From Terriglobales bacterium (GTDB taxonomy: Bacteria > Acidobacteriota > Terriglobia > Terriglobales > Acidobacteriaceae): a DNA stretch of 63,490 nucleotides. The number at the start of each line of letters is the position of its first letter. Within the stretch, counting starts at the first letter, position 1. A program made the translations under genes and the position numbers. Shown piece by piece: positions 1 through 63,490 of this stretch. Under the pieces are notes generated by a model. The model worked only from the letters and a program-made list of their open reading frames with translations, was not told the DNA's origin and made no database searches. Location: NCBI GenBank assembly GCA_015654835.1, contig JAATGG010000266.1, positions 1-63,490 on the forward strand. The letters run 5' to 3'.

Positions 1-648
1 CCCCACCGCGGGACAGGCCAGGTTCAATAGCCCGTAGCTATGCGGCGTGCGGATTTCAAAGCTCAGTCAGAGCGTCTTTTCGGTGACCGGCATGATGCGC
101 GCCACCTGGGTCTGCATCTGGCGGCGCTCGAAGTTGAAACTCAGGCCCACCGGCTGCCAGGCAGCCGTCAACTCCCGGCACACGATCTCGACCACGCTGG
201 CCAGAATGGCCTCCTCAATGTCGGTAAGCTCGCGCAGCGGCCCTTCCTTGCCCTCGCCGCCCAGCAGCAGGTCGACGATCGGCGGCGCCAGCGCCAGATC
301 CAACTGCAGCACCGACAAGGCGCCCAGCGGCTCCAAACGCACCGAGGCAACGTAGCTGATTTCGGGGATCCGGAGCAGGAACTCGTTGAACTGGATCTGC
401 TCGGCAGAGACCAGATTGACCTGGAAACGGGTGCGGAGCCAGGCGGCAAGATTGTGGGTCAGGTTGCGGGCGAACAGGTCGTTCAACATGCTGATGGCGC
501 GCAATTGGTCGGTTGAAATCTGTCCCGCCGAAGAGAAGTTGTACGGCACGACCCGAGCGCGCACCTCGGTCGGAGGCGCCTCCGGTGTCGAGGTCCGCGC
601 CGCCTGGAAGAGGGCGTCGATCTCGTCCTGTTTGAGGATCTTTTCCAT
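1..648 (-). pseudogene. fliM: fliM, flagellar motor switch protein, interrupted by an in-frame TGA and cut by the window edge
   Basis: FliM sits in the C-ring, binds CheY-P and sets rotation direction. The reading frame opens with KQDEIDALF (residues 6-14), the CheY-P binding motif, followed by the FliM middle domain (RAISMLNDLFARN, LLLGGEG). After residue 193 (MPVTEKTL) a TGA lies at 67-69. The same frame then continues without a stop to base 1, giving LSFEIRTP, YGLLNL and ACPAVG, which is the expected FliM sequence with correct spacing. The TGA therefore replaces one sense codon; TGC or TGG would differ by a single base. A Shine-Dalgarno GAGGGG precedes the ATG at 648. As read, the protein would lose the C-terminal FliN-binding domain. 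This is either a real nonsense mutation or a base-call error. The family call is very sure. Confidence 0.88.
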
Positions 649-796
649 CAGTCGTTACCCCTCGCGTCTTGGAAACCGCTCACGTTAGTTTGCCTCCGAA
701 GTTTTTTTGCTGTCCGCTTGCCGCACAGCATGCTGCCCGTCTTCCGTCCTGCCCCGTTTGTTCCTGTCCGGTCCATTTTTTTGCGACGCTCTCCGC

Positions 797-1654
797 CTAA
801 TGCCGTGCCCGCTCCGAGGTTTTACGTGTCCGGTTCCGGTCGAACACACCCCGGCTGGCCAGGTCCTTGAGGGCGACCCGCAAGTGAACGACGGCCGAGG
901 CGTGCACCTGCGACACCCGCGATTCGACCACTCCCAGCGCCAGCCCGATTTCGCGCATGGTCATCTCCTCGTAGTAATAGAGGGTCATCACCAGGCGTTC
1001 GCGATCGGGCAGGTTGCTGATGGCCTCGGCGAGACGGTCTTCGAGTTCGCCGCGCAGACACCGGAACAGCGGGTCCTCTTCAGGCCGTCCAGGCACGTAG
1101 GCCAGTTCTTCATCCCCGGAGTCCTCGTTGCGCTCCATGTGCAGGGTGCCGATTTCCAGCCCCTTCAGATCTCCCAGAAGCTGCTGGTACTCTTCCAGGC
1201 TCAGGGACATTTCGACCGCCACCTCGGCCTCGCCCGGGGCATGGCCCAGACGCGCCGTCAGCACCCGGATCGCCTCTTCGACCGCGCGGCCCTTGCGGCG
1301 CAACTCCCGCGGACTCCAGTCGAGAGTCCGCAGGCTGTCCAGGATGGCGCCACGGATGCGAAACTGCGCGTAACTGCGAAACTGCACCTTCTTTGCCGGA
1401 TCGAACTTGGCGAAGGCGTCCATCAGCCCCACCACTCCGGCCGAAACCAGATCTTCGATGTCCACATGCTGCGGCAGACGCTCGTGGATCCTGCGGGCGA
1501 GAAACCGCACGATCGGCAGATGCTCAAGCAGCACCCGTTCCTGCTCGGCGGTCAGCATCGGAACTCCCGGCGCCACCGGCGGATAGCCGCCTCCCGCCAC
1601 TCCCCTGCGCTCTGCCCGTTCATTTCCTGCCGTTCCCGCGGTTTCGATTCCCAT
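797..1654 (-). CDS. fliA: RNA polymerase sigma-28 factor, FliA/WhiG family
   Basis: Alternative sigma factor for late flagellar genes. Region 2 is visible in IVRFLARRIHERL, DIEDLVSAGVVGLMDAF and FRSYAQFRIRGAILDSLR; the DWSPRELRRK stretch is characteristic of the FliA/WhiG group. Region 4 ends in ERLVMTLYYYEEMTMREIG with a helix-turn-helix near GVVESRVSQVHA. The ATG at 1654 is chosen because AGGGG lies about nine bases upstream; an in-frame TTG at 1681 would add nine residues. About 285 residues, slightly long for FliA owing to a Gly/Ala-rich N-terminus. It lies between flhA and fliM, so the sigma factor is co-transcribed with the export genes. The 148 bp between it and fliM show no gene. Confidence 0.92.
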   Translation of the reverse strand: MGIETAGTAGNERAERRGVAGGGYPPVAPGVPMLTAEQERVLLEHLPIVRFLARRIHERLPQHVDIEDLVSAGVVGLMDAFAKFDPAKKVQFRSYAQFRIRGAILDSLRTLDWSPRELRRKGRAVEEAIRVLTARLGHAPGEAEVAVEMSLSLEEYQQLLGDLKGLEIGTLHMERNEDSGDEELAYVPGRPEEDPLFRCLRGELEDRLAEAISNLPDRERLVMTLYYYEEMTMREIGLALGVVESRVSQVHASAVVHLRVALKDLASRGVFDRNRTRKTSERARH

Positions 1655-1708
1655 ATTTCCGGCCCCTTCATATAACTGCAAATCCCTGTCTGTCCCATCG
1701 CGACGGCC

Positions 1709-3814
1709 TTACCGCACCGTTCCTACGGGGCGGAGGCGAACCTCGGGTGGAATCTCTCCGGCCGATACGACGGCAAGCCGTGGCAGGATTGGTTCCAGCC
1801 AGCGCTTGACGTGATAACGCGCCGGACTCGGACAAAGAAGCACGGGAAGGGCCGCAGGCGATGCGGAGCCGATAAGTTGCCTCACAGAATCGGCGAGACG
1901 GCGCACCAGCGGCGCGCCCGGCTGCCCGCTTGAAGAGAGCATTCGCTGTCCGGTGTCGGGTGCGAGGGTGTTGAGAATCTCTTCTTCCATGGCCGGGTCG
2001 AGCAGCATCACCGGCAGCATTCCGTCGCCGTCCAGCAGCGGCTGGATCAGTCGCCGTCCCAGCGCCTGGCGGGCGGCTTCAACCAGGGCAATCGGGTTCT
2101 TGTTCATCGGCGCGGTTTCAAGCAGGGCTTCCAGAATCGAACCCAGGTCGCGGATCGAGACCCGCTCGCGCAGCAGCTGCTCCAGAACCCGGCCTACCTC
2201 GCCCAGGGTCAGCATCTTGGGAACCAACTCTTCCATCAGCTTGGGATGGCTCTCGTTCAAGCTGTCCATCAGCCGCTTGGTCTCCGCGCGGCCCAGCAGT
2301 TCATAGGCGTGCTGGCGGATGAGTTCTCCCAAATGGGTGGTGATGACCGTGACCGCGTCCACCACCGAATAGCCGGCGGCGATGGCCTGATCTTCCAGGG
2401 CTGGAGCGATCCAGATCGCGGGCACCCCGAAGGCGGGCTCCTTCGCTTCCTTGCCGGCCAGCGGACGCCGGCGCGGATCGCCGGACACGGCCAGCATCTG
2501 CGGCCCCTCGGTCTGCCAGCGGCCGATCTCCAGGCCGCGCAGGGAGAAAAGATATTCCCGAGGCTTCAGCCGGAGATTATCCGAAATATGGACGGGGGGG
2601 ACGAGAAAGCCCATCTCGGCGGAGAGATGGCGACGCAGCGAGCGAACCCGGCTCAGCAACTGTCCCCCCTGTTTCTCGTCCACAAGGGGAATCAACTGGA
2701 AGCCGATTTCGAGGGTCAAATCTTCCAGTCGCAGCAGCGCAGCTAGGTCGGAGCCCTGTGTTTGCTCGGCTTTTTTCTTGTCGGCAGGGCCGGCTTCGGT
2801 GGGGGCGACGGCTACCAGTGCGCTCGACGCAACCTTACGGCCACCCCAGAACAGGCCCGCAGCCACGGCCAGAAACGCGAACTTCGGGAGACCCGGAATC
2901 AGGCACATCGCTCCCGAAACGGCGCTGGCCATATAGAGGGTGCCGGGACGGGCCAGCAACTGCTGGCGAATCTCGGTGCCCAGCAGGCCAGCGGAGTTGG
3001 CCCGGGTCAGGGTGATGCCTCCGGCGACCGAGACGAGCAGCGAAGGAATCATGGTGACCAGTCCGTCGCCCACCGTCAAAACGGTATAGGTGCGCACCGC
3101 CTCGCCGAGTGCGACGCCCTGTTGCAAGGTACCGATCAGCAGGCCGGCGATAATGTTGATCGAAGTGATCAGGATGGTGGCCAGAGAATCGCGCTGGTTG
3201 AAGCGGGCCGCGCCGTCCATGGCGCCATAGAATTCGGCCTCCCGGGCGATGGCCTGGCGGCGGCGGCGCGCCTCGAGCTCGTCGATCAGGCCGGCATTCA
3301 TATCCGCGTCGATGGCCATCTGCTTGCCGGGCAGTGCGTCCAGGGTGAAACGCGCCGTGACCTCGGCGGTACGCACGGCGCCGTGCGAGACGACCAGGAA
3401 CTGGATGGCGATCAGGGCCAGAAACAGCACGAAGCCGACGACATAATTGCCGCCGACGACGAACTGCCCGAAGGCCTCGATCACCTTGCCGGCCGCCGCC
3501 GTGCCTTCCGAGCCGTGCAGCAGAATACGGCGGCTGGAGGCGATATTCAGGGCCAGCCGGAAGAGGGTCAGCAACAGCAGCAGGGTGGGAAAGACCGAGA
3601 GTTCTACCGCCCGGCGGATCTGCACCGCGGAGAGAAAGACCACGATTGAGGCGGCCATCGACAGCGCCAGCAAAAAGTCCAGGGCAGCGGAGGGCAGCGG
3701 CACCAGCATCACGAAGATGACGCTGATGGCGGCCATCGGCAGCGCAAACTCCCGCAGCCGCTGCAGGATCGATACGGGGGCCAGCGTGGTCGCGGGCAGT
3801 GCGGCAGTGCTCAT
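1709..3814 (-). CDS. flhA: flagellar export protein FlhA
   Basis: Core inner-membrane component of the flagellar type III export gate; its cytosolic domain receives chaperone-substrate complexes. The 701-residue length is normal. The N-terminal half is a run of hydrophobic segments (FALPMAAISVIFVMLVPL onward) with the conserved cytoplasmic FHIPEP-type loop, seen here in VTARFTLDALPGKQMAIDADMN and AEFYGAMDGAARF. The C-terminal cytosolic domain starts near residue 350, with PLVDEKQGGQLLSRV and later VRRLADSVRQL. The ATG at 3814 overlaps the flhB stop by four bases (ATGA), which indicates translational coupling. I see no disrupted motif. Confidence 0.96.
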   Translation of the reverse strand: MSTAALPATTLAPVSILQRLREFALPMAAISVIFVMLVPLPSAALDFLLALSMAASIVVFLSAVQIRRAVELSVFPTLLLLLTLFRLALNIASSRRILLHGSEGTAAAGKVIEAFGQFVVGGNYVVGFVLFLALIAIQFLVVSHGAVRTAEVTARFTLDALPGKQMAIDADMNAGLIDELEARRRRQAIAREAEFYGAMDGAARFNQRDSLATILITSINIIAGLLIGTLQQGVALGEAVRTYTVLTVGDGLVTMIPSLLVSVAGGITLTRANSAGLLGTEIRQQLLARPGTLYMASAVSGAMCLIPGLPKFAFLAVAAGLFWGGRKVASSALVAVAPTEAGPADKKKAEQTQGSDLAALLRLEDLTLEIGFQLIPLVDEKQGGQLLSRVRSLRRHLSAEMGFLVPPVHISDNLRLKPREYLFSLRGLEIGRWQTEGPQMLAVSGDPRRRPLAGKEAKEPAFGVPAIWIAPALEDQAIAAGYSVVDAVTVITTHLGELIRQHAYELLGRAETKRLMDSLNESHPKLMEELVPKMLTLGEVGRVLEQLLRERVSIRDLGSILEALLETAPMNKNPIALVEAARQALGRRLIQPLLDGDGMLPVMLLDPAMEEEILNTLAPDTGQRMLSSSGQPGAPLVRRLADSVRQLIGSASPAALPVLLCPSPARYHVKRWLEPILPRLAVVSAGEIPPEVRLRPVGTVR

Positions 3815-5064
3815 TGCGGGTCTCCTTCAATAGGTGGCAACGTCGGTGGCAGACTGGACGGCAAGGCGGAAGGAATCACGGCAGACGGCCGGGCAGGATC
3901 GGAACGGCCCGGACTCGGCCGACCGGAGTTCGGCCCCGCACCGGGCCAGCCAGTACCGGCTCGTCCGGCTGCCTGGGCACGCGCCGCGTTTTCCCGGGCA
4001 CGCCGTTCGCGCAGTTCGCTCTCCACCCGCTGGCGATAGAGGTAGGCCAGAATGGCGGCGACCGCGGCATAAAGATCGACGGGAATCGCCTGCCCCACTT
4101 CGACCGACTTATAGAGCGAGCGGGCCAGCGGCGGGTTCTCGATGATCGGCACCCCCGCCCATCGCGCCTCGGCCTTGATCTCCTCGGCCAGCAGGTTGCG
4201 CCCTTTGGCCAACACCTTGGGCGCTTCCATGGTGCCGAAGTCGAAGCCCAGGGCCACGGCATAATGGGTTGGATTGGTCAGCACCACCGCGGCCTTGCTC
4301 ACATCGGCCTTGACCCGGCGGCGGCGCATCTGACGCTGCAGGCCGCGAATACGGCTGCGAATCTGCGGGTTGCCCTCGGTCTGCTTGGCCTCGTCCCGCA
4401 TATCTTCGCGACTCATCTTCAGGCGCGACTCGCGGCTCTGCCACTCGACGAGATAGTCCACCGCTGCCCAGGCGAAGAGCAGCCAGGCGGCGGCCTGCAG
4501 CAGCCCGAATACGTCGCTGGCCAGCATTTCCAGCCGCGTCGTCGAGAAGGGAGGCAAGGTCAACTGCCGTCCGATCCGCTGCACGGCAAAGACCGCCAGC
4601 AGACTGGCAGGGATCAGCGACTTGCCCAGGCGCGCCGCTGCCCGCAGGGAGAACAGGTTCTTGATGTTGCTCACCGGATTAATGCGGTTTGGCTTGAAGC
4701 CGACCGCCCCGGCGTAGAAGCTGATGCCCCCGGTCTGCAGCACGCCCACGAGAAGCACTGCGCCGGCCACCACGGCCATGACCAGAGCCACCGGCCACAG
4801 AACCGACATCGACAGCCCGCGCAGCGCGGCGAGGGTGGGCTGAATCGTATCCGGTTCCCAATTTTGCGGCATACCCAGGCTAAGAAAGCCGGCAAAGGCC
4901 GTTCGCCAGGCCAGCAGCGAATGGCTGCCCATCACTCCCAGGGCAATGATTCCAGCCAGGGTGCCAGCCGCCGACGACAGCTCGCGGCTGTGCAGAATAT
5001 CGCCTTCCTTGCGGGCCTGTTCGCGGCGATGCTGTGTGGCCTGTTCTGTGCGCTCTCCGGGCAT
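3811..5064 (-). CDS. flhB: flagellar export switch protein FlhB
   Basis: Export-gate protein that switches substrate class from rod/hook to filament after self-cleavage. It starts with ERTEQATQHRREQARKEG, the typical FlhB N-terminus, followed by four hydrophobic segments. The autocleavage motif NPTH is at residues 264-267, inside VVLTNPTHYAVAL, so the switch should work. The protein is 417 residues, longer than usual (about 350-380), because of an Ala/Arg-rich then Pro/Ser-rich tail of about 60 residues after ESELRERRARE. That tail looks disordered and is probably lineage-specific. It overlaps flhA by four bases and follows fliR after three bases. Confidence 0.96.
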   Translation of the reverse strand: MPGERTEQATQHRREQARKEGDILHSRELSSAAGTLAGIIALGVMGSHSLLAWRTAFAGFLSLGMPQNWEPDTIQPTLAALRGLSMSVLWPVALVMAVVAGAVLLVGVLQTGGISFYAGAVGFKPNRINPVSNIKNLFSLRAAARLGKSLIPASLLAVFAVQRIGRQLTLPPFSTTRLEMLASDVFGLLQAAAWLLFAWAAVDYLVEWQSRESRLKMSREDMRDEAKQTEGNPQIRSRIRGLQRQMRRRRVKADVSKAAVVLTNPTHYAVALGFDFGTMEAPKVLAKGRNLLAEEIKAEARWAGVPIIENPPLARSLYKSVEVGQAIPVDLYAAVAAILAYLYRQRVESELRERRARENAARAQAAGRAGTGWPGAGPNSGRPSPGRSDPARPSAVIPSALPSSLPPTLPPIEGDPQ

Positions 5065-5067
5065 CGG

Positions 5068-5871
5068 CTATCCCCCCACCCCAGCAACCGCCCCGTAGCC
5101 GGGAGCCGAGATCAGCCGCTCCGCCATATCCAGCAGGGCATCGAAGCGGGCCTCGATAAAGCGCGGCCACAAGGCCAGCGAGCCAATCAGAATCACAAAG
5201 CCGGTGAGGGTCTTGAGAGGCACGGTCAGCGACTGCACAGGCAGTTGCGGACTGAGTTTGCCGAGCAGAGCCACGGCCACCTCGACCAGCAGCGTGGCTG
5301 CCAGGACCGGTGCCGCCAACTCTACGCCAGCCAGAAAGATGCCTCCGGCCGCGCGCACAATGGCCAGGCCGGCCGTCGGCGCCAATGCGTAGGTCCCCAG
5401 CGGCACGGCACGAAAGCTGCGCACCATCGACGCGAGCAGGATGCGATCGAGCCCGGCGCCGATCACCACCAATGTGCCCATCAACTGAAACAGGTCGCCC
5501 ATCAACGGAGTTTCGATCGAGGAAGAGGGATCCAGCAGGTTGACTAACGAGAAACTGAACTGGAGGCCGACAATCTGACCGGCGAACAGCATCATCTCGT
5601 CGAGCAGAACCAGCGTGAGTCCGTAGACCAGCCCTACCGAGACCTCGCCCAGCAGGGCGGAAAAGTTGAGTTCCACCTTCGCGTTGGGCAGCGTGGCCAC
5701 CAGAGGAGCCAGCAGGAACGCGACCGCCAGCACGAACACCGCCTTGACGCGTATGGACAGTGCCTTCGACGAAAAGAATGGAGCAAACGCCACCATGCCG
5801 CTCACCCGCACCAGGGCCAGCGTCATCGCGCTCAAGAAACTGCTCCACTCCACTTCGCTTCCGTGCGGCAT
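5068..5871 (-). CDS. fliR: flagellar export protein FliR
   Basis: Integral membrane component of the FliP-FliQ-FliR export channel. The 267-residue protein has six or so hydrophobic stretches and FliR hallmarks: ALVRVSGMVAFAPFF near the N-terminus, GEVSVGLVYGLTLVLL, FAGQIVGLQFSFSL and the LLDPSSS loop. I chose the ATG at 5871 because an upstream in-frame start at 5961 would overlap most of the fliQ 3' end and encode non-FliR sequence. It lies 20 bases after fliQ and three before flhB in the same operon. Confidence 0.94.
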   Translation of the reverse strand: MPHGSEVEWSSFLSAMTLALVRVSGMVAFAPFFSSKALSIRVKAVFVLAVAFLLAPLVATLPNAKVELNFSALLGEVSVGLVYGLTLVLLDEMMLFAGQIVGLQFSFSLVNLLDPSSSIETPLMGDLFQLMGTLVVIGAGLDRILLASMVRSFRAVPLGTYALAPTAGLAIVRAAGGIFLAGVELAAPVLAATLLVEVAVALLGKLSPQLPVQSLTVPLKTLTGFVILIGSLALWPRFIEARFDALLDMAERLISAPGYGAVAGVGG

Positions 5872-5891
5872 CGGTGTTTTCTCTCGGGCTC

Positions 5892-6161
5892 TTAGCCCAC
5901 GTAACGGTGCAGGTCGGAGATCAGCAGCCGGGTATAGGTCGCCATCCGGCCCAGGAACCACGGCATGCCAACCAGCATGATCATTGCCACCGCAGCCAGC
6001 CGGGGCACACTGGTCAGAGACTGCTCCTGCAGGCTGGTGAGGGTCTGCACCAGGCTCAGCAGAAAACTCAGCAAGGCCGATGCAATCAACACCGGCGCGG
6101 CCAGAATCATGGCCTCTTTCATCAACTGCCGCAGCAGCTCGGACACCATGTCAGGCGTCAT
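5892..6161 (-). CDS. fliQ: flagellar export protein FliQ
   Basis: Small two-helix channel subunit of the export gate. At 89 residues it has the family's normal length. It begins MTPDMVSELLRQLMKEA and has two hydrophobic helices, around residues 16-38 and 55-75, separated by SLQEQSLTSVPR, a variant of the conserved FliQ loop. A strong GGAGGT sits five bases upstream of the ATG at 6161, which fixes the start. It lies 11 bases after fliP. Confidence 0.95.
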   Translation of the reverse strand: MTPDMVSELLRQLMKEAMILAAPVLIASALLSFLLSLVQTLTSLQEQSLTSVPRLAAVAMIMLVGMPWFLGRMATYTRLLISDLHRYVG

Positions 6162-6172
6162 ACGGACCTCCT

Positions 6173-6880
6173 TCAAAAACTCTTCAACAGCGAACCGGCC
6201 AGCAGGTTCCAGCCATCCACCATCACGAACAGCAGGATCTTCAAGGGCGTCGAGATCACCACGGGCGGCAATTGAAACATGCCGATCGAAGTGGTGATCG
6301 AAGCCGTGACCATGTCGATCAACAAAAAAGGCAGATAAAGCACGGCGCCGATGGCGAATCCGGCCTTCAGTTCGGAAAGAATGTAGGCCGGCACCACCAC
6401 ACGCATGGGCAGGTCGTCCGGCTTGTTGGGCCGTGGAATCTGACCGGCTGCCGTGAACAGTCCCAGGTCCTTCTCCCGCGCATACCGCAGCAGAAAGTGC
6501 TTCAGCGGCTGCGCGCCGCGGTCGATGGCGTCCATGCCGGTGATCTGGCCGGCGCGAAACGGTTCGACGGCCTGCTGATCGATCTGGGTCAGCACCGGAG
6601 TCATCAGGAACCAGGTCATCATCAGCGCCAGCCCCATCAGGGTCGGGTTCGACGGCGCGGTTTGTGTGCCCAGCGCCTGGCGTAGAAAGTGAAAGACCAC
6701 CAGCAGCCGCACCAGGGGCGTCATGGCCATCAGGATTGCGGGCAACAGTGTAATCAGCGTAAGGACGAAGACAATCGTCCAGGGGGTCGAGTCCGAGGGA
6801 TGCAGACGCGCGTTCAGGTCCGGCAGCAACGGCATGGAAGCAGCCGAGGCGGTGCGCGCCGCGGCCAGCAGTGCTACCAC
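6173..6880 (-). CDS. fliP: flagellar export protein FliP
   Basis: Main pore-forming subunit of the FliPQR export channel. The 235-residue protein has an N-terminal hydrophobic segment that could act as a signal sequence, then FLRQALGTQTAPSNP, LALMMTWFLMTPV and the C-terminal GFAIGAVLYLPFLLIDMV, all strong FliP features. The start is GTG at 6880 and overlaps the fliO 3' end by seven bases; no better ATG is available. The middle periplasmic loop (about residues 100-165) is normal for the family. Confidence 0.95.
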   Translation of the reverse strand: MVALLAAARTASAASMPLLPDLNARLHPSDSTPWTIVFVLTLITLLPAILMAMTPLVRLLVVFHFLRQALGTQTAPSNPTLMGLALMMTWFLMTPVLTQIDQQAVEPFRAGQITGMDAIDRGAQPLKHFLLRYAREKDLGLFTAAGQIPRPNKPDDLPMRVVVPAYILSELKAGFAIGAVLYLPFLLIDMVTASITTSIGMFQLPPVVISTPLKILLFVMVDGWNLLAGSLLKSF

Positions 6881-7164
6881 GAGACCCTCGCAGACGCTTG
6901 CGAAGCGGACGAAGAGCGAGCGCCGTTGCGGCGGCGCTCATCGAGCGCGTAAAAAGCAGGTGCGCCTTCCGGAGATGTCGCGATCAGAAACCGCCGTCCC
7001 TCCGCTTCCACCAGGGCCAGCGATTGCCTCGGCGCCAGCGTGATGCGCTCCAGCAAAGCCAGCTTCGGCTTCGACCGCTGCACGCCCTTCCACCGCTCCA
7101 GCAGCCACCCGGTCAAGCCCGCGACTGGCGCTGCTGTTTTTTCTCTGTTTTCGGTTCGCTTCAT
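6874..7164 (-). CDS. fliO: FliO-like flagellar assembly protein, short and without an obvious membrane helix
   Basis: FliO helps FliP assemble. Identification rests on position between fliN and fliP and on the core LALLERITLAPRQSLALVEAEGRRFLIATSPEG, here quoted only as the segments LLERITLAP, LALVEAEGRRFLIA and TSPEG, which match the FliO C-terminal domain. The ATG at 7164 has AGAGG seven bases upstream; a GTG at 7206 would add 14 residues. Typical FliO has an N-terminal transmembrane helix. None is evident here: the N-terminus is basic and only weakly hydrophobic. It may be membrane-peripheral. The protein is poorly conserved, so the symbol is moderately sure. Confidence 0.7.
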   Translation of the reverse strand: MKRTENREKTAAPVAGLTGWLLERWKGVQRSKPKLALLERITLAPRQSLALVEAEGRRFLIATSPEGAPAFYALDERRRNGARSSSASQASARVSW

Positions 7165-7213
7165 TCCCCGGCCTCTCTCCCCGCGTTCTTTTCTACAAAC
7201 TCCCACCCGCCGT

Positions 7214-7576
7214 TCAGGCCAGCCGGGTCACCCGTACCGCCAACTGCGATTCGATCACTTCGAACTCGCTCCAGGCCAGTTGCACTTCGCCGGAGGCCAG
7301 CGGCACATCGTCGCCGTGTCCCCAGTCGCTCTCGATGACCTGTCCCGGTTCGATAGCCAGCAGGTTGCGGACACGGAAGTCGCGAATCGGCACTGCCACG
7401 TCCAGTTCCACGGGCAGCCGCGCCACCGACGATCCCATGGGAATACTGCCGGCTTCTTCCGGTTCGGAATGCGAAGGCACCAACGCCTGTTCGGCCGCCA
7501 GTTCGGCTGCGCTCTGCGTCTCCGGCGCTTTGGAGGGGTCGAGGGAGGCTGTCGGCATCGTATGTGTGGTGGCCAT
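7214..7576 (-). CDS. fliN: flagellar motor switch protein FliN (SpoA domain)
   Basis: C-ring subunit that joins FliM and supports export. About 120 residues: a variable Ala/Glu-rich N-terminus of about 50, then the SpoA/FliN domain with ARLPVELDVAVPIRDFRV, LLAIEPGQVIESDW and LASGEVQLAWSEFEVI. It is the first gene of the flagellar operon in this window; upstream lies a 348-bp gap facing the divergent pdxS. Its normal partner FliM is interrupted at the other end of the operon. Confidence 0.92.
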   Translation of the reverse strand: MATTHTMPTASLDPSKAPETQSAAELAAEQALVPSHSEPEEAGSIPMGSSVARLPVELDVAVPIRDFRVRNLLAIEPGQVIESDWGHGDDVPLASGEVQLAWSEFEVIESQLAVRVTRLA

Positions 7577-7924
7577 GCCCTGAGATCAGCAGAACAGTGA
7601 CCAGAACTGGGACAGAAATGATGAGAAAAATTTAACGAGGAGCGCCGAGAGTGATCGTGAGAGTTTTCTTGCCCGCCTGCTAGAGGGGAAACCGGACGCC
7701 AACATCGCTGCTACACTGGTAGCTGCTAGAGTGTGTTCTCTCCCTGGCATTTCCAGCTTGCGAAGTTCATGGGCCCAGCGGGTTGCCGGGGGCCAAACCG
7801 AGCGGAATCTGCAGAACGGGACGGATCGGACACCCTCGAGTCCAAGCGCGGTGGCTGAGCGCAATTTTTCTGAGCATGATTTTCCGGGCCGAACCGGGGA
7901 CGGCTCTGAACCGAGGTCGAAGAG
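7577..7924. other. divergent intergenic region between fliN and pdxS
   Basis: This 348-bp gap holds the upstream regions of two divergent operons. I see no credible ORF. I looked for a sigma-28 (TAAA/GCCGATAA) or sigma-54 (TGGCAC/TTGC) promoter on the fliN side and found no convincing match. GAGG about nine bases before the pdxS ATG is its ribosome-binding site. Confidence 0.5.
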
Positions 7925-8878
7925 ATGGCTGAATTGAACGGGAACAAGAATTTTGGAAGTACCAGCTTGCGTCTGAAAGTAGGCTTGGCCGAGATGCTCA
8001 AGGGCGGAGTCATCATGGACGTCATGAACGTGGAGCAGGCCCGTATCGCCGAAGAGGCTGGCGCCACTTCGGTTATGGCCCTTGAACGGGTTCCAGCCAT
8101 GATTCGCGCCGAAGGCGGCGTCGCCCGCATGGCCAGTCCGCGTCTGATCAAGCAGATCATCCAGGCGGTTTCGATTCCGGTGATGGCCAAGGCCCGCATC
8201 GGTCACTTTGCCGAAGCGCAGATTCTGCAGGAACTGGGCGTCGACTTCATCGATGAGAGCGAGGTTCTTACTCCTGCCGATGAAGTACACCACATCGACA
8301 AGCATGCTTTCACGACGCCTTTTGTCTGCGGTGCGCGCAACCTGGGCGAGGCTCTGCGGCGGATTGCCGAGGGTGCGGCCATGATCCGCACCAAGGGCGA
8401 GGCGGGCACCGGCGACGTGGTGCACGCTGTGCAACATATGCGCCAGATTACAAAGGAAATGAAGGCTCTGACGGTTCTGAGCGAGCAGGAACTCTACGCC
8501 GCAGCCAAGGATCATCAGGCGCCTTACGAACTGATTCGCATGGTTGCGCAGACCGGCAAGCTGCCGGTGCCCAACTTCTCGGCAGGCGGCATTGCCACAC
8601 CGGCCGACGCTGCGCTGATGATGCAGCTTGGCGCCGAGGCGGTTTTTGTCGGTTCGGGCATCTTCATGAAAGAACGGGCAACCCCTCTGGATGTCGAAAA
8701 CGATCCCAAGGAACGCGAAGAGGCTGTCTCCCGCGCCAAGGCCATCGTGGCTGCGACCACTCACTACAAGGACCCCAAGATTCTGGCCGAAGTCAGCGAG
8801 CAGGTTACCGGCACCATGAAGGGCCTGGCTGCCGCCGGTCTTGAAGAGTCTCAACTACTGCAGACACGGGGCTGGTAG
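7925..8878 (+). CDS. pdxS: pyridoxal 5'-phosphate synthase, synthase subunit PdxS
   Basis: PdxS makes pyridoxal phosphate from ribose 5-phosphate, glyceraldehyde 3-phosphate and ammonia supplied by PdxT, the DXP-independent vitamin B6 route. The 317-residue TIM-barrel protein is close to invariant: [15 protein letters not shown] with Asp32, [10 protein letters not shown] with catalytic Lys89, and GEAGTGDVV after Lys157. Spacing of the two lysines equals that in Bacillus (81 and 149). The C-terminal tail, which contacts neighbouring subunits, is present. The pdxT frame follows immediately, which fits a two-gene operon. Confidence 0.98.
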
Positions 8879-9493
8879 GTGGGCTCAGGGGAAGCGGGTT
8901 TGGTCGAAAAAAGCACGTTGCCGCGTATTGGCGTATTGGCAATCCAAGGGGATTATGCCGCTCATGCGGAGGCTCTGGCCGAGGCCGGAGCCGAGCCTGT
9001 CGAGGTCCGCAAGCCGGAAGAACTGGCCGGCCTCGACGGCTTGATTCTGCCCGGCGGCGAATCGACCACGATGCTCAAGTTCCTTGAAAAGCAGGGGTTC
9101 TTCAAGCTTCTTGAGGAATTTTGCAGCCACAAGCCGGTGTTTGGCACCTGCGCGGGAGCGATCCTGCTGGCACGCGAGGTTCGCCATCCGGCGCAACGCA
9201 GCCTGGGCGCGCTCGATGCCGTGGTGGAGCGCAATGCCTATGGCCGCCAGATCGACTCGACCATCCTCACCGAGCCTACTCAACTTGAGGGCGGTCCGTT
9301 GGAGATGGTCTTCATCCGCGCCCCACGTATTGTGGAAGCCGGCCCTCATGTACAGGTCCTTGCCCAGCGTGATGGTGCTCCCGTGCTGGTTAAACAGGGG
9401 ACGCTGATGGCGGCCACGTTCCATCCCGAGCTCTCGGCTGACCGGCGCGTTCACAAACTGTTTGTGGAAACGGTGAAGTGCGCCCTCTCATAG
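8879..9493 (+). CDS. pdxT: pyridoxal 5'-phosphate synthase, glutaminase subunit PdxT
   Basis: Class I glutaminase that feeds ammonia to PdxS. The core begins RIGVLAIQGDYAAHAEAL. The oxyanion region is LILPGGEST, the nucleophile is Cys91 in FGTCAGAILLA, and the His/Glu pair is His182 and Glu184 in ATFHPELS, so the triad is intact. The frame is open from a GTG directly after the pdxS stop. A TTG at 8900 with GGGGAAG upstream is an alternative start that removes seven residues of weak sequence, so the true N-terminus is uncertain. About 204 residues, normal length. Confidence 0.95.
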   Translation: MGSGEAGLVEKSTLPRIGVLAIQGDYAAHAEALAEAGAEPVEVRKPEELAGLDGLILPGGESTTMLKFLEKQGFFKLLEEFCSHKPVFGTCAGAILLAREVRHPAQRSLGALDAVVERNAYGRQIDSTILTEPTQLEGGPLEMVFIRAPRIVEAGPHVQVLAQRDGAPVLVKQGTLMAATFHPELSADRRVHKLFVETVKCALS

Positions 9494-9633
9494 CAGAGTC
9501 GCAAACATTAGAAACCGCCAACAATAATTATGGGACACCTCCTGCTCCGCTTTTCGGCCAAAAGAACCATCCTCCTAAAAACTCAATGCGTCCAAGCGGA
9601 AGGTAGAGTAATCTCATTTTCACAGAGGCCTGA

Positions 9634-10395
9634 ATGCCCGCTACCTTTACGCGCTCCCCTGCGGAAACGGAACGGCGAGAACCGGGAATCGGCGGCAAGC
9701 CCCCTGTGTCCCGGCGTCCCACCGGTGGCGGGGGCAACGGCGACGACGACTGGAGGAATCATCGCCGCGGCCCGCGCGAGCGCCTGCAGCGTATACGAAC
9801 CTTCGTTTTGTTCGGCTTGGCCGGCGACATGATGTTCTTTGCCGTCCTGGTCATACTCTTCTTCGCCCGTCAGGCCGGCATGCACATGAATCCGCGCACC
9901 AGTGAGCCGGTTGGCGACTGGCACCCTGTTCTGTTGCCGCCCATTCTCTACCTGAATACTGCCGTCTTGCTGCTGAGCAGCCTGACCATGGAAATCGCAC
10001 GGAGCAATATCTTCCGTGAAATCGATGTACTGGAGGAATGGCTGGGGCTGGGACGCCCCGCCTTGCGCCGTACCTTGCCGTGGGTCGCCGCGACGTTGTT
10101 TCTGGGGGTGCTGTTCCTCGGCGGACAGTGGATGGCATGGCGGCAACTGTCCGCAGAGGGATTTGCGTTCGATCGGTGGTCTACGCCCGCAAGCTATTTC
10201 TTTTATGTCATTACCGGCTTACATGCCGCGCACCTGATGCTCGGCGTCGCCGCACTGACGGCCTGTCTGACCGGGCTGCAATGGCTCAAACGGGTCGAGT
10301 CACGCCAGATCGTCATCGACGCCACAGCGTGGTACTGGCACGCCATGGGGCTGGCTTGGATGGTCTTGTTTGCTGTGCTGGCGGTGGGTCAATAA
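9634..10395 (+). CDS. orphan cytochrome c oxidase subunit III family protein
   Basis: Haem-copper oxidase subunit III, five-helix type. After a Gly/Arg-rich cytoplasmic N-terminus of about 50 residues come hydrophobic segments at about 55-80, 100-120, 145-163, 185-212 and 230-252. Family signatures are YFFYVITGLHAAHLMLGV and ATAWYWHAMGLAWMVLF near the C-terminus. No subunit I, II or IV gene lies nearby: upstream is pdxT and downstream an uncharacterised ORF. It could serve an oxidase encoded elsewhere, or a nitric oxide reductase, where subunit-III-like NorE proteins are known. Oxidase membership is inferred. Confidence 0.85.
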   Translation: MPATFTRSPAETERREPGIGGKPPVSRRPTGGGGNGDDDWRNHRRGPRERLQRIRTFVLFGLAGDMMFFAVLVILFFARQAGMHMNPRTSEPVGDWHPVLLPPILYLNTAVLLLSSLTMEIARSNIFREIDVLEEWLGLGRPALRRTLPWVAATLFLGVLFLGGQWMAWRQLSAEGFAFDRWSTPASYFFYVITGLHAAHLMLGVAALTACLTGLQWLKRVESRQIVIDATAWYWHAMGLAWMVLFAVLAVGQ

Positions 10396-10449
10396 ATCTG
10401 GCGGGAAATTCCTGGGAATACACTTCCGGCGCCACGCGCGATGGATCTC

Positions 10450-10749
10450 TCAGGCCGATCGTTTCAGCCCGACTAACAGCAGGCACCGCTCTCTAAACCC
10501 GGGAACTACGGGGCACCCGAAGTAGATCTCGCGATTCTTGGCCATCAACAGCTTCAGCGCCAGCGCGCGCCCCTCATCCGATGTGGAATCATGCGTATTG
10601 GGTATGTATTCGTCAACCAGGTACTCGATGGCGTGACCCAAAATTTCCAGGGCGTGGCCGGCCTCGGGACTGATCCGCCGACGCCGGTCCGAATGCCCCC
10701 CGCAGGCGAAAACAGCCTCCGGAGATCGTGTTGCTGCTGAGCTTGCCAT
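10450..10749 (-). CDS. small conserved-looking protein of unknown function
   Basis: A 99-residue ORF with ATG at 10747-10749 and GAGG about nine bases upstream. I do not recognise a named domain. The N-terminal 25 residues are Ser/Arg-rich; the rest looks like a compact helical protein, with ISPEAGHALEILGHAIEYL, an acidic loop, ALALKLLMAKNREIYFG, and two cysteines flanking PVVPGFRER. Composition and amphipathic helices look like a real gene, and it lies in a gap that otherwise has no minus-strand candidate. Function unknown. Confidence 0.5.
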   Translation of the reverse strand: MASSAATRSPEAVFACGGHSDRRRRISPEAGHALEILGHAIEYLVDEYIPNTHDSTSDEGRALALKLLMAKNREIYFGCPVVPGFRERCLLLVGLKRSA

Positions 10750-10926
10750 TCCAGTGAGCCTCGTCCCCCTTTCTCTTCGCCGGCCATCTCATGCCGTGAG
10801 ATGGCGGACGTGCCGGATTCCACAGCGGAACAGAGAATGATCGCGTTGAATTTCGCAAATGGAAGTGATGGCGCGCACTGCCTGCTCTTGCAGGCCGCGG
10901 ATATACCGGTTTGTGAGGCAGAAACC

Positions 10927-11130
10927 ATGAAATCAACTCCTCGAACTCCCGGTACGTTTCGGAAGCACGTTCAAATTGCGGTTGCGCACACCGCCAGCCA
11001 CACCGACATGCAGGCTGGCGCCGCCATTCCCGGCGTGATTCCTGTGCCCCAGTCAGTGTGCCCTCATGGCAATCACTACTGCCTCGCCTGCGAAGACTGC
11101 GGACGTCTCGATCCGAGAAACCGCGACTGA
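10927..11130 (+). CDS. possible small cysteine-containing protein
   Basis: A 67-residue ORF starting ATG at 10927 with GAGG eight bases upstream. It is basic at the N-terminus and ends with CPHGNHYCLACEDCG, where four cysteines and two histidines could bind a metal. No family recognised. A longer frame from 10801 exists but its N-terminal part looks random. Support is the ribosome-binding site and the Cys cluster only; it may be a chance ORF. The following 267 bp up to nuoA show nothing else. Confidence 0.35.
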   Translation: MKSTPRTPGTFRKHVQIAVAHTASHTDMQAGAAIPGVIPVPQSVCPHGNHYCLACEDCGRLDPRNRD

Positions 11131-11397
11131 GCAGAAGGCTCCTGCTTCGGAGCTTCTCACGCGCAATGAAATAATCTACTTGCGGTGGGGTGCTCAAGAA
11201 CGGAGCGGATTTTCTTTTGCCCTGTCTCTTGAAGGGCTTGGCCTCGCCTCCTGAACTCGCGGGTGGACTCCTTCCGACGCCTTGACGGGACGAGCCTGAA
11301 AACCTAATCTCAAACCAGAGGCCTGCCGCACCGGAGAGAGATGCGTTCGTCCGGTATGGCCGGCACAATTTTCTTTGGACTTTTCAGACAGGCAGCC

Positions 11398-11799
11398 ATG
11401 ATTCCCTACCACTGGCAATATCTTCCGCTGTTGATGCAAATCCTTGTGGCCTTCGGTATGGGCGCGGGAATGGTCACGGCCTCCTGGTTTATCGGGCGCC
11501 ATCGCAACTCGGTCGTCAAGCTGGCCGCGTACGAGTGCGGCATCGAGGCCGTAGGCGACGCGCGCGGACGCTTCAGCGTGCGCTTTTACATGGTCGCCAT
11601 GCTGTTCATCCTCTTCGACGTGGAAGCGGTCTTCATGATGCCCTGGGCAGTGATCTATCAGCAACTTCCCAAACTTACCGGCTCGCGGCTGTTCGGCTTT
11701 TGGGAAATCCTGGTATATCTGGGATTCGTGGCCGTCGGCCTCTACTACATCGTGCGCAAGGGCATCCTGAACTGGAGCCTGGATAAGGCGGATCTTTAG
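11398..11799 (+). CDS. nuoA: NADH-quinone oxidoreductase subunit A
   Basis: Small membrane subunit of complex I. It has three hydrophobic segments and the NuoA signatures KLAAYECGIEAVGDARGRF, MLFILFDVEAVFMMPW and a final helix near FVAVGLYYIVRKG. The ATG at 11398 (MIPYHWQYLPLL) gives the usual short N-terminus; an in-frame ATG at 11341 with GGAGAG upstream would add 19 residues. It heads the nuo operon. The next gene, one base after the stop, is nuoC; the nuoB expected here is absent. Confidence 0.93.
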   Translation: MIPYHWQYLPLLMQILVAFGMGAGMVTASWFIGRHRNSVVKLAAYECGIEAVGDARGRFSVRFYMVAMLFILFDVEAVFMMPWAVIYQQLPKLTGSRLFGFWEILVYLGFVAVGLYYIVRKGILNWSLDKADL

Positions 11800-11800
11800 C

Positions 11801-12310
11801 ATGGCGGCTGAAGCAACCAAGAACGCACTGTTGGATAAGGCGGCCGTCCTCGCAGGACTTCCGGAACACCCAGCCGTCAAGGCAATTCTGGCCTGGAACG
11901 CGGACGCGCTGACAGACGCAAAATTCGATCGTGGTGAAATGACGCTGACCATCGCGCCGGATCAGATTCGCGCCGCTGCCGCGACGGTGCAGGCAGCCGG
12001 CTATAACTTCTTTGAAGATTTGACGGCTGTCGACTGGTATCCGTCATCGCCGCGCTTTCAGTTGAGCTACCACATTCTTTCGCACACCTACAAAGAGCGC
12101 CTTCGCTTGCGTGTCCTGTTGGAAGAGGCCGACCCGGCAGTGGAGTCGATCACGCCCCTGTGGCCCTCGGCGGACTACTACGAGCGGGAAGTTTTCGACC
12201 TGTTCGGCGTACGCTTCGAAGGGCACCCCAATCTGCGGCGCATCATGATGCCGGACGACTGGGAAGGGCATCCCTTACGCAAGGACTATCCCGTGGAGGG
12301 CTATCGTTAA
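11801..12310 (+). CDS. nuoC: NADH-quinone oxidoreductase subunit C
   Basis: Peripheral-arm subunit (30-kDa type) that packs against NuoD and NuoB. The 169-residue protein ends with the family signature ITPLWPSADYYEREVFDLFG, VRFEGHPNLRRIMMPDDW and HPLRKDYPVEG. The N-terminal LTIAPDQIRAAAATVQAAGYNFFEDLTAVDW is also typical, quoted here only by position (about residues 50-78). It directly follows nuoA with no room for nuoB. It is a stand-alone NuoC, not a NuoCD fusion. Confidence 0.94.
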   Translation: MAAEATKNALLDKAAVLAGLPEHPAVKAILAWNADALTDAKFDRGEMTLTIAPDQIRAAAATVQAAGYNFFEDLTAVDWYPSSPRFQLSYHILSHTYKERLRLRVLLEEADPAVESITPLWPSADYYEREVFDLFGVRFEGHPNLRRIMMPDDWEGHPLRKDYPVEGYR

Positions 12311-12425
12311 TGCATTTCTCCTTCGTGCCTCCATCGAAACCACGGCCGTCACGTGGCGATTTCTTTGAGAACTCGTCACCCTCTTATCAGTTTGCAAGGG
12401 CGATATCGGAAGGAGAAATGCTGTA

Positions 12426-13646
12426 ATGACTGAGTTGTCCGGAACGCCCATTCTCGAAGCCCCTGTTGCGCAAGGCTCCAGCGACCAGCACATGGTTCTC
12501 AACATGGGGCCGCAGCATCCCTCCACCCACGGCGTTCTGCGCCTGGTGCTGGAAATCGACGGCGAAATCGTCGTCCGACTCTACCCTGAAATCGGCTATC
12601 TGCATACCGGCATCGAGAAGACCTGCGAGGCCAAATTTTATCAACAGGTGGTGCCGCTCACTGATCGCATCGATTACCTCAGCCCCATGGCCAACAATCT
12701 TTGTTATTGTCTGGCCGTCGAAAAACTGCTGCAGCTTGAAATTCCAGAGAAGGCGCAGTGGATTCGCGTGCTGCTGGCTGAGCTGACCCGCCTGAATTCG
12801 CATCTGGTCTGGCTGGGCACGCACGCCATGGATATTGGTGCACTGACCGTCTTTCTTTACACCTTCCGCGAGCGCGAAGAGATCCTCCGAATCTTCGAGT
12901 ACGTAGCCGGCCAGCGCATGATGACCAGCTACTTCCGTATCGGTGGCCTCTCGATGGAGCCACCGCTCGATTTCTTCAATCGCGTGCAGGGATTCATTCG
13001 CACGTTCCCTGAAAAGATCGACGAGTATTCAAACCTGCTGACCGGCAATCCGATCTTCGTAAACCGGCTCAAGGGAGTCGGTTATATTTCCGCCGAAGAT
13101 GCCATCGCACTCGGCGTGACCGGACCGCCGCTGCGTGCCTCAGGCGTCGATTTCGATCTGCGCCGCGACATGCCCTACTCCGGCTACGAGAAGTTTCAGT
13201 TCAAGGTTCCCGTTTCGACGGATGGCGATACCTGGGCTCGTTACGTGCTTCGTCTCGAAGAGATGCGCGAAAGCGTCAAGATCATTCAGCAGGCGCTCGA
13301 CGGAATGCCGGAAGGTCCCGTGAAAGCGGATGCGCCCAAGATTGTGCTGCCCGACCGCGAAAAGATGAAGACGCAGATGGAAGCATTGATTCATCACTTC
13401 AAGATTGTCACCGAAGGTTTCGCGGTGCCGGCGGGCGAAGTCTATCAGGGCATTGAGAGCCCCCGTGGCCAGATGGGCTACTATGTGGTTTCAGACGGTA
13501 CGGCCAAGCCATATCGCGTGCACATGCGCAACCCATCGTTCGCTACGTTGCAGGCGCTTGAAACCATGTGCAAAGGCCGCATGTTGGCCGACGTGGTTGC
13601 GGTCATCGGCTCCATCGACATCGTGCTCGGGGAGATCGACCGCTAG
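12426..13646 (+). CDS. nuoD: NADH-quinone oxidoreductase subunit D
   Basis: The 49-kDa subunit that forms part of the quinone site. Features: NMGPQHPSTHGVLRLVLE near residue 20 with the quinone-site His, GYLHTGIEKTCE, DRIDYLSPM, and the C-terminal ESPRGQMGYYVVSDG and IGSIDIVLGEIDR. Length 406 is normal. AGGAG lies upstream of the ATG at 12426. It is separated from nuoC by a 115-bp stretch without a gene. The quinone-site partner NuoB is not encoded in this operon. Confidence 0.97.
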   Translation: MTELSGTPILEAPVAQGSSDQHMVLNMGPQHPSTHGVLRLVLEIDGEIVVRLYPEIGYLHTGIEKTCEAKFYQQVVPLTDRIDYLSPMANNLCYCLAVEKLLQLEIPEKAQWIRVLLAELTRLNSHLVWLGTHAMDIGALTVFLYTFREREEILRIFEYVAGQRMMTSYFRIGGLSMEPPLDFFNRVQGFIRTFPEKIDEYSNLLTGNPIFVNRLKGVGYISAEDAIALGVTGPPLRASGVDFDLRRDMPYSGYEKFQFKVPVSTDGDTWARYVLRLEEMRESVKIIQQALDGMPEGPVKADAPKIVLPDREKMKTQMEALIHHFKIVTEGFAVPAGEVYQGIESPRGQMGYYVVSDGTAKPYRVHMRNPSFATLQALETMCKGRMLADVVAVIGSIDIVLGEIDR

Positions 13647-13651
13647 TGCCC

Positions 13652-13969
13652 ATGACGGCGCAGTTATACGTCGAATTATGGGTATCGCTCGCTTCCCTGC
13701 TCCGCAGCTACACTGCGGCCCATGGATTGAACGGCAATCGGCAGGCGACGGTCGAGTTGGGCGAAGAACGAATTACGGTGCGTCACGGAGACAGTTGGCT
13801 CGACCTTGAACGGCAAGGCACGGCTGTAACCTGGAAGCGCGAAGATGGAAGGACTGGGACATTGGAGTTGACTGAAGATGGCCGATTCCGCGGAACAGGG
13901 CCGAACCAGGCAGGCGAGGAAGAGATGGATATAGCCGCAGAAGCGTGGGCACGGGAGTTAATGCTATGA
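13652..13969 (+). CDS. unknown small protein between nuoD and nuoE
   Basis: A 105-residue ORF. It begins six bases after the nuoD stop (ATG at 13652; an in-frame GTG at 13646 overlaps that stop) and its TGA overlaps the nuoE ATG (ATGA), so it is translationally embedded in the operon. An N-terminal amphipathic helix (LYVELWVSLASLLRSY) is followed by what looks like a small beta-sheet domain with alternating charged strands: RITVRHGDSWLDLER, TAVTWKRED and TLELTEDGRF. It ends in an acidic helix. No cysteines and no membrane segment. I do not recognise the family. It could be a complex I assembly or accessory factor, which is inferred from position alone. Confidence 0.7.
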   Translation: MTAQLYVELWVSLASLLRSYTAAHGLNGNRQATVELGEERITVRHGDSWLDLERQGTAVTWKREDGRTGTLELTEDGRFRGTGPNQAGEEEMDIAAEAWARELML

Positions 13970-14487
13970 GTCTTGAAACCATGACCATCTTTTCGCCGCA
14001 ATTGGCAGCTCGCCTTGACGCGCTGGTCGCGAAGTATCCGGTCAAGCGGTCGGCGCTGATTCCCATGCTGCTTTATGCGCAGGATGAAATCGGCTATCTG
14101 TCCGACACGGTGATTGCCGAGGTTGCCGAGCGCATCGGCATCAGCGAACTCGATGTGCGCAACGTGGCTACTTACTACTCCATGCTGCGCTTCAAGCCCG
14201 CCGGCAAATACAACGTGCAGGTATGCACCAACATCAGTTGCATGTTGCGCGGTGCGTATGATGTCTACGAGCGCTTTCAGGAAGAACTAGGCGTTGGGCA
14301 CAAGGGTGTTACACCCGACGGCTTCTTCTCGCTCGAAGAAGTGGAGTGCATTGGGGCCTGCTGCTGGGCGCCGGCTATCCAGGTAAACTATGACTTCCAC
14401 GACGAACTGACGCCGGGTCATGTGCCCGGCATTTTGGCTCAGTACCGCAGCAAGGCTGACAACGAAGGTAAGGTTCCCCATGCCTAG
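13966..14487 (+). CDS. nuoE: NADH-quinone oxidoreductase subunit E
   Basis: The 24-kDa thioredoxin-like subunit that holds the [2Fe-2S] cluster N1a. The four ligands are visible as CTNISC and CIGACC. Upstream is the helical domain with RSALIPMLLYAQDEIGYLS and VATYYSMLRF. The ATG at 13966 overlaps the preceding ORF's stop; an upstream in-frame GTG at 13945 is less likely. The C-terminus overlaps the start of nuoF by eight bases. Confidence 0.96.
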   Translation: MSLETMTIFSPQLAARLDALVAKYPVKRSALIPMLLYAQDEIGYLSDTVIAEVAERIGISELDVRNVATYYSMLRFKPAGKYNVQVCTNISCMLRGAYDVYERFQEELGVGHKGVTPDGFFSLEEVECIGACCWAPAIQVNYDFHDELTPGHVPGILAQYRSKADNEGKVPHA

Positions 14488-15790
14488 GCTGGTTTCTCAT
14501 CCCGATGAAGTAAAGATCGTGACCCGGCGCTTCGGCCAGGGCGCGGCCAACATCGATAAGTACATCGAACTGGGCGGTTACGAGTCCGCAAAAAAATGTC
14601 TCGCGCAGGGGCCTGAATGGATTATCAGCGAGATGAAGGCCTCGAATCTGCGCGGACGCGGCGGCGCGGGATTTCCGACCGGTCTCAAGTGGTCGTTTGT
14701 GCCCAAGCAATCGGCCAAGCCCAAGTATGTTTTGGTCAACGGTGACGAGAGCGAACCGGGCACCTGCAAAGACCATCTGATCTTCCTGCACGATCCGCAC
14801 GCAATCATCGAAGGCACCATGATTGCCGGTCTGGCTATTGGCGCAAAGATCGGCTTCATCTACCTGCGCGGCGAGTACCGCTATCTCATCGAGATCATGG
14901 AGAAGGCGGTCGCCGATGCCTACGCCAAGGGCATCCTGGGCAAAAACATTTTCGGCTCGGATACGGAATTTCAGATCATCACGCAGTCGGGTGCGGGCGC
15001 CTACGAAGTCGGTGAAGAGTCGGCCCTGATGGAGTCGCTCGAAGGCAAGCGCGGTGTGCCGCGCATCAAGCCGCCGTTCCCCGCGGTTGTCGGCCTCTAC
15101 GGCGGTCCCACGGTCATCAACAATGCCGAGACCATCGCCACTGTGCCGCATGTGATCGAGATGGGCGGAGCGGCCTATGCTGCCGTCGGCTCCGAGCGCA
15201 ACGGCGGTACGCGTTTGTTCGGTCTCAGCGGGCACGTGGAGCGCCCCGGCGTCTACGAATTGCCGATGGGCTACAACCTCAAGAAGATGATCTACGAAGT
15301 GGGCGGCGGTGTACGCGGTGGCCGCAAGCTGAAGGCCGTGGTGCCTGGCGGTTCTTCGACGCCGGTGCTGTTGCCGGAAGAGATCGAAAACCTGGGCATG
15401 GATTTCGATCAGGTTGGCAAGGCCGGCTCGATGCTAGGTTCGGGTGGTGTGGTTGTGATTGACGACCGGACATGCATTGTTGAGTTCGCTCTGCGGACCA
15501 TCAGTTTCTATCAGCACGAAAGCTGCGGATGGTGCATTCCCTGCCGCGAAGGCACCGACTGGCTCAAGAAATCGCTGACGCGTTTTCACGCCGGGTTCGG
15601 TGTCGAGAAAGACATCGACAACATCCAATATCTGGCCGAGAACATGATGGGCCGCACCTTCTGCCCGTTGGGCGATGCGGCCGCTATGCCTACCCTCGGC
15701 TTCGTGAAAAAGTTCCGTAAAGAATTTGAAGATCACCTGAACGGCAAGCCCTGTCCGTTCGCCAAACATGTTGAACTGGCCGTAGTGTAA
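14480..15790 (+). CDS. nuoF: NADH-quinone oxidoreductase subunit F
   Basis: The 51-kDa subunit: oxidises NADH with FMN and passes electrons to a [4Fe-4S] cluster. Motifs in order: LRGRGGAGFPTGLKW (NADH), VNGDESEPGTCKD (FMN), YLRGEYRY, GAGAYEVGEESALMES and the cluster ligands CGWCIPCREGT with a final Cys in FCPLGDAA. About 436 residues. The ATG at 14480 is preceded by AAGG and sits inside the nuoE 3' end. With nuoE and nuoG it forms a full NADH-input module, so this complex should use NADH. Confidence 0.97.
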   Translation: MPRLVSHPDEVKIVTRRFGQGAANIDKYIELGGYESAKKCLAQGPEWIISEMKASNLRGRGGAGFPTGLKWSFVPKQSAKPKYVLVNGDESEPGTCKDHLIFLHDPHAIIEGTMIAGLAIGAKIGFIYLRGEYRYLIEIMEKAVADAYAKGILGKNIFGSDTEFQIITQSGAGAYEVGEESALMESLEGKRGVPRIKPPFPAVVGLYGGPTVINNAETIATVPHVIEMGGAAYAAVGSERNGGTRLFGLSGHVERPGVYELPMGYNLKKMIYEVGGGVRGGRKLKAVVPGGSSTPVLLPEEIENLGMDFDQVGKAGSMLGSGGVVVIDDRTCIVEFALRTISFYQHESCGWCIPCREGTDWLKKSLTRFHAGFGVEKDIDNIQYLAENMMGRTFCPLGDAAAMPTLGFVKKFRKEFEDHLNGKPCPFAKHVELAVV

Positions 15791-15806
15791 GGGGCGCTGG
15801 AGACGA

Positions 15807-18140
15807 ATGGCTGACGTAACCTTCACAGTCGATGGAAAGAAGCTGACCGCTCCCGCAGGGACGCTGCTCATTGAGGCTTGCCGCAAGGTAGGCATCGAGA
15901 TTCCAGCTTTTTGCTACTACCCCGGGCTCTCGCTTCAAGCAGCCTGCCGCATGTGCGTTGTGCGCCAGGAGAAAGTGCCCAAGCTGCAAACCGCCTGCAC
16001 CACCGCGGTCGCCGAGGGACAGGTCTTCATTACCGATTCGCCTGAAATTACGCAGGCGCGCAAAGCCACCATTGAGTTGCTGCTCGGCAATCATCCCCTT
16101 GACTGCCCGGTCTGCGACGCTGGCGGCGAATGCGAACTGCAGGACATGACTTTCAAGTACGGCGCCGGCGAGAGCCTCTATGTCGAGGCCAAGCAGCACC
16201 GCGAAGAGCAGCAGTGGTCTCCGGCCGTCTTCTTTGACCGGCCTCGCTGCATTCTTTGCTATCGCTGTATCCGTATGTGCGGCGAGGGCATGGATGTATG
16301 GGCGCTCGGCGTACACAATCGCGGCGTCTCTTCGATCATTACGCCCAATGGCGGCGATCATCTGGACTGCGAACAATGCGGCATGTGCATCGATGTGTGC
16401 CCCGTTGGCGCACTCACCAGCGGCAGCTATCGCTATAAGACGCGCCCTTGGGAGATGAACCACGTTTCGACCGTCTGCACGCATTGTGCCGATGGCTGCA
16501 AGGTAACGCTCGGCGTCCGGCAGTCGAATGACGGTTCCGAGATCGTGCGTGCCGATAACCGCGACAAGAGCGGCATCAATGGCGACTTTCTTTGTGCGAA
16601 GGGCCGCTTCGGCTTCGACTTTGTTGAGAATCCGGAGCGCCTCACCAAGCCTCTGGTCCGCAATACGGCAGGCAAGCTGGAACCCGCAACCTGGGAACAT
16701 GCGTTGCGTTTCGCAGCCGGTAAACTCAGGGAGATTCGCGACAACAAGGGTGGCAGTTCGATTGGCGTCATCGGTTCCAATCAGACCACCAACGAAGAGA
16801 ATTACCTGCTGCAGAAGTTTGCGCGCACCGTGCTCGTCACCAATAACATCGACCACGAACGCAGCGCGGATTACACAGCTTTCGCCCGGGCCATTGCGGG
16901 ACACGAAGCCAAGTCAGCGAGCCTCCGCGAGACGGCTACTGCTCCTGCGATTCTGCTCATCGGCGGCAATCCGACCGAGGAGCATCCGCTGCTGGCTTGG
17001 AACCTGCGTACCAACGTCCGTCTGAACCACGCGCGGCTCTACATCGCCAATGCCAAGACCATCAAGCTTGAGCGTCAGGCCAAGGCTGTGCAGGGCCTGC
17101 CACCGAACGGCTACAAGGATTTGACGGCTCTGCTCGACCGCAACGATACCGATTTCAGCAAGGCTGTTCTCGCCGAAGAGTCGCTTCTCATCGTCTTCGG
17201 CCAGGAATATCGCGGTGAGCAGATTGAAGCTCTCGTTGCCTGGGGATTGAAGCGCGGGAATGTGCGTTTCGCCTTCCTCAGCGACTATTCGAACTCGCGC
17301 GGTGCGGCCGACATGGGCCTGCTACCCGATTTGCTGCCCGGCTATGTGCCGGTCACGACGCCCGGCGCCTTTGCCACCGAGTATCCTGGTCTGCCTACTA
17401 CACCCGGCAAGACGCAGCCTGAATTTTTTACCGCCGCGGCCAAGGGCGAACTCGGCGCGCTGCTCGTTGTTGGCGCAAACCCGGTCGCGAAGCTCGGCGT
17501 CGATCCCGTTGCTTTGAAGAACACCTTCGTGGTGGTGCAGGATCTCTTCCTGACGGAGACCGCGGCGCTTGCCGATGTGGTCTTCCCTGCCGCCAGTCTG
17601 TACGAAAAGACAGGCACGGTGACCAATACCTTCGGCGATGTGCAACTAGCCAAGAAGGCGGCCGATCGCGCCGGCGTTAAACCCGACTTCGAGATTCTCG
17701 TCCGTCTGGCTGGCTCGATGGGGGTGGACGTCAAGACCCTGGTTCCGTTCGGCGCAGGCAATGTGACGGCCGACCTGGGGCAGTCGCGCGGCGCGCAATC
17801 GGGCGAAGCCGATCGGCATGCGGTGTGGTTGGCAGCCAACGGGCTTGAGCCTAAGCTGAGTCCCTTCGATCCCCTCGCTGTTCTGGATGAGATCGAGCGG
17901 CTCGTGCCCGCCTACAAGCTGGACCGCTTGAATCTTTTTGGCGGCAACGATGCGCCCGTCGAACCCGGACTCGTATCTGGCTTTGTGCCTGTCTCAGTGC
18001 TGACCGGCACGCAGGACGATCTCGTGGTTCCCGCGCACGATGGACTGTTTACCTCAGGCACGCTGGGCCGCTATAGCCCGGCGCTCAAAGAACTCGCACG
18101 CCATCAGGCACCCGCACTCGCAGAAGCGGCAGCAGATTGA
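15807..18140 (+). CDS. nuoG: NADH-quinone oxidoreductase subunit G
   Basis: Largest peripheral-arm subunit, carrying several Fe-S clusters. The N-terminal ferredoxin domain has CYYPGLSLQAACRMC, the next region HPLDCPVCDAGGECELQD, then two [4Fe-4S] motifs in CILCYRCIRMCGEG and CEQCGMCIDVCPVGAL. A further Cys set (CTHCADGCK) opens the molybdopterin-oxidoreductase-like domain that fills the rest of the 777 residues. Such a domain normally lacks a functional cofactor in complex I. Length and order are standard. Confidence 0.97.
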   Translation: MADVTFTVDGKKLTAPAGTLLIEACRKVGIEIPAFCYYPGLSLQAACRMCVVRQEKVPKLQTACTTAVAEGQVFITDSPEITQARKATIELLLGNHPLDCPVCDAGGECELQDMTFKYGAGESLYVEAKQHREEQQWSPAVFFDRPRCILCYRCIRMCGEGMDVWALGVHNRGVSSIITPNGGDHLDCEQCGMCIDVCPVGALTSGSYRYKTRPWEMNHVSTVCTHCADGCKVTLGVRQSNDGSEIVRADNRDKSGINGDFLCAKGRFGFDFVENPERLTKPLVRNTAGKLEPATWEHALRFAAGKLREIRDNKGGSSIGVIGSNQTTNEENYLLQKFARTVLVTNNIDHERSADYTAFARAIAGHEAKSASLRETATAPAILLIGGNPTEEHPLLAWNLRTNVRLNHARLYIANAKTIKLERQAKAVQGLPPNGYKDLTALLDRNDTDFSKAVLAEESLLIVFGQEYRGEQIEALVAWGLKRGNVRFAFLSDYSNSRGAADMGLLPDLLPGYVPVTTPGAFATEYPGLPTTPGKTQPEFFTAAAKGELGALLVVGANPVAKLGVDPVALKNTFVVVQDLFLTETAALADVVFPAASLYEKTGTVTNTFGDVQLAKKAADRAGVKPDFEILVRLAGSMGVDVKTLVPFGAGNVTADLGQSRGAQSGEADRHAVWLAANGLEPKLSPFDPLAVLDEIERLVPAYKLDRLNLFGGNDAPVEPGLVSGFVPVSVLTGTQDDLVVPAHDGLFTSGTLGRYSPALKELARHQAPALAEAAAD

Positions 18141-18171
18141 ACGCAGTTTTGGCAAGAGAGGCTGAAGTCAA

Positions 18172-19218
18172 GTGACGATTTTGCAGTTTTTCCTGTGGAG
18201 CTTGCTCAAGGTCGTTGTAGTCACGGTCGTGATGCTCATGGCCGTGGCCTACACCGTGCTGCTGGAGCGCAAGCTGGTGGGTCGTATCCAGAACCGCTGG
18301 GGACCGAGCCGCGTGGGTCCTTTCGGCCTGTTGCAACCGTTGGTGGACGGAGCCAAGCTCTTCCTCAAAGAGGACCTGATTCCGACCGCGGTTTACAGAC
18401 CGCTCTATCTCATCGCGCCGGTGATCGCCCTCGGCTGCGCGTTGATTTCGATCGCCGTGGTGCCTTTCGGCGAACCCAATGTCGGGCCCGGCGGTATTCA
18501 CTTCTTTCAGATCTCGGACGTGAACATCGGTTTGCTGGTGATCCTCGGCATCACCTCCATCGGTGTCTACGGCATCGCACTTTCAGGCTGGTCTTCGAAT
18601 AACAAATATTCGCTTCTCGGCTCGCTTCGTTCTTCGGCGCAGTTGATCAGCTATGAGTTGGCGCTTGGTTTGGCTCTGGTGGGCGTTGTGATGCGTGCCG
18701 GCTCGCTCAATCTGCGCGTCATCGTAGAGAGTCAGGCGGCCAAAGGCATCGCCTCGTGGAATATCTTTGGCGGATTCCAGTTTGTGGCCTTTCTGGTTTA
18801 TCTGACGGCCGCTTACGCCGAGACCAACCGCGCTCCGTTCGATCTGCCTGAAGCGGAAAGCGAACTGACCGCCGGGTATCACACCGAGTACAGTTCCATG
18901 AAATTCGCCATGTTCTTCATGGCTGAATACGCTAACATGATCACGGTCAGTTGCGTTGCCACATTGCTCTTTCTCGGTGGATGGACCAGCCCGCTCGGCA
19001 ATCTCTTTCCTCCACCGGAAAACATCTTTGCACACGCTCTGTTTCCAATCTTCTGGTTCGTACTCAAAGTTTTCTCTTTCCTCTTTCTGTACGTGTGGGT
19101 TCGCGGCACGTTGCCGCGTTTCCGCTATGACCAGCTTATGAACTTTGGATGGCGCTATCTGATGCCCATCGCCATCCTGAACATCCTCGGAACAAGCCTT
19201 TGGCTTGCCTACCGGTGA
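18172..19218 (+). CDS. nuoH: NADH-quinone oxidoreductase subunit H
   Basis: Membrane subunit at the junction of the two arms, lining the quinone tunnel. Signatures: LLERKLVGRIQNRWGPSRVGPFG (residues about 25-47), then NRAPFDLPEAESELTAGYHTEYS, here noted by its core DLPEAESEL. About eight membrane segments in 348 residues. The start is GTG at 18172. The gene after nuoH is normally nuoI; here the 107 bp to nuoJ contain no ferredoxin-like ORF. Confidence 0.97.
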   Translation: MTILQFFLWSLLKVVVVTVVMLMAVAYTVLLERKLVGRIQNRWGPSRVGPFGLLQPLVDGAKLFLKEDLIPTAVYRPLYLIAPVIALGCALISIAVVPFGEPNVGPGGIHFFQISDVNIGLLVILGITSIGVYGIALSGWSSNNKYSLLGSLRSSAQLISYELALGLALVGVVMRAGSLNLRVIVESQAAKGIASWNIFGGFQFVAFLVYLTAAYAETNRAPFDLPEAESELTAGYHTEYSSMKFAMFFMAEYANMITVSCVATLLFLGGWTSPLGNLFPPPENIFAHALFPIFWFVLKVFSFLFLYVWVRGTLPRFRYDQLMNFGWRYLMPIAILNILGTSLWLAYR

Positions 19219-19325
19219 GTTACAATCGGGGAGGATTCCCGGAGCCTGAATGTTTCGCTCCACGGCCCTTCCCCTCAATCCGGCTGTTCTTTTGAATCAG
19301 CCCTGACCCCGTACGCGATGGAACG

Positions 19326-19835
19326 ATGCACCTCATTCTATTTATCGTCTTTGCCGGATTCTGCCTGGCAGGAGCTATTAACCTCCTGCTCCAGAGCCAT
19401 CCCATCAACAGCGCTCTCTCGCTGATTGTGGTGATGACCTCGCTGGCAGTCCTCTACCTGCTGCTCGGCGCGGAGTTTCTGGCCGCCGCGCAGGTAATCG
19501 TCTATGCCGGCGCCATCATGGTGCTGTTCACCTTTGTGGTCATGCTGCTCAATGCAGGGCGTGAAGACCGTACGCTGGGCAGCCGCTCGGCGCGGGTCGT
19601 CGGCTTCCCCGCCGTGGTGGTCATTCTGGGTGTTCTCGCTACTGTGATTCTCAAAGCGCAGGGCCTCGGCGTGGTTACGCTGAGCGACGGCATTACCTCT
19701 ACAGCAGACCTCAGCACAGTGCTCTTCCGCGAGCTATTGCTGCCCTTCGAGGTCACCTCGGTGCTCATCCTTATCGCCATTCTCGGGGCTGTTGCCTTGG
19801 CTCGTTCCGGCGACGGAGAAAGGACCAGCAAGTGA
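19326..19835 (+). CDS. nuoJ: NADH-quinone oxidoreductase subunit J
   Basis: Membrane subunit with five predicted helices. NuoJ signatures: [23 protein letters not shown] region (residues about 22-44), [24 protein letters not shown] with the pi-bulge helix used in conformational coupling, and a final helix near [18 protein letters not shown]. The 169-residue length is normal. Its 3' end overlaps the GTG of nuoK by four bases. Confidence 0.95.
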
Positions 19836-20134
19836 TTCCCATCTCCTGGTATCTTCTGCTGAGCGCGGCGCTGTTTTCGCTGGGCATGGTCGGTTTCCTC
19901 GTCAAGCGCAACATCGTGACCGTCTTCATGTCCATTGAGCTCATGCTCAATGCGGTGAACCTTTCGTTTGTCACCTTCGCCCACCAGTGGCATATGGTGA
20001 AGGGCCAGATCTTTGTCTTCTTCGTAATGGTGGTTGCCGCGGCTGAGGCTGCCGTCGGTCTGGCCATCATTATTGCCGTCTTCCGCGCCCGTTCTACCCT
20101 GGCCGTCGACCGCATCGACTTGATGAAACTATGA
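19832..20134 (+). CDS. nuoK: NADH-quinone oxidoreductase subunit K
   Basis: Small antiporter-like (MrpC-type) membrane subunit of 100 residues with three helices. The key glutamates are in [13 protein letters not shown] and [15 protein letters not shown] start at 19832, coupled to nuoJ; its stop overlaps the nuoL ATG by four bases. Confidence 0.96.
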
Positions 20135-22077
20135 ACGCATCTCTCCATCTTTGGCTGATTCCGCTCCTGCCCTTTGCCGGTTTTCTCGTCAATGGAATTC
20201 TCGGTTCCCGGCTCCCTAAGCGTTTGGTGACTACGGTTGCCCTGCTCGCGCCGCTGGCTTCGTTCTGCGTGGTTCTCAGTGCCGCGCTGGCTGCTTTCGG
20301 CTCCGGTTCCGTGGTCTCTCTGCCCTACATCGAGACCTGCCCGCTGGGCTGGATCAATGCCGGCACACTGCATGTCGATTTCAGCTTTGTGCTCGATCAG
20401 CTTTCACTGATCATGCTGCTGGTCGTCACCGGCGTCGGATTCCTGATCCACATCTACTCCGCCGGCTACATGGCGCACGAAGACGGCTACTGGCGCTATT
20501 TCTCTTACCTGAACCTCTTCCTGTTCTTCATGACGGTTCTGGTGCTCGCCGGCAATGCTCTGCTGATGTTCGTCGGCTGGGAAGGTGTGGGCCTCGCGTC
20601 CTACCTGCTCATCGGCTTCTATTTTCAGCGCAAGTCCGCCGCGGATGCCGGTAAGAAGGCCTTCATCGTCAACCGCATCGGCGATTTCGGCTTCCTCATT
20701 GCCATGTTTCTGCTGCTGGGTAACTTCGGCACCTTGACCTTCAGCAAGATCGGCGCCAGCCTCGCAATGAACCCTGCCTGGCAAGGTGGCGTGCTGACGG
20801 TCATTGCTCTGTGCCTGCTTCTCGGCGCCACCGGCAAGAGCGCGCAAATTCCGCTCTATATCTGGCTGCCCGATGCTATGGAAGGCCCCACACCGGTCTC
20901 CGCGCTGATCCACGCAGCAACCATGGTGACTGCCGGCGTTTACATGATGGCCCGTATGCATGTCCTCTTTGACCGCTCGCCCTTCGCCCTCGACATGGTG
21001 GCGATCATCGGCGCGGCCACTGCCTTGTTTGCCGCCACCATCGGTCTGGTGCAAACGGACATCAAGCGCGTTCTGGCATACTCGACGGTTTCTCAGCTTG
21101 GTTATATGTTCCTCGGCTGCGGAGTTGCGGCCTATTCGGCCGCCATCTTCCATCTGGTAACGCACGCCTTCTTCAAGGCTCTGCTCTTCCTCGCGGTGGG
21201 CTCGGTCATTCACGGTCTTGCCGGCGAGCAGGATCTCCGCAAGATGGGCGGCCTGCGCAAGAAGTTGCCAATCACTTTCGCCGTAACGACGGTCGGCGTT
21301 CTGGCCATTGCAGGCATCTTCCCCTTCGCCGGTTTCTTCTCGAAGGACGCGATTCTCTACGCGGCCTTTGTGCAAGGTCCTGGCGGTAAAGTGCTCTGGT
21401 TTGTCGGACTGGTCACTGCCCTGCTTACCTCCTTCTACATGTTCCGGCTCTGGTACCTCACGTTCATGGGCGAGTCACGCAGCCACGATGCTCATCCGCA
21501 TGAGAGCCCCTGGTCGATGCTGGGACCGCTCGTGATTCTTGCGTTGCTTTCCATTGGAGGCGGCTGGATCGGGATTGAGCACTTCGGCGCATATCTCGCT
21601 CCCGTTGTTGGTCCGCGCTCCGTGGAAGCCGGTAGCGCTTCTCTTGAACTGATGCTGAGCATCCTGGCTGTCGTGGTCGCACTGCTTGGCTGGTTCGTGG
21701 CAGACCGTTTCTACCGTCAACGGCCCGAGACTCCTCAGAAGCTCGCCGCTGCTCTTCCCGCCGGCTACAACCTTCTCTCCAACAAATATTTTGTCGATGA
21801 GTTTTACGGCGCAACGGTCGTCAAGCCGCTCTTTGCCGTCTCCAAGTTTGTGCTTGGCTGGGTTGTGGATGCGGGCTTGATCGGCGGCGCTGCGTTGCTA
21901 CTGGCTGGCGTATCCAAGCTTGCGGGAGCGATCCTGCAGCGTTGGCAGTCCGGCAATCTCCGCTCGTATGCGGCATGGTTGGCGGCGGGCGCTGCGGCCG
22001 TCTTGCTCTTCTTCACAGTGCCGTGGGCCACGGTTCTGTCCAACTTCGGAATTCATCTCAGCATGGCGGGACACTAG
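20131..22077 (+). CDS. nuoL: NADH-quinone oxidoreductase subunit L
   Basis: Distal proton-pumping antiporter-like subunit, 648 residues. Signatures: [56 protein letters not shown] (by core [20 protein letters not shown]), [13 protein letters not shown] and [18 protein letters not shown]. The conserved Lys and Glu residues of helices 5, 7 and 8 are in place. The lateral helix and final anchor are represented by the C-terminal 120 residues ([19 protein letters not shown]). Confidence 0.97.
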
Positions 22078-22080
22078 GAT

Positions 22081-23640
22081 ATGACGACGATAGACCAGTC
22101 CATTCTCACGTTGATCCTCCTGGTTCCGCTGGCCGGCGCGGTGCTGGTCGCTTTATTGCCCGACCGCGGTAAGCTGCCTAATTGGATTGCGCTTCTCACC
22201 GCGCTCCTCAGCTTCGGCCTGACGCTTCATCTTCCGGCGCACTTCATCGCCGGTGCCAACGGTTTTCAGTTCGAGATCAATCATGTCTGGATTGAGAATC
22301 CTGCGATCTTCTATCACGTCGGCGTGGATGGCCTGAGTCTCTGGCTGGTCGTGCTCACCGGTCTGTTGGCACCGGTCGGCGTATTGGCTAGTTGGAACGC
22401 GATCAAGGAGCGGCGCAAGGTCTACTACGCGCTTTTTCTGGTGCAGCAGACGGCCATGTTCGGCGTTTTTATTTCGCTGGACCTGATGGTCTATTACGGC
22501 TTCTGGGAATTGTCGCTGGTCCCCATGGCTATCCTGATCGCCATGTACGGCCGCAAGGACGGGCCCAAGGCTGCCGTCAAATTCTTTCTCTTCACCTTCA
22601 TTCCCTCGGCTCCGCTGCTGGTAGCAATTCTTTGGCTCTACGCCCGCACCGGCAGCTTTGACTTTGCTACTCTGCAGGCCGCGGTCGTGAGCGGGTCGTT
22701 GCCCGCCGGGCCGCTCTGTTGGGTTGCGCTGGCGTTTCTCTTCGCCTTTGCCGTCAAAGTGCCGGTCTTCCCGCTGCACGGTTGGCTGGCCGATACATTC
22801 AGTGAAGCTCCTGTTGCCATGGCCATGGTCGTCGCCGGTAAACTGGGCCTCTATTCCATGCTGCGCTTCCATGTCGGCTTGTTCCCCGATCAGGCCCGCG
22901 CTATCGCCCCGCTTATGATTGCGTTGACCGTCATCGGCATCCTCTATGGTGCTTGTCTGGCCTTGGTTCAACGTGATTTCTGGCGGCTCATCGCTTTCGC
23001 GACTGTCAGCCATTTCAGCCTGACCACACTCGGCATCTACGGCCTCACTTTTACCGGCTGGGACGGCGCCATCTACCAGATCCTCAATCAAGGCGTGATT
23101 GAAGGTGCCCTGTTCGTGCTGCTTGGCGTGCTTGAGACCCGGTATGGATCTAGCCAAATCGCTGCCTATGGCGGAGTTGCGAGCAAGCTGCCGCGCACTG
23201 CGACGTTCTTTGTCATCACGGCTCTCGCCATGATCGGCCTGCCTATGTTGAACGGTTTCGTCGGCGAGTTCCTGATTCTCTCCAGCACCTTTACCGGTGT
23301 GAGCCGCAGTTGGGCCTTCGCCGCCACTCTCGGTGTTATCCTTGGCGCCACGTACATGCTGTGGCTGGTGCAGCGGCTGTTCTACGGGCCCGATGGTGAG
23401 TTGGCAACCATGAAGCCCGCCACCGATCTGCACTTCCGCGAACTGGCCGTGCTGGTTCCCCTGGTTGTGCTCATGCTGGTCATGGGACTGGCTCCGTCGA
23501 TCTGGATGTCGACCATCGAGAAAGGCGTCACACCTCCACAGGTTAAGGGAGCTGCCGCTTTGCATGAAACCCTCTCGCCCAAACCCGTTATAGCTGGGTC
23601 TGTATTAAACGCTTCGTCGCGCCTGGAGGCCCAGCGGTGA
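22081..23640 (+). CDS. nuoM: NADH-quinone oxidoreductase subunit M
   Basis: Second antiporter-like proton-pumping subunit, 519 residues with about 14 helices. Signatures: [35 protein letters not shown] with the conserved Glu, [20 protein letters not shown], and [17 protein letters not shown]. It starts three bases after nuoL. Its stop overlaps the nuoN GTG. Confidence 0.97.
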
Positions 23641-25148
23641 ATTCTGTGCCCGATATCTTCCGCATTCTTCCCGAGGTCGTTCTCACCATCACAGGTGTAG
23701 CCGTGATGATGATCGACGCTTCCCTTCCTGCTGGCGTGGCCCGCCGTTCACTCGGCTGGGTAGCCGCAATCGGAACCACATTGGCCCTATGGGCCAGTCT
23801 CTGGCAGCTTTCTCTTCCCGAGGGAACCGGTTTCTATGCCACCGTCGAAACTACCGCCTTCACGGTTTTCTTTCATGTACTCATCTGCGGCATCGTGCTG
23901 GTATCGCTGCTGCTCTCGCTCGATACCCTGCCCGAACGCAATCATCATCAGGGCGAGTATTACGCGTTGATGGTTTTCGGCGCCGTGGGTATGTGCCTGC
24001 TCACCAGCGCGGTTGAGTTGCTGCTGGTTTTTGTGGCGCTTGAAATCTCGTCGATATCCACCTATATTCTGGCTGGATATCGCAAGGAGACAGGCCGCGG
24101 TCCTGAAGCAGCCCTCAAATATTTTCTGCTCGGCTCGTTTGCCACTGCTTTCTTGCTTTACGGCGTGGCCATGGTATTTGGCGCCACCGGTACTACGCAG
24201 ATCTACGAGATCGCCCGTCTGGCTCCTACGGCTCAGAATCACGGTTTTGTGTTGCTGGCTCTGGCCATGATGCTGGCAGGCATCTTCTTCAAGGTGTCTG
24301 CCGCTCCCTTCCATGTGTGGACGCCGGACGTCTATGAAGGCGCGCCGTCTCCTGTGGTGGCCTTGCTCTCGACCGCACCGAAAGCTGCTGCCTTCGCGCT
24401 GCTGCTGCGCGTTCTCTATGAGATGCTGCCTACGCTGCGCCCTGTCTGGTCGCCGTTGCTGTGGGTCGTGGCTGTGCTTTCCATGACCGTGGGGAATCTG
24501 GCTGCGCTGCGGCAGGAAAACGTCAAGCGCATGTTGGCTTACTCTTCCATCTCGCATGCCGGCTACCTGCTGGCAGCCTTCGCCGGCCTTGGTTCAAGCG
24601 GCATCGCCGCTGCCAGCTTCTACATCGCGGCCTACGCCGCAATGAACGTTGGCATCTTCGCGGTGGTCACCCTGGTCAGCGGATACGACGACAAGCTCCC
24701 CTTAATTGCCGATTTCCGCGGATTGATGTACCGCTCTCCTCTACTGGGGAGCCTGCTGATCTTCTTCCTGGTTTCGCTGGTCGGAATTCCCTTCACCGGT
24801 GGATTCTTTGGCAAGTTCTATTCCTTCTCGGCGGCTGTAGGCGGCGGCGCAATTGCGCTGGCAATCATCGGTCTGCTCAACTCCGGCTTGGCTTCGGCAT
24901 ATTATTTGCGCCTGGCTTTTGCTGCCGCCCAGCGACCTGCCGACCGGTCCGCAGAAACACCGCTTCTTACCCCGCAGGTGGGAGTGGCCGTAGGAGCAGC
25001 CCTGTTGCTTGCCGTTGCCGCTACACTGGTTCTCGGCATCGTACCGGGTGAAGTGCTCCGCGCCGCAGAGGCTGGAGCGCACACCCTGCAAGCCATCCCC
25101 GAAGCCGGCGCTCATGTGATCACCATGGCTCCTCAATTAAAGCCTTAA
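23637..25148 (+). CDS. nuoN: NADH-quinone oxidoreductase subunit N
   Basis: Third antiporter-like subunit, last gene of the operon, 503 residues. Signatures: [43 protein letters not shown] (core [12 protein letters not shown]), [22 protein letters not shown], and [20 protein letters not shown] start overlapping nuoM by four bases. A long hairpin follows 45 bases after the stop. Confidence 0.97.
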
Positions 25149-25193
25149 AAGCATTCCGAATTTACGTGAATGCCGGGTAACTCCAGTCTCTCT

Positions 25194-25240
25194 ACAGCTT
25201 GCCCGATGTCGATATGATCGATCGGCATCGGGCAAGCTGT
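25194..25240. terminator. 20-bp inverted repeat between convergent nuoN and glycosyltransferase genes
   Basis: Left arm 25194-25213 and right arm 25221-25240 are reverse complements over 20 bp with one mismatch (a G-U pair in RNA), loop of seven bases ATGATCG. The stem core is CTTGCCCGATG. The right arm ends immediately before the minus-strand stop codon at 25241. It is placed to end both convergent transcripts. Neither side has a U-tract, so it may act through Rho, as an RNA 3' stabiliser, or as an attenuator. Confidence 0.6.
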
Positions 25241-26479
25241 TCACGCCGATTCCGATCTCTCTTCCAATTCAGTCATCTGCTGTGAAGGCCGTAGCTGCTT
25301 GAGCAGATTCTTATAAAACTCCGTAGTCATTCGCAGCACATCCCGGTCTACATAATGCTCCAATACCCATGCGCGAGCGGCTCTGCCCATGCTTTGCCGG
25401 CGCTCCGGGTTGCGCAACAAGCATAGTACAGCCTCACAAATAGCCTCCGGATACCCAGGCGGGATGAGCAGGCCTGTGACCTCGGGCACCATTGCATCGC
25501 GAGAACCCGTGCAGAGGGTCGCGATCACCGGGATTCCCGTAGCCCCGGCTTCCAACAAAACATTAGGAAAACCCTCCCGCCAACTCGGCAGAACCATGAG
25601 ATCCATAATCCGGTAATAAGGTGCCGGGTCGGCTACATAGCCGGTGAGACGAATGTGAGGATGGGTGAGGATGCGTATCCGCATTGCATCATCCAGAGCA
25701 TCTTCCGAGGCGTCGAACCAGCCTACCAGCAACAAATAGGTTTTAGGCTGGGCCGCCAGAATCACATCGAAAGCCTCGATCAGCTCCGGAATCCCTTTAT
25801 CGCGCGTCAGCCGTCCCACAAAGCCCAATACCAGTGCGTCCTCAGGCAGCCGATGGTGGCTTCGCAGCTCTTTTGAGCCTGGTCCCGGTGAAAATCGCTC
25901 CACATCGACGCCATTGCTGCTGCCCGACCCCAACATGCATAGCTTGTCCGCAGGCGCAATTCCCATGGAGCGTGCTTCATTTTTCAGACTGGCGCTATTG
26001 CACAGCACGACATGAGCGCAAGCACAGCTCAGACGCTCTGCGGCCCATAGAATTCTCCGCTTTATCCCGGTGCAGGTTTCTAGCTTGAGGCCGCGCAGCA
26101 TATAAACCCGCATGGGAACGCGGGCAATTTTGGATACAAGATTACCCAGCAATCCAGCTTTAGGAGTGCTGAATTCGGTCAAATCCGGATGCAGCCGCCA
26201 TAACAGATACCCCAACCGAATCAGGGATATAAAGTCGGCAAACGGCGCGATGCCGCGCTTCATCGGACAGGAGATCGATTCAACTCCCTCTGACTTGCTT
26301 GTGAGTTCGAGCAAATCTCCGGGGTTCGACACCAGCGTGACCCGAAAACCAGCCTCGCGCAGAGCCCGTAGTCGCCCCGAAAGCACCAAGCAGGTCTGGG
26401 CATCGGTGATGCCTACCACGATGTGGGGGGGGGAGGGGGGGGGCTCGAAAAGAATGTGCGATGGTTTGCCTACAAACAT
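25241..26479 (-). CDS. family 4 glycosyltransferase with a C9-T-C9 tract near the start
   Basis: GT-B fold retaining glycosyltransferase. The N-terminal acceptor domain starts at HIVVGITDAQTCLVLSGRL and includes LREAGFRVTLVSNPGDL. The C-terminal donor domain has LGFVGRLTRDKGIPELIEAF and the E-x7-E motif in REGFPNVLLEAGATGIPVIA. The ATG at 26479 has GAGGG about 11 bases upstream; ATGs at 26564-26566 and 26561-26563 would extend it by about 29 residues of unlikely sequence. Just after the start, codons PPPSPP are encoded by two runs of nine C. Indels there would shift the frame before the catalytic domain. It is the only minus-strand gene of its group, facing nuoN. Donor and acceptor cannot be predicted. 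Confidence 0.88.
   Translation of the reverse strand: MFVGKPSHILFEPPPSPPHIVVGITDAQTCLVLSGRLRALREAGFRVTLVSNPGDLLELTSKSEGVESISCPMKRGIAPFADFISLIRLGYLLWRLHPDLTEFSTPKAGLLGNLVSKIARVPMRVYMLRGLKLETCTGIKRRILWAAERLSCACAHVVLCNSASLKNEARSMGIAPADKLCMLGSGSSNGVDVERFSPGPGSKELRSHHRLPEDALVLGFVGRLTRDKGIPELIEAFDVILAAQPKTYLLLVGWFDASEDALDDAMRIRILTHPHIRLTGYVADPAPYYRIMDLMVLPSWREGFPNVLLEAGATGIPVIATLCTGSRDAMVPEVTGLLIPPGYPEAICEAVLCLLRNPERRQSMGRAARAWVLEHYVDRDVLRMTTEFYKNLLKQLRPSQQMTELEERSESA
26425..26443 (-). repeat. homopolymer pair C9-T-C9 inside a glycosyltransferase gene
   Basis: Plus strand reads nine G (26425-26433), one A, nine G (26435-26443). On the coding strand this is C9 T C9, encoding PPPSPP about 15-20 residues after the chosen start. 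Tracts of eight or more identical bases are prone to slipped-strand length change, and surface-polysaccharide glycosyltransferases are classic phase-variable genes. The length seen here keeps the frame open (ON). Confidence 0.85.
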
Positions 26480-26640
26480 AGATCGTCTGGCCCTCGCAAG
26501 ATTCCTGACTGATTCATCAATTGTCGAGAATCTGCCGACAACGCCTGAGGGCAAAACAAACATCATGACTTCAGATCTTGCAGCCTAACCTTAAGCCCAA
26601 ACTATAGGCATCGAGGTTTACTCTGAAGTTCTTGCATACA

Positions 26641-26673
26641 TTCTTAGTGAATTCAAAATAATGTATCATTATT
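26641..26673 (+). promoter_or_regulatory. AT-rich candidate promoter with overlapping palindrome
   Basis: In the intergenic region between the divergent glycosyltransferases, TATCAT (26664-26669) is a five-of-six match to a -10 box. It is 17 bases from TTCTTA (26641-26646), a weak -35. The palindrome AATAATG-TAT-CATTATT (26657-26673) overlaps the -10, as an operator would. This is pattern matching only. Confidence 0.3.
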
Positions 26674-26747
26674 GCACACCTTAACCGCGCCCCGAGCATC
26701 ATAACTCTTTAGTTATTAGCCGCTTTTCCAATTTCCACTTCAAAGCC

Positions 26748-27887
26748 ATGACTCAGCGTCCCCTGGTTCTCTTACTCATTCCGCATCTAGGCAATGGCGG
26801 CGCCGAGAGAGTTATCGCGCTGCTAGCCTCCAATCTTTCTCCGGAAAAGTATGAGTTATGCCTGGGGCTCGTCACCGAAGGACAAGTTACAGGGGCAGAT
26901 GCTTGTGTTGAACCGCTTCCGGCGTGGGTTCGTGTTTATCCTCTTGGTGCACCGCGAGTTCGTGCGGCAACACGCAGGATTCTCGGGCTGGTGTGGAAGC
27001 TTCGCCCAGACATCATTTTGTCCGGAATGGCCCATCTCAATTTTCTGGTGCTTCTGCTTCGACCTTTCTTTCCGCAGAAAACACGCATTCTGGTTCGGCA
27101 AAATGGAACGGTTTCGGCCCAGTTGGCGTCGGAAGGAATGCCGTTCTACACGCGCATGTTTTATCGCCGGCTTTATCGCCATGCGGATAGCGTGATTTGC
27201 CAAACGCGGTCCATGGCGAAGGATTTGGCGGCAGTGGCCGCGTTACCTGCGAAATTATTAACCGTGTTGCCCAATCCGATTGACGTGGAGGAAATTCGCC
27301 GCGCAACCCACGGGCACTTCGGTTTATGGGCTCAATGGGATGGTCCCGGTCCGCATTTGCTCGCTGTCGGCAGGCTGTCCGCCGAGAAAGGCTTCGATCT
27401 GCTGCTCCAGGCTTTCGCAGTTGTGCGGCGGCGCTTCCCTTCCGCCTGTCTCCTCATTGCGGGAGCTGGTCCGGAAGAAGCGGCCTTATGTGCCCAAAGC
27501 CGCTTACTGGAAGTGAATGCTTCCGTCCGCTTCACGGGACGTATCGTTCGCACGGCCTCCTATTTCCCTGGCGCAACCCTGTTTGTCCTGTCCTCCCGGC
27601 ATGAGGGCCTTCCCAACGCCCTGCTCGAAGCTGCGACTGCCGGACTGCCGTTGGTCGCGTTACCAGCCTCGGAAGGGGTTGCCGACCTGCTGCGGGATCA
27701 GCCGGGCGCCTGGCTTGCGCCCGAGGTCTCAGCCGAGGCGCTGGCGGTCTCGCTGCTGGCAGCGCTCGACAGCCTGCGGCCCGGGGAACGCTTTCCTCAC
27801 CGCTGGATTGAGGAGTTTCACCTCGACTGGGCCATTCACGCCTATGAGCAGCACATCGATGCAATTCTGACTGGAGCACAAAAGTGA
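26748..27887 (+). CDS. family 4 glycosyltransferase
   Basis: 379-residue GT-B glycosyltransferase. The N-terminal domain opens with LVLLLIPHLGNGGAERV, the typical GG-x-ER start of GT4 enzymes. The donor domain has LLAVGRLSAEKGFDLLLQAF, LLIAGAGPEEAAL and the E-x7-E motif in SRHEGLPNALLEAATAGLPLVA. Predicted to add a sugar to a lipid-linked oligosaccharide at the inner membrane face. Its stop overlaps the next glycosyltransferase GTG by four bases, so the two are coupled. Linkage and sugar unknown. Confidence 0.92.
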   Translation: MTQRPLVLLLIPHLGNGGAERVIALLASNLSPEKYELCLGLVTEGQVTGADACVEPLPAWVRVYPLGAPRVRAATRRILGLVWKLRPDIILSGMAHLNFLVLLLRPFFPQKTRILVRQNGTVSAQLASEGMPFYTRMFYRRLYRHADSVICQTRSMAKDLAAVAALPAKLLTVLPNPIDVEEIRRATHGHFGLWAQWDGPGPHLLAVGRLSAEKGFDLLLQAFAVVRRRFPSACLLIAGAGPEEAALCAQSRLLEVNASVRFTGRIVRTASYFPGATLFVLSSRHEGLPNALLEAATAGLPLVALPASEGVADLLRDQPGAWLAPEVSAEALAVSLLAALDSLRPGERFPHRWIEEFHLDWAIHAYEQHIDAILTGAQK

Positions 27888-29026
27888 ACCATGTCGCGTT
27901 CCTGATTCCGACCCTGGACCGCATCGGAGGCGCCGAGCGGCAACTCATCCTGTTGGCCAAAGGACTATGCCGGCGCGGCTGGCGAGTGACCGTCGTGGCA
28001 CTCTCGGGCACAGGCAGCGATGCGGCAGCCGAACTCACTGAGGCAGGAGTGGGCTTTCTAAGCCTTAGGATGCGTAAGGGATTGGCCGATCCGCGTGGAT
28101 GGTTTCACTTCAAACGCTGGCTGGAGCAGGAACATCCCGACGTGGTTCATGCCCACCTGCCCCATGCGGCGTGGCTGGCGCGCTGGTCGCGGCTTGGGGC
28201 GCCGGTGCGGGTGGTGGTCGATACGTTGCATAGTTCTTCGACCGGCAGCTTTGGCCGTTCGTTGGGCTATCGCCTGAGCTCCCGGTTCCCCGACAAAGTC
28301 ACTGCCGTCAGCCGATCGGTCGCGGAGGCACACCTTTTCGCCGGCATGGTCCTCGCGGGCCAGCTTGCCGTGCTGCCCAACGGAGTGGATGTGAGATATT
28401 ATCGCCCGGATGCCGAGGTGCGTAGAGCGTTGAGGCAGAAATCGGGTGTGCAAGAAGGCGAGTTTCTCTGGTTCGCAGCCGGTCGTCTTGAACCGGTAAA
28501 GGACTATCCGACGTTGCTGCGCGCCATGGCCAAGGTTCCCGAGCGGGCACGGCTGGCGATTGCCGGGGGAGGGATACTTGAAAACAAGCTGCGGCAGATC
28601 TCCGCGACCTTGGGACTGACGGCACGAGTCCGCTTCCTGGGCTTTGAGGCCGATGTACGGCCCTGGATGCAAGCCGCCGATGGTTTCGTCCTTTGTTCCC
28701 ATTGGGAAGGGCTGCCGATGGCTCTGCTGGAGGCTGCCGCCTGTGCGCTCCCTGCTGTTGCCACAGATGTTCCCGGCACCCGTGAGGCTGTCGTTCACAG
28801 GCAGACCGGCTTGCTGGCCGCTGCAGGCAGTGAGCAAGCCCTGCAGGAGGCAATGAGCCAGATTATGTCGATGCCGCCCGAGCAACTCCGTGCCATGGGC
28901 AGACAGGCGCGGCAGCACGTCATCGACGGGTTCAGCCTCTCTTCGGCCCTGGACAGATGGGAGAGCCTCTACGAGGCATTGCTCACGGAGAATCCCAAGC
29001 CGCGCCGCTGGGGACGGGCGGTCTGA
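27884..29026 (+). CDS. family 4 glycosyltransferase
   Basis: 380-residue GT-B enzyme, second of a coupled pair. N-terminal AFLIPTLDRIGGAERQLILL, then DVVHAHLPHAAWLARW and TAVSRSVAEAHLF typical of GT4. Donor domain: FAAGRLEPVKDYPTLLRAM, LAIAGGGILENKL, VRFLGFEADVRPWMQAAD and SHWEGLPMALLEAAACALPAVAT with E-x7-E. GTG start at 27884 overlaps the previous stop. Its end is nine bases from the convergent deacetylase, with no terminator visible between. Role in exopolysaccharide repeat assembly is inferred from context. Confidence 0.92.
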   Translation: MNHVAFLIPTLDRIGGAERQLILLAKGLCRRGWRVTVVALSGTGSDAAAELTEAGVGFLSLRMRKGLADPRGWFHFKRWLEQEHPDVVHAHLPHAAWLARWSRLGAPVRVVVDTLHSSSTGSFGRSLGYRLSSRFPDKVTAVSRSVAEAHLFAGMVLAGQLAVLPNGVDVRYYRPDAEVRRALRQKSGVQEGEFLWFAAGRLEPVKDYPTLLRAMAKVPERARLAIAGGGILENKLRQISATLGLTARVRFLGFEADVRPWMQAADGFVLCSHWEGLPMALLEAAACALPAVATDVPGTREAVVHRQTGLLAAAGSEQALQEAMSQIMSMPPEQLRAMGRQARQHVIDGFSLSSALDRWESLYEALLTENPKPRRWGRAV

Positions 29027-29035
29027 AAGATCCAA

Positions 29036-29797
29036 TCAAATGCGGTGCCGCAATCGTTTTCGGGCTCGGGAAGCGAGGAAGCGCCACAACACCATCTTCG
29101 CTCTCAAGTCTTCCATGATCCCCAGCCTTTGCGGTTTAAACTCCCTCAGAACCCGCTCCACGGAAGTGAACTTCGCCGCATGTTGACCGAGGAAGACGCG
29201 CAGTTGCTCAACCTGGCTGTTGCGGGCGGAATTGCTATGGATGCAGATGGTCCATAGACCCTGCGACTTCGCTACCGGCTCCCAAAGCTGCTGGGGAATC
29301 CAGACGACTCCTCCGCGGGTGAAAGGAACACGCGCCAATCCATCCGAGAGCACGCCGATTCCCTCCTGACGAAGCGCCAGCAAGGTATTGCGATCGAAGC
29401 CGTGGCGAGGCGCGACCCATATCCGAGGATCGAGCCCGTGGCCGCGAAGAATCTTCAGACCAGACGAAATCCACTCGCGCTGTTTCTCTTGGGGAACGCC
29501 GGCAAACTCCGTTTTTCGATGCAGCGGCAGCCATCCGCGGGCTTCGCTGTTATTCAGGTGCCGATAGCCGTGCAAAGCGATCATGGCCCCTGCCGCCTCA
29601 AGGGCGCGCATTTCCGCCCAGAAGTCCGGCGACGGCGGTGAAAACTCAAGCTCGCGATCCCGATTGTCGGGAACGACAGCCAGAATGGGTTTGATGCCGA
29701 ACTCTGCGATCAGAGGGACAAAACGTCGCCAGCGGTCGGCCGCGAACGTTGGGCAGAGATCGTCGAAGCGCAAAAGATATTGTGCGGGCCGGTTCAT
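29036..29797 (-). CDS. NodB-like polysaccharide deacetylase
   Basis: 253-residue protein of the polysaccharide deacetylase superfamily, nearest to the DUF2334-type group. Motif 1 is LRFDDLCPTF (Asp-Asp for metal and catalysis) at the very N-terminus. Motif 2 is ALHGYRHL, matching the metal-binding H-x3-H. Later WVAPRHGFDRNTL and WTICIHSNS may supply further catalytic residues. No signal peptide, so it would act in the cytoplasm on a nucleotide- or lipid-linked precursor, or be exported another way. The ATG at 29797 overlaps the flippase stop (ATGA). It is the last gene of the minus-strand export operon. Confidence 0.85.
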   Translation of the reverse strand: MNRPAQYLLRFDDLCPTFAADRWRRFVPLIAEFGIKPILAVVPDNRDRELEFSPPSPDFWAEMRALEAAGAMIALHGYRHLNNSEARGWLPLHRKTEFAGVPQEKQREWISSGLKILRGHGLDPRIWVAPRHGFDRNTLLALRQEGIGVLSDGLARVPFTRGGVVWIPQQLWEPVAKSQGLWTICIHSNSARNSQVEQLRVFLGQHAAKFTSVERVLREFKPQRLGIMEDLRAKMVLWRFLASRARKRLRHRI

Positions 29798-31170
29798 CCC
29801 TGTGTCTCCGCTGCCGCTTTCGGGAGGAGTTTTTCGGCCCAGTAGCAAAGAAAACAAAACGTGCTCACCGTCCACAGCGAGGTGGCCAGAGCGATTCCGG
29901 CTACGCCGAACCATCGCATCAGCAGCAGGTTGAGGAAGATATCGAGCACCAGATTGAGAGTGCCGCAATAAAAGATCAGATCGGTGCGGCGCATGGCCAC
30001 CAGAAAGCGGTAATAGACGCGGCTGGAAACGAAGAACGGAATCTGAATGGCATACATGGCTAACACCGGAGTGACCACTGCCGTGTCGGATGCGCCAAAG
30101 GCCCCATGCTGAAAAGTGACCCGGATCAGCCAATGCGCGCCCCCGATCAGCGCCAAAGCAATCGGCGCGGAAACGATTGCCGTGAGCCGGACCCAGGTGC
30201 GCAGAGTCCGCCGGCAGCCTGTCCAGTCTTCCCGCGCAATCATGCGGGAGAAATAGGGCACCACCGCCGTCGAAACCGCGCCGCCCAGCAGCGTGAGCGC
30301 GACGGTAACAAAGCGTCCGGCATAGACCAGCGCCGAGACGCTTCCGGCAGGCAGCGCAGCGGCCATCGACTGATCGACCAAAAGCCCGCCCGAGGCTACT
30401 ACACTGCTCAGCAAGACCGGCCCATACTGATGCGCGACCTCCCGGCTGGCAGCGTCCATCTTATGCCAGTGCAACCGCAAGCGGTATCCGTGCGCATCCA
30501 TCATCCACGACACCAGAACGGCGTGCACCAGGGCTCCCGCCAGGGTGGCATAAACCAGAGCCCAGATGCCGAACCGGCGGCCCAGCAGCAAGGCGCCGGC
30601 CATGACCATCAGCGGATTCGCAATGGGCGCCAAAGCAGGCACGGCGAAGCGGTCGAATGTATTCAGCACGGCCGTGCAGTTGGTCGCGATTCCGGTTATC
30701 AGCACCAACGGCAGCAAGGCGTAAAACACATGCACCGAAAGATCCAGCTTGGGTGCGGAAAAGTGCGAACCGATGAGAGGAAAGAAGCTGCGCGCACTGA
30801 GAGCCATCGCCGCCGACCCGGCCACCAGCAGCAGACACATCCACGCCATCGAGCTTGAGAGCAGCCGCTGCGCAGCTTCATGGCCTTGCTGTTCCCTTAC
30901 CCGCACCAGCGTGGGGACAAGCGCCTGATTCATCGATTCCGAGATCAGGTTGATCAGGAGCCCGGGAATGAGCGCCGCCGCCAAAAAGGCGTCCATTGCA
31001 TCGGTGCGTCCGTAGACGCCGGCTACCGCAAACTCCTTGAACGTGGCGGCAATTTTGACCAGAACACCCGCCGCCGTAACTGAAGCGGCGGCAATGAGGA
31101 TATGACGGTTGGTGCTGGTCCCTCTCAGCCGCCGGGCAGCTTGCAGAATGGCGGCTATCGGCGCGCTCAC
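29794..31170 (-). CDS. MurJ/MviN-type lipid-linked oligosaccharide flippase
   Basis: 458-residue membrane protein with about 13-14 helices. The segment FKEFAVAGVYGRTDAMDAFLAA followed by NLISESMNQALVPTLVRV (cores EFAVAGVYG and ALVPTLV) is the MurJ/MviN pattern. QHGAFGASDTAVVTPVLAMYA also fits. Position between a ligase/polymerase and a deacetylase in a polysaccharide operon argues for a dedicated polysaccharide flippase rather than the housekeeping lipid II flippase. Coupled by ATGA overlaps at both ends. Confidence 0.85.
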   Translation of the reverse strand: MSAPIAAILQAARRLRGTSTNRHILIAAASVTAAGVLVKIAATFKEFAVAGVYGRTDAMDAFLAAALIPGLLINLISESMNQALVPTLVRVREQQGHEAAQRLLSSSMAWMCLLLVAGSAAMALSARSFFPLIGSHFSAPKLDLSVHVFYALLPLVLITGIATNCTAVLNTFDRFAVPALAPIANPLMVMAGALLLGRRFGIWALVYATLAGALVHAVLVSWMMDAHGYRLRLHWHKMDAASREVAHQYGPVLLSSVVASGGLLVDQSMAAALPAGSVSALVYAGRFVTVALTLLGGAVSTAVVPYFSRMIAREDWTGCRRTLRTWVRLTAIVSAPIALALIGGAHWLIRVTFQHGAFGASDTAVVTPVLAMYAIQIPFFVSSRVYYRFLVAMRRTDLIFYCGTLNLVLDIFLNLLLMRWFGVAGIALATSLWTVSTFCFLCYWAEKLLPKAAAETQG

Positions 31171-32396
31171 CCGGCCGTCCGAAGAGAGTGCCTCGCGTGC
31201 GGCACAGGCTCGTCCTCCGTGTCACTTTGGAAGCACGCGGCAAGTTCTTCCGGCGCTTCCTCGGCCAGCCTCCCTGCCAGGGCGATGAGCGCCAGCAGCA
31301 GCCAGGTTGTCCGATTCTCCTCCACAGTGGCGACCAGGGAACTGATCCCCCAAATCAGCAGCGCCGTGGTCATCGCCATCTGCAAAGCTCCTCTGGTTCT
31401 GAGAATTGCGGACGCGACAAACGCAAAGACCGCCGTGGCGAGGAGCAATGCGACGATTCCTCCGCCGACCAGGATCGATAGCGCGGTATTGTGGGCGGTA
31501 TCGGCAGGCGCCAGTCCAGCGGCTTCCACAAAGGTGCCTGCGCCTGTGCCCAGCCAAGGCGCTTGCACAAAGGCGTGCCAGCCGGCGATCCAGATATTGG
31601 CCCGCTGATTCAGGTTGCCCCCTCGCAGTTGTTCATAGAGCGTGCCCAGCCGTTCTATGGTTGCGACGGGAATGGCGAACCAGGCAGACGCCGCAAGGAC
31701 GGGCAGGCCCAGGGCAGCAAGCAGCACGCCATGCTTTGCCCGCCGCATCAGCAGGACGCCGCAGCCCACCAGAGCGACTACTGCGGCCACGAAGCCTCCA
31801 CGCGAGGCCGTCAGCAGTACCGCGATCAGCCCCAGCGGCAGGTAGCCCCAGGCGAGCAGGCGGCCCGGCCAGCGCGGCTCCGCCGACAACAGCAGCGCCG
31901 CCATGGGAAATCCAAGATCGAGAAAACGGGCGACATCGTTCGGGTCCTGCCCTTCGGCCGCAAACCGGATCTGGCTGACGCCGGCCCCTCTCGTCGAGAC
32001 AAGATTGGCAACCGTCAAAATGGCCAGCACCCACGAACCGGCCACATAGGCCCGCAACAATGTACGTAAGTCGCGAGGAGTTTCCGCGAACTCCCACACT
32101 GCCCAGACGATCATCATCACCTGGAAGTAGGCGCGTAATGTTCCCAGAGTCTCTACCGGATCGATCGTCCAGAAATAGGTGCAGCATAACCACAGATAGA
32201 GAGTCACCATCAGCCAATGCAGCGGGCCGGGAGTGCGCCAACGACCGCGCTGCCACACCGCGAGAAGCGCTACCGGAATCAGAATCAGTCCTACGACGCG
32301 GGCAATATTGCCCAGGGAACCGCCTAGTTCCAGGGAGTATTCCCACGGAATCGTGAACGCCAGAAATACCAGCAGCCACCAGGCAATCTTCCTCAT
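31167..32396 (-). CDS. O-antigen ligase/polymerase family membrane protein (Wzy/WaaL-like)
   Basis: 409-residue membrane protein with about 11 helices. Features of the O-antigen ligase family: a large periplasmic loop, ANIWIAGWHAFVQAPWLGTGAGTF, then HNTALSILVGGGIVALLL with the conserved His. The ATG at 32396 gives MRKIAWWLLVFLAFT, a natural first helix; the frame extends to 32498 but that part is inside the preceding gene. In a Wzx/Wzy-type locus it would polymerise or ligate repeat units in the periplasm. It overlaps the flippase by four bases and lies 17 bases after the export fusion. Polymerase and ligase cannot be told apart here. Confidence 0.82.
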   Translation of the reverse strand: MRKIAWWLLVFLAFTIPWEYSLELGGSLGNIARVVGLILIPVALLAVWQRGRWRTPGPLHWLMVTLYLWLCCTYFWTIDPVETLGTLRAYFQVMMIVWAVWEFAETPRDLRTLLRAYVAGSWVLAILTVANLVSTRGAGVSQIRFAAEGQDPNDVARFLDLGFPMAALLLSAEPRWPGRLLAWGYLPLGLIAVLLTASRGGFVAAVVALVGCGVLLMRRAKHGVLLAALGLPVLAASAWFAIPVATIERLGTLYEQLRGGNLNQRANIWIAGWHAFVQAPWLGTGAGTFVEAAGLAPADTAHNTALSILVGGGIVALLLATAVFAFVASAILRTRGALQMAMTTALLIWGISSLVATVEENRTTWLLLALIALAGRLAEEAPEELAACFQSDTEDEPVPHARHSLRTAG

Positions 32397-32413
32397 CCTT
32401 AGAACCTCTGCGA

Positions 32414-34945
32414 CTAGAACCTTTGCGAATAGACCAGTCCCGCGTAGATCGACACCCCGAGCGCCGATTGGATCGCCGACTCCATCGTTTTGTTCCACAG
32501 GTTTTTTGCTGCGGAGTCGGGCAGGTACAGAATGTCGCGGTCGTGAATCGGCTGGTCGGGATCCTGGCCGTGCAGCATCCGCTTCACGTTAAGGGTCGTC
32601 AGGGTGCGCCCTCCCTTCTGCTCGCGAATCAGCAGGGCTTTGCCGGTGGCCGCGTTTGCTGTCGGTCCCCAGGCGAGCGAAAGCGCTTGTACTACCGTAA
32701 GCCCCTGCGCGGGATCTACGGGAAATCCGCCTGGCCGGATCACATCGCCGATAACGTACACCAGACCGGCCCGGCTTACCTGGACAGTGTCGCCGGGAGT
32801 CAGCTCCGGATTGTGGTCTGCGCCGGTGGCGGTGCCGCTCGGATCGAGCACTACCGGGTGCGGCGTCTCCGGATCGCCACGGCGAAAGATATTCACCAAG
32901 CGCCCCGCCGACGGCGACAGACCGGATGCCGCGGAAATCAGATCGAGCAGCCGGTGGTGCAGGGTGAAGGGATAGACCCCGGGCCGCGTGACCTCCCCCA
33001 ACACGCTGACATCCTGCCCCGCATACACCATCACCTGCACAGAGACCTGTGGATGCAGCAACATGCCCTGGGTCAGCAGGGCAGCCTCGATCGCCTGGGC
33101 CGCAGTTTGCTCCGTCATTCCGCCGATCTGGATCTCTTTCACCAGAGGGAGCGTGACCGTGCCGCTGGCGGAGACACGCGCTATCGAGTGGAACTCCGGG
33201 GTGTGAAACTCGCTGATGTCGAGAAGGTCTCCAGGGCCGATGGGAGCCGCCATCTGCGAGCGAACCGCCGCTGCCGTGGGCAGCCCTGTCTCGGGTGCCG
33301 GGCCAGCCTCGTTCCATACCGCGGGAGCTTCCTTGGGATTCGGCACAGTCCTGGGCGCGGGCGTGGAAGGAAAGTGAGCCACGCCGCTGGGCAATCCCGA
33401 GGTGCTCGGCGTAGGCGCCTGGCAATACGCCCCAGCGCAGGCCAGAAGCAATGCCAGCAGCGCCGCCGATGCGGGAAACGATGTCGAGCCCGGATGAACG
33501 TAATCCATCAACACAGCGCCCCCCAGAGCCAGCCACAGGCTGGCAAAAAAAGTAATGGCGAGATAGAGGGGCGGATTGGGTGCGACCGGCTTAATGGGCT
33601 GGCGAGCATAGTCCACCACCGAAATCGTCGATACGTGGATACCATCCAGCAGCCCCGCCTCTTCGACCCTCCCCAGCACCCGCAGGTAGAGCTGGTGGCT
33701 TGCATCGGCTTCTCTGCGCATCACCGCGTACTGCATGGAGGCTTTGTTCAGGGGCATGGCTTCCGCAGTGCGTTCGTCCAAGCTCTTTCGCACCATCTGC
33801 TCGCGATCGACAGCCGTTTGCAAAGCGCGATGAAACCGCTCCAGCAGCCTGCCGTCTTCCGTTTTGATCTGCCGGTCCAGGTCCTGCAACTGCTGCCGAA
33901 TTTCGACGACCCTGGGAAATTCAGGTCCGTGCTCCGTGCTGAGCTGGGCCAGTTCCTGATCGAGGTCGCTATGGCGTGCATGAAGCTGCTGCAGCAATGC
34001 GGTCGCAAAGGTACCGGCATCGGCCTGCATATGAGGGTCCGAAGCCAAGACCAATTCCGGATCACCCCGGGAGGCTGCGCGGTATTCGGCTTCGCGCAGG
34101 ATTCGGTCTGTCGTCGCAGCTACCTGCTGCCGGCCCAGTTCGTCGATCTCCAGCAATACGGATGCATGCTGGCTCTCGCCTTGCTCGCCGTTGGCCAGCA
34201 TCTCCGGCGTGCTCACAATCCCATGCTGCTGCTGGAATGTACTCAGCCGCAGTTCATCCAGATCCCCACGGTTCTTCAGCTCTTTGAGCTGTCCCTGTAC
34301 CCAGCCCGAAGCCTCCGCTGTGGCTTGCTGACGGGTTTCACTCTCCTGCTGCCCGTAGGCGCGAATCAGCGCATTGACCACTGCGGCTGACAACGCCGCA
34401 TTCCTCGAACGGAAACGAATATCGATCAGCAGCGTATGAGGCAAACTCTGAACATGAAGGCGCTTTTGATATCTCTCCAGCAGGTAGGCTTGCGCCGTTG
34501 GCGTGGGTGCGTCGATGTGGAAATCGGGAAAATGCCGCCGAAAACTGCCTTGGAAGCCAGGGGTGTCGTAGAGGCGAAGCTCGGCAATCACCCTCCAGGC
34601 CAGCCGGTCACTGCGGAAGGTGGTGGCCAGCGTCTCCAGTTGCAGAGGGGCGGAGAGGACCGTGGCCGCTGCCGTCGCCTCGGGGGGGCCCATGCTTAGC
34701 GCCGGGTTCGGAGCCGTGCCCAGGGCGACCCTGCCGCTTGCTTCGTATTCGTTGGGTGCGAAAAGGCAATACAGAATACACAGCGAGAACAGGCCGACCA
34801 CGACGGAGATCACCAGGCGGCGATGGCGAATCGCAGTCTCCCCCATCGTCCGTAGTGAGGACGATGGACTGGACCGGCCTGCTGCCTGCGGCTGCGGATC
34901 GAGCGCGCGATATGAATCATGCGGAACAGCAGAAGGATCCGGCAA
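32414..34945 (-). CDS. fusion of Wzz/GumC-type polysaccharide co-polymerase and Wza/GumB-type export protein
   Basis: 843 residues. Residues 40-480 form a polysaccharide co-polymerase: TM1 about 44-62, a long periplasmic region rich in Gln/Leu coiled coil (about 200-420), then PIKPVAPNPPLYL and TM2 about 459-479. No Walker motifs or tyrosine-rich tail, so no BY-kinase domain. A third hydrophobic stretch (493-508) contains LLAC at 500-503, a good lipobox. After a Pro-rich linker, residues about 566-655 match the Poly_export domain (IGPGDLLDISEF, GTVTLPLVKEIQIGG, DVSVLGEVTRPGVYP), followed by one or two SLBB-like repeats (VYVIGDVIRPGGFPV). Usually these are two genes. The frame is continuous, with no sign of a lost stop. 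First gene of the minus-strand export operon. Confidence 0.88.
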   Translation of the reverse strand: MPDPSAVPHDSYRALDPQPQAAGRSSPSSSLRTMGETAIRHRRLVISVVVGLFSLCILYCLFAPNEYEASGRVALGTAPNPALSMGPPEATAAATVLSAPLQLETLATTFRSDRLAWRVIAELRLYDTPGFQGSFRRHFPDFHIDAPTPTAQAYLLERYQKRLHVQSLPHTLLIDIRFRSRNAALSAAVVNALIRAYGQQESETRQQATAEASGWVQGQLKELKNRGDLDELRLSTFQQQHGIVSTPEMLANGEQGESQHASVLLEIDELGRQQVAATTDRILREAEYRAASRGDPELVLASDPHMQADAGTFATALLQQLHARHSDLDQELAQLSTEHGPEFPRVVEIRQQLQDLDRQIKTEDGRLLERFHRALQTAVDREQMVRKSLDERTAEAMPLNKASMQYAVMRREADASHQLYLRVLGRVEEAGLLDGIHVSTISVVDYARQPIKPVAPNPPLYLAITFFASLWLALGGAVLMDYVHPGSTSFPASAALLALLLACAGAYCQAPTPSTSGLPSGVAHFPSTPAPRTVPNPKEAPAVWNEAGPAPETGLPTAAAVRSQMAAPIGPGDLLDISEFHTPEFHSIARVSASGTVTLPLVKEIQIGGMTEQTAAQAIEAALLTQGMLLHPQVSVQVMVYAGQDVSVLGEVTRPGVYPFTLHHRLLDLISAASGLSPSAGRLVNIFRRGDPETPHPVVLDPSGTATGADHNPELTPGDTVQVSRAGLVYVIGDVIRPGGFPVDPAQGLTVVQALSLAWGPTANAATGKALLIREQKGGRTLTTLNVKRMLHGQDPDQPIHDRDILYLPDSAAKNLWNKTMESAIQSALGVSIYAGLVYSQRF

Positions 34946-35183
34946 GGGTCTGGAACCTCATCCCATAGGCTCTGCGGCCGGGTCCAACCCAGCAGGTCAC
35001 AAAAAACCGGCGCGGAGAAATCCCATGCAGTGTGACTGATCCATCTCTAAATGTTAGTGAGTTATATCACAGATGCGAAAAGAATGATAAGTTCTGCCTA
35101 ACTTAGACGGAAACAAGCCTCGGCTTCACCTTCTATGCAGATAGCCAGATTGTCTTGGCGGTTCCGTGGTTTCTAGCTAGCTG

Positions 35184-35552
35184 TTAACTTGTGCATAAAT
35201 TAAAGCCAGGGTAAACATCATGAAAGATGAGTTTATCTAACTCGACCTGCCGGACTGAGTCCGTGATAATCGGCCCCGCGGACAAGTTGCATAGCTGCCT
35301 GAAGACTGCCTCCGGAGCCAAAGAGGCCTGAGCGACGAGATCCTTTAACAATTCATCGATATATGCCCAGTGGGTCTCGGCAATTTGCTGCCTCATGTCC
35401 CGCAGGGCATATATCTTCACCGTTCCATGATCTTGTACGGCCAGCAAAACCGCGATTCCGGCCGAGTCCACTATCGAGCCCGCACCACAATATTTAAGCG
35501 TACAGATAGTCGCGCTTAAGTCCGAGAGGGGTGTGTTCAAAGCATCCGCCAT
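35184..35552 (-). CDS. unknown partner protein downstream of the HipA-like kinase
   Basis: 122 residues, ATG at 35552, overlapping the kinase 3' end by 59 bases in another frame. Family not recognised. The N-terminus TICTLKYCGAGSIVDSAGIAVLLAV (cores TLKYCGAGS and AGIAVLLAV) looks like a small alpha/beta core; the remainder is helical with many acidic residues (YIDELLKDLVAQASL). No signal peptide. The large overlap suggests strict co-translation with the kinase. A role as substrate, antitoxin or regulator of the kinase is guesswork. The 238 bp between it and the export fusion show no gene. Confidence 0.6.
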   Translation of the reverse strand: MADALNTPLSDLSATICTLKYCGAGSIVDSAGIAVLLAVQDHGTVKIYALRDMRQQIAETHWAYIDELLKDLVAQASLAPEAVFRQLCNLSAGPIITDSVRQVELDKLIFHDVYPGFNLCTS

Positions 35553-36345
35553 GATTCGTCTTCGCGTGTTCTACCAAACCAGGCATGGAGTGAATCATAT
35601 TCTTCACGAGTACAGGGTTTGAAATTCGCTGCATGCAGCGTTGAAAACGCAAGAGCGCCGTGGGAGTTTTCCATTCATCCGGCAAGCTGCTTACGACGTC
35701 GTCAAGTCTTTTGGACGCAATAGCTTGAATCGTCCTCTGAATATCTTCGATATCCTCTGCGCCGATTTCAGAATAGATGCGAGGGTCGAGGAATCTGGAG
35801 GCCAGCAAGTTAGGAGAAGCAGTGCCATCCGCACCTCCGAAGAGATGACCGTGATCCAGGAAATAGGCCTCAAGCCAGCGGGTCTTCCGCTCAACAAAGA
35901 TGGCTTGGCGATTGTCGGCGTGCTCACAGAGCGCGTCCAGAACCCAAGCTGTCCAAAAATCCCTGCGGTTGCGGATGCGAGAAAACCGGCTTCCCGGCAG
36001 TATCTCAAATAAGGGGCAGTTTCCTACACTTAAAAATCGGGAGCCGAAACACCAGCCCGCTCTCGGTCTGCGTGGCCCCTCTTCTCTCTGTACCCAGGAT
36101 TCGTAATTCCGGTCCAGGAAGCCGTTTGAAAGGTAGACGAAGTTCCATTCTGGAACCGGCAGTCCAGCCAAAGCAAACAATTCGGTTCCTAAGGCATCGT
36201 TGAACGGTATGTTGGGGCCCTGAAAGTTATCAAGAAATTTAATGACGTAAAAATTGCCGTCGCTCGCCGAAATTAGAATCGGTTGCGATCCCCCCCGCAG
36301 TCTCCGGATGTACTGCAATGCTGCAACATGCTTGATCTGTCTCAT
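35494..36345 (-). CDS. HipA-like kinase domain protein
   Basis: 283 residues. The N-terminus HVAALQYIRRLRGGSQPIL, ASDGNFYVIKFLDNFQGPN and NDALGTELFALAGLPVPEW match the HipA_2-type kinase-like family (Gly-rich loop, Lys in VIKF, Glu in TELFAL). Later LDALCEHADNRQAIF has the D-x2-x2-H-x-DNRQ pattern that resembles the catalytic loop, and LDHGHLFG resembles the metal-binding DHG motif. The ATG at 36345 begins at the domain edge; a frame from 36420 adds unlikely sequence. It is not a classical HipBA module: no HipB-like helix-turn-helix gene is next to it. Base composition is less GC-rich than the neighbours, which suggests transfer. Confidence 0.72.
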   Translation of the reverse strand: MRQIKHVAALQYIRRLRGGSQPILISASDGNFYVIKFLDNFQGPNIPFNDALGTELFALAGLPVPEWNFVYLSNGFLDRNYESWVQREEGPRRPRAGWCFGSRFLSVGNCPLFEILPGSRFSRIRNRRDFWTAWVLDALCEHADNRQAIFVERKTRWLEAYFLDHGHLFGGADGTASPNLLASRFLDPRIYSEIGAEDIEDIQRTIQAIASKRLDDVVSSLPDEWKTPTALLRFQRCMQRISNPVLVKNMIHSMPGLVEHAKTNHGGCFEHTPLGLKRDYLYA

Positions 36346-36857
36346 CTCGTTGTGTCCCGATCTCTTCCGTCGAAAAAAACGTCCTTGGCAATACACAGAG
36401 ACTGGAAAGAAGATAAACACGCAAAGAATTCAGTGAAACACTGTCGTTCCGCAACCTACGTGCGAGCTTTGCCGACGTCGATTTTTCTCGTTTAGGCAGA
36501 TTAATGCTGCAACCGCCAAGACGGGAATATTCGCGTCAATCTGTATTGGATCGGATTCCCTAAAAATCCGACGCTCGCATCGCAACAACCCGCAGAGGGG
36601 CGCTTTTGCCCAAGATGCGTCAAATTCACACACTTCGGCAGGCGCATTTTTCTTCAGGATGCTGTAATTGGATTTTCTTTATTTCCACGAAACCTTGTCT
36701 ATACAACTTTTGAACTATTTATCTTAATGGAATCTTTATTCAGGAAATAAATCTGTGGAAATGCCGTTTAGGTCCGGAAATCTGCCTCGGCGAATTTCCT
36801 CGGGCCGAAAGGGGCATGAACAAACCCAAACGGCCCAAATCACTCGATCGTCCATCC
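36346..36857. other. AT-rich non-coding region upstream of the HipA-like kinase
   Basis: 512 bp without a convincing gene. It is clearly richer in A+T than the surroundings, especially 36660-36760. Short ORFs exist but show no protein-like pattern. GGAAAT (36776-36781) and ATTTCC (36794-36799) form a weak hairpin 59 bp downstream of the epimerase stop that could end that transcript. The AT-rich part may contain the kinase promoter. Confidence 0.45.
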
Positions 36858-37802
36858 TCACCCTTGTTCGCCTTGCTTGTACCACGCCACGGTCCGCCCC
36901 AATCCCTCGCGAAAATCGACAACCGGCCGGTAGCCTAGCAGTTCTCCCGCGAGGCGGATATCCGCCAGAGAGTCCCGAATGTCACCTGCCCGTCCCGTTG
37001 CGTAGGCTGGTTCGCCTTCGTAGCCGGTCAGCTCTCGCAGAACCCGGAAGGTTTCATTGAGCGTGATCCGCGAGCCCGTCGCGGTATTTATCATTTGCCC
37101 GGAAACCTTTTCCGCAGGCGCAGCCGCGGCCAGCAAATTGGCGTGGACCACGTTGTCGATGTAGGTAAAGTCGCGACTCTGCTCGCCGTCGCCGAAAATT
37201 GTCGGCTGCTCTCCGGCCAGCATCCGCCGGCAAAATACGGCCAACACGCCGGAGTAGTGCGAGGTGGGGTCCTGGTAGGGGCCGAACACGTTGAAATAAC
37301 GCAGAACCACCGTCTCCAGCCCATAGACCCGGGTAAAGGCGCGCAGGTAGTGTTCCCCGGCCAGTTTGGCCACCGCATAAGGAGAAATCGGGTTCGGGAT
37401 CATGCCCTCATGCTTGGGCAGGGTCGGCGTATCTCCGTAGGCGGACGAAGAGCCGGCATAGATCACCCGGCGCACCCCGGCGGCGCGGGCGGCTACCAGC
37501 AGGTTCAGGGTGGCGTCCACACAATTCACGTTGGTGGCCACAGGGTCGGCTACCGAGCGCGGCACCGAGGCCAGCGCCGCCTCATGGAAAATAATTTCGA
37601 TTCCGGCACAGGCACGGGCACAGGCAGCCGGATCGGCCAAGTCGCCCTCGATAAACTCCATCCCTTCGAGGCCGATCAGATTGGCGCGTTTTCCCGTGAT
37701 AAAGCTATCGATGCCGCGAACTGTTTCTCCCTTTGCCAACAAAGCGGATGCGATTGAACGCCCGATAAACCCGGCGGCTCCGGTAACCAGATAATTTGCC
37801 AA
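36858..37802 (-). CDS. NAD-dependent UDP-hexose 4-epimerase, UDP-GlcNAc type
   Basis: 314-residue extended short-chain dehydrogenase. NAD motif GAAGFIG at 8-14, then FHEAALASVPRSVADP, IYAGSSSAYGDTP and the YAVAK catalytic pair. LRYFNVFGPYQDPTSHYSGV and RDFTYIDNVV match the WbpP/TviC group of UDP-GlcNAc 4-epimerases. I place the start at the TTG at 37800-37802 because GGAG lies seven bases upstream and the Rossmann fold begins at once; a GTG or ATG further up adds 32 residues of non-homologous sequence. Divergent from a UDP-sugar dehydrogenase, with which it would make UDP-GalNAcA. Substrate is inferred. Confidence 0.88.
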   Translation of the reverse strand: MANYLVTGAAGFIGRSIASALLAKGETVRGIDSFITGKRANLIGLEGMEFIEGDLADPAACARACAGIEIIFHEAALASVPRSVADPVATNVNCVDATLNLLVAARAAGVRRVIYAGSSSAYGDTPTLPKHEGMIPNPISPYAVAKLAGEHYLRAFTRVYGLETVVLRYFNVFGPYQDPTSHYSGVLAVFCRRMLAGEQPTIFGDGEQSRDFTYIDNVVHANLLAAAAPAEKVSGQMINTATGSRITLNETFRVLRELTGYEGEPAYATGRAGDIRDSLADIRLAGELLGYRPVVDFREGLGRTVAWYKQGEQG

Positions 37803-37936
37803 ATTTTTTCTCCAAAAAAGATTGCGCGGGTCTCGCACCGTATCCACCGGCGCAAGATCCGCACCGGTTAGGATACTATCGCGTGCTTCCGGGGGCATTG
37901 CCCACTGTCACAGGGACAGGTTTTACAATCGGATGC

Positions 37937-39283
37937 ATGACAATTGAAGTTGCGAGCCGGCTGGCCGAGCTCAAGCACAAAATGGAAACCCGCGAGGCCC
38001 GCATCGGCATCGTCGGAATGGGATACGTAGGGCTGCCGCTGGCGCTGCTTTTCAGTGGCGAGCGGTTCCGCGTGACCGGGTTCGACATCGCCTCAGACAA
38101 GGTGAACGCCCTCAATGCCGGCGGCTCCTATATCGTCCGCATTCTGCCCGAGGCCATCCGGGATGCCCAAAAGGCCGGCTTCCGCGCAACATCGGACTAT
38201 TCGGAGATTGCCGCCATGGATGCGGTCATCATCTGCGTGCCCACTCCGCTCAACGAGCACCATGAGCCCGATCTCAGCTACGTCACTGGCACCGTCAAAT
38301 CCATTGCGCCCCACATTCACCAGGACCAGTTGATCGTGCTTGAAAGCACCACCTATCCCGGCACTACCGAAGAGGTGATGGTGCCCCTGCTGGAAGTTGG
38401 CAACGGCCATGGCCTCAAGGTGGCGCGCACCCTCGATGACGCTGGGGTCCACGTCGCCTTCTCTCCCGAGCGCGAAGATCCCGGCAACGACACCGTCGCC
38501 CGCCATGACATTCCCAAGGTCGTAGGAGGGTGCGGCCCCGTCGCTGTCGAGTTGGCTGCCGCGATGTACGGGTCCATTTTCCGCCGTGTCGTGCCCGTCA
38601 GCAGCCCTTCGGTCGCCGAAATGACCAAGCTGCTAGAAAACATTTATCGCTGCGTCAACATTGCCCTGGTCAACGAACTCAAACAGCTCTGCATGCGCAT
38701 GGGCATCGATATCCACGAAGTAATCGACGCAGCGAAGACCAAGCCTTTCGGTTTCCAGGCTTTCTATCCCGGTCCCGGGCTTGGCGGCCACTGCATCCCT
38801 ATCGATCCCTTCTACCTATCCTGGAAGGCCAAGGAGTTCGACTTCCGCACCCGCTTCATCGAGCTTGCGGGCGAAGTCAACACCAACATGCCTTACTTCG
38901 TTCTCGACCAGATCGCCGCAGGCCTCAATCAGCAGCGCAAATCCATCAACGGATCGAAGGTGCTGGTGCTCGGCGTGGCCTACAAGCGCGATATCGACGA
39001 CCTGCGCGAGTCGCCCTCGCTCACCATCATCGAGTTGTTGCGAGATAAAGGCGCCATCGTTGCCTACAACGACCCTTACTTCCCCACCGTGGGCCGTGGC
39101 CGCCAATACGATCTGAACATGACCAACACGCCGCTCGACAACCTGGCTCAGTACGATGCCGTGGTGATTGTTACCGACCACACCACGTACGACTACAAGG
39201 CCATTGTGGAGCAGTCCCAGTTAGTCGTCGATACGAGGAATGCCACCAAGGGCATCGACTCCGCAAAGATCGTTCGCTGCTAA
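37937..39283 (+). CDS. UDP-sugar 6-dehydrogenase, UDP-GlcNAc/GalNAc type (WbpA/TviB-like)
   Basis: 448 residues of the UDP-glucose/GDP-mannose dehydrogenase family. Rossmann motif IGIVGMGYVGLPLALLF with GxGxxG at 27-32. Central dimerisation domain has KLLENIYRCVNIALVNEL. Catalytic Cys286 in GLGGHCIPIDPFYLSW; the C-terminal domain has GVAYKRDIDDLRESPS. GHCIPIDPFYLSWKA is typical of the N-acetylhexosamine branch. It oxidises C6 to a uronic acid for polysaccharide building. The ATG at 37937 starts just before the fold; 134 bp separate it from the divergent epimerase. Confidence 0.92.
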   Translation: MTIEVASRLAELKHKMETREARIGIVGMGYVGLPLALLFSGERFRVTGFDIASDKVNALNAGGSYIVRILPEAIRDAQKAGFRATSDYSEIAAMDAVIICVPTPLNEHHEPDLSYVTGTVKSIAPHIHQDQLIVLESTTYPGTTEEVMVPLLEVGNGHGLKVARTLDDAGVHVAFSPEREDPGNDTVARHDIPKVVGGCGPVAVELAAAMYGSIFRRVVPVSSPSVAEMTKLLENIYRCVNIALVNELKQLCMRMGIDIHEVIDAAKTKPFGFQAFYPGPGLGGHCIPIDPFYLSWKAKEFDFRTRFIELAGEVNTNMPYFVLDQIAAGLNQQRKSINGSKVLVLGVAYKRDIDDLRESPSLTIIELLRDKGAIVAYNDPYFPTVGRGRQYDLNMTNTPLDNLAQYDAVVIVTDHTTYDYKAIVEQSQLVVDTRNATKGIDSAKIVRC

Positions 39284-39301
39284 AATTCACTCCGAATTAC
39301 A

Positions 39302-39342
39302 TGCCGGATGAGACAGGGCGAAGCTTCCTTTCTTATCCGGCA
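39302..39342. terminator. hairpin between convergent dehydrogenase and FAH-family genes
   Basis: TGCCGGATGAGA (39302-39313) pairs with TCTTATCCGGCA (39331-39342) over 12 bp with one G-U pair, loop 17 bases. It starts 18 bases after the dehydrogenase stop. There is no U-tract on either side, like the hairpin after nuoN. Confidence 0.5.
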
Positions 39343-39468
39343 CGATGTATCCTCCCGATCACTTATCTCAGTTCTTCAAGATCACTGCGGCGAAGCAGAG
39401 CATCCTTTTCTGGGCAATTCGATTGCGCCCGTTGGCCTTCGCAAAATCCAGAGCAGGCCGCGCCGCGC

Positions 39469-40296
39469 TCAAGCCACTTCGTTTTCCAATGTTCCGATCG
39501 GCTCAATCGTGATGCGGATCTTGTCGCCGCTCGCGAGCGTAAACGGGCTCGGCGGCACAATGCCGGTGCCGGTCATCAGGAAGCATCCGCAGGGAAACGA
39601 ATTGTCCCGCAGCAGATAGTCAACCAGGGTTTTCAGATCGCGCTTCAACTCCGTCAACGCCACCGAGCCTGAAAACTCGATTTGACCACCGCGCAAAATC
39701 TCCAATGAAATCTCGGTCGATTTCGGCAGCGGGTCAGAGGTCACAAGAATGCCGGGCCCTAAGGCGCAACTGCCGTTGTAGACTTTGGCCTGCTGCAGAT
39801 AAAGCGGATTCTCGCCTTCGATGTCGCGCGAACTTATGCCGTTGCCGACGGTGTAGCCGATGATCTCTCCCGCCGGACTCACCACCAACGTCAATTCCGG
39901 TTCCGGCACCGACCAGCGTGCATCGCTGCGCAGCCGCACCTTGCCGCGTGGGCCCACGGTGCGGCTGGCTGTCGATTTGAAAAAGAGCGCAGGGCGCTCC
40001 GCCGAGTAGGCACGATCATAAAAGTCGCCTCCTCCAGAGTCTTTCGATTCTTCCATTCGCGCGCGGCGGCCGCGAAAATACGTCACGCCCGCGCCCCATA
40101 CTTCCTGCTGCCCAATCGGAGCGAGAATTTCTGCCGAGTGAAACGCCAGCGACGGCGCTTCACCCGCGATGACGGCCCGCAAATAGCCGGCTAGATCTTC
40201 ATGTGCCAGTAGCCCATCCCACGCCAACGCATCGACGCGGTAACAGTGGCCCTCGTGCTCGACGAAACAACCCGAACCCGTACGGTAAAGTTTCAC
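39469..40296 (-). CDS. fumarylacetoacetate hydrolase (FAH) family protein
   Basis: 275 residues. The FAH fold is shown by ILAPIGQQEVWGAGVTYF, RPALFFKSTASRTVGP, PEPELTLVVSPAGEIIGYT (metal-binding E-x-E), GNGISSRDIEGENPLY and LTELKRDLKTLVDYLL. The C-terminal GTGIVPPSPFTLASGD is the active-site loop. The GTG at 40296 has GGGAGG about nine bases upstream; the frame extends to 40386 with weak sequence. It follows the hut cluster on the same strand but after a 205-bp gap, so co-transcription is unsure. Members hydrolyse C-C bonds or hydrate 2-keto acids, for example in sugar-acid breakdown. Substrate unknown. Confidence 0.82.
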   Translation of the reverse strand: MKLYRTGSGCFVEHEGHCYRVDALAWDGLLAHEDLAGYLRAVIAGEAPSLAFHSAEILAPIGQQEVWGAGVTYFRGRRARMEESKDSGGGDFYDRAYSAERPALFFKSTASRTVGPRGKVRLRSDARWSVPEPELTLVVSPAGEIIGYTVGNGISSRDIEGENPLYLQQAKVYNGSCALGPGILVTSDPLPKSTEISLEILRGGQIEFSGSVALTELKRDLKTLVDYLLRDNSFPCGCFLMTGTGIVPPSPFTLASGDKIRITIEPIGTLENEVA

Positions 40297-40501
40297 GCGC
40301 GCACGCCTCCCTGCGTTTGTCCTCCATACTACATCCGGTTTGCTTCGTGTCGGAGAAGGAGCGGACGAGCGGCTTTGTCCTATCAAACTGTCGTATTTAT
40401 TCAGCGAGATTTTTTTGGAAAGCTGAAGGTACGGGGCCGGTTTCTAGAGAGGGTGATCCTTTGCACGCTGTCGAAGCGGTGAGACGTGAATCGAAGATGC
40501 T

Positions 40502-41638
40502 CTAAGCGCAAGCGAGTAGCTTATGCAGAGTTTCTGTCCACTCGTCGAGTTCCGCCGCGGGCACACATTCTCGATTCGAATGCGCGGTGTGCATATCGCC
40601 GGGGCCGATTACGATGACCTCTTCGGCAACGTGAGCCAGGCGGCTGGCTTCCGATCCAAAACTGATGCCGATGGGCTCGCGCGCGATGGGCGCAGTCACG
40701 GCAAGCCGTTGACGCAGCGGACCTGCCGTCGCAGGGGCGAAGCCCGCCTCTGCGCGCAGCGGTTCCACATGAATACGCGCCCGCGGATGCTCGACGCGTA
40801 TCCGGTCCGCCAGCCACTCCAACCCAGCCAGTGCCGCCCGCGGAGCGTCACCGGGGATCGGCCGCCACTCCACCAGAAACGAGCACTCCCGGGCCACGAT
40901 ATTTTTCGCCGAACCGCCCTGGATGACGCCAACGTTCAACGTGGTCTGCGGCGGATCGAACAACTCATCCGTAGCGGCAGCAAACTGCGACAGCTCGCTC
41001 TCGATGCGCGCAATGAATTTGGCCGCCAACACAATCGCCGAAAGCCCTTCCTGCGGATAAGCGGAGTGCGCTTCAAGGCCGTTGATCCTGACTCGCGCCA
41101 GACCATATCCCTTGCCCGCAATTCCCGGCCGCAGCGAGGTAGGCTCACTCACAATCGCCGTGCGGATGCGCAGAGTTGTCCCGGCCAGCAGACGCTCCAT
41201 CCCTTTGCAGCCAATCTCTTCGTCCGCAGTCAGAATCAGGGCTGCGTTCGGCCAGACATGCTGCGGCTCGAAGCCCTCCAGCGCCGCCAAAAAGCAAGCC
41301 AGCGCACCCTTCACATCACAGGCTCCACAGCCGTGCAGCAATGGCTTCTCGTCCGAGGCAGTCAACTTGAGAGCGTCCGTCCATGCCTCCGCAAACGGCA
41401 CCGTATCCGTATGGCATACGAAGGCCAGATCAATCACGCCGGCGGTCCCTGACGCACCGGCGGGCCGCGCAATCAGATTGGCTTTGGCTACACCGTTCTC
41501 ATCCGTATAGGGGAACAACTCGACCCGCCAGCCTCGTGCTTCGACAAAGCCGGTGACCCACGACAGCAGCGGCAGATTCGACAACGCCGATGGCGTGGCA
41601 ATGGCAACCAATTCGCGCAGAATCTCCGCAGCTTTCAT
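40502..41638 (-). CDS. M20-family amidohydrolase (ArgE/DapE-like) in the hut operon
   Basis: 378-residue zinc hydrolase. Metal ligands: VCHTDTVPF (His-x-Asp), HGCGACDVKGALA (Asp), LTADEEIGCKG (Glu-Glu), and a late His in GDMHTAHSNRE. The ArgE family normally cleaves N-acyl amino acids. The ATG at 41638 overlaps the hutI stop by four bases, so it belongs to the histidine operon. With HutF present the pathway ends in N-formylglutamate, and no HutG is seen; this enzyme may deformylate it. Acetylornithine deacetylase activity is the alternative. No arginine gene is nearby. Confidence 0.85.
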   Translation of the reverse strand: MKAAEILRELVAIATPSALSNLPLLSWVTGFVEARGWRVELFPYTDENGVAKANLIARPAGASGTAGVIDLAFVCHTDTVPFAEAWTDALKLTASDEKPLLHGCGACDVKGALACFLAALEGFEPQHVWPNAALILTADEEIGCKGMERLLAGTTLRIRTAIVSEPTSLRPGIAGKGYGLARVRINGLEAHSAYPQEGLSAIVLAAKFIARIESELSQFAAATDELFDPPQTTLNVGVIQGGSAKNIVARECSFLVEWRPIPGDAPRAALAGLEWLADRIRVEHPRARIHVEPLRAEAGFAPATAGPLRQRLAVTAPIAREPIGISFGSEASRLAHVAEEVIVIGPGDMHTAHSNRECVPAAELDEWTETLHKLLACA

Positions 41639-42885
41639 TGCGTCACTTCCTTACCTGCAACAAAGACACGCGGCCTGGCCGGGGCTGCGACAAAGTACGC
41701 AATCTCTCGGTAGTCGGTGAACTCATGTAAAAGGAAATCGGCCTGTTTGCCTATTTCGAGAGAGCCAATCGTGTCGCCGAGGCCCAGGCTCCACGCCGCA
41801 TTGAGGGTGGAGGCGGTAAGCGCCTCAGCCGGCGACAATCCCATTTCAAGACACGCCAGAGAAAGCATGAAAGGCATCGACGCCACCGGCGACGATCCCG
41901 GGTTGAAGTCCGTAGCCAGCACAATCGCGAGCCCTGCTTCAACCATCTTGCGCGCCGGCGGATAGTTCGTCCGCCCCAGCGCGAACACCGACCCCGGCAG
42001 CAGCACTGGCTGCACGTTTGCCGCCCGCAACAGGCCGAGCGTCTCCTCGGTCACCGTCTCCAGGTGATCGGCAGTCGCTGCGCCCAGCTCCGCCGCCAAT
42101 GCCGCTCCGGTGCCGGGCCTGAACTGCTCCGCGTGGAGACGCAGCCCCAGTCCGTGTGCGCGGGCCGCAGTCAACACGACCCTCGTTTCATTCACCGTAA
42201 AGGCATGGTCGTCGCAAAACGCATCGCAATATTCCGCCAATCCGGTGGCAGCGACTTCGGGAATCAACGCTTCGACCATCCAGCGAATATACTCATCGCG
42301 CCGATTTGTAAACTCGGGCGGAACCGTATGCGCCGCCAGCAAAGTGGAAACGATGCGTGCCGGCCCCTCGTTGTTGAGACGCGCCTGCACACGCAGCATC
42401 CGCAGTTCCGTCGCATCGTCCAACCCGTAGCCGGACTTGGCTTCGATCGTGGTTGTACCTCCGCGCAGCATCCAGTCGCGATGCCGCCGCGCCATCGCGA
42501 GCAACTGGTCTTCACTGGCTGCACGCGTGAGCGCAACCGTACGCAAAATTCCGCCGCCCGCTGCGGCAATCTGCTGATAGGTCGCGCCTGCGATACGCTG
42601 CTCGAACTCCGCCGCACGGTTGCCGGCAAACACGAGGTGGGTGTGCGCGTCCACAAATCCAGGCGTGACGCAACGCCCTTCGGCATCGACCACCGTCGCC
42701 TGTTTCGGAATCCGCGTGCGCAACTCCGCATCACGACCGACAGCAGCGACGCGGCCACCTTTCACCAGCAGCGTCGCGTCTTCGATCACATTAAGCTCGC
42801 GCAGCTCTGTGCCAACGCGCGGGCGCTGAGGACCGGCCAGCGTAACAAGCTGGCCGATGTGAATGACTGCAACTGTGCCGGCCAC
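41635..42885 (-). CDS. hutI: imidazolonepropionase HutI
   Basis: Third step of histidine degradation: opens imidazolone propionate to N-formimino-L-glutamate. 416 residues of the amidohydrolase superfamily. Metal site FVDAHTHLVFAGNR; substrate loop TTTIEAKSGYGLD; further ligands in LHAEQF and ATDFNPGSSPVASMPFM. The frame continues far upstream through hutU, but homology starts at VAVIHIGQLVTL. I take the GTG at 42885, two bases after the hutU stop. Coupled to the M20 hydrolase downstream. Confidence 0.94.
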   Translation of the reverse strand: MAGTVAVIHIGQLVTLAGPQRPRVGTELRELNVIEDATLLVKGGRVAAVGRDAELRTRIPKQATVVDAEGRCVTPGFVDAHTHLVFAGNRAAEFEQRIAGATYQQIAAAGGGILRTVALTRAASEDQLLAMARRHRDWMLRGGTTTIEAKSGYGLDDATELRMLRVQARLNNEGPARIVSTLLAAHTVPPEFTNRRDEYIRWMVEALIPEVAATGLAEYCDAFCDDHAFTVNETRVVLTAARAHGLGLRLHAEQFRPGTGAALAAELGAATADHLETVTEETLGLLRAANVQPVLLPGSVFALGRTNYPPARKMVEAGLAIVLATDFNPGSSPVASMPFMLSLACLEMGLSPAEALTASTLNAAWSLGLGDTIGSLEIGKQADFLLHEFTDYREIAYFVAAPARPRVFVAGKEVTQ

Positions 42886-42887
42886 GG

Positions 42888-44552
42888 TTACTTCCCTGCC
42901 ATTGGAATATGCACGCCGCGCTCTCGCGCCGTCTGCTGCGCGAGTTCGTAGCCCGCATCCGCATGACGCGCTACGCCCAGTCCTGGATCGTTGTTGAGTA
43001 CGCGGGCAAGACGCCGCGCCGCATTGTCCGTTCCATCGGCCACGGTAACCTGCCCGGCATGGAGCGAGAATCCCATGCCCACGCCGCCCCCGTGATGGAA
43101 GCTGACCCACGTTGCGCCCGAGGCCGTGTTCAACAGCGCATTCAATACCGGCCAATCGGCGACAGCATCCGAGCCGTCGATCATCTTTTCCGTCTCGCGG
43201 TAAGGACTGGCTACCGACCCTGTATCCAGGTGGTCGCGGCCAATCGCGATCGGCGCGGAAATTTCGCCCTTGCGCACCAGGTCGTTGATGGCCTCGCCCA
43301 TGCGCTGACGCTCTCCGTAGCCAAGCCAGCAGATGCGCGCAGGCAAACCCTGGAAGGCAAACCGGCCCTTTGCCAGCCGCAGCCACCGGGTAAGAATCTC
43401 GTTCTCCGGGAATAACTCCAGAGCCAGTCGATCGGTGCGATCGATGTCTTTGGGATCGCCCGACAAAGCTACCCAGCGAAACGGCCCCGTGCCGGTGCAG
43501 AAGAGCGGCCGAATGTATTCCGGCACAAACCCCGGAATCAGGAATGCTTCGCCGCAGCCGGCGTCAAACGCGAAACGGCGAATGTTATTGCCGTAGTCGA
43601 AAGCCACGGCACCGGCGCGCTGCATGGCCAACATGGCATCGACGTGCACCACCATGGTTGCCGTGGAGCGGCGCACATATTCCTCGGGATCGCTTTGCCG
43701 CAACGCGGTGGCTTCGGCGAGAGTGAGCCCTTGGGGAACGTATCCATTCAACGGATCGTGCGCGCTGGTCTGATCCGTCACGACATCGACTTCGACGCCG
43801 CGCCGGACTAACTCCGGCAGCACATCGGCGCAGTTGCCGACCAGGCCCACTGACAGGGCCCGCCCTTCGCGCTTGGCTGTTTCGCACAGCGCCAGCGCCT
43901 CGTCAAGATTCTCCGTCACTTGATCGCAATAGCGTGTCTCGACGCGCCGGTCGATGCGGGTGCGGTCCACATCGATCGCCAACACCACACCGCCGTTCAA
44001 CGTAACGGAAAGCGGCTGCGCACCGCCCATGCCGCCGACGCCGCCGGTGACCACGAGCTTGCCCTTCAGCGATCCGCCAAAGTGGCGCTCGGCCAGTGCT
44101 GCAAAGGTCTGGAACGTGCCTTGCAAAATACCCTGCGTGCCGATGTAGATCCAGCTTCCCGCGGTCATCTGGCCATACATCATCAGGCCCTTGCGGTCGA
44201 GTTCGTTGAAGTGCTCCCAGTTCGCCCACTTGCCCACCAAGTTGGAGTTGGCGATGATCACGCGTGGTGCCATATCGTGCGTGGGAAACACGCCCACCGG
44301 CTTGCCCGATTGCACCAGCAGCGTCTCTTCGTTGCCCAACTGCTCCAACTCGCGCACGATGGCGTGATAGCAGTCCCAGTTGCGCGCCGCCTTGCCGATG
44401 CCGCCGTAAACCACCAGATCCGAGGGGCGTTCCGCCACTTCGGGATCGAGGTTATTCATCAGGCAGCGCAACGCCGCCTCCTGCTGCCAGCCTTTGCAAC
44501 GCAACTGGTTGCCGCGAGGGGCGCGAATCATAGGAGCTGCCAATACGCTCAT
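42888..44552 (-). CDS. hutU: urocanate hydratase HutU
   Basis: Second step of histidine degradation: urocanate plus water to imidazolone propionate, with NAD as electrophile. 554 residues, normal. Visible features: [21 protein letters not shown] at the N-terminus (core [12 protein letters not shown]), NAD loop [26 protein letters not shown], active-site Cys in [14 protein letters not shown], and [13 protein letters not shown] near the end. The ATG at 44552 overlaps the hutF stop by four bases. No histidine ammonia-lyase gene (hutH) lies in the window. Confidence 0.97.
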
Positions 44553-45931
44553 TCTTCCTCCTGAAATCTTTTTTGAACTGCGCGATAGCGCGAACGGATT
44601 TCTGCGGCCAGCGGGTGCCGGCCATCTTCCATGACAAACCTGCCCGCTACGGCAACATCGCGAATTGCCGAGCGGCTCAATACAAAAACTGCCTGCGCGG
44701 CCAGTGAGTCTAGGTCCGCGCCCAAGATGGCCAGGTCATCGAGATCGGCGGTAAAGAAATCTGCCGGCTCGCCCGCAGCCAGTTTGCCGCCGGCAATTCC
44801 TAAAGCCCGATAACCCGCAGCCGTAGCGGAATCGAACAGCCGCGCTGCAATATCTTCGCCGCCGATGCCGTCAAGAATGCCCCGCTCCCGCTGCTGCAGC
44901 CGCAGGTGATATTCGTTCTGCCGGGCATCCTCCAATATATCGATTTGCGCCTGGCTGTCCGTGCCGAATGCGACTGGAATGCCCAACCGCGCCGTTCTGT
45001 CTGCCGGAAAGATGCCATCGCCGAGGTTGCGTTCCGTCGTGGGGCACGAGCAGATCGTGCTCCCCAGTGCCGCAACCTGCCGAAACTCGGCATCGGTCAA
45101 ATGGATTGCATGAACGAGAGTCGTGCGCGAATCGAGAATCCCATGCTCAGCCGCCAGCGAAACCGGGGTCTGCCCATACTCCGCGAGACAGGCCTCATTC
45201 TCGGCCGGCTGCTCGGAGATATGCATGTGCAGCGGCAGTTCCTTTGCGCGGGCAAAGGCAGAGATCTCTTTCAGCACCGATAGCGGAACCGCCCGAATGC
45301 TGTGCGGCGCAGCGCCCACCGTGACTCCAGGCCTGCCTGCGGCGGCGTGCTGCAGCGCTTCAAGGCTGCGCAAATAATTCGTCCCGTCTTCATAGAAACG
45401 GCGCTGGCCGGGATGCGGCTCCCGCCGATAGCCGGCGCGCAGATAGGCGGTGCGCAACAGGCAGATGCGGATGCCTACCGACTCCGCCGCGCGCATGACC
45501 GCAAGCGCCAACGTGTTCGGGTCGGCATAGGGCTGGCCTACCGGATCGTTATGCAGGTAGTGGAACTCGCCGACGACCGTGATGCCCGCCGCCAGCATCT
45601 CCAGGAACGTTACCCGCGCCACATCGTAGATGTCTTCCGGCGACACAAAGCCTGCCGCACGGTACATCTGCTCGCGCCAAGTCCAGAATGTATCGCCGCC
45701 ACTGATCCTGCCTTCGGCGCGGGCGCGAAACAGCCGTTGAAACGTGTGCGAATGGGTGTTCGCCAGCCCCGGCAACAGGGCCTTTCCGGCGAGACGAACG
45801 ATTTCCGCATCGGAAACGGTTTCCGCGGGCGCTATCCCCATCACGCGCCCATCATGCCCCACAAGCAGCCCCGCGCCTGCGTGCGCGCGTCCTTCGGCAA
45901 ACAGCAAATCCGGTAAATAGAGTCGTACCAC
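44549..45931 (-). CDS. hutF: formiminoglutamate deiminase HutF
   Basis: Converts N-formimino-glutamate to N-formyl-glutamate, the five-step branch of histidine degradation. 460 residues of the amidohydrolase superfamily: [19 protein letters not shown] with the His-x-His zinc site, [27 protein letters not shown] and [17 protein letters not shown] match HutF rather than chlorohydrolases or guanine deaminase. GTG start at 45931 with GAGG seven bases upstream. First gene of the hutF-hutU-hutI-M20 operon. Confidence 0.93.
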
Positions 45932-45958
45932 GGTAGTCCTCGGCGGTTACCCAGGATA

Positions 45959-46825
45959 CTACCCGCGAGGAGACATTTCCCAAAGAGACAATCGCCTGTT
46001 TCCTTCGCCCGCTGCCTTGGATTGGTGCGTGATATGCGCAATTTGAAGCGGATTCGATGACGAAGCAAACTCCAGACCGGTTTCACTGGCCACGGGCCTG
46101 CGTCCCAGATCCCCCGGCATGGAAAACACGGGCATAACCGGCTGCTGCTGAGGTTTTCCCTCTGCGTGGGGAAAACCAAGTATTGCCCCGATCCCGCTGC
46201 TGGTTCGGGCCGCAGCCACGCCGAGCATCAGCTTCCACAGGAGGGAAAATAAGATACGGGCCGTTCTGAGCATTACATCGAAATCACTCCACATCGTGGC
46301 GCGCTTCATGTAGGCCAAAGAGATCCGAATCTTGTCCGGTGCAATCACCGTTTTGAAATAGCGCACCGGATTTCGAACCGAAGCCAATATTTCAGCTTCC
46401 CGGCAATACTTCAGCGAGGCCGGGTCGGTAAGGCCCGGGCGCACCTTTAGCAACTCACGATAGGCGGCGTCGAACTCCCGCGCCAATTCCGGAATCACGG
46501 GACGGGGGCCGACCAGGCTCATATCGCCTCGCAGGATATTCCACAGTTGGGGCAGCTCGTCGAATTTAAACCGGCGCAGCCATTGCCCAGGGCGCGTGAT
46601 TCGCGGATCCGCTCCAATGGTGATGGGCGAGCCATGGCTGTCAATGCTCATGGTGCGTAGTTTCAGCAGTTCAAAACGCCGGAACCGGAGCCCCATGCGA
46701 GTCTGCCGAAACAGCACAGGTCCACGAGAATCGAGCTTGATAAGGATTGCCGAGAGAATCAAGAGCGGCAAAGTAAGCGCGAAGAGAAAACCTGCCAGGA
46801 TAACGTCCACAGTGCGTTTGATCAC
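45959..46825 (-). CDS. undecaprenyl-phosphate sugar-1-phosphate transferase (bacterial sugar transferase family)
   Basis: Phosphoglycosyl transferase that starts polysaccharide repeat units by moving a sugar phosphate to undecaprenyl phosphate. A single N-terminal re-entrant hydrophobic segment (VDVILAGFLFALTLPLLIL) is followed by the catalytic region: SRGPVLFRQTRMG, LKLRTM, RRFKFDELPQLWNIL (Asp-Glu dyad) and MSLVGPRPVIPEL. It is the minimal form without the four-helix WbaP N-terminal domain. A C-terminal extension of about 80 residues after the core is variable and Pro/Ser-rich. It lies 27 bases before hutF on the same strand but belongs functionally to the polysaccharide genes at 25-39 kb. 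Confidence 0.9.
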   Translation of the reverse strand: MIKRTVDVILAGFLFALTLPLLILSAILIKLDSRGPVLFRQTRMGLRFRRFELLKLRTMSIDSHGSPITIGADPRITRPGQWLRRFKFDELPQLWNILRGDMSLVGPRPVIPELAREFDAAYRELLKVRPGLTDPASLKYCREAEILASVRNPVRYFKTVIAPDKIRISLAYMKRATMWSDFDVMLRTARILFSLLWKLMLGVAAARTSSGIGAILGFPHAEGKPQQQPVMPVFSMPGDLGRRPVASETGLEFASSSNPLQIAHITHQSKAAGEGNRRLSLWEMSPRG

Positions 46826-47369
46826 GAGTCCTCCGGCTTCAGCGCCTTGTCTCGATTACCGAGATAAGGGTGCGGCAGAAAAGCGCGCTCAGCGTGCCAG
46901 GAGTTTTATGGCCTGTTCCGGATCAAACGATACCGCGTGTGCGAACCGCTGCATCCGCTCCCGTGCTTGTGCCCAAGACGTTTTCCCATCGTGACAACGC
47001 AGAGATCTTCTTTTTGACTAGATTTCCACATGTCCCAAAACGATTCAGTATCGTGAGGAAAGCACAAGCTGGGAAAAATAGTCAATCCGTTAAGTGACAA
47101 TAGGAAAACTTTCTTTTAACTTTTTACAAGGAAGTAGTAACGGTGGGGGGCTCTTGCGCGCAGGAATAAGGGACTTCATATCGTCTTCTAGCCATTTAAG
47201 CTGTTTAAAATCATTCATATATGGAATTTATTTACCATATCGCAGACTACCTTCGGACATGATCGCTATTTTTTAGCAAAATAGGCATTGAACTTGCAAC
47301 ATTAAGAAATCTTCTTGCGACAAGGCGGCGCTCCTGTTGGAACTTCGACAGGTCGCCGCCTTGCCCGTC
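46826..47369. other. intergenic region upstream of the sugar transferase
   Basis: 544 bp with no convincing gene. On the minus strand, a short stretch ending near 46890 reads SWAQARERMQRFAHAV and DPEQAIKLLAR before a stop. This resembles the last helix of a GT4 glycosyltransferase but has no start codon and is preceded by stops, so at most it is a gene remnant. The region 47000-47280 is AT-rich and probably holds promoters. Confidence 0.4.
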
Positions 47370-48176
47370 TCAGCCGAAATCGCTGCCGTTATCCGAGCCG
47401 CCGTCGTCAAAGCTGGTGGAGTCATCGAGGCTGCTTTCGTCGTAACTGCCCTGGTCGTCCCCCATGTTGTCGTCGCCGGCCGAGGTATCGTAGCTGGCGT
47501 CTGTGAACTGCGCGCCGCCGCGGTCGCCGGATTCGCGAAAATGTTGCTCTCCGCCCCGACCTCCGCCGGGCTCGTCGTAATAGTTGTTGACGACGGTTTC
47601 TTCAATGGGACGTTCGAAGCCGCCGCCCATCATGCCAGGGCCCATGCCGAAGCCTGGCTCTCCCCAGCCATAGCCGCCGCCATGTCCGCCGAGCCCGTGC
47701 AGCACAGACTCTACGCCTTCAAAAGCCAGCGCCCCGGCAGCAACTCCGGCAGCCGTCTGCATGGCGCCGCGCAAAAAGCTCGACTGGCCTGACGGAATCG
47801 GAGCATATTGGGGCTGCTGGTACTGGTATTGCGGCTGCCCGTAGGGCGGAGGCGGAGCGGGCTGCGCGTAAACCGGCTGCTGCGGAGGCGCCGGTTCAGG
47901 GTCGCGGTGCCCCAACAGGCTGCCCAAAAAGCTGGTAGCGTGAGCCGGTTGCCGTGCCTGCTGCACTTGCTGCTGCAGTTGCGTTACCTGAGCCCGCGCC
48001 TGCCCCAGCGCAATGTCCTGCACCAGAACCGTCTGCGCCAAAATATAAAGCGCATCCGGATTGTTTCCCAATTCGCGGTTCAACAGGTTTTCCGCGTCGG
48101 GGTCTTTTTCCTGCAATTGTGTCGAATTCACTCGCTGGACCAGCGACTGCAATAGCTGTTCTTCCTGGGGAGTCAC
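47370..48176 (-). CDS. DUF2076 family protein
   Basis: 268 residues. The N-terminal 90 residues (MTPQEEQLLQSLVQRV, LYILAQTVLVQDIALGQA, QVTQLQQQVQQAR) match the helical start of DUF2076. The middle is Pro/Gln/Tyr-rich, then FLRGAMQTAAGVAAGALAFEGV gives the typical single hydrophobic segment, followed by a Gly-rich and a very acidic Ser/Asp tail. Function is unknown; the family is described only as a possible periplasmic ligand-binding sensor. No neighbour gives a clue. Confidence 0.8.
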   Translation of the reverse strand: MTPQEEQLLQSLVQRVNSTQLQEKDPDAENLLNRELGNNPDALYILAQTVLVQDIALGQARAQVTQLQQQVQQARQPAHATSFLGSLLGHRDPEPAPPQQPVYAQPAPPPPYGQPQYQYQQPQYAPIPSGQSSFLRGAMQTAAGVAAGALAFEGVESVLHGLGGHGGGYGWGEPGFGMGPGMMGGGFERPIEETVVNNYYDEPGGGRGGEQHFRESGDRGGAQFTDASYDTSAGDDNMGDDQGSYDESSLDDSTSFDDGGSDNGSDFG

Positions 48177-48320
48177 GCATCAACCTCCGGCGGCCTATCC
48201 TTCACGAGCCAGCCGCCTCTCAGCATTGAGACGCAAGCCAGCCGTCAAAGTTGCTCGCCTTCTTTAAATACGCAGAGGGAGCCGCGACAGTTCCGGAGAA
48301 CGCGGGTCCCGGCTTTCGAA

Positions 48321-49442
48321 CTAGACCAGCGCAAATGCGCGGATCGTCTCTTTACGCACGGTGAGCCGCTCGACCAGGTCGGTACGAACCTCATATCCGC
48401 GCCCCGGCGTGTCGGGAATCGCGATCTCGCCGGCCGGGGAGACAGTGACTTCGGGCTCGATAATGTCTTCTTCCCAATAACGAGCGGAAGCCGACACATC
48501 GCCGGGCAGGGTAAAGTTTTCAAGCGATGACAGGGCGATATTGTGCGAGCGTCCAATGCCGGACTCCAACATGCCGCCGCACCACACCGGAATGCCGCGC
48601 TCCTGCGCCGCATTGTGCACGGCGATGGCCTCGGAGAAGCCTCCCACGCGACCGAGCTTGACGTTGATGACTTTGCAGGATTCCATTTCGATGGCGGCCA
48701 GGGCGTCGCGGCGGTTATGGATGGATTCGTCCAGACAGATGGGAGTTTCGAGGCGTTTTTGCAGCATGGAGTGGTAGTAGAAGTCGTCGTGCCAGAGAGG
48801 CTGCTCGATCATCAACAGATCGAAGGCATCGAAGGCGGCCAGATGATCGGTGTCTCTGAGCCGGTATGCCGAATTCGCATCGCAACTGAGCGTGATACCC
48901 GGCCATCGATTGCGCACCCGCTCGAAGACCTCGATGTCCCAGCCCGGCTTGCACTTGAGCTTGATGCGCTGATAACCGGCCGCCAGTTCCTTCTCAATCA
49001 GGTCCAGCAGTTCAGAGATCGAGGGCTGGATGCCCAGAGAGACGCCACATGGAATCGTGTCGCGCACGCCACCCAGCAGACGGGAAAGCGATACGCCCTC
49101 GCGCTGTGCTTCCAGGTCCCAAATGGCATTCTCCAGGGTGGCCTTGGCCATGCGGTTGCCGCGCACCTGGCGGAAAATGCGCGGGCATTTTCCCCCGTGC
49201 TCGGGCGACTCGGCAGCCAGCATCGGCCCCAGTTCGTTGACGATAACCTGCCAGGCGCTATCGGTCGATTCACCGGAGAAGAAAGGGCGCTCGCCGGCTG
49301 TGCATTCACCCCAGCCGGTCAGCCCTTCGGATTTGATTTCGGCGAGCAGAATTCTCCGTTCGCGGGTAACGCCAAAACTGGTCTCGAAGGGACGCACCAG
49401 GGGCAGGTGCAGTTCACGCAGAATGATTCCGTCAATTCTCAT
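48321..49442 (-). CDS. menC: enolase-superfamily o-succinylbenzoate synthase / N-succinylamino acid racemase
   Basis: 373 residues. N-terminal capping domain (RIDGIILRELHLPLVRPFETSFG, by core LVRPFETSFG) and a barrel with the catalytic set: IKLKCKPG (K-x-K base), SCDANSAY, MIEQPL and CLDESIHN (metal Asp-Glu-Asp), and VKLGRVGG (second Lys). This is the MenC subfamily whose members make o-succinylbenzoate for menaquinone, racemise N-succinyl amino acids, or both. No other men gene is near, and an acetyltransferase-like GNAT gene lies directly upstream, which favours the racemase role. The symbol is therefore tentative. Confidence 0.85.
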   Translation of the reverse strand: MRIDGIILRELHLPLVRPFETSFGVTRERRILLAEIKSEGLTGWGECTAGERPFFSGESTDSAWQVIVNELGPMLAAESPEHGGKCPRIFRQVRGNRMAKATLENAIWDLEAQREGVSLSRLLGGVRDTIPCGVSLGIQPSISELLDLIEKELAAGYQRIKLKCKPGWDIEVFERVRNRWPGITLSCDANSAYRLRDTDHLAAFDAFDLLMIEQPLWHDDFYYHSMLQKRLETPICLDESIHNRRDALAAIEMESCKVINVKLGRVGGFSEAIAVHNAAQERGIPVWCGGMLESGIGRSHNIALSSLENFTLPGDVSASARYWEEDIIEPEVTVSPAGEIAIPDTPGRGYEVRTDLVERLTVRKETIRAFALV

Positions 49443-49548
49443 AATTTTTTGAGTTCCTTGAGGCTACAGCATTTCCCGTCGATGGAACGATAGGAAGCCA
49501 CAAACCTTGAGCCGGATGCGACCACCCACGATAACGGCCTTGATCGAT

Positions 49549-50382
49549 TCACGGTCGTACCTGTACGCGATCCCTGTAAATGCTCCCGGGGGCCTGCTTC
49601 TGCCGAGCCAGAGGGCCCAGTTCGAAGACGCCGTTTCCTTCCGAATCCCGCAGGAAGCCGACGACGGCCAACCCCTGGGAAAATGCCTGTTGAAACTTGC
49701 CGCGGTTCTCCAACTGAACTGCGAGAGCCCGATCCCGGTCCACTTCAGAAGCCTTCCACCGATAAATGGAGGCTGGGACGAGGATGCGTTCCTCGATTGC
49801 GTGCGCGACCGCCGGGCGTCCCTTCAGAATTGCCTCAACCCTGGGCGAGTCAAGCTCCCACTCGGCCACCAAACGATCTGTCGGCAGTCCACCCTGCAGT
49901 CGAGATGAGGATACACCATAAAAATTCACGCGGTAACTACAAACCACAGCTCCCAGCTTGTGGATATTGAGGAAAGCATTTTTGATCTCAAGGGGATCGA
50001 AGGTCCACTCCATGTGACGAATTCCGCGGGAAAGCGCCTCGGCGCGTTGCTCCAGCTTGAGTTTGGCGCCTAATCCGCGATTGCGGTAGCTCTCACGCAC
50101 CGCCAGCATGTGCGAGTGCAGATACGCGCGGGGCTCGCCGTCTCCGCTCTTGATGCCCGGCAAAGACATGGCGAAGCCCACCATCGACTCTGCCCCGCCC
50201 CGTGGCGAAGCGCCGGGAATCTCGGTGTCGAACGCGCCAATCACCTGGCCGCCGATCTTTTTCGCCAGCAGGAAGCCCTTGCGCGGCATGATGTCGCCGC
50301 TGTCGTAGCCCCAGGTCTCGACCTGGAGTTGAACGCAGGCCGCCAACTCGTCAAAGCCCTCGCAGTTGCGGATGACTATCAT
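49549..50382 (-). CDS. GNAT-family acyltransferase, COG3375-like
   Basis: 277 residues. Acetyl-CoA binding region: YLHSHMLAVRESYRNRGLGAKLK (core VRESYRNRGLGAKLK), after GGQVIGAFDTEIPG. IRHMEWTFDPLEIKNAFLNIHKLGA is characteristic of the COG3375 group. The ATG at 50382 overlaps the mazG stop (ATGA). The racemase gene follows after 106 bp on the same strand. In other bacteria GNAT enzymes encoded beside N-succinylamino acid racemase are N-succinyltransferases for D-amino acids; that role is inferred here. Confidence 0.82.
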   Translation of the reverse strand: MIVIRNCEGFDELAACVQLQVETWGYDSGDIMPRKGFLLAKKIGGQVIGAFDTEIPGASPRGGAESMVGFAMSLPGIKSGDGEPRAYLHSHMLAVRESYRNRGLGAKLKLEQRAEALSRGIRHMEWTFDPLEIKNAFLNIHKLGAVVCSYRVNFYGVSSSRLQGGLPTDRLVAEWELDSPRVEAILKGRPAVAHAIEERILVPASIYRWKASEVDRDRALAVQLENRGKFQQAFSQGLAVVGFLRDSEGNGVFELGPLARQKQAPGSIYRDRVQVRP

Positions 50383-51350
50383 TTCCGCACCTCCGGTTGA
50401 GCCTCGGACACCGCTTCCGCAGCCAATTTGCGCTTGGCGGCCGCCCATAGCGCTTCCAATTCGTCCGCGGAAAGTTCTTCCAGAGGACGCGAAGAGGCCA
50501 GTTCCATCTCCCGAAACCGCTGCCGAAAGCGCGCATTGCACCCGCGCAGCGCCATCTCCGCGTCTACATTCAAATGCCGGCCCAGATTGACGACGGTAAA
50601 CAGCAGATCGCCGAGTTCGGCCTCGACGGCGGGCTTGCGCGCCGGATCGGTCGATGCCGCCTCGACTTCCAACTCAGCGGTTTCTTCTGCCAGCTTCGGC
50701 AGCAGGTCGCGCCAGGTGGACCAGTCGAAACCGGCTTTCGCCGCCTTGGAGCCAAGCTTTGCGGCCTCGGCCAGCGCCGGCATGGCCCGTTGCACGCCGT
50801 CCAGCCGGGAAGGAGTCCTGTCGGCAGCTTCCTTTGCGTTGGCGGTGGTCTTTTTCTCAGCGGCCTTGATCTCGTCCCAGTTGCGGAGCACCGCCGCTGC
50901 CGAACCCGCCACCTTGGCGTCTACCTCGGCCAGATTGCCGGCAGCACGCGAAGCCTCTTCGCCAAAAACATGGGGATGGCGCCGCACCAGCTTCCGGTTC
51001 AAGTGGTCGAGCACGTCGGCAATCGTAAAGTGGCCTTCATTGGCTGCCATCTCGGCATAAAACAGCACCTGCAGCATCAAATCGCCCAATTCCTCGGCGA
51101 GATGCGGCCAGTCCCGGCGCTCGATAGCGTCGAAGACCTCGTAGGTCTCTTCCAATGTGTATTTACGAATGGAATCGAAGGATTGTTCGCGATCCCAGGG
51201 GCAGCCATCGGGAGCGCGAAGCCGCGCCATAATGGCCACGGATTGATCAAAAAGGGCCGCCGCCCGCGCCGGATCCGAAGTTAAAGCGTTCCGGGAAGCG
51301 GTTCGAGAAGGGGCTGGGTCTGAGGTGTGTCCGTCTCGAGCAACGTCCAT
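50379..51350 (-). CDS. mazG: nucleoside triphosphate pyrophosphohydrolase MazG
   Basis: House-cleaning enzyme that hydrolyses (d)NTPs to monophosphates. 323 residues with two MazG domains: the first has CPWDREQSFDSIRKYTLEETYEV and LAEELGDLMLQVLFYA (E-x2-E...E-x2-D metal motif), the second LAEETAELEVEAAS and VEAELGDLLFTVVNLGRHL. The linker holds a Lys/Ala-rich insertion (AAEKKTTANAKEAADRT). The ATG at 51350 follows AAGGGGG closely; an upstream in-frame start at 51389 is less likely. Coupled to the GNAT gene. Confidence 0.93.
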   Translation of the reverse strand: MDVARDGHTSDPAPSRTASRNALTSDPARAAALFDQSVAIMARLRAPDGCPWDREQSFDSIRKYTLEETYEVFDAIERRDWPHLAEELGDLMLQVLFYAEMAANEGHFTIADVLDHLNRKLVRRHPHVFGEEASRAAGNLAEVDAKVAGSAAAVLRNWDEIKAAEKKTTANAKEAADRTPSRLDGVQRAMPALAEAAKLGSKAAKAGFDWSTWRDLLPKLAEETAELEVEAASTDPARKPAVEAELGDLLFTVVNLGRHLNVDAEMALRGCNARFRQRFREMELASSRPLEELSADELEALWAAAKRKLAAEAVSEAQPEVRK

Positions 51351-51463
51351 CCCCCTTAGTCTACCCCTTGCGCGGTAACCGCGTCTCACTCAAGTGCGCC
51401 TTCCATGCGTCCGAGCGGTTACGATCGTGCGGACGTCTGCTCGCCGTATACTCGACCTCGCAC

Positions 51464-52372
51464 ATGATGCGCATTCTTGGAACCGGATTTGCCGCGCTGC
51501 TCGGGCTGGCCTTTGGCAGCTTTCTCAACGTGTGCCTCAGCCGCTGGCCCCAGAGCGAAAGCGTGGTCGAGCCGCGTTCCCACTGTCGCAATTGCATCCA
51601 TACACTCACTTGGTGGGAAAATATCCCGCTGCTGAGCTGGCTCGTTCTTCGTGGCCGCTGCCGCAACTGCCGGACCGTCATTCCTCTGCGCTATCCACTC
51701 GTTGAGTTCGCCGTGGGGGTCCTGTGGGCCATTGCCGCCTGGCAATCGCTGCAAGGCTTCTTCGATCCAGACTTATCGGTTCTCGCACTTTATGGCCAAC
51801 TGGCTACCCTGATCGGCCAGTTCATCTTCTATTGGCTGCTGGTTGCCCTGGCTCTGCTCGATGCCGAACATTTCTGGCTGCCTGACCGCCTCACCTTGCC
51901 CGGAACTGCTCTCGGCCTGATCTTCGCTCTTCTCGGCGCGGTTCTGGGCAGCTTTTCGACGGCACACGATTCTGTACCGCTCGCTCAGCGTGCGGTGGCG
52001 AGCGCCCTTGTCAGCAGTTTGCTGAACATCCTTGGGGCTGCCGCTCTCATTCTGTTGATTCGCTGGCTTTATTGGCTGCTGCGCCGGAGGGAGGGCCTGG
52101 GGCTCGGGGATGCCAAGCTGATGGCCTTGCTGGCCGCATGGCTTGGCTTGCCCGGCGCATTGCTCGCTTTTGGACTCGGTGTCGTGCTCGGCGCTTTGAT
52201 CGCCGTAGTCCTGCTGGTGCTCTCGGCGTCGAATCGAGCCGACACGAATCCGGCCCATCCGTGGGCTCTCAAGCGGCTCCCGCTCGGCACGTTTCTTTGT
52301 GCAGGCGGACTCATCGCCAGCTTTTGGGGCGAGCGCATCATCGCTGCGTATCTGCGCTGGGCCGGCTTCTAG
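51464..52372 (+). CDS. prepilin peptidase, type IV leader peptidase family A24
   Basis: Membrane aspartyl protease that cleaves and methylates prepilins or pseudopilins. About 302 residues. N-terminal LGLAFGSFLNVCLSRWP, then two Cys pairs (CRNC and CRNC) of the zinc-binding methylation domain. First catalytic Asp in ALLDAEHFWLPDRLTLPG, second in the GLGLGDAKLMAL motif. About eight membrane helices. ATG at 51464 or 51467. It stands alone: no pilin or secretion genes are nearby. Divergent from mazG. Confidence 0.92.
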   Translation: MMRILGTGFAALLGLAFGSFLNVCLSRWPQSESVVEPRSHCRNCIHTLTWWENIPLLSWLVLRGRCRNCRTVIPLRYPLVEFAVGVLWAIAAWQSLQGFFDPDLSVLALYGQLATLIGQFIFYWLLVALALLDAEHFWLPDRLTLPGTALGLIFALLGAVLGSFSTAHDSVPLAQRAVASALVSSLLNILGAAALILLIRWLYWLLRRREGLGLGDAKLMALLAAWLGLPGALLAFGLGVVLGALIAVVLLVLSASNRADTNPAHPWALKRLPLGTFLCAGGLIASFWGERIIAAYLRWAGF

Positions 52373-52393
52373 CAGCCTCTACCGACGCAGGTC

Positions 52394-53128
52394 CTATTTC
52401 GGACTCCCCGCATTCGCGAGATCGGGCTCTTTCAGGGCCTTGCGCGCATCTTTGCCGTGGCGGCTGTCGGGATCGTATTCGACGACCTTTTCGTAGTGAG
52501 TCCGTGCCTCGGCAAGATCTCCCAGGTGACGTTCGGCCTCTGCCAAGCCCCAATACACATCGGGATTTTCAGGGTCCAGCACCATGGCGGACTGGAAGCG
52601 CGAGAGCGCACCTTTCCAGTTTCCATTGGTCAGGTAATAGGTGCCGACACTGATGTCCTCGGGAGCATCTTCGTGGTGAGGCTCTTCTTTTTTCTTGCCG
52701 TTCTTGGGCACATCGGGCTCGGCCCCGGGCAGCAGTTTGTCCATGCCGGCGAAGCTGGAACTGGAGCTTGAACCGCCGTCTCCCTGGCTGCTTCCCTGAT
52801 TCGGTCCCCGGCCTGTCGAGGAAGCGCCCTCGTCGTCAGGGCTGCGGGCAGGGTCGGAATCCGCACCCGGAAGCGGGCTCGCGCCATTGTCAGCGCCGGC
52901 CGCCGCCGGATCCGCGGCGTTGGCGTTCGCAGGCAGCACCGGCACCGTGCTGGTGTCGTCGGGGAATGGATTGGCATCCTTCGCCGGCGGGGGAACTGGC
53001 TGCTGCGGATTGGCGGCCGGTTTCTGCGCATCGGCAGGCGGCTTGCTTTGCGCCGGAGCCTGCGCAATCATCGGCGCCGCCATCAGGCAGGCCGCACAAA
53101 TCAGCGCAATGTAGAAGCCCCTTTTCAT
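52394..53128 (-). CDS. secreted TPR-repeat protein
   Basis: 244 residues. A Sec signal peptide (MKRGFYIALICAACLMAA, cleavage after MIAQA) is followed by a Pro/Ala/Ser-rich low-complexity region to about residue 150, including a run of six Ser. The C-terminal 90 residues carry two TPR units: GTYYLTNGNWKGALSRFQSAMVLDPENPD (cores GNWKGALSRFQ and LDPENPD) and YWGLAEAERHLGDLAEARTHYEKVVEYDPDS (cores AEAERHLGDLAEA and EYDPDS). The ATG at 53128 starts the signal peptide. Probably periplasmic and protein-binding; partner unknown. Confidence 0.82.
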   Translation of the reverse strand: MKRGFYIALICAACLMAAPMIAQAPAQSKPPADAQKPAANPQQPVPPPAKDANPFPDDTSTVPVLPANANAADPAAAGADNGASPLPGADSDPARSPDDEGASSTGRGPNQGSSQGDGGSSSSSSFAGMDKLLPGAEPDVPKNGKKKEEPHHEDAPEDISVGTYYLTNGNWKGALSRFQSAMVLDPENPDVYWGLAEAERHLGDLAEARTHYEKVVEYDPDSRHGKDARKALKEPDLANAGSPK

Positions 53129-53319
53129 CGTGATTCGTCCTGCACCTTCAAGTCTCATGCCGTCAGATGGTAGGATGCGATCCATAGAGCATCTCCAGGT
53201 TTCCGCAGGCTCGACCCGGTCGGATTCTCCTGCGAGAGGATCTCAGTGACCAGCGCAGCGGACCACTCCTGAATATGCTGCGACATCACCTGCCATCAAG
53301 GAAAGCATCGCACATTCCC

Positions 53320-53847
53320 ATGGGACTTATCATCCGTTCGTCCGCCATTCACGCCGCAGGCTGCTATACCACCACTTCCGTGCGCAAAGGCACCCGCGTT
53401 GCCGAGTACACAGGCCGCCGGCTTTCAAAAGACGAGGCCGACGCCTGTTACGAGGATCAGCCCATCACCTACCTGTTTGGACTCGGCGACGGCTCGATCG
53501 TCATCGACGGCCACTGCGCAGCCATGTTCATCAACCATAGTTGCAACGCCAACTGCGAAACCAGTGAAGAAGACGATCGCGTCTGGATCACGGCGATCAA
53601 GGATATTGCCGCCGGCGAAGAGCTGACCTATGACTATTGTCTCTACGACGGTGGGGACGACGAGGCCATCTGTAACTGCGGCGCAGCCAACTGTCGCGGT
53701 ACCATGTACTCGAAAGAAGAGATTCGCCGTCGCAAGGCTGCCGCCAAAAAGGCGGCCAAGAAGAAGCGCAGCAAGCGCAAGACCGGCAAAAGCACCAGGC
53801 CGGCGAAAGGCAAAAGCACTAGAGCGGCGAAAAACGGAGCAGCGTGA
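53320..53847 (+). CDS. SET-domain protein-lysine methyltransferase with histone H1-like tail
   Basis: 175 residues. SET domain: AIHAAGCYTTTSVRKGTRV at the N-terminus, cofactor and active-site motif INHSCNANCE (72-80), ELTYDYCLYD (101-110), and a post-SET-like CNCGAANCRG (118-126) with three cysteines. Residues 129-175 are almost only Lys, Arg, Ala, Ser, Thr and Gly, with two copies of GKSTRxAK, like histone H1 or bacterial HU tails. The ATG at 53320 fits the domain edge; one at 53275 adds 15 residues. It could methylate a DNA-associated protein; substrate is unknown. Its stop overlaps the next gene's GTG. Confidence 0.85.
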   Translation: MGLIIRSSAIHAAGCYTTTSVRKGTRVAEYTGRRLSKDEADACYEDQPITYLFGLGDGSIVIDGHCAAMFINHSCNANCETSEEDDRVWITAIKDIAAGEELTYDYCLYDGGDDEAICNCGAANCRGTMYSKEEIRRRKAAAKKAAKKKRSKRKTGKSTRPAKGKSTRAAKNGAA

Positions 53848-54212
53848 ACCAGGAAACGGAACTTCCGCCTCTCACTCCGGAGCAGATTCAAGTGCTTCGG
53901 CGTTTTGCCTCCTTTGAAGCAGGAGTTGAGGACGTCCGCAACTCCTTGGCTGGCGTCTTTGAATTCGATCTGGAGGCGGAACACAAGACCGCCACCACGT
54001 CGTTCAGAGTGCCGGAGCCGGGCATCGTCATTACCCGCGACCACATCGCCCGCGCCCTGGAACAGAAACGGCTGGGCCTAATCTCCGAGCGGGATCTCGT
54101 CCACTGGGCTACGATTTTGCTGCTCAACGACGCCTATGTGCTTGATCCCGGCGATGAAGACCTCATTGCCGACTGGCTCAATGACATCAGCGTCCATCTC
54201 GACGCCAGCTAA
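53844..54212 (+). CDS. unknown acidic protein coupled to the SET gene
   Basis: 122 residues, GTG start at 53844 overlapping the SET stop by four bases. Not recognised. Acidic and helical, with LTPEQIQVLRRFASFEAGVEDV, a central strand-rich part (TTSFRVPEPGIVITRDHIARAL) and a C-terminal helix pair (ERDLVHWATILLLNDAYVL, DEDLIADWLNDISVHL), noted here by position. No Cys, no signal peptide. The 127-bp gap after it leads to dnaX. Confidence 0.65.
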   Translation: MNQETELPPLTPEQIQVLRRFASFEAGVEDVRNSLAGVFEFDLEAEHKTATTSFRVPEPGIVITRDHIARALEQKRLGLISERDLVHWATILLLNDAYVLDPGDEDLIADWLNDISVHLDAS

Positions 54213-54339
54213 GCGACCCCTTTTAAATCCAGCCCGAATGCGGCGCCGTTTTCCACGCGTCCCCACCCCGGTGCGGAACGATACAATCCCACATAGGCCG
54301 CTTTCATTTCAAGGCGAGCCCCAGGGAGCAGGTACACAC

Positions 54340-56553
54340 ATGGGTTATCAGGTTTTGGCCAGAAAATATCGTCCGCAGCGCTTTGCCGACGTAGCCGGCC
54401 AGGATCACGTCACCCGTACCCTGTTGAACGCGCTGGCTCAAAACCGCATCGCGCACGGCTACATTTTCTCGGGCCATCGCGGCATCGGCAAAACCACCAT
54501 TGCCCGCATCCTGGCCATGGCGCTGAATTGCCGTGCCGAGGTGGGTAGCGCGGAGCGGCCCACGTTCGAGCCCTGCCTCAAATGCGTCTCGTGCCGCGAA
54601 ATCTCTTCGGGGGGCAATCCCGAAGCCGGCAACGAGGCCATGCACTCTTTCGACTTCATCGAAATCGATGCGGCCTCCAACCGCGGCATCGACGATGTGC
54701 GCTCCATTCGCAACGAAGCGACGGTGCAGCCGGCCCGCGACCGCTACAAAATCTTCCTTCTCGATGAGGCGCACCAGATTACCGACGCCGCCTTCAACGC
54801 CATCCTCAAGACGTTGGAAGAGCCGCCCGAATGGGCCATCTTCATGATGGCGACGACACAGCCCGAGGACATTCCTCAGACCATTCGCTCGCGCTGCCAG
54901 CACTTCAGTTTTCATGCCGTCAAGTTCGACGACATTCTGGCGCAATTGAAGATGATCGCCGGCCACGAGCAGGTGGAGGCCGAAGACGCCGCGCTGGCCC
55001 TGCTGGCCGAGGCCGGCGACGGCTCCATGCGCGATGCGCTCTCCATCATGGACCAGGCGATAGCCTCCGCGCCCGTCGAAAATGGCCGCCCGGTGCTGGC
55101 CGCTGCGCAGATCCGCGAGTTGATGGGGTCGGTGCCCAACGCCGTTTTCGAACGCCTGCTTGAGGCCGTGGCTGCCGGGCAAAGCGCCGAATTGATGGAG
55201 CAGTTGAACGTGCTGCTGAATGCCGGCCATAGCCCCTCATCGCTGGCTCGGCACATGGTCCGCTACCTGCGCAACACGCTCATGGCCAAGCTGGGCGGCG
55301 CTGAGACCGAACTGCTGCAGATCTCCGGCGACGAACGCGCCCGTGCGGCCCGCACCGCCCTGCTGTTTACCGAAGAAGAGCTGACCCGCAATCTGCAAAT
55401 CGTGCTGCGCACCTTCGACGAGCTGAACTACCGCCAGGAGCAGCGTTTTCATCTGGAACTGGGTCTGTTGAAGCTGGTTCACGCACAGCGTCTGCTTCCG
55501 CTGGAAGAATTGCTCAGCGGCGTTGCCAGCGGAACCGGCACGCGCAGTTCCGCGCCGCCGGCTTCCCTGCCGCGATCCAGCAGTGGCTTCTCGTCCAGCC
55601 GTCCCTCCAGCGGTCCGGTAGCCAGCGGCCCATCGGGAGCCAGTTCAACTCCGGCTCGTCCTGCGGCTTCGCCGGGTCCCACGGCTCCACCAGCCGCGCC
55701 GCCCCTTTCGCCCTTTGGCCCGACCGGCGGCGCGTGGAGCGGAAGCCCCAGCATCAAGCAAGTCTCCAGGGAACCTGCAGGCGGTTCCAGCCAGATGGGG
55801 CCAGGCCTGACGGGTCCAAGCTCGACGGGGCCAAGCTCGACGGGGCCAAGTTTGATGGACATGAGTCCGTTTGCCTCCAGTCAGGTTTCTTCAAGTGCCG
55901 CTTTTAGTAGCCCCGTTGCGTCAAGCCCCGCCGCGTCAGGTCCAGTTGTATCGAGCCCGGTCGCCGAGATGGAGCGCCCGGTTTCCGTCGCGGTCGGTGA
56001 AGCAAGAACAGAAATCGCCAGTGTGCCTCGCACCGCTATGCCATTCCCTGCAGCCGCCGAGCCTGTCTCTGCCGCTGCTGTTGGCTTTGCCGAGTCGCTC
56101 ACTGAGGGTGCGCTGGCCAAAGCGCCTGCGCCCGTCGCAGCGCCCACGGCGAGTGGCGAGGTTCCTACCGCCGATGCTCTTCGCCAAGCCGCTGTGTCCG
56201 CCTTGGCTGCCGCTGGACATGCTTCTGCCGCCCAGTTGCTCGGCGCTGGCTCGTGGATGCTGGATGCCGCCAGCCTGCGCATCGAAGTGGCGGGCATGGG
56301 TAAGAAGATGCTCGCCTTGACGGTGAATGCCGCGGCGGAAAAGATCCTGCGCCAGGAGTTGCAGCGCCTCGGTGCCCCTGCACGCTTCCTTGTCGTTCCC
56401 GGCGAAGGCGGAGGATCGGCTGCGCCGGCCGCCATGGCCACCCCGCTGGCCGGCAGCATTGAAGAGGCGGCACTCGCGCATCCGTTGGTACAGCGAGCAA
56501 AAGAAATCTTCGGCGCAGAGGTCCGCAGTGTGGTCGACCTTCGCATCAAGTAA
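54340..56553 (+). CDS. dnaX: DNA polymerase III subunit tau/gamma
   Basis: Clamp-loader ATPase. 737 residues. Walker A GHRGIGKT at 45-52, four zinc-binding cysteines at 64, 79, 82 and 85, Walker B LLDEAH from 141, IEIDAASNRGID, and sensor region TQPEDIPQTIRSRCQ. Domain III ends about residue 390 (LHLELGLLKLVHAQRLLP region). A long Ser/Pro/Gly/Ala-rich linker (about 400-640) contains 15-bp tandem repeats. The C-terminal 110 residues resemble the tau tail. The ATG at 54340 has GGGAG upstream; the frame extends to 54136 without homology. I saw no A-A-A-A-A-A-G slippery site for a gamma form. Followed by ybaB and recR, the classic order. Confidence 0.95.
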   Translation: MGYQVLARKYRPQRFADVAGQDHVTRTLLNALAQNRIAHGYIFSGHRGIGKTTIARILAMALNCRAEVGSAERPTFEPCLKCVSCREISSGGNPEAGNEAMHSFDFIEIDAASNRGIDDVRSIRNEATVQPARDRYKIFLLDEAHQITDAAFNAILKTLEEPPEWAIFMMATTQPEDIPQTIRSRCQHFSFHAVKFDDILAQLKMIAGHEQVEAEDAALALLAEAGDGSMRDALSIMDQAIASAPVENGRPVLAAAQIRELMGSVPNAVFERLLEAVAAGQSAELMEQLNVLLNAGHSPSSLARHMVRYLRNTLMAKLGGAETELLQISGDERARAARTALLFTEEELTRNLQIVLRTFDELNYRQEQRFHLELGLLKLVHAQRLLPLEELLSGVASGTGTRSSAPPASLPRSSSGFSSSRPSSGPVASGPSGASSTPARPAASPGPTAPPAAPPLSPFGPTGGAWSGSPSIKQVSREPAGGSSQMGPGLTGPSSTGPSSTGPSLMDMSPFASSQVSSSAAFSSPVASSPAASGPVVSSPVAEMERPVSVAVGEARTEIASVPRTAMPFPAAAEPVSAAAVGFAESLTEGALAKAPAPVAAPTASGEVPTADALRQAAVSALAAAGHASAAQLLGAGSWMLDAASLRIEVAGMGKKMLALTVNAAAEKILRQELQRLGAPARFLVVPGEGGGSAAPAAMATPLAGSIEEAALAHPLVQRAKEIFGAEVRSVVDLRIK
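55801..55860 (+). repeat. 15-bp tandem repeat in the dnaX linker
   Basis: Four consecutive 15-bp units at 55801, 55816, 55831 and 55846. The two middle units are identical (CCAAGCTCGACGGGG) and the outer two diverged. Each encodes PxxTG-like pentapeptides (PSSTG). In frame, so copy change alters only linker length. Confidence 0.8.
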
Positions 56554-56580
56554 CCGCTAATTGCCAATGAGGAAACGACC

Positions 56581-56907
56581 ATGGTGAATCCGTTCAAAAT
56601 GTCGGAAATGCTCTCCCAGGCCAACCAGATGCAAGAAGAGGTTCAGCGCAAGCTGGAGCAGACCGTGGTGGAAGCAACCAGCGGCGGCGGGGCGGTAAGC
56701 GCAACCATGAACGGCAAGAAACAGCTTTTGAAACTGCATCTCGATCCCGCGGCGGTCATGGGTCTGAGCGGCGGTCAGCCCGACGTGGAGATGCTTGAGG
56801 ACCTGATCGTCGCCGCGATCAACGAAGCTGGACGCAAGGCCGAAGAAGCCCTGCAGTCCAGTGTGCAAGGGATGCTTGGCGGCCTCAAGCTGCCGGGCCT
56901 CAGCTAG
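56581..56907 (+). CDS. ybaB: nucleoid-associated protein YbaB/EbfC
   Basis: 108-residue DNA-binding dimer. Features: MSEMLSQANQMQEEVQRKLEQ helix, VVEATSGGGAVSATMNGKKQLLKLHLDP strand region (core EATSGGGAVSATMNG), and LEDLIVAAINEAGRKAEE. It lies 27 bases after dnaX and 27 before recR, the widespread dnaX-ybaB-recR cluster. Binds DNA non-specifically and may affect gene expression and repair. Confidence 0.95.
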   Translation: MVNPFKMSEMLSQANQMQEEVQRKLEQTVVEATSGGGAVSATMNGKKQLLKLHLDPAAVMGLSGGQPDVEMLEDLIVAAINEAGRKAEEALQSSVQGMLGGLKLPGLS

Positions 56908-56934
56908 GGCAAAGCCCCACAGGAGGCGCGCACG

Positions 56935-57534
56935 GTGTCACGCTATGCCGAGCCAATGGCGCGGCTCATCGAGGAACTCAAGAAGCTGCCCGGCGTAGGA
57001 ACCAAGAGCGCCCAGCGATTTGCCTTTCACATCCTGCGCTCCAGCGAGGACGATGCGGTAGCGCTTGCCGATGCCGTCCGCGAGCTCAAGGCAGGTCTGC
57101 GCCTGTGCTCCGTCTGCAACAATGTCACCGACGTCGATCCCTGCGCGTATTGTTCCAGTCCGGTGCGCAACCAGCGTTTGGTGTGCGTGGTCGAGGAGCC
57201 GACCAGCATCGCCACGATCGAACGGACCCGCGGCTATCTCGGTGTCTATCACGTGCTGCACGGCACCCTGTCGCCCCTGCACGGCGTGGGGCCGGAGCAG
57301 CTTCGCGTCGGAACCCTGCTGCAGCGAGCCGAGCGCAGCGAATTGGATGAGGTGATTCTGGCTACCAGTCCCACCCTGGAAGGCGAGGCGACTGCGAACT
57401 GGTTGGCCGGCGCACTGCGCAGCTTCCCTGTCCGCATCACGCGTATTGCTACGGGTGTCCCGGCCGGCAGCGACATTGAATATGCCGACGAAGTCACGAT
57501 GGCGCGCTCCCTTGAGGGCCGCCGCGACCTATAG
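56935..57534 (+). CDS. recR: recombination protein RecR
   Basis: Works with RecF and RecO to load RecA on gapped DNA. 199 residues. N-terminal helix-hairpin-helix LKKLPGVGTKSAQRFAFHIL, zinc finger CSVCNNVTDVDPCAYC, Toprim domain VCVVEEPTSIATIERT and GYLGVYHVLHGTLSP, then ILATSPTLEGEATANWLA and the C-terminal GSDIEYADEVTM. Start is GTG at 56935. Normal length, no missing motif. Confidence 0.97.
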   Translation: MSRYAEPMARLIEELKKLPGVGTKSAQRFAFHILRSSEDDAVALADAVRELKAGLRLCSVCNNVTDVDPCAYCSSPVRNQRLVCVVEEPTSIATIERTRGYLGVYHVLHGTLSPLHGVGPEQLRVGTLLQRAERSELDEVILATSPTLEGEATANWLAGALRSFPVRITRIATGVPAGSDIEYADEVTMARSLEGRRDL

Positions 57535-57693
57535 TGCATACGAGTATTTCCGGGTTCAGGCAGAAAACAGGCAAGGCGGCTTCTTCTTGCGGGCATCCCC
57601 ACCGAGGCCGTCAGGATAGAAGACCACGATGGCTTGCGGAGAAATCCCCGCGGGTGGATGAAAGAAAAAGCCGCCTGACAGCATCTGCGAGAC

Positions 57694-57707
57694 CCTCCCG
57701 CGGGAGG
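57694..57707. terminator. short perfect palindrome between convergent recR and response regulator genes
   Basis: CCTCCCGCGGGAGG is a perfect 14-bp palindrome, 14 bases downstream of the response-regulator stop on the minus strand. GGCGGCTT near 57577 and AAGCCGCC near 57669 could pair over a longer distance in the same 186-bp gap. Terminator function is only suggested; no U-tract. Confidence 0.3.
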
Positions 57708-57720
57708 CCCACAGGCCGTC

Positions 57721-58092
57721 TTAGGCCCGCAACTTGCTGAGCAGGTCCTGAGGATGAACAGGCTTGGCCAGAATCTCGAACTCATAGCCCTGCATCCGCG
57801 CCTTCTCCAGAAGATCGGCGGTGGCAGCCTGCCCTGAGAAGAGCAGGATCTTGATCTGAGGCAGCAGAGTGCGAATACGAATGGCTGCCTCGATTCCGTT
57901 GAGATCGGCCATAATCACGTCCGAGATCAGCATATCCGGGACAAAAACCGGAGCCAGTTCGACAGCCTTTTCGCCGGAATACACGGCACGGGCTTCAAAG
58001 CCGCTCTGATTAAGGATCATCGCCAAGGTGTCGGCAATCACCCGCTCATCGTCGGCAACAAGTACCTTGGGTTTCGTTATGCTTTCGGGCAT
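57721..58092 (-). CDS. single-domain response regulator (receiver only)
   Basis: 123-residue CheY-like receiver. Acidic pair in VLVADDERVI, phosphoacceptor Asp in LISDVIMADLNGIEA, Ser (in place of Thr) in ILLFSGQA, and Lys in EILAKPVHPQDLL. No output domain. AGGAG sits four bases before the ATG at 58092. No histidine kinase gene is adjacent, so its partner is elsewhere. May act by protein binding, as CheY does. Confidence 0.93.
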   Translation of the reverse strand: MPESITKPKVLVADDERVIADTLAMILNQSGFEARAVYSGEKAVELAPVFVPDMLISDVIMADLNGIEAAIRIRTLLPQIKILLFSGQAATADLLEKARMQGYEFEILAKPVHPQDLLSKLRA

Positions 58093-58420
58093 ACTCTCCT
58101 AAACGTACAATACGGTTATGGCTTCCCGGTTCTACTCTATTTGCAGTCCCGCGAAGCGCGCCTCTGGGGGGGAAGTTCAGGAAACGGTGGATTCCCTGGC
58201 TAGACGCCTTCTAGAATGATACGCTCTGCATGAGCCGTTCATGGCATCAGTTCTTCACCTTCAGCCGGAATAACATACGAGCCGGAAGCCCGGCAACGGA
58301 ACCACGGGTATCATGAGGCATGGTTGAGCCGATTTACCTGGGTGCAACCCGGCAATCATAAGCTTGAAACAACCACCGGCCGCGTCTTCCGCCAGCGGAC
58401 CCCCTCCGGAGAACTGTGCC
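58093..58420. other. divergent intergenic region, response regulator / ABC transporter
   Basis: 328 bp with no gene that I can support; short in-frame extensions of the ATPase frame reach 58364 without homology. It must contain promoters for both divergent units, but I found no strong -35/-10 pair. Confidence 0.45.
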
Positions 58421-59803
58421 ATGCAAGAAACGGGCATCCCGAACGAGACTCAGACCTCAGTTGTCGAGGCCATCATTCGCGCCGAAAAAATCGAGAAATA
58501 TTACGCGCAGCCGAGTGAGAACCGCATCCAGGTCATCTCCGCCACCGACCTCAAAATCGTGCCCGGTGAAATTCTTGCCTTGCTTGGCCCCTCGGGCTCA
58601 GGGAAGTCTACCATGCTGCGCATGTTGACCGGGCTTTCGCGGCCCTCCGCAGGACAGGTCTACTGGCACGAGAAGCCCATCGGCGACACGGAGATCAACG
58701 TCTCCATTGTCTTTCAAAGCTTTGCGCTCTTCCCCTGGCTCACCGTGCTCGAGAACGTGGAAGCGCCCCTGCAGGCCCGTGGAGTGCCTCCGGACGAACG
58801 GCGCGAACGCAGCTTGCGCATGTTGGACACGGTCGGACTCGACGGCTTTCAGGCCGCATACCCCAAGGAGCTTTCCGGCGGCATGAGGCAGCGTGTGGGC
58901 TTTGCCCGCGCCCTGGTCGTCGAGCCCGAAGTCCTGTTCATGGACGAGCCTTTTTCCGCTCTCGACGTACTCACAGCCGAAAACCTGCGCAGCGAACTGC
59001 TGGAGCTGTGGGCCAACAAGACCATGCCTACCAAGGCCGTCTTCATCGTGACCCACAACATTGAAGAGGCCGTGTTGCTGGCCGACCGCATTATTGTGCT
59101 GGGCCGGAATCCCGGCCACATTCGCACCGATTTCCGCGTCCAGCTTGCGCAGCCCCGGGACCGCAAGTCCGAGCCCTTTACGCAACTGGTCGACTACATC
59201 TATAAGGTGCTCACCAAGCCCGACGTGGCGCCTGCCCAGGCTCCCGATCAACAGGCGGGTCCGCGGGTGCGCGATCAGCGCCAGATGCACTACCAGATGC
59301 TGCCCCACGCCCGGCCCGGCGGCATGGCCGGACTGCTCGAACTGCTGCTCGACAAGGGCGGCCGCGACGACATCTATCGTCTTGCCGACGACTTGGCCTT
59401 CGAAATCGACGACCTGCTGCCTATTGTGGATGCCGCGCAACTGCTCGGCTTTCTCAAAATCGAAGAGGGCGATGCGGCGATTACCGAAAGCGGCGCGGAG
59501 TTTGCGAACTCCGAAATTCTTCGCCAGAAAGAACTGTTCCGCGACGCTGCCGTCAAAAACGTTTTGCTGCTGCGCCAGATTCGCCGCGCTCTCGAAACCA
59601 AGAGCGACCATACCGTTCCCGAGGACTTCTTTCTCGACGTGCTCGACGAACAGTTCAGTGAAGAAGAGTGCCTGCGCCAGATGGAGACCGCCGTCACCTG
59701 GGGCCGCTACGCCGAGTTGTTCGACTTTGACGCCTCCCGCCGCCGGTTTGTGCTGCCCGACGCGCAGGAAGAAGAGGTTGATGCCAACGAGGAAGCCGAG
59801 TGA
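58421..59803 (+). CDS. ABC transporter ATPase (nitrate/sulfonate/taurine type) with C-terminal AAA-associated domain
   Basis: 460 residues. ATPase domain 15-270: Walker A GPSGSGKST at 56-64, Q-loop in VFQSFALFPW, signature LSGGMRQRVGFARAL, Walker B VLFMDEPFSALD, and switch His in VTHNIEEAVLLADRI, close to SsuB/TauB/NrtD. Residues about 300-440 (GGMAGLLELLLDKGGRDDIYRLADDL, LPIVDAAQLLGFLKI, AEFANSEILRQKELFRDA) match the AAA-associated C-terminal domain, a helical module found after some ABC ATPases. The acidic tail ends the protein. ATG at 58421 with GGAG about ten bases upstream. GTGA overlap with the permease gene. Confidence 0.92.
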   Translation: MQETGIPNETQTSVVEAIIRAEKIEKYYAQPSENRIQVISATDLKIVPGEILALLGPSGSGKSTMLRMLTGLSRPSAGQVYWHEKPIGDTEINVSIVFQSFALFPWLTVLENVEAPLQARGVPPDERRERSLRMLDTVGLDGFQAAYPKELSGGMRQRVGFARALVVEPEVLFMDEPFSALDVLTAENLRSELLELWANKTMPTKAVFIVTHNIEEAVLLADRIIVLGRNPGHIRTDFRVQLAQPRDRKSEPFTQLVDYIYKVLTKPDVAPAQAPDQQAGPRVRDQRQMHYQMLPHARPGGMAGLLELLLDKGGRDDIYRLADDLAFEIDDLLPIVDAAQLLGFLKIEEGDAAITESGAEFANSEILRQKELFRDAAVKNVLLLRQIRRALETKSDHTVPEDFFLDVLDEQFSEEECLRQMETAVTWGRYAELFDFDASRRRFVLPDAQEEEVDANEEAE

Positions 59804-61545
59804 AAATCCAACATCCCTTTGCCCGTTCACTCGTTACCTTTCGTAGCTGGCCCTTCGTCATCGACCTGGGCGTGGCTCTCTGCGGGCTGGCTGTCTTCTT
59901 CGCCATCCTCCACATGGCCGCCTACTGGATGGGGACGCCGGTCCCCGTTGTCCCCATCTCCCACTCGATCAGCGCGCTGCCCCTCTATGCCTTCTACTCG
60001 CTGGTGCGCATCGGCATCGCGTACCTGCTCAGCCTCACCTTCGCCATCACCTACGGCTACATCGCTGCCTACAATCCACGCCTGGAAGTGTGGATGATCG
60101 CGGCTCTCGACATTCTGCAATCCATTCCCGTCCTCAGCTTTCTGCCGCCCGTCGTGCTGGCCATGGTCGCGCTGATTCCCGGCCACCAGTTGGGCATCGA
60201 GATGGGCGTCATACTGCTCATCTTTACCGGGCAGGTCTGGAACCTGGCCTTCAGCTTCTACTCGTCGCTCAAGAGCATTCCACGCGAAATGACGGAGGCC
60301 TCGCGCATCTATCGCTACTCCGCGTGGCAGCGCTTCTGGCAGCTTGAGATGCCCAATGCCGCAATCGGCCTGGTCTGGAACTCGATTGTCTCGGTGGCCG
60401 GCGGCTGGTTCGCGCTCATTGCCTGCGAAATGTTTACCATGGGGGACCGCAACTTTCAGTTGCCGGGCCTGGGCAGCTATTTGCAGACGGCCACTTTCTC
60501 CGGCGATATGCGGGCTCTGTTTGCCGGCATCGCTGCCGTGATCCTGATTGTCGTAGCCACCGATCAACTCATCTGGCGGCCGCTCATTGCCTGGAGCGAC
60601 AAGTTCAAATTCGAGCAGGTCGAATCCTCCGACCGCGTGACTTCGCCGATCCTTACGCTGCTGCAAAGGTCTACCCTGCTCAGTTCCATCCCCGGCCGCA
60701 TCTGGACGCACATCGAAGAGCCGATCTATCGCCGCATGGCGCAGACCAAAACCTGCCGCATCGTTCAGCCGCTCGATCAAGACACCAAGCGCCGCAGCGG
60801 CACGCCCGGCCTTTGGATTGCCGCGGCCCTGGCCATCCTCGTGATTGCCTGGGGAGCCGATCAGGCCTTCCTCATGTTGCGCACGGTTTCCCTGGCAGAC
60901 GTACGCCTGTTGCTGCTGGGGGCCGGCGCGACCTTTCTGCGTGTCAATGCCTCGCTGCTCATCTCCGCCGCGTGGACGATTCCGGTGGGGGTAGCTATCG
61001 GCTTCAATCCCAAGCTTGCCCGCATCGTGCAACCCGTTGCCCAGGTCATGGCCTCCGTGCCGGCCACAGCGTTTTTTCCCATTCTGCTTATCGGTCTTGT
61101 CAAACTGGGTGGAGGCCTCGGCGTCGGCTCCGTTGCCCTCATGCTGCTCGGTACGCAGTGGTACATCCTCTTCAACGTGATTGCCGGAGCCATGTCCATT
61201 CCGTCGGACTTGAAGGAAGCCGCATCACTCTACCGCTTCACCCGCTGGCAACGTTGGACGACCCTGATCCTGCCGGGAATCTTTCCTTACCTCATCACCG
61301 GCATGGTGACCGCCTCGGGAGGCGCATGGAACGCATCTGTCTTCGCCGAATACTCGCACCTGCGCCACCACACGCTGCAAACCATCGGCCTCGGTGCGCA
61401 GATCGACGCGGCCACGGACAGCGGCCGTTTTTCGATCCTGCTGCTCGCCACCATTCTCATCTCGCTCATGGTTGTCACCATGAACCGCCTCGTCTGGCGC
61501 CGCCTTTATCGCCTTGCCGAAACCAAGTACAAACTTGAAGGCTAA
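59800..61545 (+). CDS. double ABC permease, two BPD_transp_1 domains in one chain
   Basis: 581 residues. Two copies of the inner-membrane component domain: the first about 70-280, with coupling motif EMTEASRIYRYSAWQRFWQLEMP, the second about 370-570, with DLKEAASLYRFTRWQRWTTLILPG (cores EASRIYRYSAWQRF and EAASLYRFTRWQRW, both variants of the EAA motif). About 12 helices. One chain therefore replaces the usual permease dimer. No substrate-binding protein gene is next to the pair, so substrate is unknown. GTG start at 59800, coupled to the ATPase gene. Confidence 0.9.
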   Translation: MKIQHPFARSLVTFRSWPFVIDLGVALCGLAVFFAILHMAAYWMGTPVPVVPISHSISALPLYAFYSLVRIGIAYLLSLTFAITYGYIAAYNPRLEVWMIAALDILQSIPVLSFLPPVVLAMVALIPGHQLGIEMGVILLIFTGQVWNLAFSFYSSLKSIPREMTEASRIYRYSAWQRFWQLEMPNAAIGLVWNSIVSVAGGWFALIACEMFTMGDRNFQLPGLGSYLQTATFSGDMRALFAGIAAVILIVVATDQLIWRPLIAWSDKFKFEQVESSDRVTSPILTLLQRSTLLSSIPGRIWTHIEEPIYRRMAQTKTCRIVQPLDQDTKRRSGTPGLWIAAALAILVIAWGADQAFLMLRTVSLADVRLLLLGAGATFLRVNASLLISAAWTIPVGVAIGFNPKLARIVQPVAQVMASVPATAFFPILLIGLVKLGGGLGVGSVALMLLGTQWYILFNVIAGAMSIPSDLKEAASLYRFTRWQRWTTLILPGIFPYLITGMVTASGGAWNASVFAEYSHLRHHTLQTIGLGAQIDAATDSGRFSILLLATILISLMVVTMNRLVWRRLYRLAETKYKLEG

Positions 61546-61662
61546 GCGGCAGCCGCAAGCTGTTCTCCGATGCAGCGGACCGGGTTTTCCTCCGAAGACG
61601 CAGTCGCCACAGGAGTAGTCTGAAGTCTTCGGGAGTCCACGTCCCCTGGGACGGAGTTCGCT

Positions 61663-63490
61663 ATGAATCTGATGATTGTTGAAAGCCCCAACAAGGTAAA
61701 GAAGATCAAAACCTTGCTTGGATCGGGATGGGACGTTGCCGCCAGCGTGGGCCATGTGCGCGATCTGCCGCAGAAATCCTTGGGCGTAACCACGCCCGAC
61801 TACCAACTGCAGTATGAGTTCACCGAGCGCGGCAAGGGCGTAATCGACGGCCTCAAATCCCGTGCGAAACAGGCCGACGCCGTCTATCTGGCGACTGACC
61901 CCGACCGTGAGGGAGAAGCGATTGCCTGGCACCTCAAAGAGTCTCTGAATCTCAAGCAATACCAGCGCGTCACCTTCGACGCCATTACCCAGGACGTGAT
62001 CCATAAAGCGCTGCGAACACCGCGTCAGTTGGACATGAACCTGGTGCACGCGCAAGAGGCGCGGCGTGGCGCGGATCGTCTGGTGGGCTACAAGGTTTCG
62101 CCGGCTCTCTCGCGCGAGACAGGCATTGCGCGCCTCAGCGCCGGCCGTGTGCAAACCGTTGCCGTTCGCTTTGTTGTCGACCGTCAGCGGGAGATCGAGA
62201 ACTTCAAGACGACCAAACATTTTGGCGCCGAAGCCATCTTCGAAGACGGCAAGTGGACGGCGCAATGGGACACGGCGCCCTTTCTCAAAAAAGGCGAGAA
62301 GTACATTCTCGACTCGGCATTGGCGGAGCAGGCTGCCCAGTGCCGCGCCTTCAAGGTCATCGATGCGGCTACCAAAAAGGCCCATCAGGCGCCGCCCGCA
62401 CCCTTTACGACCTCCACACTGCTTCAGGCGGCCAGCGTGACGCTGGGCTTCAAGCCCGACCAGACTGCCCAGCTTGCGCAAAAGCTCTTCGAGCAGGGTT
62501 TGATCACGTATCACCGCACGGATAGCCAGAATTTTTCAGCCGAAGCACTGGCTGAAATTCGCGCCTTCGCCCAGGCCAATAACCTTCCCATTCCGGCCAA
62601 GCCGCGTACGTGGAAGTCGAAGGCAAGCGCCCAGGAAGCGCACGAAGCGATTCGGCCCACACACTTGGAAGACCGCTCGGCCGGCGAGGACGAGGCCCAG
62701 AGGAGGCTCTACTCTCTTATCTGGAACCGAGCCATCGCCTGCCAGCTTGCCGATGCCGAATACAGCGTGAATACGCTCCGGTTGGAGGCGCAGCAGGGAG
62801 AGCAGAAGTTCTTCTTCAAGAGCACTGGCCGCACGCTGGTGTTTCCCGGCTGGCGCGGCCTGACCGCCAAAGATGCTGCCGAAGATGCGGATGAGCATGC
62901 GGACAACAAAGACGAGGACAACGGAAAGGTTCCTGCGCTTTCGATCGGTACCGAACTGGAATCGACCAGCACCCGCGTCCTGAATAAGCAGACGAAGCCG
63001 CCGAACGGTTATACCCAGGCCAGCCTGATCAAGAAGCTGGAAAGCGAAGGCATTGGACGCCCTTCCACCTATCCCGCCATTCTGAAAAATGTGCTGACCC
63101 GCGGTTATCTGATCGAGGGCAAGAAGATTCTTTCGGCTTCCGATCTGGCCATGCTGCTGATCGATGCCCTCACTGGAAAATTTCGGTTCGTCGAGTACGA
63201 CTACACCCGCGCGCTGGAGCAGAGCCTCGACGATATTGCCAGCGGCAAGGCTCTCTATCTCAGCGTGGTTTCCGCGCTCGACACGCAACTCACCGCAGAA
63301 TTGGGCCAGTTCCATGTTGCCCAGCGCCCCGAGTTTGCCGCGCATCGGACCGTAGGAGAGCCTCCAGCCGCCGACCGGCCCGGCATTCCCTGCCCTAAAT
63401 GCAAAGTCGGACGGCTGCGGCGCCCCGAGGGGAAAGACTTCTTCGGGTGCGACCAGTTCCGCCAGGGATGCACGTTCATTGTCAGCACCG
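61663..63490 (+). CDS. topA: type IA DNA topoisomerase, 5' part (cut by window edge)
   Basis: Relaxes negative supercoils through a 5'-phosphotyrosine. 609 codons are visible and the frame is open to the end. Toprim: LMIVESPNKVKKI and YLATDPDREGEAIAWHL with the metal Asp residues. EARRGADRLVGYKVSPAL, RLSAGRVQTVAVRFV, then the catalytic Tyr in LITYHRTDSQNFS, and EAHEAIRPTHL, ESEGIGRPSTYPAIL. Near the edge the first zinc ribbon appears: CPKCKVGRL and FFGCDQFRQGC. The N-terminus reads SPNKVKKI rather than the common SPAKAKTI, as in some element-associated topoisomerases. The 117 bp upstream of the ATG contain no gene. Confidence 0.93.
   Translation, partial: MNLMIVESPNKVKKIKTLLGSGWDVAASVGHVRDLPQKSLGVTTPDYQLQYEFTERGKGVIDGLKSRAKQADAVYLATDPDREGEAIAWHLKESLNLKQYQRVTFDAITQDVIHKALRTPRQLDMNLVHAQEARRGADRLVGYKVSPALSRETGIARLSAGRVQTVAVRFVVDRQREIENFKTTKHFGAEAIFEDGKWTAQWDTAPFLKKGEKYILDSALAEQAAQCRAFKVIDAATKKAHQAPPAPFTTSTLLQAASVTLGFKPDQTAQLAQKLFEQGLITYHRTDSQNFSAEALAEIRAFAQANNLPIPAKPRTWKSKASAQEAHEAIRPTHLEDRSAGEDEAQRRLYSLIWNRAIACQLADAEYSVNTLRLEAQQGEQKFFFKSTGRTLVFPGWRGLTAKDAAEDADEHADNKDEDNGKVPALSIGTELESTSTRVLNKQTKPPNGYTQASLIKKLESEGIGRPSTYPAILKNVLTRGYLIEGKKILSASDLAMLLIDALTGKFRFVEYDYTRALEQSLDDIASGKALYLSVVSALDTQLTAELGQFHVAQRPEFAAHRTVGEPPAADRPGIPCPKCKVGRLRRPEGKDFFGCDQFRQGCTFIVST

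What the first reader, a model, noticed from the sequence alone, without database searches (positions are those of the whole stretch)
32414..34945. Single-chain fusion of the polysaccharide co-polymerase and the outer-membrane export protein, with a lipobox at the joint
Seen: an open 843-codon frame with a Wzz/GumC-like part (two membrane segments, coiled coil) then a Wza/GumB-like part (Poly_export plus SLBB). Known: these two proteins contact each other across the periplasm and are almost always separate genes; Wza-type proteins are often lipoproteins. The joint holds a third hydrophobic segment with LLAC (500-503). Inference: either a permanently tethered trans-envelope conduit, or a polyprotein cut by lipoprotein signal peptidase to give a 1:1 pair. 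Both would be new ways to build this machine.
Basis: partly seen in the sequence, partly recalled or inferred. Interest (0 to 1): 0.8.

Follow-up and report, generated by a model that had tools for sequence, protein, structure and literature searches.

The report
Fused polysaccharide exporter with internal signal
In a group of soil bacteria, the inner-membrane and outer-membrane halves of a sugar-polymer export channel are made as one protein with an internal secretion signal, probably so that the cell's signal peptidase cuts it into a matched pair.

Summary
The 843-codon frame is real, on the minus strand (32414-34945). It joins a Wzc/Wzz-type polysaccharide co-polymerase (PCP, residues ~29-485, no kinase) to a Wza-type export protein (OPX, ~560-843) that includes the C-terminal helix corresponding to Wza's pore helix. 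It is not an assembly error: one uninterrupted frame crosses the joint in 72 genomes (window included) of three genera of one Acidobacteriota family, two of them single-contig. It sits in a conserved Wzx/Wzy-type locus.

The lipobox does not hold: Cys503 occurs in 7 of 46 homologues. What is conserved looks like a signal peptidase I site: a short hydrophobic run (median 14 residues), a small residue at -1 (61 of 62) and Gln at +1 (62 of 62). Conservation jumps at that Gln. Separate OPX proteins of the phylum show [AGS]-Gln after their signal peptide in 34 of 36, and none has a strict lipobox.

Best reading: a polyprotein inserted by two PCP helices plus an internal OPX signal peptide, then cut by signal peptidase I into equimolar PCP and OPX. 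An uncleaved tether is not excluded. Cleavage and function are inferred, not shown. My paper searches found no description of such a fusion.

The parts
32414..34945 (-). PCP-OPX fusion gene, 843 codons (TTG start uncertain)
   Evidence: open frame; full-length homologues in three genera
34760..34822 (-). TM1 of the PCP half, residues 42-62
   Evidence: helix H42-62 in the model; PCP fold match 29-484
33575..34759 (-). periplasmic PCP part, residues 63-457 (long coiled coil; GNVR domain 408-477)
   Evidence: Pfam, model, Wzc match
33497..33574 (-). TM2 of the PCP half, residues 458-483
   Evidence: helix H458-483; uncharged run median 21 residues in 62 fusions
33428..33472 (-). internal signal peptide h-region, residues 492-506
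   Evidence: 15-residue helix H492-506; uncharged run before the site median 14, range 0-19
33437..33448 (-).
   Evidence: Cys503 in 7 of 46
33419..33430 (-). proposed signal peptidase I site A-Y-C|Q, residues 506-509
   Evidence: Gln at +1 in 62 of 62; -1 is Ala 45, Gly 15, Cys 1 (window), Pro 1
33380..33421 (-). conserved start of the proposed mature OPX, residues 509-522 (QAPTPSTSGLPSGV)
   Evidence: mean commonest-residue frequency 0.89, against 0.47 in the h-region before it
33260..33379 (-). linker, residues 523-562, mostly disordered in the model
   Evidence: pLDDT under 50 at 508-535 and 540-562
33032..33244 (-). Poly_export (PES, Wza D1-like) domain, residues 568-638
32513..33010 (-). 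SLBB-type region (Wza D2/D3-like), residues 646-811
   Evidence: SLBB two stretches, SLBB_2 644-723; Wza match 563-811
32420..32512 (-). C-terminal helix, residues 812-842, corresponding to the Wza pore helix (D4)
   Evidence: helix H812-842; aligned to Wza up to residue 376
31167..32396 (-). Wzy_C / O-antigen ligase family protein (ATG at 32396 taken as start by eye; the ORF listing gives GTG at 32498)
   Evidence: Pfam PF04932; beside the fusion in 10 of 10 loci
29794..31170 (-). MurJ-like flippase (candidate Wzx)
   Evidence: Pfam PF03023; similar gene in 8 of 10 loci
29036..30133 (-). DUF2334 (polysaccharide-deacetylase-like) protein; start uncertain
   Evidence: Pfam; similar gene in 9 of 10 loci
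25241..29026 (.). three GT4 glycosyltransferase genes (25241-26566 minus; 26748-27887 and 27884-29026 plus)
   Evidence: Pfam

Best explanation
The gene encodes a polyprotein of a kinase-free polysaccharide co-polymerase and a Wza-type outer-membrane exporter, in a Wzx/Wzy-type exopolysaccharide locus. The chain enters the inner membrane through the two PCP helices. A third, short hydrophobic segment restarts translocation, and signal peptidase I cuts after it, ahead of Gln509. This leaves the PCP (about 56 kDa) in the inner membrane and frees an OPX of 335 residues (about 35 kDa), starting QAPTPSTSGLP, into the periplasm. The OPX would form a ring with its own alpha-helical outer-membrane pore and dock on the PCP ring as Wza docks on Wzc. 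The fused gene fixes a 1:1 ratio of the two. A possible origin is a PCP-kinase gene followed directly by an OPX gene, with loss of the kinase domain bringing the OPX signal peptide in behind TM2. Shown here: the fused frame, its conservation, both folds (predicted), the cleavage-type pattern, no kinase match in the protein, and no BY-kinase match on the window's contig. Inferred: the cut itself, the oligomer, the pore, the 1:1 benefit and the origin.
For: Gln at +1 in 62 of 62 fusions; small residue (Ala/Gly/Cys) at -1 in 61 of 62; uncharged run before the site median 14 residues against 21 for TM2. Conservation 0.32 (stub), 0.47 (h-region), 0.53 (site), then 0.89 from residue 509. Separate OPX proteins of the phylum show [AGS]-Gln after the h-region in 34 of 36 (shuffled mean 17.6, maximum 27) and no strict lipobox. 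In 20 stretches of one complete genome of the genus plus the window, Gln follows [AV]xA in 11 of 34 matches in signal-peptide-like c-regions against 3.2% of 1,937 elsewhere. The third segment is needed by topology, since a PCP ends in the cytoplasm (established for the family). Fold matches to Wzc and Wza. Masses.
Against: The window has Cys at -1, unique among 62, and no Lys/Arg in the loop before the segment (also true of L030; 44 of 46 have one). L038 has Pro at -1, a poor signal peptidase I site. Strict AxA holds in only 12 of 46; -3 is Leu in 10 of 46. No trained signal-peptide predictor was available. Internal signal peptides after two helices are uncommon in bacteria; the precedent I know (FbcH) is recalled, not documented here.
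Confidence: 0.7

Rival explanations
1. Uncleaved tether: the third segment stays as a membrane helix and PCP and OPX remain one chain, giving a permanently joined trans-envelope conduit that would not need kinase-driven assembly and disassembly.
For: The frame is never separated at the joint in the 72 genomes counted. The linker (about 54 residues, disordered) could span the periplasmic gap if extended (own estimate). No kinase in the locus, whereas in E. coli the kinase domain is reported to drive Wza-Wzc assembly (PMC12881504, section read). The window's own site (Cys at -1) is atypical.
Against: Invariant Gln and small -1 residue at the joint, short hydrophobic run, and the conservation step at Gln509 are hard to explain without a cut. 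Recalled from the Wza crystal structure: the N-terminal stretch of mature Wza packs along D3 and D2 towards the outer membrane, which would leave too few residues to reach the inner membrane if the fused OPX does the same; its linker is disordered in the model, so this was not tested.
Confidence: 0.18
2. Lipoprotein route: signal peptidase II cuts before Cys503 and the OPX is a lipoprotein like E. coli Wza.
For: LLAC is present at 500-503 in the window. A loose pattern matches 6 of 46. Wza is a lipoprotein (stated in PMC9601211, passage).
Against: Cys503 in 7 of 46; strict lipobox in 2 of 62 fusions, not the window, and in 0 of 36 separate OPX proteins.
Confidence: 0.03
3. Two products by internal translation start: the OPX is also, or only, made from a start codon just before the third segment.
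For: 41 of 46 fusions have at least one ATG, GTG or TTG in the stretch between the end of TM2 and the h-region, though such codons are common by chance.
Against: L016, L024, L051, L052 and L053 have none there, and 23 of 46 have no ATG there (listing). A separate start would not need the reading frame to stay fused.
Confidence: 0.05
4. Assembly or sequencing error that joined two genes.
For: The window lies in an assembly of 280 contigs; two relatives carry interrupted copies.
Against: 72 genomes in three genera share the joint, two of them single-contig (G002, G055). Neither interrupted copy breaks at the joint: G056 has a stop in the coiled coil and a frame change after the signal peptide, G047 breaks at an unknown base in the SLBB region.
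Confidence: 0.01

Closest known systems
E. coli Wza-Wzc capsule export complex (PDB 9r64 series; PMC12881504)
   Same: Both halves match by fold: Wzc over residues 29-484, Wza over 560-842.
   Different: Two genes in E. coli; Wza is a lipoprotein; Wzc has a cytoplasmic tyrosine kinase. Here one gene, no conserved lipobox, no kinase.
GumC/GumB of Xanthomonas (xanthan) and EpsF/EpsE
   Same: A PCP of about the same length without a kinase (GumC 479 residues in a table seen) paired with an OPX. NCBIfam best hits of the two halves are EpsE and the eps_transp/EpsF models, all below cut-off.
   Different: Separate genes; GumB lacks Wza's full length (232 residues).
Separate PCP-kinase plus OPX pairs of the same phylum (L150, L151)
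   Same: Nearest to both fusion halves by mean tree distance; PCP upstream of OPX; same [AGS]-Gln signal peptide end.
   Different: Two genes with a kinase domain between the PCP and the OPX.
Class-3 / D1D2 OPX with beta-barrel partner (PMC9601211, PMC9603273; 9n9a)
   Different: This OPX is longer and has a C-terminal helix aligned with the Wza pore helix, so a barrel partner is not expected (inference).
FbcH cytochrome b/c1 polyprotein (recalled, not found)
   Same: Recalled: a membrane protein and a secreted partner made as one chain and cut at an internal signal peptide.
   Different: Unrelated proteins.

Membership tests
Polysaccharide co-polymerase (PCP) | Two TM helices flanking a periplasmic alpha/beta base with extended helices | tested here: met
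PCP-2a (Wzc type) | Fused cytoplasmic BY-kinase domain | tested here: not met
   No kinase domain in Pfam or in the matched part of the NCBIfam models; TM2 is followed by about 8 residues, then the third segment
Outer-membrane polysaccharide export (OPX) protein | Poly_export (PES) domain followed by SLBB domains | tested here: met
Wza-type OPX with its own alpha-helical pore | C-terminal amphipathic helix (D4) in the outer membrane | tested here: inconclusive
   A helix 812-842 is predicted and aligned to Wza up to residue 376, but confidence falls to 46-71 at the end and membrane insertion was not tested
Lipoprotein (signal peptidase II substrate) | Conserved lipobox Cys | tested here: not met
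   Cys503 in 7 of 46; strict lipobox in 2 of 62, not the window
Signal peptidase I substrate | Short h-region then small residues at -3 and -1 | tested here: met
   -1 Ala/Gly/Cys in 61 of 62; -3 Ala/Gly/Ser/Thr/Leu/Ile in 60 of 62 (Met in 2); strict AxA only 12 of 46
Signal peptidase I substrate | Actual cleavage | not testable with these tools
   Needs protein data
Wzx/Wzy-dependent locus | Flippase, Wzy-type protein and glycosyltransferase genes together with PCP and OPX | tested here: met
   MurJ-like flippase, Wzy_C protein and three GT4 genes beside it. Whether the Wzy_C protein is a polymerase or a ligase is not settled

The most novel reading that the evidence does not exclude
The chain is not cut: fused subunits form one covalent conduit from the inner membrane to the outer-membrane pore, a kinase-free and permanently assembled version of the Wza-Wzc machine.
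Probability: 0.17. Interest if true: 0.85.

Novelty: new variant of a known kind. Interest (0 to 1): 0.6.

Why it matters
How PCP and OPX rings find each other and keep matched numbers is not settled, and in E. coli the reported answer involves a kinase cycle (PMC12881504). Here the kinase is missing and both parts are on one chain. That gives a natural test of whether kinase cycling is needed, and a ready source of a 1:1 complex for structural work. It also offers a bacterial polyprotein with an internal signal peptide, in which one can ask whether signal peptidase I acts inside a multi-spanning protein, and whether blocking the cut yields a working covalent conduit.

Tried and rejected
Lipobox: rejected on conservation. 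Assembly artefact: rejected. Internal start codon as a general route: not conserved. Other long Poly_export frames in the window's genome (C202, C124, C99): the parts held in L002, L003 and L005 match Poly_export and SLBB only, no Wzz or GNVR, so they are not further fusions of this kind. A pre-fusion version of the same locus: the Wzy_C query found nothing in 30 genomes without the fusion, so the ancestral state was not seen. Plasmid collection: 197 records match the protein; the one record where a place covers at least 80% (Mitsuaria sp. 7) is two annotated genes, epsF and epsE; I saw 25 of the 197 rows. The first structure job, with 46 close sequences, was poor in the OPX half (mean pLDDT 66.9) and was followed by the 114-row job. 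A first cleavage-site script gave Gln at +1 in 17 of 36 separate OPX proteins, with no site found in 3; I judged it too crude by eye and replaced it, which asks only for [AGS]-Gln after the h-region (34 of 36). Searches scored only the best 2-3 candidates per genome, and no phylum other than the window's own was searched except through the plasmid collection, so absence outside three genera is not proven. The FbcH precedent could not be documented. The 2009 OPX/PCP review is not held, so an earlier mention there cannot be ruled out. Paper searches for a PCP-OPX fusion; no listing that I saw, and no passage that I opened, describes one.

Full report

NOT AN ARTEFACT. Of 58 same-genus relatives examined, 46 carry one frame across the joint, one copy is interrupted (G056), one is cut by a contig end (G049) and ten have no full-length match (G007, G024, G028, G033, G034, G039, G044, G046, G054, G057). 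The family search adds two more genomes of the genus, three of genus g31 and fifteen of g72 (one of these, G312, is split by contig ends but crosses the joint); the order search adds five of the genus, and shows two more of the genus without it (G400, G416). With the window this makes 72 genomes in three genera, counted by hand from the printed tables. Two are single-contig genomes (G002, G055). In 396 genomes drawn from the phylum, 4 matched at this threshold, all of the window's genus and the window's own genome among them. Searches scored only 2-3 candidates per genome, so absence elsewhere is not proven. The 14 named records found are Acidobacteriaceae, Acidobacteriales or Acidobacteria, one of them labelled Terracidiphilus sp..

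THE JOINT. In 46 aligned fusions Gln509 and Pro511 are invariant, while position 503, the Cys of the proposed lipobox, is Gly in 25, Ala in 9 and Cys in 7. With 16 more fusions, 13 of them from g31 and g72, Gln is at +1 in 62 of 62, and -1 is Ala 45, Gly 15, Cys 1, Pro 1. The window is the one with Cys; L038 is the one with Pro. A strict AxA holds in 12 of 46 and -3 is Leu in 10 of 46. A strict lipobox occurs in 2 of 62; a loose one in 6 of 46. The uncharged run before the site has a median of 14 residues (range 0-19) against 21 for TM2, and the model gives it a 15-residue helix. Conservation, as mean frequency of the commonest residue over 62 fusions, is 0.32 in the stub after TM2, 0.47 in the h-region, 0.53 at the site and 0.89 over residues 509-522. 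A conserved mature end that begins at the predicted cut is what one expects of a cleaved signal peptide.

CALIBRATION. In 40 loci with separate genes, 36 gave an OPX; 34 of these 36 have [AGS]-Gln in the 17 residues that start at the last three of the h-region, against a shuffled mean of 17.6 and maximum of 27, and none has a strict lipobox. An earlier, stricter-looking script gave Gln at +1 in 17 of 36. In twenty 20-kb stretches of one single-contig genome of the genus plus the window, Gln follows [AV]xA in 11 of 34 matches in signal-peptide-like c-regions, and in 3.2% of 1,937 matches elsewhere. So Ala-Gln is an ordinary signal peptide end in these bacteria, and the joint carries it. Gene calling for this test was crude (longest open frames; 323 frames, 68 candidates).

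TOPOLOGY. After TM2 a PCP chain is in the cytoplasm (established knowledge of the family), so a further translocation step is needed to put the OPX in the periplasm. The third segment can supply it. Lys or Arg occur in the loop before it in 44 of 46 fusions; the window and L030 have none there. Start codons in that loop are not conserved: five of 46 (L016, L024, L051, L052, L053) have no ATG, GTG or TTG in it, and 23 of 46 have no ATG. This speaks against a general internal start.

LOCUS. Next to the fusion lie a Wzy_C/O-antigen-ligase family gene, a MurJ-like flippase, a DUF2334 protein and three GT4 glycosyltransferase genes. In 10 loci compared by tblastn of window genes, a Wzy_C relative is beside the fusion in 10, a flippase relative in 8, a DUF2334 relative in 9 and the epimerase in 9; nuoN is within reach in 6 and the unknown 495-residue gene in 7. 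The Wzy_C protein is found in 14 of 14 tested genomes that carry the fusion whole, in part or interrupted, in 0 of 30 genomes without it, five of them of the same genus, and in 0 of 5 further same-genus genomes without it, these five being 69-87% complete. So the fusion and its locus come and go together.

NO KINASE. No kinase domain is matched in the protein. In five fusion-bearing genomes, the window's included, the matches to the BY-kinase family TIGR01007 lie on other contigs or more than 150 kb away. In E. coli the kinase domain is reported to drive Wza-Wzc assembly (PMC12881504: abstract and two sections read). GumC, 479 residues, is an example of a PCP without room for a kinase (table passage in PMC4443731).

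ORIGIN. Among 36 separate-gene loci with both parts, 24 have PCP upstream of OPX and 12 the reverse. Both fusion halves are monophyletic in FastTree trees of 26 sampled fusions (support 0.97 and 0.80). By mean distance the closest separate PCP and the closest separate OPX come from the same two loci, L151 and L150, where the PCP-kinase gene is directly upstream of the OPX gene. This fits loss of the kinase domain with joining to the OPX signal peptide. Against it, the PCP tree puts L131, which has the other order, as sister of the fusions with support 1.0 (midpoint rooting), and the distances are large and close to each other. I hold the origin as a suggestion.

MECHANISM. I think signal peptidase I cuts before Gln509 and yields an equimolar PCP and OPX (0.70). 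The uncleaved tether (0.18) is the main rival; the lipoprotein route is unlikely (0.03).

NOVELTY. I found no description of a PCP-OPX fusion in the open-licence library: searches, with passages seen in PMC9603273, PMC9601211 (one section read), PMC7112194, PMC12004946 and PMC4443731. The 2009 OPX/PCP review is not held, and supplementary files could not be opened, so earlier notice is possible. The parts are known kinds; the joining, the internal signal and the missing kinase make it a new variant.

Noticed in passing
L164-L183 (20 stretches of G002), window; separate OPX genes in L115-L154: Signal peptides in this Acidobacteriota genus often end in Ala-Gln: Gln after [AV]xA in 11 of 34 c-region matches against 3.2% elsewhere, and [AGS]-Gln in 34 of 36 separate OPX proteins. 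PMC5837995 (abstract and passages seen) describes such a Gln rule as specific to Bacteroidetes and does not mention Acidobacteria in its main text.
   Followed up: partly
33380-33421: The first residues of the proposed mature OPX (QAPTPSTSGLP-GV) are among the most conserved of the protein (0.89) although the model leaves them disordered; no role found.
   Followed up: no
35494-36420: A 308-residue protein with a weak, below-cut-off HipA-like kinase match lies upstream of the fusion in the window; it was not sought in the other loci.
   Followed up: no
40502-45931: A histidine-utilisation cluster (hutI, hutU, hutF) with an ArgE-like deacetylase gene; the hutI frame is 583 residues with its HutI match only from residue 201.
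   Followed up: no
L055 (G056) and L054 (G047): Two relatives have interrupted copies of the fusion: one with a stop in the coiled coil and a frame change after the signal peptide, one broken at an unknown base in the SLBB region.
   Followed up: partly
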